A stretch of 64,000 nt of DNA, from positions 17,050,183 through 17,114,182 of the forward strand of contig CM026426.1 in assembly GCA_014871385.1 (NCBI GenBank), written 5' to 3'. A program made the position numbers and the translations under genes. Position 1 is the stretch's first letter, and every line of letters begins with the position of its first letter. The notes under the pieces are model-generated. The model made no database searches. It was not told where the DNA came from and saw only the letters and a program-made list of their open reading frames with translations. The stretch is from Ceratodon purpureus. Taxonomy: Eukaryota; Streptophyta; Bryopsida; Pseudoditrichales; Ditrichaceae. Of the stretch, positions 1 through 64,000 are shown piece after piece.

Positions 1-483
1 TAGAACTCGATGACTCTGAATCTCCTTCTACAGCCTCTGCATCGATGAATACAAGGGCCCTGGGATCAAAACTAGTTGGCCAACTAGGAACATATCTAAG
101 GGCACAAGATTGAAGCGCTTGTGCTAAGTCCTCTGCATAGTTTGGAAGTATATAAGGCTGAATCGGGCTGGAATTCAGACGCCACCATGGAGTGGACAAG
201 GCTCATGGCCCACGTGGCGGTGTTGCCGCAACTACTGTGCAATAGAAAATCGATAGTGGTTAGATCGAGTAGGTAGAGTTGCAAACAGAAGCAATGCTAA
301 GATAAATTACACAAAAGATAGAAAATCTAGAGTAAGACTTACACCACTTAGAGACTCTTGCTTTCTTCGGTGGTGCTTCCTTTGCTGCTGCCGGTCTAGG
401 ATGTTTAGGAGGGCCCATGGCGGATGGTGTAGCTGTATGGGGTTTGAGAATGGCGTTGAAGATGGCTTCGTCATCCTCAAAAG

Positions 484-3400
484 CTATAATATGACGACCA
501 ATAGCATGGCAAGCCTTGATGGAGGACCCTGAAACTCAGAGAGTAACGAAGAAGTGAGAAACTCTGGAAAAATTGAAAGGAATAATTGAGGAGGCACATG
601 TAATGAATGGTTACATGTTCCGGCCTTCCAGCCGAGGACTATGTCGCGGGGCTTTCGAAAGCTCTCCAATTATGCTCTGCATCATCTCAGAGGCTTTTTC
701 CCTTGGCCCTCTCCAGGGAACGTCGCCATTCATTTGTTGCGAGTCCAGATCGGTCCAGTTGAAAATGGCATCACTCTCGGTAATGTTGAGGACCCCATGT
801 ATTATCTGGGTTTTCTTTGTTTGGAAGGAGAAATTAGATGGCGTGTGACCACCACGAACGAAGACGCGAATCTAGAACCGATTAGTCTGCAGTCAAGCAA
901 AACTAGTGAGTGTAAACAAGCAGAAGGGTTATCACTAAGTAAAGAGAAGGAATGGTTACGATGAAGTTACCAAGTTGTCGGAGTTCGTAGGAGAAGTCAA
1001 GCCGAGTACATTGAAGCCCCACCAGTCCTTGGAAAGCACGAAGTCACTAGCCTTAGCTTCTTCGAGAATCTCCGCAGCCAGCTTTTGATGATTGTTGTAG
1101 ATGATGCAGAGGGCACCATCATTCTCCAAGTAACGATCTGCAAAATGGAAGATGTCGTACACATAATCCTTCTCACGAGAGTTCCAAGGTGGAATACTTG
1201 TGAGGGGATCGGAAACAGAAGGGACGGGAAGATTCTCAGGGATGTTGACAATGATCAAGTCGAATCCCAAATGATTCTCTTCTTTGCAACGGTCCGGAAC
1301 TTCGTTTTGGCGGCCTGCTCCGAACTTGAGGAAACAAGAAAGAAGAATTAGACACTATAAAATTAATAAAAGTGTATATATCCAAGAAATGTCCAAGGAA
1401 CGGAACACACCTTGCGAATGAAGTCTTGAGCCTTGCTCCATTCTGGGTCGCCACCCTTGTCAGAGAGCCTCTTATTTCGCTGCAACATCGATCCACAGAT
1501 GACTTGAAGACGGCAACATGTGTGGAAAGCAAAGTTCCAGCCAAAGAGGTGGTTTGAGGAAACTGTTTGGCCTTCCTCTGCTCAATCAGACTTGTGGTGA
1601 TCTCAGAAGCACTAATCGATGAAGGCGCATTCGTAGTGGTCGAAGATGGCTTGGGGACGTTTGTAGTTGGAGAAGCGTAGGGTGTCTCCTTCCCAGGTGT
1701 GGAAGACTCCGCCCCACTATCCTGTGAGACCTGGGACTTTGAACCCAGAGATCGAAGACGCCGCCCTCTCCCTCTCTTCGGTGGAGGTGCAGATGATTGA
1801 CCATGTTGTCCTTTGTCATCTTCAGAAGCTTTGGTGGAGTCTTTGACCAACGGCGCTCGAATATGAAGTAATGATTTCACATCGGCCTCAGAATCAACTT
1901 TAAACCACGGAGGCAATCTAGATACCAACATCATGCTTCCAAGTGGGGAGCTTTGTACCTCTTCAACTGCTGAGGAGAAAAGATACACTGGTCCAAGCCT
2001 CTTTGGGTCCATGAAGCAGAGTACTTCAGGAGCTGCTGGGCAGTGATGGCGCCTTTTGGGACAAGCTCTCTCTTGAAGTATCTAGTGAAAGTCATTTTTG
2101 AATGATTTAGTTGTATGCGGTAGAGAGGAACGGCAGGATTTGGAATGCACATATGTTTGAGAACAGTTTCATACCGGTAGGTAACACACTTGACAACCTC
2201 TTCCGTTCTAGGGAATTTTGTAAAAATCGTTTTCTTATCAAAAGTCTTCTCAGCCTTGGAACCAAGAAACGCCGGGAATGCTCTGTTCCAAAGAAGAGTT
2301 CGCCAACTCCCCACGTAATCGCCTAGTCGCTGAACATTAGGGGTTGCATTCCAATTGATAATGAACTCCTTTGCCTTACAAATGTCCTCGAACTCATGGA
2401 TGACCGCTTCTTTCAACTACAAAAGACAGTCAGGTGCATCAGACTACGATAATGAAAGTGGTAAAAAGACAACGTGAATCAATGTTTTGGAATTTGGATA
2501 GCATACCCCAGCCCAGAATGAAGCCCTGTTGAGCCAACGGTCGATGTCGGCTTCCTTGAAATCTGGTGGTAAGAATCTATAAGACTGCCTAGAAGTCGGA
2601 GATGAGTTCCACCACCTCAACCAACGAGCTTTGTACTTGGGTTCCACTGCCGCAGGCACAATCTTCTGCAGCTTATCCAATGTCATCTCAGGTTTAGAGA
2701 CATCGCTGAAATGTCGGTTATTTTGCAAAGATAACTTAACAGTTAGAATTTTGTAAATAGGGATAGAATGAAATGGAATCAAAATAACTTAAGTATTAGT
2801 AGTTAAGGTCTTACCTCAGCAAGGAAGTCATCACCATTTTTGAGATTCGCAAGATCCAAATATTTGGTGAAGTCCTTCTTTTTGATAGCATTGACGAAGT
2901 TGTTTGATGCAGTCGTCATCGCATCCCAAACTCTAGATCCAGATTGATCCTCTTTTGGCGTGTTCTCCATGTAGGCTCTTGCGGCCTGATCTGAGGCGAC
3001 TGCAATCTCCCTTTGTACAAACATAATGTATTAAAATAAGTGTACCATTTACTTGAAATGCAGTAGATAGAGAAAGGAATTTGACAAAGTTACTTGGGGC
3101 TCCATTGAAGAAATTCTTACACGGTATAGGAAAGCAATGAAAACCTTTGTTGTTAAGGTAAACCTTCGGTCCTTGGCGCGGTTGTTCTGCATACAAATTT
3201 CAAACTCTTCCTGACTGAGAAGATCTTTGAATTCTTCTAACTTCATCACACCGAAAGAGCAGATGCAGAATAGCTTGGCTAAAAGATTACTCTTCACATG
3301 GTCATTCTCAGTAGACATGTGGTCATAAGTACATATTCTAAAAACACTTGATAAGAGAAGGATGATCCAAAATCAAATTTGAGACAGTGAACAATAAAGA

Positions 3401-4566
3401 TTCTTATCAGTTGATATCGTGCATGGCATGTAGAAGATTGCCCACTTGGCCGCGAGGGTCCAATATGATGCAATGCACGGAGATGTGCCATGCAGAGTAG
3501 TCGGCATGATGCTTGTTGATGTGTCGTAACCAAGCTGATAGGCGATGATTACCTTCCCATACAAAAAACATTTTGCCACTGAATTGATTGAGGACATCGT
3601 CTGCTTGGAGGTCAGCTTTGAAGGCTTCGTTTGCCCTGCGCCAGCATGGGCTCCACTTTGCCTTCACTTCTTCCGTGACTTCCATTGACATCTCTTCATT
3701 ATTGTACATGGAAATGTACATTACGCGGTCGCCATCTCTGTATCCCTTGATGAACTCCCTCTTCAGATGTTGCACGCCCATTTCGCCAACTGGTCTAACT
3801 TTTGCCATTGCGATCATTCTACACAATGGAACAAGCAGACGAGACTTCTTCAAGGGCTGAATACAAACACCATTGATGACGTTGATCGAGTCAACTTTAT
3901 GCTGTGTTCGATGAAGCAATTCTCCTTGAACAACGTCTTGCAAATCCGAAGGCTTTGATGATGATGGCAACACGTCCAGTGTTTGAGTTAACTGAGTTAC
4001 CTGCCAGAAGCCATAAAAATGAATAATCAATCTCAACATTGCGGATTCAGAATAATAGAATTTATCATTCACTTAGAGATTTTCTCATAAATGAAAGAGT
4101 ACAACAACAACTCAAATTTCATCTAAGGCACCAAGAATTAATGCCGTGGCACTCTACGAGGGGCCCTTCCATAGTACTGTCTAGCCTCTCTACTATTCCA
4201 ATGCTGGCGCCTCCTCCAAAATTGCCTGGTTTGACGGCAAGCGCTGGGCAGTATTGCCGGGAGGGCAAAGACTACATGGGCGGGCCTCCTCAACACCGAA
4301 GGTGAAGCAGGAGGATCTAGCAAAGACGGCGGTGTAGCAAAACGTGGCGACGTTAGCATGTACACTGGAGAGGTGGGCTCATAAACAGGGGATGTAGGCA
4401 TGTACTGGAAAGACAGGACCTCAAAAGGTCCAGTATCTACACCTAAAGGAATGGCTAAATCACACGTACAAAGACGCTCATCCTCTGTGTCTGGCACGTC
4501 AGAAAGGTTGATCACAGAGATCGAAGAATTAACAGACATGTTGGGAGCATTAGAGCCTACCTGCAA
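484..4566 (-). CDS. ParB-like / N6-N4 DNA methyltransferase-like multi-exon gene
   Basis: This looks like one multi-exon gene read right to left, in open blocks at about 4560-4138, 4050-3407, 3300-3130, 3010-2807, 2700-2510, 2416-1930, 2000-1400, 1340-960, 850-590 and 530-340. The 4050-3407 block holds WEGNHRLSAW, which resembles the GxHR core of ParB/Srx-type domains. The 1340-960 block reads GFDLIIVNIPENLP, at the place of methyltransferase motif IV (normally D/N-P-P-Y). The last blocks read DIVLGWKAGT and then ACHAIGRHIIAFEDDE, matching the position of motif I (DPFxGSGT) and the following helix of beta-class N6/N4 methylases. ParB plus such a methylase is a known phage and bacterial fusion. 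Both signature motifs are altered here, so activity is doubtful. Frame changes near 1950 and 1500 could be introns or decay. The family call is inferred from motifs only. Confidence 0.45.
4342..4404 (-). other. Three heptads resembling the RNA polymerase II CTD
   Basis: Within the first exon block of the methyltransferase-like gene the protein reads YMPTSPV, YEPTSPV, YMLTSPR in tandem. This is the pattern Y-x-P-T-S-P-x of the RNA polymerase II C-terminal repeat. No other part of a polymerase subunit is nearby. It may be chance low complexity or a short mimic. Confidence 0.6.
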
Positions 4567-5063
4567 TAAGAAGACATATAGGTAAATTTTAATTCTTTCA
4601 AATCATTTGAAAGAATTTTTTCTTAACTATAATTATTTAAGACATTAAGTAAATGTGTACCAAAACAGTGATCACATCAATAAGTATACCTCAGTCTTCT
4701 CAAAACTTCTTGCTTTCACTCTCGGTCCCCATGTTCCGCTGTGAAGTATCCTGAAATCTATAAGAAGTGCATCAAGGGCAATAAATTAAGTCACTTTTTG
4801 TCACTTTCTATTTTCTGAGACCCCTCTCTCCCTTATAGAAAAGTTCTCATACATAGGGAGGATCCATTCAATGGAAAGGAATTATGTTCAGAGATTAATG
4901 AAAAGAAACCACCTTATTAAAGTAGAAGAAACACAATTTAAAAATGTTCAGGTATAGGATCTGTAAGACAACTCGAAATATTAAATTTTAAAAAAACTAA
5001 AAAAATAAGGAATCGGGATACATGATGAGAGAGGGTTTGAAAGAGGGGGAGAGATACTAACAA

Positions 5064-5300
5064 GAGGGACAGGGACAGGGACAGGGACAGGGAGAGGGAC
5101 AGGGACAGGGATAGGGAAAGGGACATGGAGAGGGAGAGGGAGAGGGAAAGGGAGAGGGAGATAGAGAGGAAGAGGGAGAGGTAGGGGGAGGGAAGCAAGA
5201 GAGGGAGTGACTGCGAGGGAGAGAGAGAGGCAGGGAGTCACCGCAAGGGACAGGGAGAGGGACAGGGAGAGGGACAGGGAGAGGGACAGGGAGAGAGTCG
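5064..5300. repeat. GGGACA/GGGAGA hexanucleotide microsatellite
   Basis: Imperfect hexamer array (GGGACA, GGGAGA, GGGAAA variants) over about 230 bp. It generates long Leu/Ser/Pro open frames on the other strand that are not genes. Confidence 0.9.
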
Positions 5301-6681
5301 GTGAGTAACAATGAATTGAAAAAAAAAATGCTAGCCATAAAATGAAAAAAAAAAAAAAAACATTAATGCCCCAGCCTCATGTTAGGCCAAAGCCCCCTTG
5401 GCCGAGGCAGTGTCTGCTCCAAAAGACCAAAAGCAAAAATTTGAATGAAACATTGCCAGCTCCGGGTCCATGCGATTCGACAAGTTATCATGATTCACCG
5501 CAATACCGGGCAAGCCTGCGTTGGTCTTCTATCTAATAAATCTCGGTTTCTTCCTGGCAAGCCAAGTCAGGAGTTCGTGCTCGTATTAGCTCTAGAGTTA
5601 CTAGAATGTTTCATTCATGTCTCTGCCCTATCAACAGTAGCTCTCGCGGCAAGCGCAGTCGATGCCATTCGCAACCCAACTCTCAAAAATGAAGTATTGC
5701 AAACAAAACACCAAGAAACCAGGATCTTAATTCTCAAAAGTCAACAGCAAAGAATCCCGAATGCATATCATGATTCCAGCTTCTTAAATGAATAAAAAAA
5801 AAGAAACAAAATTCTAACTTCATCAGAGGCTTGAGCGTCCTCGGCCTCGGAGTATTCGAGCAAAGGGCAGTTCAGTAGCAGTCGCCTGGTCCAGCCGCAG
5901 AGAAGGCTTGAGCTCACGGGCCATGCGCAATGTCTCCCATTGCGCGACCCAACACAAAAATGTGAAGAATCACATCAGATCGCCAGTACCCAACAACAAC
6001 CTCACAACGCAAATCCACATTAAACCCTTTCTTACTCAATCCACCAACAATAACTCTCGAATCCAAGTACATTGTACGGACTCATAACCCCAATCATTGC
6101 CGTACGACCTCATTACGTTACTCATTTCCTTACGACGGATTAAACCCAAGATTCAAAAAACCGAGCATCAATTCTTCCTCAAACGAACAATCGGCTAGTA
6201 TCACTTCTCGGAATCTAGCTGGAGGTGGAGGGAGGTACATGCTCTTCGTCTTCGTCGCCGTCGACAAGGTCCTCCTCTTCACCTTCCGACCTCTTGCTCC
6301 CCTCGCTCTCGCCTCCAGCTCCCTCCCCGAGCTCTGGAAGGGGCGCTCGTTCTTCAAACCCTAGCTTGAGTTTTCCCATGCCACGCGCTCCTCCTCCCAC
6401 GGCTTGGCCTTCCTCCTTCTCGCCTCGCCCTCGCTCGCACACCTCCCGTGCCGCCATTGCCAACCCTCTTTTTTAAGCTTGCAAATTGTCTTCCCTCGCC
6501 CGCCTCGCCACAAGTCGCAAATGCTCACTTTTGCTACTCTCTCCAACTAGTGAGACCGGTGTGGAAACTCCAACCTCCCTTATTTAGTTGTTACTCTTTG
6601 CAAAATTTAGACGAAAATGACAACTATCAGGAGGAAGTTTAGAGTATCAAACTATCTCCTTCAAAAAATCACTCCCTAGAA
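5301..6681. other. No convincing gene
   Basis: Contains a short A-run near 5345. A GC-rich stretch at 6215-6480 is open on both strands, with Arg/Ser/Pro- or Glu-rich translations. No domain, splice pattern or repeat boundary is recognisable. Confidence 0.5.
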
Positions 6682-7317
6682 TTACATTATATAAATGAGA
6701 GATTTCTCTTCAAATTGGAAATCCACACACAGAAAAAAAATTCTCATGAACCATACTAAACTTGGTTTCAGTATACTTACTTCAACGGAATTAAAATCAT
6801 GCTCCGATTGAGAATCCGGGCTTCTTATCAAAGAGTCCTTGAATCTGATAGAAGGTTGCGGTGACTCTACTCTTTGACTACAATTAAAGTCTAAATCGTC
6901 CGTCATCTCCACAAGTGCTTCCCCACTACGGAGTACCCTGTGCTCCTGATTCTCTATGACGGTGTTTTCCATCACCTCTTCTTTTACCTCCACTATACTG
7001 TCTAGAGTAAGTTTACGTATGCTACAAAACTTCAAAGCTAAAGGCAATCCAACTCCTCGAACCTTCACGGGAGCTCTCGATTGCTCACCTTTTTAATCTA
7101 CCTTCCTACGTGATGCTCTTCTCTTTCTCGCTCTCCTATTCCTAAAATCTGTGGAGTATGATTTCCTCCTCCATTTTGGAGTGACATAAGTGGAGGGAGT
7201 AGACCCTCCACTATCCTTCATGTGTCTAGGTAACGTAAGGACCCTCCTCACAATAAAGGAGTGTATTGAATTCCGACGCAACTTATATACCCAAGCTTTC
7301 CAACAACTGCTCAACAA
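6682..7317 (-). CDS. Unknown open frame with one internal stop
   Basis: A single reading frame runs from 7317 to 6682, interrupted only by TAA at 7093-7095 (VD stop KGEQ). A CAA-to-TAA change would explain this, or a splice donor, since GTGAGC follows directly. The first half is very basic (RNRRARKRRASRRK) and the second half acidic. I do not recognise the family. It lies upstream of, and divergent from, the MULE transposase at 7.8 kb and could be an accessory gene of that element, which is speculation. Confidence 0.3.
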
Positions 7318-7816
7318 CTCCTCCTAGCATTATAATATTGATCACTGACAAGTACCTTAGACAACCTAAATATGATACAACTAAAATAAAATAAATTTTG
7401 AATTAAAGTTGGTGTACAAGTAAATATTATTAAAATGATTTGATACATCAATTAAATCAACACTATAATAGAAATGAAGACAAAGGATACCCCATCATAG
7501 AGGGCTTGGTCAAAAATCCAGAATGAAAGGCGGCAAAAGCTAATCCTAGACATGCTCTCTTGAACAAATAATTAGAACACGATCTAAAGTGCTACTGACA
7601 CAACTTAATATAACAAGACTTAAATTCTCATTACGGCGCAAGGGATAACTAACTCTGTTACTTAGAGTCGAACTAACTTCCGTTACTCCTAATTGACCTT
7701 CATTTTCTATGATGCATCCTGAACTGTATATAATCATTGTAATCGACCTCTTCAATCTCTCATTCTTGTGCATCTTCACTCAATTAGTGTCATATCTTCG
7801 CACTCTACGTTTCACT

Positions 7817-10800
7817 ATGGCGTACGCAATTCCTCAGGAAGTCGAGGGCACAGTTGTCCTCTACGCTCACAGCTTTGGAATTCCTCTCTCTTTTCATACC
7901 ACTGCCGATGGTATGGCTAGGGTGTCCTCCCAGCACCTTAGTATGAGATTCACTTTTAGAGAGGATACAATCAGGGTCGAGGAGGAGATTTTGGACGAGA
8001 TAACAACAGAGGTTACTCACACTCTTGGTCAGTTGTCGGAGAGAGGAGAAGATGGAATTTTGTACTGGCACTTGTATCTTGGTACATATACAGTTTATGG
8101 ACTTACGGAATCTCAAATGCAGACGTCTAACCTGATTTTTACTTCCCGTTGCTCCTCTACTTGCATTGTTCAAACTCCGCTTCCTCGTGACGTGAAGGTC
8201 AAAGTAGAGTCAGGCCTGGATACTCCTCTTCAAACTCCGATCATCTCTCTCTCTTTAGATGAGGAAACTATTCCTGCTATGTCGTCCCCTCGTGTCACGA
8301 AGGACGCTGCAGAGTCTAAGCCCGCAGTCCCCCCTCCAGTACAGCGTCCCAATCCCTCCCAGATTTCAGAAGACAGTACTGTCAATATCGTCCATTTACT
8401 TCGCAAACTTGCCGAGAAACGTGGTAAGAAGAACGTTCTGAAAAAAATGGATTACGAAAAAATCTGATACGAGAGAGTAGAGTACTTGCCTACCGTTTTC
8501 AATGGAGCAGTTCTCTTTAAGTTGCCCCCGGCCGCAAAAAGAGCATCACGGTCGCAAGCAAAGTCCATGCAAGGTATGGACAAACGATATGACGGCCAAG
8601 TCTGGACCAAGACCATCACCACCAACATTACCAACGACTTGGTGCTGTCTTTTTGGTACTCCAGTTGCGTCCGATGGCTGCGCTGCAACAACAAAGACTG
8701 CGGGGCGCGAATTTATTATGTGTCTGGTAAAGTCAACCAAACTAGAGCGTGTATCCATCTAAGAACTCACGATCACCCTTTCAAGGTTGGCAACTACAGA
8801 GATACAAAGGTTTAGATCAATAGCTTGATCTGAGAACAGGTCGAAAACACACCTCAAGCAACGAAGAGCTCTGTGGTGCTGAAGGCCAGCAAGGTTCTAA
8901 TCGAGAATTACTTGCTACAGCCGGAGGATGCACCTCCCAAGAAACTCACAATGGAGGAGCTTGTTCCAGTCCTTGACAGGTGCAAGGACATGGCATCTCC
9001 AAACATTTGCAACAAGGTAATGTCATTCCGTATGTTGAGGAATTATGGAGTTGTGGATGCCATAACAAAGCTGCGTAGAATCAGTCTCTGGGCATATGTC
9101 CAAAGAACAAGTTCCCTCGCCAAGGGAAAGATCTCGACAAGGTGTTCCTCTTCAAGATGTCGGAAGTGGGGCCCGGAAGAGGTGTCGACCTCGTGTCGAG
9201 GATGCAGTCCGGCGGCGATCTCTGGAACATTTGGGTGATGTTCGACCACGTGAAGCAGGTACCCGAGTGGACCACGATGGCATGCCACGTGTACGATTCA
9301 TCGTACTACCGGGTCATGACGATTGCTACTTGTGACATGCAGTCTGAGGACTGTGACGCCCAAACCTAAATGCTGTCATGGAGAAGAATGGCGTTGCAGC
9401 GCCAAACTTCAAGGGCTTCATGGCGGACAGCGCACAGGCCAACTAGAATGCAGTTCGGATCGTCTACGGCACAGGGAAGAAGGAAGACCTTATGGAGGAT
9501 TGGGAGAGGACCTGTCTATTTCATTGGAAGCAGTCAATGGTCAACAACACAGAGAAGTACATCCCTGAAGAACTGTAGGAGCAACACAAAAAAATGTGCC
9601 AGCCAATATCGGACAGCCAAAACCATGGAGGAAGCAGATAATCTGTACCTCGCGATTAAAGGTTGGTGGGTTTCTAGTAGAGCTGTCACAGAGAGGGCCC
9701 TAGCTAGATAGGACCTCTGGCTTGCTTTTTGGCACTTCAGATATCGCCAGTGGGGCGGCTTCATGGCTGGGGTACGATTTTTTTTTCCTAACTCATTCAC
9801 TCCTATTTCTACTTCGCAGTTCTTCCGACCATACTAAATGCCGAACCACATCTAACCACAACGGTACTTTCTTATGCAGAATTTTACCGAGGAAGAACTT
9901 GCAAAAATGACTACATGTAACCTTGCTGAAACCGTTCAGAGCAAGTGACTTTAAGCCTCTGGTAACAAGTGCGGCGACCTCTACATGGCTACAATGGATG
10001 ACTATGTTCGGGCATTTCTACAAGTAGTCAACTTCTACCAAATTCTGAAAGGGGACGTTGGAGGGACGGGTCCATCCAAGAAGGAAGTCAAGCTGAGAGT
10101 GGCAGAGCGCAGGGCAAAGTTGACAGGGAGACCGCATGTGCTTGAAGACCCCATGTTAGGAATGCCCGGAGTAGAAGAGTTCTGTATGCGTCAGCCACGC
10201 CTCGCTAGAGAGGAAGTTTTTGGATCCATCAAGCAGAAGCCCGACCTACACCTTGGAGCTCAGGAAGAATCTCACCGTCCGGACAAGGTAAACTACTCCT
10301 GTCCAAAAGTACCTGGACGCAACGTCAGGGCTCGCACCTCTCAGATGCCCATCATTGTTGAGGATGACACCGAAGATGACAGGCAGGTTGACAAATGTCA
10401 GTCTCCTACAGAGGTTGCTGTGACAATCCCGAAGACCCCACGAAACGAGATCGGAATCCGCCAGGTGAATGCAGTTCAGGAGACCAAGGTTGACGTCAAG
10501 GAATGGCACATTGCAAGATTGTTGAGGACTTCTGCAAAGTGCTGTTGGGCCTAGAGAGCTGTCACCGAGAAGAAATGTACAGAGAAAATTGTGAGGAACG
10601 CGAACGCTACTGCTGCACTAACCTATACTGGAGTTTGGACCAACATTCGCCGCAACACTTTGGATAGGACGGAATTCTTCTTCTGTTCTGGCGACATGAG
10701 AGGTGCGTGAAGGGCTCAAGGCACAAGTGGGTTTCTAAGTACTCTGCAACCCAAGAGATGCCTCCAATTCCAGCCGTGTGGCCAGTAAAGCTCGGGACAA

Positions 10801-11371
10801 ACCTGAACATCACAGAAATTCGTGCACTAGAGGCGGCTGGATTCCAGCTCCCGCAGAAGAAGCCGGTCTCCCCACGACGCCTCTTCTCCTCCGCTCCGCC
10901 ACCTATAAATTTAAGTTCTTTGCCAGTTTCTGCAGATGCTGACCGCCGCCCAGGCAAGAGAGACGGGAAGATGGTGAAGCGCACTGCCAGTCGCCCTAAT
11001 CTGCCGCAGCGACTCTCTATGGGCTCCTCCGACACCTTGAAAGCTTGCCTCCATTCTGTCACTATGATACCTCATCCACGCCATGGTTGCATCATAGGAT
11101 TGGATTCCGGCATTCCACCTAATGTCACGCAGTACCAGATCACCATCAGCTCAAACCCTAGTTGCAGTTGCCCATCATTTAGGATACCATGACTAAGTTT
11201 CGTGGGCGGATCCAATTCTCGTACTGTAAGCACATCTACTTCATCCTATTGAAGGTTTGCAACCGCGATCCCGACGCCGACCTTTTCATCCACGCGCCTA
11301 CCTATAGCTTCAACGAGGTCAAGATACTTCTTGAAAGTGGAATCCTGACACACCCTTTAGCAAGAAATTAA
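7817..11371 (+). pseudogene. MULE-type transposase with zinc-binding N-domain and SWIM finger, degraded
   Basis: Mutator-like transposase fragments appear in order on the plus strand. A novel N-terminal region (7817-8467) is followed by a FLYWCH/WRKY-GCM1-like zinc-binding segment with WLRCNNKDCGARIYY and a THDHP histidine pair (about 8640-8800). A helix-rich region (8830-9020) precedes the core with FKGFMADSAQAN and RTCLFHW (about 9380-9520). Next come WHFRYRQWGGFM (about 9735) and a SWIM motif, CSCPSF with YCKHIYF (about 11165-11240). In-frame stops at 8465 (TGA), 8813 (TAG), 8828 (TGA) and in QANxNAV fit CGA-to-TGA, CAG-to-TAG and TGG-to-TAG changes. Frame changes occur near 9100, 9370 and 9590. 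It is an inactive relic; its terminal repeats were not found. Confidence 0.7.
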
Positions 11372-11844
11372 GGGGCGAGCTACTTTTAGTCGAGGTTCTT
11401 TCACGAGGTCGGTGGCAACAAGGTTGCACAGTACTTGCTATTTGAATTATTCCCTGTATTGCGTCAGCAATACATATTTGTATTGTTTTTTTTAATATAT
11501 AGGGTCCCACTATTCACATTGATTGCCACGCCTAGTAATTGGTTTGACTAATAATGCAATGCATGTCACATTATTACATTCGACCACTTGTATCCTTCAC
11601 CACGTTAAGCATGGAATTATTATAGTAAGTCATCACTTTAATTCAAACAAGAACCTGCTGCAAATAGCTATTTCATTCTGTGAACTTAATGCATTTACCT
11701 TTGCCCTTTGCATTCTCAACACATCTACCAACATCAGACTCTACTACGTGAGAAGCTACATTTTTGTCCATTTTGGGTCCTACTCTAGGCAATCCTAAAC
11801 CTAGGTAGGAATATTTCAACAATGGACTACTCCCACTTGACCCT

Positions 11845-14202
11845 CTAAGTGCTTCCCCAGAATAAGTCCCGGGAGGGATCTTCAAAGGCTTGCCACATAG
11901 CAGCCCTCGCCCTATGATGTGCACCGCCGCCACTATTATTGCTCTCTGCTTGACATATGTCTTTCCAGGCCTTGTCATTGCCAGACCAAACGCTTGGTTT
12001 AAATAGTCTACTGGCAACAATCCCACTGAAAGATGGTTTCTGTGCCACATTCCCTGTGATGCCACTCTGTTTCGGATCCTTTCTGATCTCCACGTTGCCA
12101 CCGTGAGCCCCGATAGCTGACAAGGACTTCTCCATTTGCTCTATTGTTGTAGCCCTCAGTCTTTGATCTTGTATGTTCCAGACATAAATGATATGTTGAT
12201 GCACAATCTTCTCCGTTAATTGAACCAGGGCATGGAGTGTACAAATGTGCACTCTCTGCAACGGAATTGGCAAGACAGGCCGCCACCTTGCATGTGCACG
12301 CATGTCACAAGATTCTGGCTCCACAGAGTTGGCAAACAGTCCCCCCACCCAATTTGGTTTCCCACGTTTTCTCATGGCAGTACTCGCGTGGCTTCCTGTC
12401 CTACGGTAGGCTTAGCCCTCTTCCGCTCGCAGTATATGCAGTTCATTGCACACGACGGCCCCGACTGAAGCCCGTATAGACACTTGATCGTCTTCATGTC
12501 CGCAGCGAGATGCCACTCCACATGGAATTCTCCAACTTCAGGGACCGTGAGTTTCTCGCCACTCGACTGTGCTGCAATCACAGAGGGTAATTTGGATTTC
12601 CCAAATATCCAGAAGAGAACTTCGTAGGACTCTTTTTCCACTTGAAAGGTTGCCACTAACCAAATTTCCTGCCCCGCCTGGACTGAGAAAAACAGGGCAT
12701 GGTTCCTCTGAATGTCTAGGTCGAGCGCCCTATTCATCAACGTGATGCTGACCCATTCAAACTTCTTGCCATTCACAATCTCGGCCTCGTCCAATTTCAT
12801 GACAAATACCATCGTTGCCCCTCTTAACTCTGTGGAAACATGGCGAGTGGATGTGAGGGCATAGTTAATTGATAAATAAGCCTGCTGACAGCAAACTCTG
12901 AAAACAACAGTCTGAGGTGATTACGTTACCTTCTTCCGTGATGCCGTAGAAGATCACCATGCTTCTTTGGACCACCTCAAGGTCTGTGAATAGGGAATTC
13001 TTCTCAGTCAAAAGGACTTCCTTTACCATGTCCTCGGACTTCTTCTTCTTCTTAGAACTTGCTGGCAGCGTAAGTCGACATTCAGCATGGTAGTATTCGC
13101 CAATATACTGTGGCACGTTTGCATTTAACTACTGCCGAAGCAGTTTCACATGATAGGGGCTCGACAAAATACTCCCGGAGACTCCTTTGTTCAGATCAGC
13201 AATGGGAGCCTTCACAGCTTTGTAGATAGCACCATATCCCCGATTGGGAAACCCCTACGTGGTCGCAACAGCAAGAATTTTGTCCGGTCCAATACTCTTA
13301 CCAATCGATTTAAGCACATTGTTTGCAATCTCTGACTGAACATGTGCCATTGCAGGCTGAAAAGCCAGGGCTACACCTTCATGCCGTGACAAAATTCGAG
13401 CTAGTGCTACTGCAGTCCTATTTTGGGACTCTTTATTGCCCCGAAGTTGAGATTGGCGACGCTCCTCTCGGTTCTTGTGGACAACAAATTGCACCACATC
13501 TAATTGCAGCACTGTCCACACAAGCTTCACTCTTGCTTTTGTTCCACCTGATCCAGGTTTTAACTCGTGAATCCCTCTAAGAGCCCGAACCCTACTTCGC
13601 ATGCCCATAGGTGTCTCCTTCTCAAAACTGGCCCTCCGCTGGCAGCAGTCAACATCTTCTTTGAGACCCCGCATATGGCGCTCCAATTGCTCCACCCTTT
13701 GGGCACGAGAATCACGGACAGCCTATAATTTAGCTTGCAAATCCGTGCATGTCTTCTCTAACTCAAGGCAACGCATTCTCTCCACTTGGACATCTTCGGC
13801 TGCCCTTGAGTTGCTAGCCAGAGCTTTGCCTCTAAGCTGAAGCACTTCTTCGCTCATCCGTGTCATTAAGATCCACGTCTCCTCCTGTGTAGGACCATGT
13901 ATACAATGATCCAGCACCCTGTGTGTATATCCGCGAAGACCCTGCTCTCCATGACATATGAATTCAATGAACTCTTTTAGCGATTTGATTGGAGGTGGCT
14001 TCCCTGTCACTGGATCAACAGGATAAATGTCTCCATTGATCCACAAGTCAATGTTCGTGTCTCCACGCAACCTCCGTGTTGGAAACAAGCTTCTCATGCA
14101 CAGCTCCACTTGCCTAGAACCTCGTCTCATGAGCGAGGCATAGCGTGCGTCCAGTGAAACTTGGGGAATTAACTGAGTGCTTCGTGCAACCCTCGCTGCC
14201 AT
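11845..14202 (-). pseudogene. Transposase-like gene with coiled-coil N-terminus, degraded
   Basis: Reads right to left. 14202-13255 is one frame of about 316 residues, broken only by TAG at 13723-13725 inside a coiled coil (LQAKL stop AVRDSRAQR), best explained as CAG to TAG. A second block (13116-12865) and a third (12812-12372) follow; the third has HLAADMKTIKCLYG and CIYC. A fourth (12375-11845) overlaps the third in another frame and has HICTLHALVQLTEK and WKDICQAE. Scaffold-type motifs of this kind (LxADMK, CxxC, CxLHAL) occur in poorly described DDE-like transposon proteins of animals and algae, so I call it a transposase relic. The exact family is unknown to me. Confidence 0.4.
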
Positions 14203-15121
14203 CGTGGACCCAATAATCGGTAGTCTTGATTGAATCTCCCGTGGTCACGCTTGGTGATTTGCAGGTAATCGACAGAACTTGTTTTGATTTTGGGACACCT
14301 CCTACACCCAATGAAAGCCTAACGTAGTAGCAAAATCTCTCAACCGTGGTAATTATTGCGGGACAATTAAATTCACAATAACAAATACTCCTAACCTAAT
14401 TCAAATAACTCAGCGCTGTCGACCACAAAACCTACCTTGCCTTATGCCGTTGTGGCAGCAAGTCCTAATGAAACCGAAATTCAAATTGCTCAAAAACCCA
14501 CTAGCCCCTGAACACCCCACAAAGGTTTATCAAATTAGGTTAGCTCATCGAATCTTCAAGTACATCAGTTTTCATCTCTTTGATGAAGCCAATGCCGTCG
14601 ACTGACAACGACCCCTCGCCCCCGTCGCTGCCAGCGGACGCTGCCAAGAAATGAATCGGAATCTTAATTTTGCTCCACCGATCTGGGGCGCCATCGCCAC
14701 TCGGAATCTTTGGAGCAAATCATATACAATTTTGCGTCCCACAGTGCCATAAACGATTTGCTTGAAGCAGAACAGGGCGCATCATTTTCTTGGTGCTGAA
14801 CAGCGTAGAGCCGATGGCGCCATCACGCCCAAACCGTTGTGGCAACAAGTCGAACAATCCGTGGATCGAGGCAACGGATTGAGGCAATTTATTAATTGCA
14901 GAGCAATAAGTTCCACTCCTTGGCGCTCAACAACCACCGTCCACGCCCTCTCGCCAACGAGGCAAAACCCAGCCATGCAGCTCCCGTTTGTCTCCAAAAG
15001 GCCGCTAGGGGCAGCGTTTCCTCCCCCTGCTGACAACAACAGAGGGGTTTTTGGGCAGGAAGCTCACCTAATTCGAATTGTCTTACAAGGCCCATTGCAA
15101 ACCCCATTTTTCCGCTAATGA
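14203..15121. other. No gene recognised
   Basis: Sequence between the 5' end of the preceding minus-strand gene and the truncated left edge of the SET-carrying element. One open frame at 14762-15118 has no recognisable domain and is open on both strands. It shows no similarity to sequence upstream of the sibling element at 55.18 kb, so the edge at 15,122 is a real breakpoint. Confidence 0.5.
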
Positions 15122-16040
15122 CAAGAGCATTGTTTACGACCAGGCACATGTGAACCAAACGCTGTCCAGTCTAGGCAAGGGATTGTACTGTTCATGCCCA
15201 TCAAGGGACCGCTTGACCGCCAAGTGTCCATGTACATGTGCAACAACCGCCAACGGTGGTAGATTTGCATACAGGGCAGGCGGTTTACTCAAGGAGTCTT
15301 TTCTTTAACGACGCATACATGAGGCATACGACTGTACTAATACTCTATAGTGCTACTGTACTAAGCTACATCGTATTGAGAGTGTACACACTTGTGGGGC
15401 TCACAAGTCGTGGGCCTTCATTTCTGAGTGTATTGCAAAGTGTGGATGTCGTATCGATTGTGGGAACCGTGTTGTACAGCTAAGGATGAGATACGGTGTA
15501 GAGGTTTTTTGTTCAGCCCACATGGGTTGGGGTATCTGAGCAAGAGAACCTAATCCTAGAGGGGCGTTTGTGTTTGAGATGATGGAGGAGATTCTGACCA
15601 ATGCCGAGCAAATGCTTAGGAATCTGGCAGTGAAGGGGGGCTCGTCTTATAGCTTACAGATTGATGCCGACTAGGCTGCTCAACGGGTGTTGGATGACAA
15701 CTCAGCTTTGTGCCTTGATGCAACCTGGTTCCGAAATGTGGCCCGATTCCTTAATCACCGGTGGATCCCACTTCAATTTGCACCGTAGGCTCTCAGTCGG
15801 TTTATACGTAATTTCCATACTTCTAATGCCTTTGTCCTCTATGTCTATAGGTGCAAGGATTCGAACTTGGTAGATGTCCCAGTCCTAGTCGGAAGGTTAG
15901 ACTCGAGCTTCTACCAACTGGCATTCTTCACAAAACGCAAGATTCAGCCATTGGAGGAACTAACCTGGGATTACAGAACTGTCTTCAATAGAGAAGACCC
16001 TGATTTGTCGTACTTTGAATCAAATGTGAAAGTTCTTTAG
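15122..16040 (+). pseudogene. SUVR4-like SET-domain methyltransferase, copy 1, truncated and broken
   Basis: Matches copy 2 at 55,183-56,110 through pre-SET (YCSCP, KCPCTC), SET and the start of post-SET. Disruptions visible against copy 2 are TAA at 15306-15308 where copy 2 has CAA, TAG at 15672-15674 where copy 2 has TGG, and further frame damage around 15,540 and 15,790. The 5' end is lost at the element breakpoint. The last exon after the intron (about 15,851 onwards) still resembles the post-SET half of copy 2, but the cysteine cluster has decayed (SNVKVL in place of CKCESS). Not expected to encode a working enzyme. Confidence 0.75.
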
Positions 16041-16286
16041 GCAGGGGAAAAGTAGACCTACAAAGTACTTGTTCTACCTAGTGTACACCATGCACATATT
16101 GTACACAGTGTACAAATACAGTACATTTCTTGGAATACAATTTGTACATATTTTGAATATTGTACACAATGGACATATTATATCATCGGCTGAACTTACG
16201 GCAATGGCATTCATAGTTTGTATTAAGCTATAGGAAATACATTTTTGATGCTATGTTGTGGACTTCTACTCTTCGATAAATGCCCA

Positions 16287-19200
16287 CTAGTCCCTCAACG
16301 CATCCTCACAAATCCTCTCTGACTCAACTGTAATCTTGTACAATGGACTACCTTTAACTCTATGGGCTGTAAGAACCATTGGAAACTTGCAAGCTGTGAC
16401 CAGATGAGCATCTATATGTGCATCAACTGCCCTATCACAAAACACGTATGTTTTATCACCTCTTCCATACTTCTTATAGTACTTAGCTCGGATCACCTTG
16501 TCCCCTGCAGAAAAAACACCGCCCCATGGACATGACAAACCCTCCTGCAATACAAACTTTGTACGTTGACATTGCAGCATGTAGTAGTCCACTCCGTCTT
16601 CGTTGTCACTCTCTGCTGAGATCATGAAATTGTCACCGACTGACACCAAATTACCTATCTCCGCGGAAGTCCCATCAAGAATCCAATTGGCGTCGATATC
16701 AAGCACTTCAATCTGGTTTGCTACATCGCTAGTACTAAACGATTGTAGACGCTACACCTTCCACTCCTGCACATGAGACAATTTTTCACAGTTATTCCAA
16801 TTACCATCGACACAAGGGATGCAAAAGCAAGATAATTCACGAGTTCTAAGAAGAGTAGGGTCAGACACAGAGAAACCTATAACCAAATGCAAAATCTTAG
16901 AGCCAAGTAAAGTGCGACATTTAATACTACTATCTCTGTGATCTACTTTAAATTCGCTTATGTTCCAGAAGACGCAAGAGATTGGGTCAACAATTGTGCT
17001 GGGAACAACCTCAGAGTAATTTTCCTTCAAAAATTCGACAACGTGCCCAACATTCTGAAGGGGCCTCGAGGGGTTCCGAATTTGATCCGCTCTCAGCGCC
17101 CTTTTCACCACCGCACCTGCACCATCCCACTCCCCCTTCTCGTGAGCTGATTCAAAAAAATTCCACCGCATCAAGCACCCCCCAGTGAGCGACAGATACC
17201 GACCAACAAAATACATGGCTGTGGCACACTTCAACTGCGAACTACAGTCGTCACTGAATACCCAATCTTCCTCTATGGTAAGTCCAGCATCAACCACCCA
17301 GTCTCAATGCAACATTAAGCAATGTTGCATAAACGCCGAATCATGCGCCTTGTCATCCGAAATGTAATAATGCGTTTGCTTCATGATGTCGTCACCTTCC
17401 CTCCACATCGAAATATGCACAAGAATGGTAACACTAGTGCTGAAGTAATACATGCTTTGCACTTCGTTTTGAATTGCAAATGTATAATTTTTAGCATAAT
17501 CTATATGGGACACAAGAACCCCTTCTGGGATATTCTTCATCATGAGCTGACACTGCTCATCTTGCCACCTCGCTCTGAAATTGTGCGTCACAAAAGTAGT
17601 CATTGTTATCTCCATGTACGAGAGGAACTCATGGACTGGCGTTTCCTTGAAAGCCTCTCTCAGTCTTTTCTTTGGCTGCCCTGTTTTTGCATGCACTCCA
17701 ACCTCGTAGTACTCAAAGCACTTCCACTTCAGTAGGAACGTCTGAGAATCTTGGAACTCTAATGGACAGACCTTGAATAAATGAAAGCCACACTGTGTAC
17801 AATCACCCATAACGCACTCTAACCTATGCCATCTATCAAACTCTCCCTTCGGACATAGGCAAGCCTCCCACATGGCTGTAATGCGCTTGAAAATAGAGAC
17901 GGGAGCATGGCAATCGGTCCCTTGGTCTTAGCTGCACAAACTAGACATAGACATGTGCAGTTTGTTGAGGTATGAAAACCCCTCACCTTGTCCCTCAGAT
18001 TGATTAATCCAGCCTTCATCATGTCCATCTCAACATGATAGATGCAGCAACATGTATTCCTCTCTTTTAATTTCTTTACCCACCACGGCTTCAACCTCTC
18101 GAATGCCCTTTGCCAAACACTGCATTCAGGGTGGACTCCGAGGAAACGTTAGAAATACAAAGTCTGAAAAAAAATCAGAGCATAGTACAAGTTGCTAACT
18201 GTTAGTACTTAATTCCAATCCCGGATACTGAAAGTACTAATAATCTACAAATACGAGTAGATAACCACATTATAGTACAAATTCAAGCACTTTGTTTACT
18301 TTGAAATTACTTAAACTACTTTGAAGTAGAAATGTAATACAAGCGGTACGCTAGTAGACTTATCAAAGTAGCATCCCATGATAAATAGTTTGAAAGGGAT
18401 ACAAGGTGTACATGAGCTTCTAACATTCAGTAGGACTACTACATTGTGCATATTCATCGGAACTATGAATACCTTGATCGCATAAATGGCTGTAATCGAA
18501 TACAATCAAAAGTACGAATATGATTGTTCTCTTCCAAAAGAATACAAGTGTACTCTGAGGCAAGGTACTGAAACTACACAACATAGACAATTGCGAAGTA
18601 ATGTACTCTTCAACAACAAAGGTGGAGGAATAGTACATTCTAGTGAACACATCAAAAGTTAAAGCACTCTGCGTAGAATCTAGAGCAGGGTTTAGAAAGG
18701 AGTTACAAATATTGTATAGGCAAACTTACTTGCGTCTCACAGAGATAATGAGTAGGATGAGGTGGAAGCCAGAGTTTGCGTCCTACTCTGTGCCGAACAA
18801 TATCCTTCTTGTTCGGAGAAACTTTGGTCTGTATCTCCCACCAACGGAGTATGCACTCTTTGACATAATCAGAAAGACCAGCCCTCGGCTGCCTAGACAA
18901 ACGCAACTTCGGTAGTGATCCACTGGAATCTTCGTCTGGCAACCTCCTTCTCAAAGCAATGCTAATACTCTCCTTAATTGTGTCCAGAACTCTAGACAAA
19001 GCACCCACTCGGACATTGGAGCCGGAACTAACTGCGGCATCTAAAAGAGCTGATTTCCGAGCTAACAGATCACGCGAATTTGCAACCTTCACTAAACGGA
19101 GCTCATTCTTAAAGTTGTCAATGAACGCGTCCCTAGCTCGGGCTTCTTGTGGACGGTGATAACAATCAGACAAAAAGGGAGAAACTGTACAATGACGAAG

Positions 19201-19530
19201 GACCCTTTCCATGACATCTCTCCGCCTAGCTAGATTAGGACATTGTTTCAACTCTTGAACAATAGCTTGACAGATTCGCAACGAAATCCTACTATTCTCT
19301 CTCACTGTAAAAGACTAAGCTGAAGCTTGCTCCGGCGTGTCATGAGCTAGGACTACAGACTCTGCTACCCTCTCCCTGTCACGTACTCTCTACCTTGCTT
19401 TTCTCTCCCGAGCTGCAGTAGCAGTAACTAGTCTTTGTGCCTCAAAGGCTTCAACCTCGGCAGCACGTTCAGCTGGACGTGGACGACTCAATCCCTCTCG
19501 TACCCTCTACCTCTTTGTGGTTTTTCCCAT
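16287..19530 (-). pseudogene. Divergent DDE transposase, copy 1
   Basis: Same architecture as the copy at 56,340-59,627: basic/coiled N-terminus (19530-19300), helical domain (19305-18725), an intron with dense GTAC, a zinc-rich domain (18130-17560), then the catalytic domain (17545-16287) with HIDYAKNYTF, VFSDDCSSQLK and NFFESAHEKGEWDGAG. Compared with copy 2, the motifs are weakened (AENY to AKNY, SDGC to SDDC, HGKG to HEKG). TAG at 19390-19392 replaces CAG, and TAG at 16287-16289 replaces TGG. Motif loss and stops indicate a dead copy. Two stretches are nearly identical to copy 2; see findings. Confidence 0.75.
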
Positions 19531-20425
19531 GAGCAAATCCTTCAAAGAAAACTTTTGCAAAGTCTTCAACCTAGAAAAATGTAGAAGGAACAATCACAGA
19601 AGAAGTTGACATGAACTTCTCAACCAGCTATGGACAACAGAAGTATGGACACAAAAATAAAATCAGAAGGAAGAATTCAAAGAGACCCCCCTCCACTAGC
19701 TCATGAGAAGACTGAAGTGTGATGTAGACTGAGGCGCCGCCTCGACGCATTATGATGCGCCGCAGGAACTAACTAATTCAAGCTCGGCGTCCGATGAACC
19801 CACCGACAGGCAATGTGAAATGCCACGTATTTGCGTGGTAGTACAAAGAGTACTTTAAGGACTACGAGTACAAGCGCCCGCGCAGCCACAAATAAAAAAA
19901 GATATATTCGGTAGAGCGTTTTTTGGCCGATTTGACATTTGGCCATTTTGGATTGGTTCTTGCTCTACCAGATTTTGCGAAGAAGTATTTAAAAAAAGAC
20001 AACTTTTGCTCATCTTTTTCACTCCAAAAAAACCATAACTTCTTTGCTAGATCTATGAAATTTTAGTCATGCTACCATGGCAATTCATTTCCCATCTTAG
20101 TAGCCTCCATGTCAGGTATTCTCCAAGAAGCGAATGCTGTCATTCAAGTCTGAATGATGCATGAACTTTGTACTTTTCTGATACTTTAGTACTTTGTGAC
20201 ATCCGCCTAAAGTTGTGCAAAAGTATCAATTATATATATGTGCTAACTTTTTTTTTCTCAACTCCTATCAAATTAGTCCCCCTTAAGTATTGTATGATAT
20301 AGGAGATACAACAAATCAACAGAAAATGACCTTCAATATTGAGTAATTCAAAGTAAAAATTCTAGTACTTTGCCTTTTTTTCACTGTGACATACAAATGT
20401 ACAAGGGTCTAGTGTACTCTCACCC

Positions 20426-22028
20426 TCCAAGGAGAGTGGCAGCGAGGCTATGGATGTTTCATCACGAATGGCTGACCGTGTTGGGTGCAAGAAGAAGGAA
20501 TTCGACATTGATGCTCTCAAGGCTATCCCATTCAGACAGCGTAGGAACATGCGATTAATAGCAACCGCCATGGGTACATCAAAAGATACAGTTCAACGTG
20601 CTGTGAAGGCAAGACTTCTAGAGCCACACACGAACGCCATTAAGCCGTATCTAACTGATGCTAACAAGGTGAATCGAGTCAAGTTTTGCTTGTCCATGCT
20701 CAACCATGACATCCCGGCCCAATTTCAGGACGTGATGAATACCATCCACATTGACGAAAAGTGGTTTTACATCACGGAGCAAACATCCCGTTTCTATCTA
20801 GCACCAGGCGAAGAACCTCCACAACGCACCTGCAAAAGCAAGCGGTTCATAACAAAGGTGATGTTTATGGCCGATGTCGCTGTCCCCCGATTTGATACTG
20901 GCCGCAACTGTACATTCGATGGTAAGATTGGTATATTTCCATTCATATTCGAGGAGCCTGCTAAAAGGAGCAGCAAAAACATGCAGGCTGGGACATTAGA
21001 GACGAAGTGCATTACGTCCATTGATAAATTTGAGACACGGAAGATGTTATCAAAGCTAGTCTTGCCGGCAATTCAGGCTACATGGCCACTCAAGTGGGAG
21101 GGGCAGAAGACGAGCGATGTTACCATATAGCAAGACAATGCCAAGCCACATGTGCTCAATGATGATCCCAATCTGGCTGATGATTTGGTTCAGGACAGCA
21201 TGACGATCAAACTGATGAACCAACCACCAAATAGTCCGGACATGAACGTGTTAGATCTTGGATTCTTCCGTGCGATTTAGTCCCTGCAACATCAAGAACA
21301 CATGTCGGGGATCGATGATCTAATTGCTTCCACCAAGATAGCATATCAAGACCTGCCGGTTGAAAAGCTAACCAACATATTACTCACTTGGCAGCAGTGC
21401 ATGATTGAGGTCTTCAAGCTCAATAGTGACAACAAATACAAAGTCCCACATATTGGCAAGGACGGTTTGCGACGACAAAGCACATTGCCGTCTAGTCTAG
21501 TGTGGCTTGATGAAGTTCGCTTGCAAGGATTCAATTTTGTTAATGAATTGGAGTAAAACACATCTTGGTTTTATTGGTGATCAATTTACAGTGGATTTTC
21601 AAGGAGGACTGTCATGTCCTTGGTGTGATCTGTCTCTCTCTGAATGCACTCATTCTGTTATGTTTGTGATTTGTAACTGAAGATTTTGGTTATGTACTAG
21701 GTGGATGGTAGACTTGGTTCTGTAATGTAACTTGTGATTTGTAACTGAGGATTTTGGTTATTGGGTGGATAGTAGACTTGGTTTTCTGATGCCCAGCTTC
21801 TTGCATGCAGTTGATTTGGCTTGTGGTTGGAGCCATAGTGGCAGTAAAGACAAAGTAGCCAGCCTAGTTCAAGTAGCTAGCCTATAGCAAGGAACTTATA
21901 AGGTCCATTTTGTTCACACCTTTGACTTGTTTTTTATTGGGAGTCAACCTTTTTTAGCAAATGAGAGTATTTTTCTGAGATAGATCTTTCAAACAAATGA
22001 GCAAACTTTTCTGAAACAGAGGGAGTAT
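20426..22028 (+). mobile_element. Mariner-like element, 5' truncated
   Basis: A plant mariner transposase followed by an AT-rich 3' tail. It ends at GAAACAGAGGGAGTA (22,012-22,028), which is the reverse complement of the TACTCCCTC-type termini common to plant mariner and Stowaway elements. No matching left end exists: the frame begins directly at the right terminus of the SET-element copy 1 at 20,425. Confidence 0.7.
20450..21556 (+). pseudogene. Mariner (DD39D) transposase, two CAG-to-TAG stops
   Basis: One frame of 369 codons from ATG 20450 to TAA 21554-21556, interrupted only by TAG at 21128-21130 and TAG at 21278-21280. It contains HTH-like MGTSKDTVQR, then the catalytic motifs HIDEKWFY, stop-QDNAKPH and SPDMNVLDLGFF. 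The second and third aspartates are separated by 39 residues, the plant DD39D signature. In both stop positions the family has Gln (QQDNA, FRAIQSLQ), so each is a CAG-to-TAG transition. The first N-terminal helix-turn-helix is absent, cut off at 20,425. Inactive as it stands, but otherwise well preserved, so probably fairly young. Confidence 0.85.
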
Positions 22029-22359
22029 CATTTTTAGAAAAAATAAGTTCAATTCCCTAAAATCTTAAAATGTAATCACATTTGGATGAAATTCATTGAT
22101 TTTCCTTTTTTTAGCAATTCACGATGAATAGACTTCTAATAGTTCGAAAGAAGAAAAATATTGCAAAGGATATATATTTTTTTTAAATTGGAACTTTTAC
22201 TTTTCCACTTTTTGGTATTTTTTTTATAAAACTCGTTTTTAGGAAGAACTGTTATCACTACTGCTGACGTGGATGTAAAATACTGCATTCCCAACCTGAA
22301 CAGACAACTCGACGACGAATGTGACCAAATAATTCATCCAACCGAAAGGAAACCCCGGC

Positions 22360-22368
22360 AAACCCTAA
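22360..22368 (+). promoter_or_regulatory. Telo-box upstream of RPS18
   Basis: AAACCCTAA lies 116 bp before the RPS18 start codon. Telo-boxes are characteristic of plant ribosomal-protein and translation-factor promoters. No clear TATA box was identified. Confidence 0.6.
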
Positions 22369-22483
22369 GTTAGATAGAGCGGAGGTGCGGAAAGGTGAGC
22401 TCTTTTCAAGCTCACACGCCCAGCTCACGACTCCCCCGCACCTCTATCGCCACGCCCATCTCTGCCTGCTGCGGTGTTCCACC

Positions 22484-23652
<1,169 letters not shown>

Positions 23653-25730
23653 AGAATTTATAGTCGATCAGAAGGGATTTGTTTCTTACGTTTTTTGGAA
23701 GTTAAATTCTTCGGAGCATAGAGCCCAGTTCTCGTAATTTGTGCTCGTTGTGCAACTAAGTTGCAGAGATTTGCATCATGTATATGGAAGGGACCTTGTT
23801 TTTCAAGTGGTTTCTTAGTCGAAGTTTCTGAAAGTCTCAGTTGTGAAAACGGATATTTTTTTTGATTTGTCAACTTTCTGAAGCATGTCATGACGGGGTT
23901 AAAGGTAGACTGTTAGTGAAGGATTCCGAATTGATGAGACGCCGGACTTGGGGGTCGCTGAGTGAAAGAATTCCTAGCCTTGAACCACATGTCAGATTTG
24001 TTTCAAGTGTCTCCTTAGGAATTGACTTACTACGTGTGCATTGTCTAGAAAGGATTACGAATTGTTTACTGGATGGTGGCATAGGTAAGCTCCACAGGGG
24101 TCGTTCTACAGGTTTAGATGCTGCCAGAATAGGTTGTTTAGAAGAGGTGTCCTGGGAATAAATGGTCGAGCTGGATGATACCGGTGGGTTCTCCAAATTT
24201 GAGTTTTCTCAGGTATCACTACTCGGCCTGTACATGAGAACTCCGGAGTGACGGTTCCATGTGAATATTGGCCAGGAGTTCAAAATTATGTGTTAGTGCC
24301 ACGATCTTGAACGACTTTCAGAGTATGTATTGAAAACCCTCCGTGCTTCCAAGCACAGTGACAAGTCTTAGTCGAAGGTGCATATCTGGAGGTAGAGGCT
24401 ACCCTTATCCCTCCCGAATGTTTTCGTAGGATTCACAAACTTTCCCATGAGAACATCCATTTAGATAGTCTTCTGACATTCTTGTCAATTTAAAGACAAG
24501 CTTTCAATCAATAGGTTGGGATGACTCGTTTCAAGCCGCAAAGTATTTAATGCATTCGGAAGTACTGTTCACTAAGGTGGAGGCACCTATAGCCGACCAC
24601 GTACCCATAGCTAATCAGTAGACTTTTCCATTTCCAACCTTACTGTTCACAATTTTAGGAGATCAAGAAGAAAGTATCAAGCATGATTGGTAGAAAGGGA
24701 ATCAAAGGGAATCATATGGGAATATTTTGGTAGTAGGACAGTGATAAGTTTTGATGTCATGGTGGTCGGTTTTAGGTGGGCCTACATATCGGTTATATGT
24801 ATTACAAAAAAAATATCTTTTAAAATTCATAGTAAATTGAATATAGAAGCAAACCTGTCATTTAAAGTTGCATTCCTCCTTAAACCAATTTCTCCTTCAA
24901 GAAAAAATCTCCCTCAACTTCTACACCTCCAATCTTAGTGGCAAATCTCTTAATTGGCTGGTTATGGGTGCCTCCACCTTAATCGCACCAAAAGCAGTCA
25001 CCCAACCTTTTTACCCATCTTTGCATAACTTCCTCAGACAGATACAAATCTTAGACATCGGTATTGCAAATTAATAAATGCGAGGTAGCGTTCTGAATTG
25101 GAAACCAAAACTATTACAATTATTCTTGAATTGACGTATCTTTGCGGAATTTCTTCCATGCCTAGTCAGCACAGAGGTCCTTCTAAAGTGCATGACAACT
25201 TGTGTGTCTTGATTGATTGCGGTTGGTACACAACCCCGTGTGTAGACGACTCATCGAGGTTATCAGAAAGAGAATCAGGTATCTTCTATCAACCTGTTGC
25301 AATCACTTGGTGAAGTGATGCTAACACACAGAGTCTGTCTAACCAGAGTGCCTTTCTTTGATATTGTTAGAAATTTTTATGGTTGTGCCTGATAGACATA
25401 ACTTTACTTGGTTTGGTAATGAGTTGAATTCTTTAGGCAACAATTGGCACTTTGTGGGGACCACTCTTAGAAACACTACCAATGAAATAGGTATTGTATA
25501 GTACATATGGGTATTGAACCAATGGATATGAGTGAAGTTGAGTATCCCAGACTTTTACAGTTTCAACGAGTCTCATACTTCAATGATCATCTCAAGACAT
25601 TCAAATCAAACTAGGCAATACCTTTTATGAAAAATTTAATAAAAATTATCTAGGCTGATAAATTTCAAAGGGAACAGAGACTCATTTTTGGTCTCTTGTG
25701 ATTATGTGTATCCACCCTACCCTCTCTCTC
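23653..25730. other. Intergenic, no gene recognised
   Basis: RPS18 3' flank and about 2 kb of unannotated sequence. Short open frames (23862-24161, 24687-24938, 25098-25313) have no recognisable domain, and no terminal repeats were seen. Confidence 0.5.
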
Positions 25731-26023
25731 AAACTCCTACATAAACTCTTACATCTCCGAAGTCAAACACCTCACTCTCCCCAATGGCACCACCCTCATG
25801 TCCACAGATGACTTCAAACATTACTACCACACCCCGTCCAAACTCGAAAAGAGTGCTTTAAACATTGCAGTACAACTCTTCTCCTACCCTAGTTGCTCCC
25901 CCGCCTGCCCGCCTCAATGTCCCACCCACCCTCCGCCCCGTACGCTCCTCGCCCGCTTCATCACAGATAACCACACACTCACACCTCGCCACCGCCATCC
26001 CCCCACCGTCCCCCACCCTCGCC
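25731..26023 (+). other. Possible retroelement fragment flanking the MULE
   Basis: C-rich sequence with an open frame reading YISEVKHLTLPNGTTL then FKHYYHTPSKLEKSA. Its composition resembles the retroelement-like sequence directly right of the MULE at 31.7 kb, so the MULE may have inserted into one retroelement. The link is weak because no duplicated target site could be confirmed. Confidence 0.25.
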
Positions 26024-26352
26024 ACTAAGAGCGGGGCAGAAATGGGAGAGCGCGGAGGCTGCCCCGCCGTCGCCCTGCCCGCAGCCTCCCCCGTTCCACC
26101 CCGACCCTCGCCCTTCCACGGCCCGCCCTGCCTGGGCTTTTCCCTCCCCGCCCTCGCTGTCGGGCTGAGGGGATCCCCCGACGCCATTTGAGCTGGCCCT
26201 CGCGGCCTTGGTTCGCCCCCGTCCACCTTTCTTAACCCTCGTCGTTCCCCACGTTCCCGAACACATACCCGCATCCGAGACCCTACCTAGTTAATACACT
26301 CTGTATTTTTCCGCCTCCCCCTTCCACAAAATAGAGAGCTTGTTTGGGGCTC
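26024..26352 (+). repeat. MULE left terminal inverted repeat
   Basis: GC-rich arm beginning ACTAAGAGCGGGGC and ending AGCTTGTTTGGGGCTC; inverted match to 31,351-31,687 with scattered mismatches and small indels. Confidence 0.85.
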
Positions 26353-26555
26353 CTCCTCCTCTCCTCAAAAGAACTAAGTCCTTTTTTTCCAAAGATCTCT
26401 TTCTCTTTCAATTTTTCTTGGATTTCTACATTTAATTAAGACCATTTAAGTATTGTCATAATGAAGAATCATAAGGGAGCTCATAATGAAGGTTTATACA
26501 ATGGCAAATTTACAAAATGACAACAAAATCAATAAAAAGCCTCAAATCAAAAACT

Positions 26556-29190
26556 TTACTTCAAAAAAATCTCATGGTCACAATTTTTGCAGAAAGTAGA
26601 TTTTGCTCCTCTTTCTATCAATGTTTTTGTAGAACAAATGTCACAAGTGGCCTTAGGAAGCTTACGGAAAATCATCCTTTTTTGCTTGGATTGTGAAAGA
26701 AGCACATGTGAAGAGCGCTTCAAAGGGGGGCGTGGAGCACTTGTTTCACCAACTTCCAAACTCTTCCGTTTCTTCCCATGTCCCATTCTTGTTCGCTTCA
26801 CATTCTCTTGGATGGAAGCAATAGAACCTCGGAGGAGAAGAGTAATTGTATCGGGCCTTTCAAAATTTGAAGGCTCCGATAATGTGCCAAAACAAGCTTG
26901 AAGGGCCTGAAATTTCAGCTTGACCTCTTCTTCATTGTCACCATAAACAGTTGCTTCACATAGTGATTCAATTTCACGTACCATGTTGAACAACTTCTCA
27001 CGCATGTCACCAATTGAAGAAGCCTCCTCCCTTGCTACATCCGGTAGAGTTGGAGTCATATGCTCCATCACCTCTATGTCTTCCATGTTGTTGTGTGGAG
27101 GCAATGGTTCCTCAACCACTTCATTTTCTTTGAGACCTTCAAAGAATACCTTCACAATCGATTGCACACCAAGTATGTGCTTGCAAGTGGAGACTATATC
27201 GGGTCACTCACAATAATGTGATTTCAATGAAACACTATACCATAAGTTGAAAGAAGTCTCACTCTTGACATGAAAGAATAGATGCTCCTCATCAACAACC
27301 TTCAAGATATCCATAGGAGAAAATTGATAAGCCTTCAAAATTCGTTCTCCTCCTTTCAACCGATGTCTATGAGCCTTGTCATTCCCTCTCCTTATGTACC
27401 GTTCGGAGTCACCTGTAAGATCAGAAAATGAATTCAAACTTAAATAAATAAATATAATAAAATACAATAAAATAAATACAATAAAAAACCTAAATAAATA
27501 CAATAAAATGAACATAAGATATAATAAAAAACATACATAAGTACACCAAAATAAACATAAAATAATATACAAACATTGAATATAAATTTAAACTTAGCCT
27601 CATGTTGAAAACATATTTAAAAACAAAAAACATAAATGAATACAATAAAATAAACATATAACATAATATACAAATGAGGGACTTACTTAAACGTTGAGTC
27701 AATTGGAATTGGCTCAATAATGTGGGTTGGCCCACACGAGTGCCATCCTTGGCACTACTAACAATTGCCACAATAAGGTCACGAAGGGACCGATTCACTT
27801 TTCCTTGTAATAGAGTGTATTTAATCAACTCCCAATGTCTTTCAACATGGTTAGTTGTATTCATGCCTCCATAAGCAAATAACCTCCCAAATCGAGGCCA
27901 CAACCTCCTCCAAGGCCCATCCGGAAATCACATATTTGGCAAAGGCTTGAATGTATTGAAACTCAACACAAAATGTTCTTAAATTCTCATCAAAATGGTC
28001 TTCACTAAGGCAAAGCATGAGAACATGTAATGCCCTCCACACCCGATCCTTGTCTTCATTGGGCACCTTGGTTAACAAGTTTTCACTCCATGCCTTCATA
28101 GCATGGAAGTGACACAAGAGACTTGTCCACCAACTTGTGTTTTGGTACCATTTTCATAAGTCCAACAATGAACATCATTGCTCACAACCTTTTGAATAGC
28201 ATTCAAAGATGGCTTGTGTTTGTCAATGATGATTGCGGAGGGTCTAACCTCTCGTAAAGATCCAAACTTATGGGATGATGCTATCTCTATAGCAAGACCC
28301 TCATGTCCCTCTTTAACATCATTGCTACAAAGCATGTAAAAAACTGGAATTCCAATTTCATCTTGGTTTGGTACAATTGCGGCATAAAGAGGCAAACCGT
28401 ATTTGTTTGTTTTGAATGTAGAATCCAAAGCCCAAAAGTTATTACTTGAAAACCGTAAGGCCGATTTTCTCATGAAGTCAACTTGTATAACTACCACGAA
28501 TGGTTTCCTCTTGAGGTCCTCATCCTTGGGTGCATACGGTTGATAGTACAAAATCTTCCCTTGAGCTTGTAAATTGATAATCTCAATTTGCGCCGCATCC
28601 CAATCATCTTTCCGAAGTGCATCTAGACACACCCAATCAAAAAGTTTAATACAAATTAGAACATAAACATGGAAAAAAAAAAAAAACATAAACATAATCG
28701 TAAACATAAACATGAACATGAACATAAACATAAACATAAACATAAACATAAGCATAAAAACAAATACAATTCAAAAAAAAATAAAAAATAAAAACACAAA
28801 CATAAACATGAACAAAATAATAAAAACAAGTACAGTTCAAACATGTAAAAAAATTAAAAAATAAAAACATAAACACAAACTTAAAAATAAAAAAAAATAC
28901 AACTCAAATATGTAAACAAATATAAAAATGAAAACAATTCAAACATCGAAAAAAAATTTAAAAAAAAACATAAACATAAACATAAACAAAATAATAAAAA
29001 AAAGTATAATTCAAACATATAAAAAAAATTTAAAAAAATTAAAAAAAATTAAAAAAAAAAACATAAACATAAACTTAAAAAAAACAAAAAATACAATTCA
29101 AATTTGTAAACAAATAAACATAAACATAAACACGAACACAAACATAAACATAAACATAAACATAAATATAAAGACAAATACAATTCATAC

Positions 29191-29241
<51 letters not shown>

Positions 29242-30931
29242 ATAAATATAACCTTTAAAATCAAAAAAATACACATAAACATGAACATAAAAATAAAATA
29301 AAAATTCAATTCAAACATGTAAACAAATAAACAAATAAAAACAATTCAAACATGAAAAAAAATTTAAGAAAATAAAAACATATACATAAACATGAACATA
29401 AAAAAACAAAAATACAATTCAAACATATAAACAAATAAAATAAAAAAACAATTCAAACATGAAAGAAATATAAAAATAAAAACATAGACATAGACATAAA
29501 CATAAACATAATCATAAACATAAACATGAAAATAAATACAATTCAAATATGCAATGCATTTCAAAATTCTCAATAAAAAATGGAATATGAGAAAAACATT
29601 AAATACCGTTGGTTCTCAAAGACTATGCAAGTATTTGCACTTCTTTTTTGATGACGAAAAATTTATACGTAGCACGTTCCACCTCCGTTACACTTTGTCT
29701 AAATTTCTCTTGAGCTTGAACCGATGTTGCTTCAATAGCCCTTGGAGAAAGCATGAACTTCAAGTTCTCCATAACCCATGCAATTACACAAGGGTGCACC
29801 GGGAGGAAGAAAAGATCGGAATCGGAACCCGGAGTGTGACCACTATGTTTGCTATGAACATAGATTGTAGCTTGAAGCTTACCATGAGGCAAGGTATTTG
29901 AGGACTTTGACACATTGGGCTCCTCAACCTTCATTTGGAATTCACAACCACATAATCTAGAGGTTCTATTCCTTCTAGAGCCCTTGTCATCCATAGGCTT
30001 GACATCAACCGTTCTCCTATGTGGATGGTTTTTGTTGTCTCCACGATGGCAACAATAATAAGTCACGGTCTTGCTTTTCCCTAGACGGCATTTCACACGC
30101 CTTCTAAGCACAATGTACTTTGTGCAAAGTGCATCTAAAGTTGCACTTAAGTTCTCTAATGGAACCTTCACCACCTCATCCCACAATTTCTTCTCTTGGC
30201 ATACTTCGCAAGAGTTCATACAATGTTGTATGAATGAAGATGGAATTCCCCCCACATAAATATCCATACTCCATTGAGTACAAATGGCATTTCTTGTGAG
30301 GGTGATTGAGAAATGCTTTCCCATTTTTGTCAATGTGTCCTTTATGCACAATGGAAGGCCAAGACTCTATTGGTGGAATTTGTTTACCCTTTGTGTCATT
30401 CAAAAGGGATAAAACAAATCCACTTGGAAGTTTTACAACTTTCAACCTCACTTGAAGTTTTTGCCACCTCTCAATTGTAAGAAATTCCACATTTTGTGGT
30501 GTGGAAGGATTATGAAGGTTGGAGAGGGCACAAAATAATGAATTTGCCTCATGAATTAGTTGATATGAGGGAAAATATCCTCCTCTTATACAATCAATCA
30601 TGAGTGCAAGAGATTGGAGATTGAAGTGCACATACTTGGGGAATGTTTCAATAGGAATGTCTTCAAAAATTGATGTTGGAACTCCAATGTTGACATGCTC
30701 GACACCATCCTTTAACACCTCCTCCCAAGCCTCCAAAATCTCCTCACCAACATCTTCCTCATGCTCCTCCAACTCTTCATTTGATGACAAAAAATGAGTT
30801 TTTTGAAACCCTAAATCTCCCATGTGCACACCTTGAAGAAATTCTTCCACCTCCACCATCTCACTTAAATCGTCTTCAAAGTCAAAGGGATAAAAATTAT
30901 CATCCTCCATGTAGTCTCCATCTTCCTCCAT
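26556..30931 (-). pseudogene. MULE transposase with SWIM finger and C-terminal zinc knuckle
   Basis: Starts at ATG 30931 with an acidic N-terminus, then a zinc-type HCMNSCEVC (about 30,210). An intron of about 1 kb filled with CATAAA repeats ends near 28,630. The DDE core follows: NNFWALDSTFKTN and AIIIDKHKPSLNAI give the two aspartates, CHFHAMKAW the CxxH, and NHVERHWELIKY the glutamate. The SWIM finger reads HYCE stop PDIVSTCKHIL at about 27,200, so its second Cys codon is now TGA. The final part (27167-26556) ends with CDIC...CKNC. Frame changes near 30,310, 28,130 and 27,910 are additional damage. The element could be mobilised only in trans. Confidence 0.8.
28650..29545. repeat. CATAAA-type microsatellite inside the MULE intron
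   Basis: About 900 bp of (CATAAA)n and related A-rich repeats, with a poly-A run of more than 40 bases near 29,196-29,240. It gives the long Phe/Leu/Tyr open frames on the minus strand, which are not genes. Confidence 0.9.
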
Positions 30932-30994
30932 TTCTCACACCAATGCTTGACACAATATTTACCCTAAAACCATCTCCAATCTCCATTTAGCATA

Positions 30995-31268
30995 CAATAC
31001 TCAAATGAAAATAAGCTAAACCCTAATTTATTACAACCTTGAAAATCTTGTGTTACAAAGCAATAAATACAAACGTATGTAGAGTTACAAGACAAGAGAT
31101 GCATTACACAATTGAATTAAGAATAAATGAACAATACTCAAATGAGAATATACTAAACCCTAATTTATTACAACCTTGAAAATCTTGTGTTACAAAGCAA
31201 TAAATACAAACGTGTGTAGAGTTACAAGACAAGAGATGCATTACACAATTGAATTAAGAATAAATGAA
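30995..31268. repeat. Two tandem copies of a 137-bp unit
   Basis: Units begin CAATACTCAAATGA at 30,995 and 31,132 and the motif restarts at 31,269. They differ at only a few positions. It lies between the transposase start and the right terminal repeat, so it may duplicate promoter or transposase-binding sequence. Confidence 0.9.
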
Positions 31269-31350
31269 CAATAGTGCGTGGTGCGTACCTTCAATTGTTG
31301 GAGGAGCAAGTGTCCCTTCTCAAGTTTAGGAGAAGGGAAAAAGAGAGATG

Positions 31351-31687
31351 GAGCCCCAAACAAGCTTTCTGTTTTGTGGAAGGGGGAGGCGAAAAAATAC
31401 AGAGTGTATTAACTAGGTAGGGTCTCAGGGGCGGGTATGTGTTCGGGAACGAAGGGAACGTGGGAACGGCGAGGGTTAAGAAAGGGAGACGGGGGTGAAC
31501 CAAGGCCGCGAGGGCCAGCTCAAATGGCGTCGATGGATCCCCTCAGCCCGACAGTGAGGGCGGGGAGGGAAGGGCCCAGGCAGGGTGGGCCGTGGAAGGG
31601 CGAGGGTCGGGGTGGAACGAAGGAGGCTGCGGGCAGGGCGAGGGTGGGGCAGCCTCCGCGCTCCCCCGTTTTTGCCCCGCCCTTAGT
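31351..31687 (-). repeat. MULE right terminal inverted repeat
   Basis: Inverted partner of 26,024-26,352, starting GAGCCCCAAACAAGCT and ending GCCCCGCCCTTAGT. Confidence 0.85.
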
Positions 31688-31699
31688 ACCAAGGCTCCC

Positions 31700-33552
31700 C
31701 CACCTCCCCCACACCCTCCCGTAGTCTCTCCACCTCGCTACATCCCCAAAAATACCCTATAATTCCCTATTTCCACTATCCTTGCCCACAAAACCATTAA
31801 GGTCCTTGACCGCTTCGACATAGCTACAACCTACACCTCTTTCCTATGCCAATGGCTCTCCCCAAACACCCCCTCTTACACCAAATGGCTGCCCTAACGG
31901 ACACTCTTCCCCTATAACCTCCCAACACCATCTCCCACAACCTCACTCTCCTCAATACCTACTATTTGAGCCAACAACATAACCATTAAAAAACCATCCT
32001 CCAAGCACACTTCCCCTAACCCCAGGCTCGGGACCTTCGTTTTATTCTCCCAGCTACCTTCGTCCCTCAAGTCCACATCTCCATACGTAAACGCAACCCC
32101 GACAAATACATTACCACCAATACCCCTACAATCCACATCCTCAATGACTTAGCACACATTTATAACAACGATGGCAGACATCTCTCTACTCTTTCTGTCT
32201 CACGGCTACAATGGCTTTGGCAACAATACCGCCACTCACTCCCCCACACTCCCAACCTAGTCCCACCCCTACAACCCTTTGAAACCAAAATTGCATGGCT
32301 CCTACTACGATACAAACCTCTCTGTTCATCCAACAAACCCCATATACCCTACCACCACACCCTCGCCGCCACCCTACTACACTCCCTTCGTACTACTTAT
32401 AACATCACCCACTCATACTTCTCATCCCCACTCACGTGCTCCACCTCCCTCACTCACTTTTATTCTCCATATCCCCGCGATCGCATCTTTGGTGCCCGAG
32501 GCACCGCTTTTGAACATAAATGGCATGGCGTTGGATATGCTCACCCCCCTACAGAAGAACTTGCCCACCAAGCACTTCACTGGGCCAGACTAGCTGCACA
32601 GGCTGACCCCCTCTCCGTCACCATCATCACCCTTCCTGACTCTAACTGGTTCCACAACATTACTCCCCATCTTGGCCCCTTCTCCGTCACCCATGTCATT
32701 ACTCACTTTGCTGCCAATACTCTTACTTATGACGAACCCACACTTCCAACCTCACATAAACTTCCCCAGAACCCCTCGCCATTCGTATACTTTGTGTGCA
32801 CCATCAACATCACCCCTCCTACCTCCCTGCTTCAATTGACCCTCTCCAACACATCATAGATAACCTCGGCATCCCCCACGCCTTCACCCAACCCGCCCCG
32901 CACAGCCCTCCCCGCACCTCTGTTAATAAAAACCTCAAATGGAAAAAACTACTCTACCCTTCAGCTTTCTCCCCCCCCACTCTTTCCCCCACCCCCCTTT
33001 CCCAACTTCTCCCCCACCCCACAACTCCGCTATGCACCGCATTACAACTACTATACCGATGGCTCGTTCATTCCTCCCACGAAACACCCTGATGGATTCT
33101 GGATCCGGAAAAAAGCCGGCTATGGGATATACCATGCTACCAACAATACCATCCGTATATCCAAACGTCTTCCAGGATTGTGAACTAGCTTTCGAGCAGA
33201 ACTTATGGCCATCCACCAAACTCTCAAAATCCTCATTATAGCCACCCCCCAGGAACCAGCACATATATTTACTGAGTCCCTCAATTGTCTATACCTCATC
33301 AACACCCAAATCCAACATCCTACTCTTCATAGAAACCATCCTGACCAAACCATCTTCATATCCATGGTTGATATGCTCCTCCTTCGCACCCAACCAACAT
33401 CACTCCACAAAGTTAAAGCACATATTAACATCTCTGGAAACAAATACGCAGATAAACTTGCCAAACGTGGTACCAAAAAGCTCTATAAATTTTCCTCCAA
33501 ACCTCACCTCTTTGCCCATACTACCCCATTCTTTTTCCAGAAAGACTCCTAG
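31700..33552 (+). pseudogene. LINE-like retrotransposon tail with RNase H domain
   Basis: A C-rich plus-strand coding relic. The clearest part is at about 33,050-33,480, a type I RNase H: YTDGSF (first Asp), AELMAI (Glu), IFTES (position of the second Asp, here Glu), then VKAHINISGNKYAD (His and last Asp). One in-frame TGA splits LPGL stop TSFRAEL near 33,180. Upstream blocks (32,100-32,800) include IHILNDLAHIYN and YPRDRIFGARGT, consistent with the region after reverse transcriptase, but frames shift repeatedly. Some plant LINEs carry an RNase H at the C-terminus of ORF2. No reverse transcriptase core lies in the window. Confidence 0.55.
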
Positions 33553-33935
33553 CCAGGCCCGGGCCATAGACCCGATAAAGGCCACCCCTTGCTCCAATGA
33601 GCTTTAAGGAGATGTTTGACTTTTTGGAGAGGGCAGGTGAACAGGAAATGAGAAATAGTGGGGAGGGCTGGTAGAGAGAGGGGGCGGCATGTTTTGAGAG
33701 GGTCGGGAGTGAGGGCGGGGGAGGGGGACCAGCTAGAGTGCGAGGGGCGGGAGTGGGTGATAGTGCGGGCCGCTGACAGGGGCCAGGGATTGCAACAACG
33801 CAGGCTGGGAATAACCCCACTAGCCTGGACTCGGTGGCCCTGCCTTCTGGGACAGGTGCTGGGCACGGGGTCTTTGGCCAAGTGGACATGGGCCCGGGGC
33901 GGGGCTGATGGTAAAGGGCGAGCCCCCGCCCGGAG

Positions 33936-34023
33936 GGGCTCACGCGATGTGAGGCACCCCGCCGATAAGGGGTAGGGCGTAGCCCGACCCGTCCGGAAGG
34001 GGTGCCTCACATCGCGTGAGCCC
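33936..34023. repeat. 25-bp perfect inverted repeat with 38-nt loop
   Basis: The arm at 33,936-33,960 (GGGCTCACGCGATGTGAGGC and on) is exactly reversed at 33,999-34,023. The surrounding sequence is GC-rich. It could be a small foldback element or a structured transcript; no coding role is seen. Confidence 0.9.
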
Positions 34024-34129
34024 GGACGGGACGGGGCTCAACTTGACGTAATACCCGTGTGCACTGCCCCAAATATGAATTTATTTGTGTCTCAGCCCAT
34101 ACTATCAGAATTAGAGCTCGGACAAGGCT

Positions 34130-34290
34130 CTGCAGTCGATCGCCTTGTAGGCGGAAGGCGGTCTGTTCGAAACCCGCTGGTTGCAATCGCTGTGCGTACG
34201 ATAGGTATACGCTGCCTGCGAGACGAAGCAGGGATTTGAACTCGAAACCTCATAACTGATACGGGATAGATGCTATGTCGTGGATCTGCC
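34130..34290 (-). other. tRNA-related (SINE-like) sequence
   Basis: On the minus strand GAGTTCAAATCCC is a good polymerase III B box, preceded at tRNA spacing by an A-box-like CATAGCATCTA. On the plus strand TGTTCGAAACCC at 34,164-34,175 is another B-box-like motif. No complete tRNA cloverleaf can be folded by eye, so it is more likely a tRNA-derived SINE fragment than a working tRNA. Confidence 0.3.
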
Positions 34291-37200
34291 CTTTCTGCAA
34301 AATTAGTGCTAGCCTGCCCGGGATTTTGGGGCGTGGCGGGTTTTCCGACGGGGCGGAAATTCCACCTTAAAACCCGGGAGGCTCTCCGTCGGGGAGATTC
34401 CACCGCGGGAGGTTCATTCGTTTTGTATAGGAAATCTTGACTAAGGGTGTTACGTCTGGCTCATGGTCGGATGTGACTGGGCGGAGGGAGGCCCGCCGCT
34501 AAATCATGCCTCCCTGTGTATGGGTAGCATGACCATGGCTGCGCCTCCCCGCCTAGCTGCGGCATTGATCGCAGCTATCTGTATGCACAGACAATTGCGG
34601 CCTAAAAAAATTTGCTTTGGACTTTGCACATCCCATGTCCTCAATGTACTTCGTGCACATTCAATTTGGCCCACCTTCCTCTTGAAATCATGGCAACATG
34701 ATGGTGAAAATTGATTGAGTTATCTAAAATGTGAAATCTGTGACTAATTTCAATGGGACGTGGACCTATAAAATGAACTCTTCACATTGTACTCCCACAC
34801 TTGCATTTGTCATAGTCTCATTTGTATGTTTTTGTATAGTGAAGGTCATTGCAATGCCACGCAAGAAATCTTCGTCATGGAAGGGGAAAGAGGTGAGGTT
34901 CAATTTCAGCAGTATATTTAGTCTTCCATTGTGCATGAATTTTTGTCTACATCCTCATATTCACACATATATTATGTCAATTGTGTAGGAGAGTTATTTG
35001 GAGGCTCCAAGACGTAGCTGGAGATTACTAAATCTGCAGCCATCCTCAACCTTAGATCCAATACTCCCACATGTGCCTGCACCCGAATCATCACCCATTC
35101 CTCCTTCTTCAAGTGCAACACCTCCATCTACACCTCCTATACAACCAGCAGATTGTGAGGATGACATTTATACACTATTGGCATGAGCAATTGAGGAGGG
35201 GAATCCGGATTTCTTGAAAAGCCAAGAATTGCTTGAAGAATATGAAAGGGAGAGCTCCTGTGAGGAATCTAGTGAAGATAGCATTGATGAGGGAGAGTAT
35301 GCGTTTCATGAGACCAGATCTTTAGAGGAGTTGTTGTGGCCTGCAAAAACGCAATACAACATTCAGACATATGAAGAGAGAACAAGGAAAAGTAAGGAAC
35401 AGCGTCTAAGAGATGTGAGAGCCCGCAACTCTCATGGGCCGCAGCTCTGTGCAGAGACATCAGACACCATGGTGGCGAGGGTTGCGGAAGCACTGTGCGG
35501 TGCGGCGTCTTAGAAGACCGTGGCTGCGGCATGCGGGAGTAGAGGGGAGCCTTCCGGGAGCGGCTGGGAGCTTGAGGGAATGGGGTGGGAGTCTGTAGGT
35601 ACGGAGGGCATGGGGTCGAGATCGGGGAGGGGGTCTACGGGGATGGGATCGGGGAGGGAGTCTACGAGAATAGGGAGCGGGGGGGTGGAGATAGAGGGCG
35701 GGGGGATGGCATCGGGGTGGGAGGCAGTGGATACGGGAGGCGGGGCTGCGGGAATGGGGGACTATTCTGTGGCAATGGGGGTCGGGGGGGCCGGGATGGG
35801 GGGAGGAGGCACGGGGATGGGGGAGGGGCCTGAGAGTTACGAGGGGCACGGGGAGTTTCAGCTTGCGGTTGAAGAGAGGGATGGGGCCTGGGCCTGGGGG
35901 TCAAACTTGGGAAGTGAGGGTGAGGTGGGACAAGGACCAGGGGGGTTACATGGGGACATATTTGGTGGAGGTGATGAAGCGTTTATTGACGGATCTCCTG
36001 GTAATATTGATGTGGGTTATGAGAGAGAAGAAAATGCACAATGACCACGTGTACGGAGGATTCCAAGGAGGCAAAATTATGCAGTGCCAACATTAGAGAG
36101 TGGTAGTGAGGATGATGAAGATGAGTATTTTTTCAGTGACGAAGACGAGGATGAAGGAGATTTTGGAGATCACAATAATGTGAAGTACATGTATCATGAT
36201 GCAACATGTGAAAAGACACATTTCACATATGATCCGACGCCCAGAAATTCAATGGGGATTCAATGTCATGTTTTCATGGGTATTTCCTACAATGCTCCAA
36301 TTATTTGAGATTTTTTTGACACACAATATTATACGGGATATTTTACGGGAGTCAAATCGGTATGCCACGGAGGTTGATAGAAGTGGGAAAACCAAAGGAG
36401 GAGCAGGGTGGGATGAATTCACATTTTTAGAATTCAAGGCATTCATCGTGATTTGGTTGTATATGGGAATGAAGCGACAACCAAATATCAAATCATATTG
36501 GCACAACAAGGGATCGATTTTTCATTGCTCTATTATTTCGAACGTTATGAGCCGTACTTGTTTCCAGGTTTTGACTAAGTGTCTTCATATCACAAATCCT
36601 GCAACCTATGTGAGTGAGAAAGATTTACCTGGATATGATAAGTTGGGGTAGGTACGATGGTTGATAGACGCAATTAGGGATAATTGCAAGCGCGCATGGA
36701 TATTGGGTAAATTCTGCACCATCGATGAAATGATGATACGGTACAAAGGCTCATATTGTCCTCCACGACAATACATGCCACAAAAACCACAGAAATGGGG
36801 GATAAAAGTTTGGTGTTTAGCATGCTCTGTTTCTAAATATGTGTGGAATTTTGAGGTTTACTGTGGTAAGAACTGCGAAGTAGTAGAGGCACCTCGAATT
36901 GCAAGGGGGGAGCCAAAACTAGCTCACAACGTGGTTGTAGATTTGACAATGGAAATAGGAGGGAAGGGTCATGTTATTGCTATGGATAACTTCTTCACTA
37001 GTGTTGGATTACTGAAGGATTTACTACAAAGTGATATCTATGCCACGGGGACAATGCGGTCTAATCGTATTGGAGTTCCACATGTATTGAAGAATACAAA
37101 GGCCTACAAAAATAAAGAACAAGGGTGGATGGATTGGCGGATGCATGAATCCCGGACAATGTCTTCAGTTGTCTGGAAAGATAAGAAACCCGTTCTCCTT

Positions 37201-37421
37201 TTATCTACACATGCACAGCCGACCATAGCTCCAGGTTCCCTTGTACCAACTGTGCCTCGGAGAAGTGGAGCAGTACGGGAGGACATTCCGACATCACCGA
37301 TGCATTTGGAATATACGACACATATGCGGGGTGTTGATGTAGCTGATCAGCTACGTGCATCTTATTGTACGCAGAACTGGTCACATAAGTGGTGGCATCG
37401 CATTTTTTTCTTTTTGCTTGA

Positions 37422-37429
37422 TATGACGG
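37422..37429. repeat. Left 8-bp target-site duplication of the hAT element
   Basis: TATGACGG immediately before the left terminus; identical to 48,733-48,740. Confidence 0.95.
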
Positions 37430-37649
37430 CAGGGTTGTTCATGGGACATAAGGACCGGTCCGTCCGTCCGGTCCGCTCGTCCGTCCGTTAGGGGTCAGGG
37501 GAGGTCCGTTTGACCAGGACTTACGGTTGACCACCCAAATGGTGAAATGGGAGTTACCTTGGCCACCTAGGATGCCACGCGTTTGACATGTCACCAAATA
37601 TTCCACATATACAGTTGACTCGGGGGATGACGTGGCTAAGAGGAAGGGC

Positions 37650-37785
37650 GCCAACGCCTTGAGGGAGGGGGGCGCGAGCGGCTGAGAGGAGGGGCGCGAG
37701 CGTCTTGGGGAGGGGGGCGCGAGCGAGGGGGCGCGAGCAACTGGGAGGGGCGCGGGCGCCTGCGAAGGGGGGGGCGCGAGCGGGG
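37650..37785. repeat. GGGGCGCGAGCG minisatellite, block 1
   Basis: Repeats of the GGGGCGCGAGC motif on the plus strand near the left end of the hAT element; the same motif recurs in four other blocks of the element. Confidence 0.85.
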
Positions 37786-38074
37786 AACAAAAATCAAGCA
37801 TTGAAGGAAATTAAGACATGACTGAAGTTTTCATAGTGACATAAATGAGAGAAGTTTCAATTCATGTCGAAACAAAATTACATTCAATAGCCTTAGCTAA
37901 TGTTTTATGGACATTGACTAAGGGTTAACATATAAGTATCTACGTATAAAATTTAGATATATATATATATATATATATATTATATTTTTTTGTGATTTTT
38001 TAAAAATTATTTTGGAGACATATATATTATACTTTCTCTATATAACTTCTATATGTAATATGCTAATAGATGTA

Positions 38075-41000
38075 TTACTTTTTTTTATTTTTTTTGGCGG
38101 TGCGCCGCTCTGGATTCCTTCGAGTACCGGGCATACCCAATGGTACTCTTACAACAATGTCTTCATCATCAGGTGCTTCTTCACGGCTATCTTCCGATGA
38201 GTAATATCCTTCTGAGGATTTCGACCCCTGGTCATCTCCATCTCCCCCCTGATTAGGCACATACTCCTCCACCGTGGAATGAATGTTGCGCAATTCGTGG
38301 TCAATTGTACCATCCACCACTGTGGTCACAATTCTCTTGACCTTCCGTCTTTTGGTCTTATCGGTGATTCCGTCCACATTCATTACGGGTAATCTACGTT
38401 TACCCACAGCCACAGGTAAAGACGGGGTAGTCCCAACAGTATATCCTGAAAAAAAAGGGCGAACGTTTGTTGGACCTTTCCGTGACCGTATCACTCCACG
38501 ACGCGTCGTAGAAGGTCCAGCTGGTAGACTTCGTCCAGAAGAAGTGAGTGGAATGCTTGTATTCGGTGTTGGAGTTAATGAACCATGCCCAGTAGAAGTG
38601 CTTGAACGAGGTGGGGGAGGTCGACCCAACCCTGCAAGTACTGCTCCGATTGAAGGTGTACTCTGAGGCAGGGGTGTTTGAAACAATCGGCCAATAGGAA
38701 TTTCATCTTCTTGTCCATTTCTGACTGTCTCTAATTGTTCATTTCTTGGAGGGCTTTCATCCAAACCTCCGGACCTAATTGTTTCCTCAACATTTACTGG
38801 CAGAGTGCCTGGGAGTTATTCAACTTCTTCTCCTCCCTCAACGTCTTCTGGAATTGGAATTTGCTCTCCCATGTTGTTACCCCCTCCTTCATTGTCATTG
38901 TTCGAAACGCTACGAACGGGGTGAATGTCATCATTATCGCCACCATCGTCGCTTTGATGCTGAGTCATTTCGACTTCAAATTCATCGTCAATATCATCGT
39001 CTGCCCGATCGTATGCGACCTCGCCTCTAGTTTGTATTTCATTGACAACGTGGTGAGGCAAAGTAGCTGCCTCTTCATCAAATCCTGCCCAGTCAAAAAC
39101 TCCATTCGGCTGGTTAACGGGTTCAGTGCGTGGCATGTCACCACCAGCATTGTCCACGGGTAACTCCTGATACTCATCATCCATAGTAGCAGGAGTGTAA
39201 TGAACTCCACCGTCATCACCATCGCCTTCATTATCTTCAAGTCCGTCGTGGAATCCTTCATCTCCATCATCATCACATACGTCTTCATCGTACATGGCTG
39301 GAACTTCTTCATCCGAGTCTTCGGAGAACGGTTGGTTCTCGTACCAAAGAACAGGATCCGCTCCACGTCGTTCTCGAAGGAGCTTACTGTTCGTGTAAAT
39401 GTACACCAAGTCCTCTGCCTTCTTCACGGCCAATCGGTTGCAAACCTTACTGTGAACAAAGGAATACATGCTCCAATTTCGCTCACATGATGATGCCGAG
39501 CATGTTAACGAAAGGATGCGCTTTGCTATCAAGGGTAACGCATCGCCCCCAACCCGCTGCCACCATTGATGAGGTTGCATCTTAGTCTGTCGAATGTTTG
39601 GGGCCTCCAAAGGGCTGAATGGACCGGTGCGTTCCTCAAACTGTGTTAGCTCGAACAACACAGTATCGTGGTCCAGTTTAAGGGACTCACTCAAATGAAT
39701 TAGCACTTGCAGGAGTGCACGCTTCGCAACACTGTTAGTCAATAGCTCGTGGCTCTCCGGGAAAATGTAGGGATTCAAAATGGCGCCTGCGTAATGGAGA
39801 TCTGTCAACATCATCTTCCATCTCTTTGTAAAATGTTTCTCAAAGCGCCCTGTTATAGCGGGGTCTAGGAAAAAAGGGTCACCCCGTAGACGGAACACAT
39901 GCTTCTTCAAATTATTCATGGCCAACCATGCCCTCCCCATTGCCGGTGTTTGTCCATCAAAGGTCTTCAAGGTCACAACAGCCGGCTTCATAACATGCAC
40001 AAGATCCTCACAACGTAACCAAAATGTCTCATCGAGAATGGTACTCTGTACTTGACCTGCTAAGGCGTGAGCACGATACCCGTTTGACCGATTGAATAAA
40101 GTACTCACATATTCGTCTCATTTCGGACTGGCTACCACCTGGATTAGTGCCTCCCTCAGTTCAAGCAATCGAACAATCATCAAGTCCTGGCATCCAAATC
40201 TTGTCTCCGCTGGTAGCAACAAAGACAACTTCGGACTGAATTGGCGAAACAAAGCCATGGTGACATGACGGCGACGTATAAAATTCGGTATGCGTTTTGC
40301 CAAGACAATCAGCTCTTTGAAGGTTGCTTCCTTCCCCCAATCTTCTAGTAAGAGGTCCATGATGTGAGCTGCACAACCTTGCTTGTAAATGTGTGGATAA
40401 GCTTCTACCACCTGGTCCATGGCTCCCAACATTGCACTAGCATTGTCAGAGCAAATCTGTACCACATTCTGCGGTCCAACTTCTTTGATGTACTCTTTCA
40501 ATTTCCCAGCTATGTATGCTTTTGATTTCTTGTACCCCGTTGTATCAATGGAACCCAGGAATATATCTCCTGCTGGACACACAAGCATGACATTCATCAA
40601 CGGCTGATGAACAACGTTGTCCCATCCATCCGAGCAAATAGTTGCCCCGTACAAGCTAATACACTGCTTCGTTTTCTCCTCTATTTTCATCTTGAGAAGC
40701 TGCTTTGTTGGCTGGATGTGCTTGGTTCGCATTGCGTTGTATGCTGGTGGACGGTAGACAAAACCTGCTTTCGATGTTGCCTCCACAGCTGCGATGAAAG
40801 ATGGATGTCTAACCACATTGAAAGGCACATTCGCTTCATAAAAAAAGGACGTCCATTTCTCATCCAATTCATTGCGCATTCCAATCTGATAGGCCTCGGT
40901 AAAACTTTGTTGCCGCATAGATCTTGGTGTACATGAATCGCCTCGACTTACAGGCGGAGTTGACTGAGACGGTTCAACTTGAGAAATCCTCTCCTCTTGG

Positions 41001-41350
41001 ACCTCCTCCGTTCTTTGAGGCACTTCCGTAGATTGCTCAGCAGGCATAGACTGGCTAGAACATGGTGCCAAGTGTGCCTTGTCATCACCACCGTCAGTGC
41101 CGTATATCTCCGCATGTGTCATTCTTTTTGGTATTACATTACCACAATTGGCAAAGCGCCTAAATACGGCGGCAGGGGCCTTGGTACAATGACTCTTGCT
41201 TGAACCTTCACCCCATCCATAGTGCTTCATAGCTCTTTGTCGTTTATAACGAAAAGTGAAATTGCACCACACACATTTAACATGGTCCTTATCAATGAAC
41301 GTCCACCACGGAGCCCACTCAGCCGTCGACTGACGCTGTTGACCTGCCAT
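38075..41350 (-). pseudogene. hAT transposase (BED/DUF659/hAT-C type), two in-frame stops
   Basis: A single reading frame runs from ATG 41350 (MAGQQRQSTAEW) to 38,075. It is broken only by TGA at 40,118-40,120 (ASPK stop DEY, fits CGA to TGA) and TAA at 38,816-38,818 (EEVE stop LPGT, fits CAA to TAA or a true stop). An atypical BED-like finger comes first (WWTFIDKDHVKCVWC). The DUF659 core follows: CSDGWDNVVHQPLMNVML (first Asp), VVQICSDNASAM (second Asp) and CAAHIMDLLLEDW. The C-terminal dimerisation domain has CSASSCERNWSMYSF (catalytic Glu). After it comes a long acidic tail and a basic end (RRTAKKNKKK). All catalytic residues survive, so one or two point changes separate it from an intact frame. 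Confidence 0.9.
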
Positions 41351-41559
41351 TCTCCGTGTCTCTGAAAAAGTACAATGATCTCCTGTCTGCAAGTGTTAGT
41401 ATGACACATGTGAGAAAAAAATGGTATGTGTAGACATCAACCACAGGCCAATGTGATGCACATAGTCTCAAGCAAGGAGCCCACAAGGAGTTCCGGGACT
41501 AGAGGCCATGATTTCAAATGATATTAGGCTTGGCCTAAGTTGGTGGCATTTATACTCGT

Positions 41560-41845
41560 GAGGGGGGGGGGGGGCGCGAGCTTCTCCGGAGGGGGGGGGG
41601 TGGCGTGAGCTTCTCGTGGGGGGGGCGCGAGTTTCTCCAGGGGGCGCGAGCTTCTCCAGGTGGGGGGGGCGCGAGCTTCTCCAGGGGGGGGGGGCACGAG
41701 CTTCTCCAGGGGGGGGGCGCGAGCTTCTCCACGGAGGGGGGTGCAACCTACTGCAAGGGGGAGCGCAACCTACTGCAAGGGGGGGGCGCGAGCTTCTCAG
41801 AGGGGGGGCGCGAGCTTCTTGGAAGGGGGGGAGGCACCCTTGTAC
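41560..41845. repeat. GGGGGGCGCGAGCTTCTCC minisatellite, block 2
   Basis: About a dozen units of roughly 20-25 bp between the transposase and kinase genes; plus-strand G-rich orientation as in block 1. Confidence 0.9.
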
Positions 41846-42049
41846 GAGAGGCAGTCCCGGTGAATGGGCCATACAGTTTTTTAATTTTTTTTTAAAATCA
41901 TTTTTTCGTTCCATTACAAAACCAACAATAGCATTTCATGTTCCACCGAGGCACGTATACTCCGAAAAAATGATTTATTAAAATATTAGAAATGTGCAAA
42001 CAAGGCCACATAGGCAATCAAAATGTTCCAAACGTAAATCACTATGGAA

Positions 42050-43598
42050 CTACAATGTGTATCTAAAACAACCATTGGGAGCTTGGAAGTTGTAAGGGGG
42101 GCTCATCAAATCATTTACAACTTTTGCAAGTGAAAGCCTCTTTGTAGGATCTTCGTTAAGCAAGCCATCCAACTTTGATGAGAATACAATCTTTGAGATT
42201 GAATCTTTGAAGAGTTCTGGGCATTCTTCTTCTCTCCATATTGTCTTTGCCAAATGGCCTACCGAAAATGCATCAGATAGCGTCGTACATGGATGCATCC
42301 TCTTCATGCGCCCCAAATTGCGTTCCTCATCATCTTTGTCGCCATATAAAAAGAACAACTCCGGTGCAACTCCTACCCTCCTCTCCTTTATTCGTACAAG
42401 ATCATCGGGGTCCCTCACACCATAAGGGGAGGCCTTCTTCTCAATGACTCTGCTTGCCATACTCCAATCGCACACACCAATATATACTTTATCCTTGTCA
42501 TGAGGTGGAAAGTGGAGTAGAATGTTGGATGGCGTTAAGTCGTTGTGGAGGATTTCAGCCTTATGGACTATGTCCATAACGTAGATGAGACTCCACGCCA
42601 ACATTCCCCGGTTCTTTCGATAGGCAACAATTCTTTGGCACTCTTCCATGGGCATATCCCTCGACTTCAAAATTTCTTTGTAATCTGTTGCCTCGGTTGC
42701 CTTCTCATTTAATTTGAGGAAGTTGCGGAGGCAATCTCCATTCCACCACAGGGTATAAACTTCCATGGTCTTAGAGTGAATGGCCCAAAATTTTATCACA
42801 CCCGGATGCTCTACGGGGTTAACTGTGGCCTCAATCGCCCGTTGCTCTCGCTGCTCCACTTCAGTTTTAGCCTTGGAAAGTTTTCCCGCAAATTCTATGT
42901 GAATTGGAATTTTCTTCATATTGGCTATTCGCACTTTTCGCACTTTGCCATACCCCCCTTTGGCATTGAAGCCAGATAATGGCACAACTTTGGCCGTAAC
43001 CGGAATCCATATCAATGCACCATACATGTGTGCTTCCAATGCTGAGTTCAACGCTTGCTCATTCCAAGGCATAATCTTTGTTTTCCCTTAGAACATCTCT
43101 GACATGCCTCCTGAACCGCTGTCAGTTTCTGAATAAACACTTTGTCTTGGTTGCTCCATTCTTCGCCTTGTGGTTTCTTCACATGTGATTCAAACACATG
43201 AATGACATTTGTCGTAGCACTACTCACTTGTTGTGTCAACCACTTATGCTGTGAAAATACTTCGTCATGCAATCCATGTAGAACTCTGATCCTTCTAATG
43301 CGCTCCAAAATTCCCTTTCCAAATCACGTTGGAGGTTGTAGATACCATTCTCTCCTTGATCAAGGTACACTGCCTTCAACATTCGTATGGTACGGGCCCT
43401 GTAGTACTCGACGGTCACCTTCCTGATGAAATGCGTATACTCCAATGGTGGATAACCGTCATCCTTCTCGTGCGCTGGTATACTCTTCTTCTTTTTACCC
43501 TTCGAGCTAGATGAAGGAGTAGAACCAGTAGAACCATGAGATCTTACACAACTCATAGGGTCCACCGCATCCGGAGCCTTGTCTAGAAGACATCGCAA
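42050..43598 (-). pseudogene. Protein-kinase-like cargo gene of the hAT element
   Basis: The kinase domain is open from 43,072 to 42,050 (340 residues). It has a glycine loop KGGYGKV (39-44), FAGK with Lys64 at the VAIK position, HNDLTPSNILL with Asp178 and Asn183 (catalytic loop, HRD changed to HND), CDWS with Asp202 in place of DFG, and APE at 236-238. The main catalytic residues are thus present. An upstream segment (43,598-43,080) with a Lys-rich stretch joins through two frame changes near 43,265 and 43,075, which may be frameshifts or small unrecognised introns. Minus strand, upstream of and in the same direction as the transposase. The role is unknown; phosphorylation of host or transposase proteins is only an inference. 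Confidence 0.7.
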
Positions 43599-43774
43599 AG
43601 TAAATCCATGAAAAAAAAATCAACAACTTCCCCCCTCCCCCCCAATGAAGACTTCCCACATAAGGAGTTCCAAGCAAGGCGTGTTTTCACACGTCAGGAC
43701 AAGGAGCCGCGGTGGGAAGGAGTGGGGGGGCGAGAGCTTCTCCCCACCTTATATAGTCCCCCACGGACCCGCTC

Positions 43775-43869
43775 GCGCCCCCCCGACCCGCTCGCGCCCT
43801 TGAACCCGCTCGCGCCCGTACCCGTCCGCGCCCCCTTGACCCGTTCGCGCCCCTTCGGACACGCTTGCG

Positions 43870-43903
<34 letters not shown>

Positions 43904-43912
43904 ACCACCTTT
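43775..43912. repeat. CCCGCTCGCGCCCC minisatellite, block 3
   Basis: C-rich orientation, opposite to blocks 1 and 2. It lies just upstream of the kinase gene and ends in a run of about 30 C. Confidence 0.9.
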
Positions 43913-44070
43913 TGTTTTACAATTTATTTTTTTATTTTCTATTTTTCTTCTGGAAATAGTCAAATCTTTGCACTACTTTCTAAGAGAAAAAAATAAAATA
44001 AATACTTAAAAAAACAAATTAAAAAATAGAAACTCTGGGAATTTTATACATGCACAACCCCTCATTCAGC

Positions 44071-44800
44071 TCTCTTCCACTCCATGCTATTGATTTAATT
44101 TTATTCCGTTTATCTCCCAAACCAATTGCATCGAGCCCCTTCCTAATGATTATTTATATTTTTTATTATATGTTAGAGCATTGTAGGATCCGTATGTACA
44201 ATGCAATATATAGATTATTTTTTTAAACTCTAATCCAATTGTCTTCCACACCATGCTATTTGTTTAATTTTATTCCGTTTATCTCTTCCACTCCATGCTA
44301 TTGATTTAATTTTATTCCGTTTATCTCCCAAACCAATTGCATCGAGCCCCTTCCTAATGATTCTTTATATTTTTAATTATATGTTAGAGCATTGTAGGAT
44401 CCGTATGTACAATGCAATATATAGATTATTTTTTTAAACTCTAATCCAACTGTCTTCCACACCATGCTATTCGTTTAATTTTATTCCGTTTATCTCTTCC
44501 ACTCCATGCTATTGATTTAATTTTTTTCCGTTTATCTCCCAAACCAATTGCATCGAGCCCCTTCCTAATGATTCTTTATATTTTTAATTATATGTTAGAG
44601 CATTGTAGGATCCGTATGTACAATGACATATATAGATTATTTTTTTAAACTCTAATCCAACTGTCTTCCACACCATGCTATTCGTTTAATTTAATTCCTT
44701 TTATCTCTTCCACTCCATGCTATTGATTTTATTTTATTCCCTTTATCTCTTCCACTGCATGATATTGATTTTATTCTATTCCCTTCGTCTCTTCCAATGT
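44071..44800. repeat. 211-bp tandem repeat, about 3.3 copies
   Basis: Units start TCTCTTCCACTCCATGCTAT at 44,071, 44,282, 44,493 and 44,703. AT-rich and noncoding, within the kinase-RING interval of the hAT element. The interval 43,950-45,200 contains no gene. Confidence 0.9.
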
Positions 44801-45219
44801 TTTATCTTTTTTAGTTTTCCACATCCTTTCTTATATTAATGCACTATTTTTTTTTGGTCAACATTATATTATTCATCGTGCATTAGATCATTATTCCGTT
44901 ATGGCATTAGTTAGTTTCTAATCATCATGGAATTTATTCATCTTGATAACTTCTTTCATCCCATGTTATTCATCCCTTTTTATCTGGAGTCTCTTATTAT
45001 AGTCATGATTGATTTTCTATAATTTGATATCTCATCCCCAAATTATTCAAATCACTATTCCTTATTTTAATATCTCTTTGTAATTTTTTATTTTTTATTT
45101 TATTTTTGAGAGAAATGGTGAAAAATTCCATTGCATTTCTTTGTATTATTGTCTTCCAACCTTCTTCAATGCTACTCCTTAGTAAAATTAGAGATTTTTT
45201 CATGGTGCGGACCCTCTCG

Positions 45220-45355
45220 CGCCCACCCCTGGACCCGCTCGCGCCTCCTAACCCGCTCGCGCCCCCCCCCCTTGATCCCGCGCGCGCCCCCCCCCCTAAG
45301 CCGCTCGCGCCCCCCCTGACCCCGCTCGCCCCCCCCCCCCCCCCCCCCCACCCCC
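45220..45355. repeat. CCCGCTCGCGCC minisatellite, block 4
   Basis: C-rich orientation, ends in a run of C; directly upstream of the RING gene. Confidence 0.9.
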
Positions 45356-45420
45356 CCTCCCGACTATATAAGTGAAGGGGGCGCCCTCCCCCCCCACTTT
45401 TTAAGCTCCACCTTGGCACT

Positions 45421-45586
45421 CAGGCCTTGAACTACCTCGCGGTGGCTTATTGCTGAGTACTTGGGTGGGGTCTACATAATTTTCACAACGCCACGTACCT
45501 CGTTCAACCGTATTTTGTACGCTCATCCGGGAATTCGGGCCCTAAACTACCTCACGATGGCTTATTGCTGAATACTTGGGTGGGCC
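45421..45586. repeat. Direct repeat pair upstream of the RING gene
   Basis: About 50 bp (GCTTATTGCTGAGTACTTGG core) at 45,421-45,470 recurs at 45,537-45,586 with a spacing of 116 bp, about 120 bp before the RING start codon. It could be promoter or transposase-binding repeats. Confidence 0.8.
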
Positions 45587-45703
45587 ACAAAGTATAGTTA
45601 GAATACCATTATCAACCACGTAGGAAAATTGTAAAATCAATTGGGGGAAGTTTTGAGGAGTTGGTGTGTTTTTTAACACACAAAACTTTACCAGTACACC
45701 ACG

Positions 45704-48085
45704 ATGGAGGGAAACCCAGATCCGGCAGCGGAAAGGCCACTCACCAAGGCCGAAAAGAAAAAAATCAGAGATCGTGAACGGAAGCGTGGTGGTAAGAAGA
45801 TGAAGAAGCGGCTTCATGTGTTGAACAACCCGACAAAGTTGGCATTTAGAGGTTGGCAAGATGAGCCAGAACCGTGGAAATATTCCACATGCGAGGAATT
45901 CATTGAGTGGTGCCACATCACAATAATATTTCCACACGATTGGCACAGAAAGCACAGGATCTCAGACAAGGCTAACCTCTATTATTGCTTGAATGCGGAG
46001 TTTGTTGAACGTTCTATACAAGTTTACCAGCATCTATACAAGCAATCTTGTGTCGAACGCAATGAAGTACCATTGTTCATTTGCAGAATGGTGTATGCTG
46101 AGGTGATGCTTCACAAAGTGGTGGATTGGTCCACCATCAAATCCACGACGAGTGTTAGGGCGCCGACAGAGCGTGACATTCCCAAACAAAGGAAATTTGC
46201 AGATGGTGGCCTGGGGAAAAGAATGAAGGTAAAAACACAAGTGCAAGAGCCTGCTACAGCAGAGTCTGAACCAGATTCTGATTCCGATGGTCGTCGTGGA
46301 GAAAGAGTGCCACGTAGAATTGCAGCACCAGCAAATATGGCTGTAGAGCCTCCATTGAACCATCCAGCGGACGTCGTAGAACCTCACGACGATGCGAACA
46401 TCATCTTCGTGGAAAACGATCCGAATACGGCAGCTAATTTGGAGGTGGTCGGAACTGAACCTACGATGGTTCTTGGCATGCCGGTTGTAGTTAGAAATGA
46501 CCAGTCTAACCAAACCGAGGAGGTCGGGGAGTTGCAATTACAGGTTATAGAAAAGGATGGCTTCATTGCAGAGTTACAAGAGACCATCCGAAAACTACGA
46601 TTGGAATCAGCAGCAAAAGATGCAGTAATATCAGATTTGCGCAATCAATTGCAAGAACGAGAAAGACCTCAGTCTTCTCAAGCCAATGATATACCTGTAG
46701 TTCAGGATCCAATGTTGGTGGATGAATCTTACATCAACAACACGGTTGATGTTGCGACGGCCGGTGTGTTGGAGAATATTTCCACACCAGCAAAACGACG
46801 ACGAGTTGGAGTGATATTGCCTCCACCAGCCCCATACCCGCGACCCTATGTGGACATCGATGGACCATTAAGTCAAGATTCCTTGTCATTTCCACCCAAT
46901 GCTCTAACGGGAGAAGTGGAGACATTGATGAGAGCCAATAATGATTTGCGGCTCCTTGTTTCTAAGTTTGCTAAAGCATACTACGAGTGGAAAGTGGCAA
47001 CCATTCTCAGCGTTGATCGCGGTCGCCAAATTGCATTAGAGTTCAAGAAGATCGACGAATCGTACTTGCAACACAACAGACGAAGGGATTTTGGCCTCAC
47101 TTCATGGATTAACGCAGATGATTTGTATCCAGATGTCATGCCAATGCAAGAATCGAATCCTAAACTCATAGATTGGGCCCAGTTGAATTTCGATGTGGAG
47201 AATGCAACTTCCTGCCATGATCTTCAAATGAAGAAAGGAGTTAATAGCAGAAAGCTTTGGCCAAATCCTCAACCGTGGGTGATGGATGGTTCAAAACAAT
47301 GTATGGTGTGTCTAAACACATTTGGTCCTGAGGGTGGATGGGCAGTTGGATCATGTACCCACATGTTCCATCCAATGTGTTTAATTAACATTTTTTTGGT
47401 AAGGAGATTTTGCCCGGTGTGCAAATCTCCGTTCCATGAACGCTTGTACGAGGTTTTTGGACTCATTCCATACATGCCACCAAGCCATGAGAGAAATCCC
47501 GAAAACACACCAGGTGAAGAGTACCGCAACATGTGGGGGGAAGATTTGATTTGGAGTTGGCGGGCCCAGACTCACTCGGTCTTCAAGAGCAATGTAAGTG
47601 ACGAGTTGGGGTGGGAGAATGACCCCAATCAGATTGTGAGGGTGGCAAAGAAGATAATTGGATCAAAGAAGGAGGACCAAGGGAAACGAAATTTCTTCTA
47701 TCAGACTTTGAATGGATACTGGGATACAAAGAATAGGAAGTTCCAACTTGGTAATCACCCAAAAGGCCTCATATGGAACAAGGAGGGGGAATTGGTTACA
47801 GACCTTGAAGGTCAATTAATGACTTTGACCGCCCGAGATGCAGTCCAAATGTCTCTTTCAGAGTGGAAGTTAATTTTCAAACATGAGGCTGTTGACTTTC
47901 TTCTGAAGGAACACTCTCCACAGAGATTGCGTACATTGAGAGAATTGAGGAACTCGCAAATTCTGCGTTCTCTCAGTGAAAGTGATGGCCCATTCCGGCG
48001 GACACGGACGAGAGCCAGGCGCACCTTGATGCTGGACGATGGAGCGGGACCAAGTGGCACAGCGGGAGTAGATGCAGATGAATAG
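45704..48085 (+). CDS. Coiled-coil RING-H2 protein, intact cargo gene of the hAT element
   Basis: 793 codons without a stop, ATG 45704 to TAG. The N-terminus is very basic (KKKIRDRERKRGGKKMKKR). An acidic linker is followed by a coiled coil at about 280-320 (VIEKDGFIAELQETIRKLRL). A RING-H2 finger spans residues 533-573: C533-x2-C536-x14-C551-x-H553-x2-H556-x2-C559-x10-C570-x2-C573, a C3H2C3 arrangement. A C-terminal region of about 215 residues, with LNGYWDTKNRKFQLGNHPKG, ends in an Arg-rich tail. RING-H2 fingers usually act as E3 ubiquitin ligases; the target is unknown. It is the only fully intact gene in the element, which hints at selection or recent insertion. Its RING resembles that in the neighbouring SET-carrying element. 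Confidence 0.85.
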   Translation: MEGNPDPAAERPLTKAEKKKIRDRERKRGGKKMKKRLHVLNNPTKLAFRGWQDEPEPWKYSTCEEFIEWCHITIIFPHDWHRKHRISDKANLYYCLNAEFVERSIQVYQHLYKQSCVERNEVPLFICRMVYAEVMLHKVVDWSTIKSTTSVRAPTERDIPKQRKFADGGLGKRMKVKTQVQEPATAESEPDSDSDGRRGERVPRRIAAPANMAVEPPLNHPADVVEPHDDANIIFVENDPNTAANLEVVGTEPTMVLGMPVVVRNDQSNQTEEVGELQLQVIEKDGFIAELQETIRKLRLESAAKDAVISDLRNQLQERERPQSSQANDIPVVQDPMLVDESYINNTVDVATAGVLENISTPAKRRRVGVILPPPAPYPRPYVDIDGPLSQDSLSFPPNALTGEVETLMRANNDLRLLVSKFAKAYYEWKVATILSVDRGRQIALEFKKIDESYLQHNRRRDFGLTSWINADDLYPDVMPMQESNPKLIDWAQLNFDVENATSCHDLQMKKGVNSRKLWPNPQPWVMDGSKQCMVCLNTFGPEGGWAVGSCTHMFHPMCLINIFLVRRFCPVCKSPFHERLYEVFGLIPYMPPSHERNPENTPGEEYRNMWGEDLIWSWRAQTHSVFKSNVSDELGWENDPNQIVRVAKKIIGSKKEDQGKRNFFYQTLNGYWDTKNRKFQLGNHPKGLIWNKEGELVTDLEGQLMTLTARDAVQMSLSEWKLIFKHEAVDFLLKEHSPQRLRTLRELRNSQILRSLSESDGPFRRTRTRARRTLMLDDGAGPSGTAGVDADE

Positions 48086-48356
48086 GAATAGTTAGAACTT
48101 AGTACTAAGTGACTAGTTTTCATATACTACAGTTTTTGTAATGTTTTGGTTTGAATTGGTAATGAAATGCTTTTACTTTCATAAATGTATACAACATTGC
48201 AAAGTCCATGTATTTTGGCTCACAAGTATCTCATTTTTTCTATGCTGAATTTACACATTTGTCATTGCGCTTAGCCCCAATATATTATTCTGATGAAAAT
48301 GTTAGGTTTTTTTGCATGGTCAAAAATTTACTATCTACAAAATGGGCCGCACGAAA

Positions 48357-48510
48357 AACCCGCTCGCGCCCCCCTTGAACCCGCTCGCGCCCATTCCCCC
48401 TGAACCCGCTCGCGCCCCCCCTTGAACCCGCTCGCGCCCCCCCCTGAACCCGCTCGCGCCCCCCCTGAACCCGCTCGCGCCCCCTCCTGTACCCGCTCTC
48501 GCCCCCCTAC
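48357..48510. repeat. CCCGCTCGCGCCCC minisatellite, block 5
   Basis: Five to six units GAACCCGCTCGCGCCCCCC, C-rich orientation, near the right end of the hAT element; mirror orientation of block 1. Confidence 0.9.
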
Positions 48511-48732
48511 ACATGCTGGCACCCCTTTTGCATATGTGGAATTCCCCGTCATCGTTCGTTGTCCATGTCATTAATATGTTTCCCCTATAGGTAAGTTGTA
48601 AAAAAAAAAAACTAACTTAGTAATTTTCCTCCTCCCCTCAATGTCCGATTATGTCCGGGGACCGACCGGTCCGTCCGTCCGTCCGTCTATGTCCGGAAAT
48701 TTTGCCCATGTCCGTCCGATAAGACAACCCTG

Positions 48733-48740
48733 TATGACGG
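48733..48740. repeat. Right 8-bp target-site duplication of the hAT element
   Basis: TATGACGG immediately after ACAACCCTG; identical to 37,422-37,429. Confidence 0.95.
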
Positions 48741-49101
48741 TCATCAACATGTTTTTGATTTATATTGACAAATGCAAACATGCTCTTCCTATCCGGAAGC
48801 CAATTACTCATTTGCAATTCAGGACCAAATTATGCGAGGCCTTACTACGTAATTGGAGAGGAAGAGAGATTGATGATTTCATTACTCCCCCACGGAGACG
48901 GGGTTTATGTTTTCCTTCACATTCAAAGAAGAGGAATCCTTGCGTTGTTTGCAACAAGACTGAGTCGGCTGAAGGTAGGAGGCCACATTATTATTGCACA
49001 TCCTGTGATAACAAATTCATGTGTTTCAAGAACGGGACATGTTTTGAAGAATACCATATGGCGCTTCGTGAAAATTTGCCACGAAATGTAAGTCCACTAC
49101 C

Positions 49102-49105
49102 ACTA
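49102..49105. repeat. Left ACTA target-site duplication
   Basis: ACTA before the left end of the SET-carrying element, repeated at 60,522-60,525. Only 4 bp, so support comes mainly from its exact position next to matching inverted ends. Confidence 0.7.
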
Positions 49106-49889
49106 GGGTGAAAGTACACTAGACCCATGTCACTTTTGGCAAAAACTTGCTGTACCAGTTGTACCCCAAAGTACTATATTCTGTCTTGAGTACTAATTCG
49201 CGGTCACCATTGGCCGTCGGATGAAGGGATAGAGTTGATGGCCCGAGCATCGTCAGATCTCGCTCCGCCAATGGGAGGACGTCTGTATCATGTGGACTGA
49301 CTGCCTGCCAGCATCGTGTGCGGGATCCATGGGGAAAGGGACGGTGCCAAGTTGGCTGATTTGAATTAGGCTGCAGCATCCAATGTGAACAGCATTGTAA
49401 TGTGGATCTTTTCTTGCGACCAGGGATTGTGATGTGAAACTTTGTATCTTTTATTTTTTATGTGCCAAGAGCTATGGTTAATTTAATTTATGCCTCTTTT
49501 GGATGAATATTACATGAGAAGAGATACACTGTGGTGTCCTAATGTGATGACAATTTGTATGTAATTTGAATTTCAGTGTCCATATTGAACTTATAGATTT
49601 TGTGTGTAGGATTTAGGGTATTCCTTGTTCATTAATTATATTTAGGGTACATTTGTGATACAAGACATGGTATTGAGTACATTAATACTACGTATATTTG
49701 TCATGGTATGCATTAGGAGTTTCTTGTAGGCTCAGCAGTGCACACCTTGACATTTTACAAGCGAAAGAATTATAAATTCAAATACAATAAATTATCATGA
49801 ACATTTTAAAGTTAACAAATATCTCCTAACTAATTAAGTAGTTATTGAATCCTATATCTAAAAGTGAATTTTTATCATCTTAAATGATG

Positions 49890-50990
49890 CTTTATAAGTT
49901 TAGCGCTTTCTTCGTTTTAGTGCTTTCTTCTTTTTCATCTTTATTTATCTATATATTTATTGATCATGTATTGTTAAATCTTTTTATAGGCATCCTATAC
50001 CATCTTCTTAATTCTATCATTTACTCACCTAGAGAGTTCCTCATAATTTCATTTGTATTTTTGTTTTTGTTTTTTAATTTTTTTTATTGTTGGTTTTTTT
50101 TTTTAATCCAAGTTATAATCTTTTGATTTTCGATATTAATTTTCTTCTTCTTCATCCATTCAATTTTTTTTATTTAACTATCTTTATTTATTTATTTGCC
50201 ATTTATTGTTCCATCTTTTTCTCTCTCACCTTTGCTATCTTCCTACATCTATCATTTACTCACCTTCTGAGTTCTCTAAAATTTCATTTGCAATTTATTT
50301 TTATTTTTTCTTTATTGTTTTTTGCTTTTTATTTGCAAATGTGTCACTATTAATCCGCAATAATTATTATCTTCTTCTTCATCCATTCATTCATTTTTTT
50401 TGAGTACTGTCTTTATTTATCTATTTATTTCTTTGTCTTTCATTTTTCAATCTCTTTTTAGACATCCCATACCATCTTCCTAAATCTATCATGTACTCAC
50501 ATTGTGAGTTATCTTCAATTTCATTTTCTTTTTTTTGTTTTTTTATTGTTTGTTTTTTTTGTTTATTGGTTGATTTTTTCTTCTTCTTCATCCTTTCATT
50601 CATTATTATTTTTGGTACTATCTTTATTTATATATTTATTAATTTTTCCTTTATTGTTCAATCTTTTTCTAGACATCCTATACCATCTTCCTAGACATCT
50701 ACCACTTGACTCTTTTTCCCCTTCATGTTTTTTTATTTTATCTTTTGTTTTTAATTTTAATTTTTTTTTTCTTTAAAAGTTTGAATCAATCAATTGATTC
50801 ATTTTTATCTTCCCTCTTCTTCATCCATTCATTATATTTTATTTACACCTTCTTAAATTTGCCATTTTCGTACCTTGTGCATTATCCACTTCTCTTATAT
50901 TCTCTTGTTTTACTTCTATTTTTATATTTTTTAATTCTAAAAAACTTTAATCTGCCTTGGATATTTTTCTCTTCCAATACCCAATAATAT
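49890..50990. repeat. Diverged T-rich tandem repeat, period about 215-240 bp
   Basis: About four to five units, recognisable by ACCATCTTCCTAAATCTATC at about 49,999, 50,230, 50,470 and 50,682, separated by T-rich filler. It lies in the left noncoding part of the SET-carrying element. The long hydrophobic open frames here are composition artefacts. Confidence 0.75.
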
Positions 50991-51390
50991 ATATATGTAT
51001 ATTTTTTAATCCGTCAATGTTCAATGGTTCTAGAATACTTTATCCATCTTCTTAGATATAAGTTTAGATCTAACCGGTGGTCACCAGTTGCTGCATTTGC
51101 TGTGAACTCAGGGAACCGGTGACCGCAAGTACCTTGGAGGGATGACTGGTGACCGCAGGTCGTCGTCTCGCACCTCACTTTGGCGGGGGGTTACTGATGC
51201 TGTGTTTTGAATCTCTTGTGTCCCGCGCGTTGTTCCGTCAGTTGTGGACGTCGTTACGGAGGGTTTACCGTGAGCAATCTTTGCGGAGTGTGTTAGTTAG
51301 AGAGTGTGCTAGGTTTAGGGCAAGGAGGTGTGTTAAGGGGTATGAAGATTGAGGGGTAGCAAGATTGAGCTGTTAGGGTTTATCGGCGCC

Positions 51391-54300
51391 ATGGAGGAGA
51401 GTTTGATGGCGCGGACATCGTCGGGTGGGACTGGCAGAAGATCTTTGGTGCAGTCGAAGTCCGGGGTTTCGAGTAGGAGAGAGGAGTCTGCGACGGAGGC
51501 ATGCAGCGATGACGAAGGGGGCAACGAGGACCTCGTCCGCGTCGACGAGGCGGTTTGAGCGTCCAATCGGAGAAGGCTGGGAGATCCGTGAAGAAGATAC
51601 AGTCGGTGGAGGACGTTGAGGCAGAAATTCGACGATTGAAGGCGCCTCCTCGCGTTTTGAGTAGAGAGGATTTTCACAGGGAGTACAATCTTCTTCTAGA
51701 AGGTGACAACCCTCATCGATTTCGGAAGAATACAGTGCGCGCCGATTCCGTGAAGAAGTTGTTTGGAGGTCGATACGGAGATGGGGGCCGCGCCAGTTTC
51801 TGTTGGCTGAATTGTAAAGTTCCAGAGGTCGTGGCGCGGGTGAAATTCTTACACCCTATCTTGTACCAGCATGGACCAAGAGAAATCCCGAACAATGTCA
51901 AGGTGAAGTTTGCGAAGGGTGTCACGTTTGAGTATGAGGAAGGCGCCGGGTTCGTGGATTGGTGCGCTTTCGGTGCTGAGACAAACGAGCGCCAGCGGTC
52001 CCGATACAAGCAGGATGTGGCCAAGCTACTGGCGTTGAGGAAGACGTTCGAGGGGAAGGGTCCTGTCGATGTGCGAGGAAAAGAGTGGCGGAGCATCAAG
52101 GTGGAGCCCGAGACAGAAGGGGATGGTGGAGGACGAACCTTCGACAGTGGAAGAAAGCGGCTGCCTTTGAAGAAGGAGGGAGTGGAAGGGGGTTTGGGGT
52201 CTTGTCTTGGAGAGACTGGGGATTGTGATGGGAACTTTGAGAGTGGGATGGGGTCTGGCGTGTGTGTGCAGGGTAGTTTCCAGGATCGGAGTGAAGGATT
52301 GGTGGGCTGGAGGAAGGGATTGGTGAATGAGAGACTGAAGGAGTTGGAGGGATTAATGGGGGTGTTGCACTTAGAGTTGAAGGCGTTTGCTGTGAGAAAG
52401 GTCCAGTGTTTGGAGAGGACAGAGGCTGCGAGGTCGAAGTGCAAGTAGAGGACCTGCTTGGTGGATAGGTGCAAGCATCAAATTCAGATGAAAAAAGTCA
52501 GGATCGACGTGCTGGACTCGGAGGGTCAGAGCTCAGTCCGGGAGAAGATCAAGATGGAAGGGATTCAAGAGCAGCTGGAGGAGGAGGAGGCTCAGATGCG
52601 GGTGGACTTGGCTGAACTGAAAGCAGCCGAATTGGAGCTCGAGGGCGTGGCAGCAATGCTTGACGGGAGGCAGAAGTTATTTGACGCATTATCAGCCGCG
52701 AATTTCCAGCTGAAGCGAGGGAAGAGCAATGCCTCTATCTGGCCACGTCCTATGGTGTACTCGGAGACCTTTGATTCAGACGTCGTTGGTAGTGCAGAAG
52801 TTTCGGGTTCTATGCCAATGACACCCTGCTGCTTGTGTCTATTTCCCTTCCCTTGCAACGATGTTGTATTATCTAGTTGTAGACACCTTTACCACCCATT
52901 CTGTGCATCTGTGGTATTTGTCAATTGTGGTGCTTGCGTGGCCAAGGGTTGCGGAGTTGTTCCCCATCCAAACTGGTACAACAGCTTTGGGTGGGGACAT
53001 CCATCGATAGAGATGCGTGATCGAGGGAGACAGCTAGGCGTCACTGAGGAGAGGAGTAGAGTTCTCCAAGCAAGGGCTGATTGTGCGAGTTCGATGTTGC
53101 CATCAAATGGTAAGTTACTTGTCTCTTATGTTCGACTATTTTCCTTAGTACATCAAGGTCACTGTTTGTGATATTACTATATTCTGTATAGTTAAAGTAC
53201 TATGACGATATTTTTGCGCAATCGGTTTAGTACTTAGCAGAGTCTAGTTGTACCTAATTTTGGGATTGCTAATATCAATTTGCGGCATTTCTATGTGAAT
53301 GTACTTTTCTTTGACACTGTCCATTCGCGCGCCCACTCCTTTGTAGTATGTGTGATACTCTGAGTACAGTATGGTCAATGTTGTAGGAGCTGATTTATAG
53401 TATACTTACATTCTGTACATACTTTAGTCGGTTTGCTTGTTATAGTACTAAGTGTATAATACTTTGTGAACAATGTATGTAGCGACACTGTGGCCTTGTA
53501 CTAATTTACTAGCCTAGATACACTGCTTTTGTACCTATTCTACTTTTGTCATTTTGAGTACCTTTTGTATAATGATGAGTATACTGTTTGTATCAGTACT
53601 CCAATGTCTGTCTAGAATGTACATTGGGTCCAGTTGGTAGTACTACTAAGTCCTTTTTTGATTCGTCCGACCAGAAATAGTACTTCCTGATTAAGTTCAC
53701 ACTAAACCCTCGAATGATTGCCGCAGACTCTTCAAGCTTCTCCTTCCATGCGCCTGCTGCAACTCTACCTATTGTGCTAGAAGAGAGATCAAGCCAGGTT
53801 TACGTACCTACACCGGTGAAGGAGGATGAAGTGGTGCCGGTGCCGTTGCAGCATGGCCCGTCTAGGATTCTGCTCAATTAGAATGCGAGTGGCGCGAAAC
53901 GGAAAAGGGATGAACAGGCTGTCTTCGAGTGCTTGGAGGGAGAAGGGGGCGAAACACACGAGGGATGGAGCCGGAGCTGGACTCTGAAGACGAGTCTGAC
54001 AGCGATGAAGATCAGGAGCAGAAAATGCCAAGGCTCCCCTCCAGTTCTAGGACAACTAGATCAACGGGCTCGGGTGGAGGGTTAGAGCCTCAGGAAGATT
54101 CTCCGGGAATGTTGCCGGTTTTTAAGTCTTACGACCCCAACTTCATCAGCCCCATACTTGCAGAGGTCTCTAATCTAGGGGAACCTGAGGAGAAGGCAAA
54201 GACTAAATATCCTATCTGACACTTACACATGGAGGATAGAGATGATGTTGTTGAGGCTGTTTAGGTGGTGTGTACACAAATGGAGGTTACATCTCCACCG

Positions 54301-54908
54301 GCAATACCTGTACCCGGATCCCAGTGTCTACCCGGGAGGAAACACGACTTGAGCCACACCGAAAGTGCAGCCGTAGAACCCACAGGTGACCCTTCTTCAG
54401 TGTATTTTTATAGTGCGTAGTCTTAATAGATTTTTTTATACGTACTCTGCTCCATTCAATCAGATTGCACTCCTAACCATGTGTTGGCTGTACAGCTGCT
54501 ATCCAAAGAGGAGTAGAGAGTCGCGGCAAGAAGGTCAAACAACCAGTCGTAGGGCCGCAGCAGAATCTTACTGGAGATAGGGATGCTGGACCTTCGATGA
54601 AGCCTGCCGTTCGGGAGCGTGTTTTAGAGGTGACTCCTGCGAAGGTTGACGACGGTGAACAGGTTGCGGTGGAGAATCTGCTTTCCGTGGATAAGAGTGT
54701 CACCCAGCTATTTCATGAGGCTCTTGTTGGTGTGGAGGATGCTGAACCGAAGGCCCACATTGCGAGTGAAAGGATCACCCGGGCCCGTGCGAAGGAGCTC
54801 CCAGATGCTGTAGATGGCGGGGATGAGGCGTCTCCCGGGAGCTCGAGAAAGAAGAAGGGGGAGAAGAAACGAAAGGTAGGTGGTGCGGCGTCCAAGGGCC
54901 GGAAGTAG
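51391..54908 (+). pseudogene. Coiled-coil RING-H2 cargo gene of the SET-carrying element
   Basis: Begins at ATG 51391 (MEESLMARTSS). A frame change near 51,550 leads into a long frame from 51,555 to the donor GTAAGT at 53,110. That frame contains LSREDFHREYNLLLEG, a coiled coil (about 52,530-52,690) and a RING-H2 finger at about 52,825-52,950: C-x2-C-x13-C-x-H-x2-H-x2-C-x7-C-x2-C. A GTAC-rich intron (53,110-53,725) leads to an exon with acidic and Lys-rich parts. A second intron ends at about 54,484, and the last exon ends KKKGEKKRKVGGAASKGRK. In-frame TAGs at 52,446, 53,879 and 54,262 all replace a plausible Gln codon (CAG). A frame change lies near 53,960. Apart from these it looks well kept. 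Confidence 0.6.
53110..53725 (+). other. GTAC-rich intron
   Basis: GT-AG intron (GTAAGT to CCGCAG). I count 14 GTAC tetramers in 53,161-53,700, where about two would be expected at random. Confidence 0.75.
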
Positions 54909-55048
54909 CAGCGCTGGAGATGGAACGTTGTTGTCAATTTTGGTAGATTTTGTGAAGGGTTTACAGAATGTAGTTCACTTGTGGCCGGCTTTGTATTCTA
55001 ACCTCAATTGCGGGTTAACTTCAATGAATGCACATTATCGCATAACAA

Positions 55049-56146
55049 TTGTGGAAATGTGGGCTGTCCAATTACCAGGGCCAGTTCTCTTATTTGGTTG
55101 AAGATTTGTCTAGGGGACTAGAGAAGACCAAAGTCCCTCTTGTGTTCTCTGAATTTTCTTTGCCTAGTTTTCAATACATCAACAAGAGCATTGTGTACGA
55201 CCAGGCACATGTGAATCCTACGTTGTCCAGTCTAGGCAAGGGATCGTACTGTTCATGCCCATCAGGGGACTGCTTGACCGCCAAGTGTCCGTGTACATGT
55301 GCAACAACCGCCAACGGTGATAGCTTTGCATACAGGGCAGGCGGTTTCCTCAAGGATTCTTTTCTCCAACGATGAATAAATGAGGCCTACGACTGTACTA
55401 GTACTCTACAGTGCTACTGTACCAAGCTTCGCCGTATTGAGAGTGTTGTCACATGTGGGGTTCACAAGTCAAGCGCCTTCATTTCTGAGTGCAATACAAA
55501 GTGTGGATGTCGTATCGATTGTGGGAACCGTGTTGTACAGCAAGGGATGAGATACGGTATAGAGGTTTTCCGTACAGCCCACATGGGTTGGGGTATTCGA
55601 GCAAGAGTACCTATCCCTAGAGGGGCGTTTCTGTTTGAGATGTGCGGGGAGATTTTGACCAATGCTGAACAAATCTTAAAGAAACGGGGTGTGAAGGGGG
55701 GCTCCTCTTATAGCTTACACATTGATGCCGACTGGGCTGCTGAAGTAGTGTTGGATGACAACTCAGCTTTGTGCCTTGATGCAACCCGATTCGGAAATGT
55801 GGCCCGATTCCTCAATCATCGGTGGGTCCCACTTCTATTTGCACCATATGGTCTCAACCGGTTTTATACGTAGATTTCCATACTTCTAATCCCTTGTGTT
55901 CTCTGTGTCTACAGGTGCGAAGATTGGAACTTGGTAGATGTCCCAATCCTAGTCGGAAGGCTAGATCGGAGCTTTTACCGGCTGGCATTCTTCACGAAAC
56001 GGAAGATACAGCCAATGGAGGAATTGACATGAGATTACGGACATGACTTCAGCAGAGACGACCCTGATCTACCGTACTTCGAGTGCAAGTGCGAGAGTTC
56101 TGTATGTAGGGGAAAAGTAGACTTGCTAAGTACTTGTTGTACCTAG
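55049..56146 (+). pseudogene. SUVR4-like SET-domain histone methyltransferase, copy 2
   Basis: Reads VEDLSRGLEKTKVPLV and LPSFQYINKSIVYD, then pre-SET cysteines (YCSCPSGDCLTAKCPCTC and CGCRIDCGNRVVQQG). The SET domain has MGWGIRARVPIPRGAFLFE, LCLDATRFGNVARFLNHR and, across a GT-AG intron (55,822-55,914), CEDWNLVDVP, giving the NHxC signature. ELT-stop-DYG and a post-SET CKCESSVCRG follow. This order and wording match plant SUVR1/2/4, nuclear H3K9 methyltransferases linked to transposon silencing. Two stops disrupt it: TGA at 55,373 where copy 1 has CGC, and TGA within ELTxDYG, where the family has Trp or Tyr (TGG to TGA). The 5' start is uncertain; no ATG was fixed. It follows the RING gene on the same strand. 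Confidence 0.85.
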
Positions 56147-56339
56147 TGTACACTAAGCACATACTGTACACACTGTATATGTCGTACATTGCTAGAAAGA
56201 CACTTTGTACATATTTTGGATAATGTACACAATGGACATATTGGACATAGTAATTCAGTTGAGTTAAACTGATGGCAATGGCATTGAGATTTTGTATTAA
56301 GCTTTAGAAAATACAGTTATGATGGTATGTTGTGGACTT

Positions 56340-59300
56340 CTATTCTTCGTTAAATGCCCACCAGTCCCTGAGCGCATCCTCACAAATCCTCTTTGACTCG
56401 GCTCTAATCTTGTAAACGGGACTACCTTTAACTCTATGGGCTGCAAGAACCATTGGGAACTTGCAAGCTCTGACCAAATGAGCATCTATATGTGCATCAA
56501 CGGCCCTATCACAGAACACGTAAGGTTTATCACCTCTTCCATACTTCTTATAGTACTTAGCTCGGATGACTTTGTCCCCAACAGAAAAACCACCGCCCCA
56601 TGGACATGACAAACTCTCCTGCAATACAAATTTCGTACGTTGACATTGCAGTATGTAGTAATCCACTCCGTCTTCGTTGTCAGTCTCTGCTGGGATCATG
56701 AAGTTGTCGCCAACGCACACCAAATCGTCTATCTCCACAGAAATGCCGTCATGAATCCAGTTGGTGTCGTCATCGAGAACATCAATCTGGTCTGCTACAG
56801 CGCCCGTACTAAGTGGCTGTAGACGCTGTACCTTCCACTCCTGCACATGAGAGGAGTTCTCACAATTATTCCAGTTACCATCGACATAAGGGATGCAAAA
56901 GCATGATAGCTCCCGAGTTCTAAGAAGAGTAGGGTCAGATAGAGAGAAACCCATAACAAAATGCAAACTTTTAGAGCCAGGTAAAGTGCGACATCTGATA
57001 CTACTATCTCTGTGATCTACTTCAAATTCTCCAATGTTCCAAAAAACGCGAGAGATTGGCTCAGTTGTTGACTGAGCATATGTGCTGGAAACACGGTCAG
57101 AGTAGTTTTCTTTCAAAAATTCGACAACGTGTGTTGCATTCTGAAGCGGTCTCTGGGGGTTCCGAATTTGTTCGGCTCTCAACACCCTTTTCACCACTGC
57201 ACCTGCACCATCCCACTCCCCCTTCCCGTGAGCTGATTCAAAAAAATTCCACCTCATCATGCACCCCCCAGTGAGCGACGGATACCGCCCAACGAAGTAC
57301 ATGGCAGTGGCACACTTGAATTGGCTACTGCAACCGTCACTGAATACCCTGTGTTCCTCTATGGTAAGACCAGCATCAACCACCCAGTCCCAATGCAACA
57401 TTAAACAATGTTGCACAAACGCAGAATCATGAGCCTTATCATCTGAAATGTAATAATGCGTTTGCTTCATGATGTCGTCCCCTTCTCTCCACATTGTGAT
57501 ATGTACAACAATTGTAACACTAGTGCTGAAGTAATACATGCTTTGCACTTCATTCTGAATTGCAAATGTATAATTTTCAGCATAGTCTATATGGAACACA
57601 AGAACTCCTTCTGGGATATTCTTCATCATCAGTTAACATTGCTCATCTTGCCACCTCGCTCTGAAATTGTGCGTCACAAAAGTAGTCATTGTTTTCTCCA
57701 TGTACGAGAGGAACTCATGGACTGGCGTTTCCTTGAAAGCCTCTCTCAGTCTTTTCTTTGGCTGCCCTGTTTTTGCATGCACTCCAACCTCGTAGTACTC
57801 AAAGCACTTCCACTTCAGTAGGAACGTCTGAGAATCTTGGAACTCTAATGGACAGACCTTGAATAAATGAAAGCCACACTGTGTACAATCACCCATAACG
57901 CACTCTAACCTATGCCATCTATCAAACTCTCCCTTCGGACATAGGCAAGCCTCCCACATGGCTGTAATGCGCTTGAAAATAGAGACGGGAGCATGGCAAT
58001 CGGTCCCTTGGTCTTAGCTGCACAAACTAGACATAGACATGTGCAGTTTGTTGAGGTATGAAAACCCCTCACCTTGTCCCTCAGATTGATTAATCCAGCC
58101 TTCATCATGTCCATCTCAACATGATAGATGCAGCAACATGTATTCCTCTCTTTTAATTTCTTCACCCACCACGGCTTCAACCTCTCGAATGCCCTCTGTC
58201 GAACAGTGCATTCAGGGTGGACTTCGAGGAAACGTTGGAAGTACGCAGTCTGTACAAACATCACAGCATAGTACAAGTTGCTAACTGTTAGTACTTAATC
58301 ACCCTTCCGGTTACTGAAAGTACTAATTCTCTATATACTCTACAAGATAACCACATCAAAGTACAAATTTGAATACTTTGAATAACTTTTAAATTACTTT
58401 GAATACTTTAAATAACTTGGAAGTACAAGTTTAATACAAATGATACTGTAGTCTACCTATGAAATTAGCGCCCAATGATACATTGTTTGAAAAGGATACA
58501 AGGTGTACATTATCTTGTTACATTCAGTAGGACTATTACAGTGTGAGTACACTTAGGAACACCCTACACCTTGATTGCGTAAATGGATGTATTCTAACAC
58601 CATCGAAAGTACAAGAATTATCAGAATGTTCTAGGAGGAATAAAGTGTACTCCAAGGCAAGGTATTGGAACTACACAGCATAGACTATTGCGACGTAATG
58701 TACTCTTTAACAACAAAGGTGGAGGAATAGTACATTCTAGTGAACACATCAAAAGTTAAAGCACTCTGCGTAGAATCTAGAGCAGGGTTTAGAAAGGAGT
58801 TACAAATATTGTATAGGCAAACTTACTTGCGTCTCACAGAGATAATGAGTAGGATGAGGTGGAAGCCAGAGTTTGCGTCCTACTCTGTGCCGAACAATAT
58901 CCTTCTTGTTCGGAGAAACTTTGGTCTGTATCTCCCACCAACGGAGTATGCACTCTTTGACATAATCAGAAAGACCAGCCCTCGACTGCCTAGACAAACG
59001 CAACTTCGGTAGTGATCCACTGGAATCTTCGTCTGGCAACCTCCTTCTCAAAGCAATGCTAATACTCTCCTTAATTGTGTCCAGAACTCTAGACAAAGCA
59101 CCCACTCGGACATTGGAGCCGGAACTAACTGCGGCATCTAAAAGAGCTGATTTCCGAGCTAACAGATCACGCGAATTTGCAACCTTCACTAAACGGAGCT
59201 CATTCTTAAAGTTGTCAATGAACGCGTCCCTAGCTCGGGCTTCTTGTGGACGGTGATAACAATCAGACAAAAAGGGAGAAACTGTACAATGACGAAGGAC

Positions 59301-59627
59301 CCTTTCCATGACATCTCTCCGCCCAGCTAGATTAGGACATTGTTTCAACTCTTGAACAATAGCTTGACAGATTCGCAACGAAATCCTACTATTCTCTCTC
59401 ACTGTAAAAGACTAAGCTGAAGCTTGCTCCGGCGTGTCATGAGCTAGGACTACAGACTCTGCTACCCTCTCCCTGTCACGTACTCTCTGCCTTGCTTTTC
59501 TCTCCCGAGCTGCAGTAGCAGTAACTAGTCTTTCTGCCTCTAGGGCTTCAACCTCGGCAGCACGTTCAGCTGGACCTGGACGACTTATTCCCTCTCTTAC
59601 TCTCCGCCTCTTTGCGGTATTTCCCAT
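56340..59627 (-). pseudogene. Divergent DDE transposase of the SET-carrying element, copy 2
   Basis: ATG 59627 (MGNTAKRRRVREG) starts a basic coiled segment. TAG at about 59,412 (ASA stop SFT, fits CAG) precedes a helical domain to 58,822, a GTAC-rich intron, and a zinc-rich domain (RNTCCCIYHVEMDMMKAG, NCTCLCLVC, CVMGDCTQCGFH). The catalytic domain is a clean 429-residue frame (57,629-56,340) with HIDYAENYTF (Asp), FSDGCSSQFK (Asp) and NFFESAHGKGEWDGAG (Glu/Asp). Comparable DxAENY, SDGxxxQ and HGKGxxDGxG motifs occur in unclassified transposase-like proteins of invertebrates and fish; I do not know a family name. TAA at 57,633-57,635 (copy 1 has CAG) and a frame change near 57,975 break it. 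Confidence 0.75.
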
Positions 59628-60500
59628 GACCAGATCTTTCAAAGGAAAGTTTTGCAAAGTCTTCAACCTGGAGGGACGCAGAAGGAACAATCAGAGAAGA
59701 AGTTGACATGAACTTTGGAACCAGCTATGGACAACGCAAGTATGGGCACAAAAATAACAACAGAATGAAGGATTCAAAGAGACCCCTTCCACTAGCTCAT
59801 GAGAGGATTGAAGAATGATGGAGACTGAAGCGCCGCCTCGACGCATAATGATGCGCCGTAGTAACCAACTATTCCAGGCTCGGCGTCCGATGAAACGGCT
59901 GACAGGCCACTTGGATTGCCACGTATTTGCGTCGGAGTACAAAGAGTACATTTTGGACTTCGAATACAAGCGCTAGCGCAGCCACAAATAAAAAAAGATA
60001 TATCCGGTAGAGAGTTTTTGGGCTGATTCAACGGTTGGCCATCCTGGGTTGGTTCCTGCTCTTACAGAGTCTGCCAGAAAAATTTAAAAAAAGACAACTT
60101 TTCCACAACTTTTTCTCTGCAAAGAAACCGTTACTTCTTTGCTAGATCTATGAAATTTTAGTCATGCTACCATGGCAATTCATTTCCCATCTTAGTAGCC
60201 TCCATGTCAGGTATTCTCCAAGAAGCGAATGCTGTCATTCGAGTCTGAATGATGCATGAACTTTGTACTTTTCTGATACTTTAGTACTTTGTGACATCCG
60301 CCTAAGGTTCTGCAAAAGTATCAATTATACATATGTCCTAACTTTTTTTTCCTCAACTCCTAGCGGATTAGTCCCCCTTAAGTATTGTATGACATAGGAA
60401 ACACGACAAATCAACAGAAAACGACCTCCGACATTGAGTTATTCAAAGTACAAATTTAAGTACTTTGACATTTTTTTCACTGTGACATACAAAAGTACAA

Positions 60501-60521
60501 GGGTCTAGTGTACTTCCACCC
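60501..60521 (-). repeat. Right terminal inverted repeat of the SET-carrying element
   Basis: Reverse complement of 49,106-49,126 apart from one base. The same terminus ends copy 1 at 20,405-20,425. Confidence 0.9.
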
Positions 60522-60525
60522 ACTA
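60522..60525. repeat. Right ACTA target-site duplication
   Basis: ACTA after the right terminus; matches 49,102-49,105. Confidence 0.7.
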
Positions 60526-60530
60526 AGTGT

Positions 60531-63500
60531 GTAATTATGTTGCTATTATATTGTTTTAGATCTTCTTACAACCTTTATGTTTACCTTTTATACAAATCTA
60601 ATTTTTTGGAGACCACATCTTTTATTCCAATTTATTTATTTATTTATTTTTTCCCCGACAAAGTTCAGTTTTTGCGTTCTTATTGTAGGTGATTATATTT
60701 CCATGAAATTTTTATTTTCCTCTACATGGACCAAGATACACATGAACTATTGAAGTAGAGTTCCGAATAGACAAGAAATACAAAACTATACACTACACCA
60801 AAACTTTAGTCCCATTCAGTTGTAAAGAAGTGAGTGTAAAGAAAATGTGCGATGTTGAGTTTGCTCACAGCCATGATGTAAAATACAGAGACGGGTTTAG
60901 GAGCGAATGAAATTGGTGGTGGAATAAGGACCCTTCAAAAATGGCCCGCACTGATGTGGCATGAAAAGAAGGGAAGGACTTGAAGACAAGTGCGTCAAGG
61001 AAAGGGCGTGAAGTGAAGGGAGGGGCGGGAGCCAAGGTGGCGGATGGTGGCGGTGGGGTCCCAGGAGGGCGGTGGTACAGCTCGGGGGAAGGGACGCGTG
61101 GACTGGCAGTGCGGGTGGATGCCACGGGCCTGGGGTACTGGAATTGCCCTGGCGGGCTGGACCCCGCATCCTCTACAGTAACCGTCGGGGTCACTGTGGG
61201 AGGGTTCGGAGAGGGCACGGGACCCTAGCTCCCCTCCAGGGTGTGCTCCGCTGGGGTCGCCCCTGCAGGAGTGGGTCGGGACTGTATCCCCTGCCCTTGG
61301 ACTTGTTTTTTTAAATTTCACCTTCTAATTCATATCTTATGTTTTTTGCATGTGATTGCAATTTTTATTTTTTTTATATTGAAGGGAATGTTATGAAAAA
61401 TAATTTGACCGTTTGGATTGTCAAGTTCGACGAATATGAGTGAGAAAAAAAATAAAACAAAATCACTTGGAAGAATTGAACATTTGGGGATGTTGTGATT
61501 GCAACCTTTTTTTGAGTACGTTATAATTGTCCAATAAGTCTGAAATTTGGTACACTTGTACCTAACATAACATTAATTCTGAATATCAAAAACCTCCAAC
61601 TTTGCTAGTGTATAAATCTCAATACACAAGGAGTCAATCCTTGCTGATCCGTTTGGGCACCCTTCAAAAAAAACAAATTTGGAACTTCAAATGCTATAAT
61701 CTATCAATCTGTACGGTCAAAAGAGCCCAAATTTTTACAGCACTCTAAATACCAATCCCTTTATTAGATCCTACGGTTCAAAGTCTAAAAATAACTTTTT
61801 TTTTGTTCACACCATCTATAACAAAAACGGCAGTTTTAGACTAACTTCCTAGAAACATAGTCAAAGAACTTTAGGGGTTAATGATTTATCTTTGAATGTT
61901 GTGATTCCCCAAATGACAAACAATCTATCTTCAAAATTTGGAGACATTATTGAAGACCAAAGTAAATGTTAGATTTTACGGTTACAACAATTAGTTTTAG
62001 TAATAAAATTATCTTTTATCTTCTTTTTACACAACAACCTAATTTAGCACCAAACTCCCTTTTTAGCCCTTTTTATCATAGGATCCAAAAAATGCCAACA
62101 ATCCGTCTTTTCAAATCAATAGTCTCCTTATAGAAAGCAGGGATAGACTTTCCCCTTCTATTACCCTCAATTTCTGCCATCTCTTCACCTCTTTCAGAAT
62201 TGTCGTCCAATCACATTGCCAGTCAAGCATCTTTTGACCTGTGGATGGAGTAACTTACTATCTTCACCTTAGACTTCCCCTTTAAGAGTTAACAAAACAC
62301 ACTTCCAATTCAATACTATCCAACAAATATATAAATAAATAAATTATTTAATTAATTAAAAAAATAAATAAATAAATAATCTTTTCCACACCGATGCTCA
62401 CGTCAATCCCAAACATTCTCACGAACAATAAACCTCGCCCTTGTCTTATTGACAAGACAGACCGTACCCCTCTTCCTTCCTTCCATAATTCTAATTTTAA
62501 GGGAACATGTAGTACATTTTTAGTTATTTTTATATTTTTAATGGAACCATGGACTTCAAATTACTTAAGAGTAACGCGCTCAATTAATATTAGATTTATT
62601 TTAATTTATTTTTTTAAGTTTTAATTTTTTTTCATGAACAAAATATTTATAGGATGTTTTTGGCCCCTCCAATGGGAACGTTGCTGGAGGGCCAATGACG
62701 AGGGCGAGGTTTATCGGCGGGTAAACATTCCTTCCATCTTCCAAGGTAGGCCAATGCCATGAGCCCAGTTAATGCCACCTAAAATGTCCTTATTAGGTCA
62801 CGATTCCGGAGAACACGAAATGCAACCACCGAAATCTAAGAGCCCCGTAGCAATGGGCGTAAAAACCAGAGAACGCGATTTGCCATGTAGCGAAGGGTAG
62901 GGTTGGTGGGCCCGCGCCTCGGCGGTCACCGCGCATGTCCACGTCGAATGCGTCGGTTTTGCCCTCCGCCACGTTGTCCCCGTAAAACCCAGACCTAGTA
63001 AATTCGCAATGTCACGTAACACTGTCCTCCGCTTATCGAGACACTGCCTAGAACGGAACACTACCGAGACTCTGTGACAGTGCCCGATGAAAACATTGCA
63101 CTTTTCTGCCCGACCAAAAAAACACTGCGGGCAACATCAAAGTCCGTGAGAGTAGGGTTGTGGGCGGGGGGGGGGGGTGGGGGGGTCTCCAAAAGGCCAT
63201 GTAAGCCTGCCCAAATTAGGTGTACCCCCTGCCCAAAGCCCCTCTGCCGCTGGCAGCGGATGCCAGAATTGCTGCCCGCACAGTTAACAAGAGTTCTTGG
63301 TGGCGCACAGTTAACAAAGGTCCTCGGAATATACTATCTGACATGAGGTGGTCGGCTCGGGGTTTGGTCCCAACTGGCAGATTGCTGTCAGCGCGCCACT
63401 GTAGCAATGCCCGACACACGCCCTTTGCGAAGGTCATTGGTTCGACCCCCCGCGGCGGCGTTGCTGGCACCACGGTGGCACGAGTGCGACCACGTCGAAA

Positions 63501-64000
63501 AGTACGTGGGCAGGCCCCATTTTTTTCTCTCACGTGCCGCTTACACGACCTTTTTCAGACCTGTTTTTGCACGTAATGAATGCGCAATGATGAGGCCCGT
63601 ACGTGATGAGGTGATATCTTCCTTCTTACGCATTAATGATGAATTCAGGTTCTGGGAGGGTGGACCAAGTGAAGACCCAGAAAAGAGAGGTAATGTATCT
63701 GACCTAAACTTCTTCTCTCAGTTTTGTGCCCTCTCATTTGCAAATTGAATTCCATAAGCATGGTAGATAGAACGGGTGGATTTGTTGGCTTCCGCATTGT
63801 TAGAAGGAGCGACATCGAAGCCTCCCGAAAATAGGAGGTGTGTTTCTGGACTATATCCAAGTATGTGGCGCATAAAAACCCTCTTTTGCATATCCTAGGT
63901 TCCATGCTGTTTAGGGTTGCTGTGAATATACGTTGTTGAAGTTGCCGTTTTGTTTATTTCTTACAAATTCAAAAGTTTAGGGTTACGTTTGTGCGTCTCC
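60531..64000. other. No gene recognised
   Basis: Begins with the continuing 3' sequence of the piggyBac element. A GC-rich stretch at 60,990-61,310 is open on both strands, without domains. 61,320-62,640 is AT-rich with AATA repeats near 62,330-62,380. A G-run lies at 63,160-63,185. The open frames at 62,798-63,061 and 63,216-63,905 show no recognisable family. Confidence 0.5.
63393..63465 (+). other. tRNA-related (SINE-like) sequence
   Basis: A perfect B-box-like GGTTCGACCCC at 63,439 is preceded by TAGCAATGCCCG (weak A box) and a possible anticodon arm CCTTTGCGAAGG. The acceptor stem does not pair by eye. Probably a tRNA-derived SINE head. Confidence 0.3.

Follow-up and report, generated by a model that had tools for sequence, protein, structure and literature searches.

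A cut-and-paste DNA transposon family carrying a SUVR4-type SET domain, a RING-like finger and a convergent transposase

Results

The window, a stretch of 64,000 nucleotides, contains an element of 11,416 bp that is bounded by positions 49106 and 60521, with near-perfect inverted ends and a 4 bp target duplication. The left terminal inverted repeat (49106..49130, + strand) is the GGGTG... end, includes an AGTAC motif, and was defined by inverted-repeat detection and a genome-wide pattern count; the right repeat (60497..60521, - strand) was defined by inverted-repeat detection. By that method the arms are 25 nt long and 92% complementary, and by eye they are 21 nt with one mismatch. The duplicated target site, ACTA, lies on both flanks (49102..49105 and 60522..60525, strand not applicable). 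The preliminary description of this locus, which gave 21 bp inverted ends with one mismatch, these same boundaries and an ACTA duplication, was correct in each respect. The element is a copy of a large, recently active cut-and-paste (TIR) DNA transposon family with GGGTG...CACCC ends and 4 bp duplications.

The RING and SET sequences lie on the + strand. Exon 1 (51391..53109), delimited by comparison with the homologous open frame in an intact copy, encodes an N-terminal part without a known domain, a coiled coil and a RING-H2-like finger, and in the window copy it contains a frame break and in-frame stops, such as the TAG at 52446. Exon 2 (53727..54385) encodes a fast-evolving acidic linker that is likewise broken by stops and a frame break, and exon 3 (54496..54875) a lysine-rich linker whose frame may also run on to a stop at 54906-54908. 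Exon 4 (55079..55821) covers the pre-SET and the first part of the SET domain (PF05033, PF00856), and exon 5 (55915..56146) the end of SET and the post-SET cysteines. There is one stop in each of these SET exons; in exon 5 it replaces the W codon of a motif that reads ELTWDYG in other copies.

The transposase is encoded on the - strand, convergent with SET as first proposed. Its exon 1 (58827..59627), with a start codon picked by eye, ends in a splice donor, and exon 2 (56340..58249), which begins at a splice acceptor, encodes the DDE-like catalytic part and includes a 429-residue ORF at 56340-57629. Stops and frame breaks affect both exons: a stop and frame breaks in exon 1, a stop and a frame break in exon 2. 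The window copy is dead and non-functional.

A sibling copy (15121..20425, + strand) is 89% identical to the window element across 5.3 kb, with search matches at 15121 and 16266. On its left side it breaks off close to where the SET exon begins, leaving it without the left end and RING, and it keeps the transposase and the right end. The SET-transposase pair reported there at 15.1-20.4 kb is indeed retained, except that only most of SET remains.

RING and SET had been described as separate genes. Both are present, but they look fused: RING and SET probably form one spliced gene, for which splicing of exon 3 to exon 4 keeps the phase and gives an open model of 1,219 aa. The exon 3 donor GT is found in 21 of 21 copies and the exon 4 acceptor AG in 19 of 21, and the SET exon of the family 1 reference has no in-frame ATG before the end of pre-SET. 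In a second family, described below, a putative donor and acceptor that would keep this phase for the linker-SET splice can also be picked out by eye. It is somewhat unlikely that these are two genes, with SET driven by a separate promoter and preceded by a first exon that escaped detection. Such an arrangement would be consistent with the read-through stop of exon 3 in all five aligned copies, where the stretch is 85-97% conserved, above its surroundings, and with similar conservation (84-96%) ahead of the SET acceptor; family 2, moreover, has an in-frame ATG early in its SET exon and a stop in the linker frame.

The SET domain belongs to the SUVR4 type, as the preliminary description had it. 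Pfam matches in the window were Pre-SET (4.1e-7) and SET (2.2e-9), and the element SET protein matched PF05033 (3.2e-11), PF00856 (8.5e-19), EHMT1 (2.9e-35), Clr4 (5e-32) and SUV39H2 (3e-28). It aligns to EHMT1 and has the pre-SET, SET and post-SET parts and the GWG, NHxC, DYG and CxCx4C motifs that define SUV39/SUVR-type enzymes, and the catalytic motifs are intact in unbroken copies. The residue before DYG is W in 18 of 21 family 1 copies, the remainder being the stop of the window copy, one gap and one decayed copy with Q. W is also found at this position in family 2, L057 and L060, whilst two host SUVH genes have Y. SUVR4 itself has W before DYG, and the presence of W instead of Y at this product-specificity position suggests that the enzyme would carry out di- or trimethylation, as for SUVR4. 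The loci L051 and L052 are SUVH-like genes by eye.

The SET gene is kept by purifying selection: dN/dS in the SET exons was 0.06-0.23 between subfamilies, a check that had been proposed at the outset. The ratios for a single within-subfamily pair (0.13-1.05) rest on very few changes and are uninformative. A recent neutral passenger is ruled out by the values between subfamilies.

It had also been considered that the SET gene might be the unique host SUVR4 gene, lying outside the element. The WIYLD domain, N-terminal in host SUVR1/2/4 genes, has one match in the whole genome (two candidates scored), on contig C1 and outside the elements, and a same-strand Pre-SET match lies 2.5 kb from it; no WIYLD was found in the element genes. 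As C1 is a different contig from that of the window element, identity with the host gene is ruled out.

A RING-H2 E3 ligase is expected to show C-x2-C ... C-x-H-x2-H-x2-C ... C-x2-C and a Pfam RING match above the cut-off. The first six ligands fit RING-H2 and are invariant in seven of seven rows, but the last pair is C-x4-C in place of C-x2-C and the best Pfam RING match (E 0.002) falls below the cut-off. The coiled-coil RING-H2 assignment made earlier therefore holds for the pattern and not for the Pfam score or the last ligand pair. Against the PDB, the region gave four weak matches (E 0.1-0.76), the best to a tRNA synthetase and the others to the PHD proteins EBS and PHF8. E3 activity of the finger is uncertain.

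The arrangement recurs throughout the genome. The TIR pattern occurs at 106 sites, against none for the reversed control. Of the end-to-end copies, 21 were examined, and each contains the RING and SET exons together with transposase sequence (three copies only in part). The gene content between the ends is not due to chance, because every one of these 21 copies has it and the TIR pattern so exceeds its control. Duplications of 4 bp flank 18 of the 21, one of them allowing a changed first base. Family 2 has the same plan, and is 75% identical to family 1 in the catalytic transposase and 50-63% in SET.

Of 1,228 transposase candidates, 142 were scored, and 119 of these have a convergent SET gene within 3.2 kb, at 1.3-3.1 kb; none of the 142 has SET otherwise placed within 6 kb, and 20 have no SET among the matches listed. 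Similarly, 112 of 150 scored RING matches have a same-strand SET no more than 4.4 kb downstream and 15 more have one at 6-25 kb; none has SET otherwise placed, and 23 are without SET among the matches listed. A search with the termini had been suggested earlier, together with the possibility that most copies would lack SET and RING. On the contrary, both recur in every end-to-end copy examined and family 2 is alike, with SET beside most scored transposases. Chance capture at one site is ruled out by the same three observations. The anatomy of the element as described here is, in our judgement, nearly certain.

Four copies with long open frames, spread over C2, C6 and C7, show identities of 99.6% or more across 11.25 kb; movement has therefore been recent. 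One contig, with 30% of the assembly, holds 14 of the 21 end-to-end copies and 203 of the 290 SET places among the matches listed. End-to-end insertions are also present on C2, C5, C7, C8 and C11, and target duplications vary. No close TIR pair that would indicate short non-autonomous derivatives was seen by eye among the matches listed.

The motif AGTAC is over-represented in the non-coding DNA of family 1 (56 observed, 13.2 expected); family 2 shows a comparable excess there, and coding DNA a smaller one (20 against 7.3 expected). The non-coding DNA of the two families shares only one 67 bp match. AGTAC also lies within the terminal inverted repeats, so that the transposase by itself could account for any AGTAC binding. 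Runs of A/T are likewise abundant in the non-coding DNA of family 1.

In the transposase, D232, D315 and E355/D357 are invariant and DDE-like by eye, the assignment of the last E being provisional. No Pfam match rose above chance (one weak DUF match, best E 0.16), the PDB gave no match, no relatives were confirmed in viral contigs, and the AlphaFold model (pLDDT 33) was too poor to use. A CxxC (462-465) and an HxxxH (597-601) follow the second D and are invariant in five of five rows, although motifs this short could arise by chance.

MuDR/MULE transposons make long target duplications of 8-9 bp; the 4 bp duplications and the lack of a MULE domain match argue against membership. Sola transposons make 4 bp duplications, and a Sola-type assignment was considered, for which the duplication length fits. 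A further candidate is Lanisha, a superfamily of cut-and-paste DNA transposons (PMC12730594, citing Maumus, McDaniel and Carey, Repbase Reports 2020), to which the element possibly belongs; if the genome is that of Ceratodon purpureus, the two are possibly the same element. The Lanisha/CMCT clade is recognized by two motifs placed after the second D and before the last E, C(2)C and H(3-4)H, and, in the accessible part of PMC12730594, has 5'-CA..TG-3' termini in most cases and 2-5 bp duplications. The cut-and-paste mode is shared and the 4 bp duplication falls within this range, while the CxxC and HxxxH after the second D are candidate counterparts of the clade motifs; the GGGTG..CACCC ends do not fit CA..TG, and that part of the source mentions no SET cargo for Lanisha. 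Harbinger duplications, in the same excerpt, are 0, 2 or 3 bp, and 4 bp duplications with no Pfam transposase match argue against membership of Harbinger (HarbingerS).

Discussion

Silencing marks are usually regarded as a weapon of the host. The element has two convergent core genes, for the DDE-like transposase and, probably as one protein, for RING-SET, and we lean, with modest confidence, towards the latter being a self-addressed H3K9-methylating module. The preliminary description had offered shielding of the element, silencing of rivals or steering of target chromatin as roles, and these stay conjectural. An element-encoded protein would bind the AGTAC clusters, the SET domain would methylate H3K9 on the nucleosomes of the element itself, and the RING finger might add ubiquitin, possibly stimulating SET methylation. 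That H3K9 would be methylated on the chromatin of the element itself is slightly favoured. The net effect would be that host silencing is escaped or tuned, which is probably what the module serves to do. In one possible route, H3K9me1/me2, read by the silencing loop, would be converted to H3K9me3, a mark of active or permissive chromatin in Arabidopsis according to the accessible text of PMC13017857. The crowding of AGTAC is reminiscent of VANC anti-silencing in Arabidopsis. Escape rather than self-silencing is a tentative reading that we hold a little short of an even call: SUVR-type enzymes can also silence, the meaning of H3K9me3 in Arabidopsis may differ in the present plant, and the crowding of copies on one large contig would fit an accumulation of self-silenced elements equally well.

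That last observation, with the SUV39/SUVR type of the catalytic domain, would suit an element that limits itself, RING-SET adding repressive H3K9 methylation so that activity falls as copy number rises and the host is spared. We consider this unlikely, as selection on an element to silence itself should be weak, near-identical copies have recently spread over three contigs, and anti-silencing is the role ascribed to the VANC and TET/JBP proteins of other transposons (PMC5735166 and PMC12730594, in part). The enrichment on one contig and the fixed convergent SET-transposase arrangement might instead reflect steering, in which the SET/RING protein and the transposase make or choose permissive donor or target chromatin. 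This is a still weaker candidate, given the varying target duplications and the insertions on five other contigs; the enrichment may also come from slow removal from a non-recombining chromosome. Finally, many copies are broken, that of the window included, as would be expected of a captured host SUVR gene that hitch-hikes without function. Such a passenger is very improbable: dN/dS near 1 would be expected between old lineages whereas the SET exons bear the mark of purifying selection between subfamilies, about 50% identity is conserved across families, and the transposase-SET and RING-SET layouts are fixed.

Several known systems resemble the element in part. SET cargo in DNA transposons is already known, and the present element is a variant of it: HarbingerS and MuDR elements of Phytophthora (Repbase Reports 2014, cited in PMC12730594) are, in the accessible excerpt, also DNA transposons encoding a SET-domain histone methyltransferase. 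Beyond the SETMAR gene, the accessible literature names such transposons only in PMC12730594. The present element differs from them in its 4 bp duplications, the lack of a Harbinger or MULE Pfam match, and its SUVR4-type SET with a RING-like finger. We put forward, as a possibility rather than an expectation, that it represents a plant transposon superfamily with a RING-SUVR4-type fusion as core gene, self-addressed to AGTAC clusters and rewriting H3K9 methylation, and thus a methyltransferase-based form of anti-silencing independent of the oomycete cases.

The other parallels are likewise drawn from partial texts. VANDAL/VANC of Arabidopsis shares a transposon-borne protein and a short motif amassed in the non-coding DNA of the element, but VANC is not described there as a methyltransferase and VANDAL motifs are often tandem repeats (PMC5735166), whereas AGTAC binding here is putative. 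Fungal TET/JBP transposons also have an epigenetic enzyme as recurrent cargo; that enzyme has methylcytosine as its substrate and is encoded by a gene that passed from one superfamily to another (PMC12730594), in contrast to the histone methyltransferase gene of the present element with its fixed layout. The SUVR-type catalytic domain is common to the element and Arabidopsis SUVR4, but SUVR4 carries an N-terminal ubiquitin-binding WIYLD domain (PMC7218100) that the element SET gene lacks. In primate SETMAR, which also joins a SET domain to transposon biology, domestication followed the insertion of a transposon next to a SET gene of the host (PMC6326780), whereas the present SET gene belongs to the mobile element.

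A genome parasite thus seems to come equipped with a means of directing its own packaging by the genome. A large transposon family that keeps its own histone methyltransferase under selection makes the control of H3K9 methylation, by host or by parasite, a directly testable question, with intact copies and broken ones coexisting in one genome. The genome contains well over 100 SUVR-like SET genes, and gene-family counts would be misled if these were taken as host genes.

Copies and mobility of the element

The inverted ends and ACTA duplication of the preliminary description were borne out in the 11,416 bp window element, the ends lying at 49106 and 60521, each flanked by ACTA. Pairing of left-end with right-end matches (40 scored rows each) gave 20 more end-to-end copies of 10.7–13.1 kb. 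With the window's copy these make a selected set of 21, as copies with large inserts or partner-less ends were left out. Duplications of 4 bp surround 18 of the 21 (C6_71663150, named by contig and position, is counted by allowing a changed first element base), and are absent at C8_457325, C6_11685358 and C6_74756289. The proposed recurrence of SET and RING sequence between the ends held throughout, as all five RING-SET exons (RING, 1; linker, 2 and 3; SET, 4 and 5) and the transposase are represented by sequence in 21/21 copies. Three are partial, one of them in the transposase only: C6_36493848 retains 46% of exon 4 and 59% of exon 5, exon 5 is reduced to 36% in C6_98129703, and C6_89557433 keeps 6% of transposase exon 1.

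Fourteen copies are located on C6, the contig of the window (110.5 Mb, 30% of the 362 Mb assembly), which, judging by size, may be the V sex chromosome of this moss. Four copies (two on C6, one each on C2 and C7) share 99.6–99.9% identity across 11.25 kb, indicating recent movement of this family (family 1). Scored against C6_94287839, itself one of the unbroken copies, the seven tested exons lacked any stop or frame break in 3/21 copies (C6_94287839, C6_85257603 and C2_22618513). The sole break of C7_5244907 falls beyond the transposase donor, and both genes are broken in the window copy. The left part of the window element also contains T-rich direct repeats of ~190 nt, spaced 211–237, at 49938–50845.

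A second family and a genome-wide plan

SET cargo occurs in a fixed plan at over a hundred places, a single superfamily plan. A second TIR type, GGGTGTAAG, was found among TIR-pattern sites, and its family 2 element C2:600365-613578, with a 4 bp aaca duplication, has the genes and layout of family 1. Identity between the families is 75% in the catalytic transposase exon, 57% in transposase exon 1, 48% in the RING exon, and 50 and 63% in the SET exons; one stop separates the two parts of the transposase exon of C2:600365-613578.

A whole-genome search with the family 2 transposase scored 142 of 1,228 first-look candidates. SET lay downstream on the opposite strand, with starts 1.3–3.1 kb apart, at 113 of the 142, against about 1.4 expected by chance if SET were evenly distributed; SET in any other placement within 6 kb was found at none. 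A further SET search added six, giving 119/142 transposases with a convergent SET, and three more have SET at 18–21 kb in the same sense as the convergent set; 20/142 are without SET among the matches listed. In the RING search (150 scored of 1,496 candidates), SET followed the RING match in the same orientation, within 4.4 kb at 112 matches and at 6–25 kb at 15 more; 23/150 had no SET among the matches listed, and none had SET otherwise placed. Pre-SET alone gave at least 148 matches (best 150 of 315 candidates scored), and C6 holds 203 of the 290 distinct SET places among the matches listed. A further repeated group of SUVR-like SET loci with a longer loop (L053, L054, L055, L056 and L059) was also observed, several with a lysine-rich exon upstream of SET.

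The RING-SET gene

The preliminary description placed a RING gene beside the SET gene; the RING sequence is present, but RING and SET probably form one gene, judging from the predicted splicing. In C6_94287839 the RING, two linker and two SET exons are predicted to join via GT-AG introns into a single 1,219 aa open frame, and the SET exon has no in-frame ATG before the end of pre-SET. At the junction into SET the donor is conserved in 21/21 copies and the acceptor in 19/21. These features argue against two separate genes, a reading we consider doubtful, although the exon 3 frame also runs to a stop in a well-conserved stretch in all five aligned copies, and family 2 has an early in-frame ATG in the SET exon and a stop within the linker frame. 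Because the exon 3 frame reaches that stop, a RING-only product may also exist.

The SET part matched Pfam Pre-SET (3.2e-11) and SET (8.5e-19), and in PDB EHMT1/2 came top (2.9e-35), with Clr4, SETMAR, SUV39H2, DIM-5 and SUVH4/6 also matched. The GWG, NHRC and DYG motifs and the post-SET cysteines are all found. The position preceding DYG determines the degree of methylation. It is W, aligned with F of EHMT1, in 18/21 family 1 copies, the exceptions being a stop in the window copy, a gap in C6_36493848 and Q in the decayed C6_98129703; W is also found in family 2 and at the SET loci L057 and L060, and Y in two host SUVH-like genes. The RING-like finger is conserved across 7/7 rows; its best Pfam match (0.002) is under the cut-offs, and the finger may instead be PHD-like. 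Immediately left of the window element, a 793 aa RING ORF (45704–48085) has a coiled-coil/RING region weakly resembling the RING-SET protein (27.6%, E 8e-7), and may be part of another mobile element.

WIYLD is a hallmark of SUVR1/2/4 genes. The sole WIYLD domain found lies at C1:10504721, and C1:10501778 bears a Pre-SET in the same orientation; this gene on C1 rules out that the element SET is the unique host SUVR gene, the alternative raised earlier.

dN/dS was estimated by NG86 on five copies representing subfamilies, with in-frame stops in three and a frame-breaking gap in a fourth, such codons being skipped. Across the nine of ten pairs that are between subfamilies, ratios were 0.07–0.11 for the RING exon, 0.29–0.50 for the linker, 0.20–0.33 for exon 3, 0.15–0.23 and 0.06–0.18 for the SET exons, and 0.07–0.12 and 0.16–0.26 for the transposase exons. 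The estimate suggested beforehand for the SET domain thus indicates purifying selection (0.06–0.23), and these low ratios imply that the SET gene was maintained by selection during subfamily divergence. The tenth, within-subfamily pair gave 0.13–1.05 from few changes only. The RING exon (0.65–1.10) shows two- to threefold more synonymous divergence than the catalytic transposase exon (0.25–0.45), which may reflect exchange of parts between subfamilies.

The AGTAC motif and a possible mechanism

AGTAC is present within the TIR and is the top 5-mer in family 1 non-coding DNA, with 56 observed versus 13.2 expected (sd 4.2) in an unbroken copy; the excess is smaller in coding DNA (20 versus 7.3). 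Counts were 67 versus 20.7 expected over the initial 9.9 kb of family 2, coding DNA counted in, and 38 versus 29.2 in 28.5 kb of window DNA outside elements. In family 2 non-coding DNA (limits approximate) AGTAC ranks second, behind the overlapping GTACA. The non-coding DNA of the two families shares one 67 bp match only, and AGTAC density is 4.1–6.8 per kb across 21/21 copies. A 32 nt inverted repeat (78%) containing AGTAC has arms at 58356–58387 (transposase intron) and 60437–60468 (near the right end). VANC proteins, in the available part of PMC5735166, bind short motifs amassed outside the coding sequence of the transposons that encode them. The excess and this precedent suggest that some element protein, transposase or RING-SET, probably binds AGTAC.

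At AGTAC clusters, the SET domain of a bound RING-SET protein would methylate H3K9 on the element, and the RING finger could provide ubiquitin. SUVR4 carries WIYLD, through which it binds ubiquitin, altering its product, although the accessible portion of the review is inconsistent on which product needs ubiquitin (PMC7218100). In Arabidopsis seeds H3K9me3 is reported to mark active genes, with lower levels over transposon genes (PMC13017857, in part). Because H3K9me3 marks active genes there, converting H3K9me1/me2 into H3K9me3 could remove the element from the silencing loop. That the element instead lays down repressive H3K9 methylation on itself seems rather unlikely to us, and target steering by the SET/RING protein more improbable still.

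SET-carrying DNA transposons (HarbingerS, MuDR) and TET/JBP carriers are in print, as far as the sections available of PMC12730594 describe them. The present elements differ in their probable transposon lineage, a probable RING-SUVR4 fusion, the AGTAC motif and a gene arrangement that stays constant across more than a hundred places. The element may or may not belong to Lanisha: compared with the described criteria, its duplication length fits and its CxxC/HxxxH, short motifs that could match by chance, may fit as well, but its termini do not.

Elsewhere in the window, ORFs judged by eye to be mariner-, MULE/FAR1-, piggyBac- and BED-hAT-like lie at 20450–21130, 28096–30931, 36196–37491 and 38816–41392, respectively, and the window may represent a DNA transposon nest. 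A 340 aa ORF at 42050–43072 appears, by eye, kinase-like.
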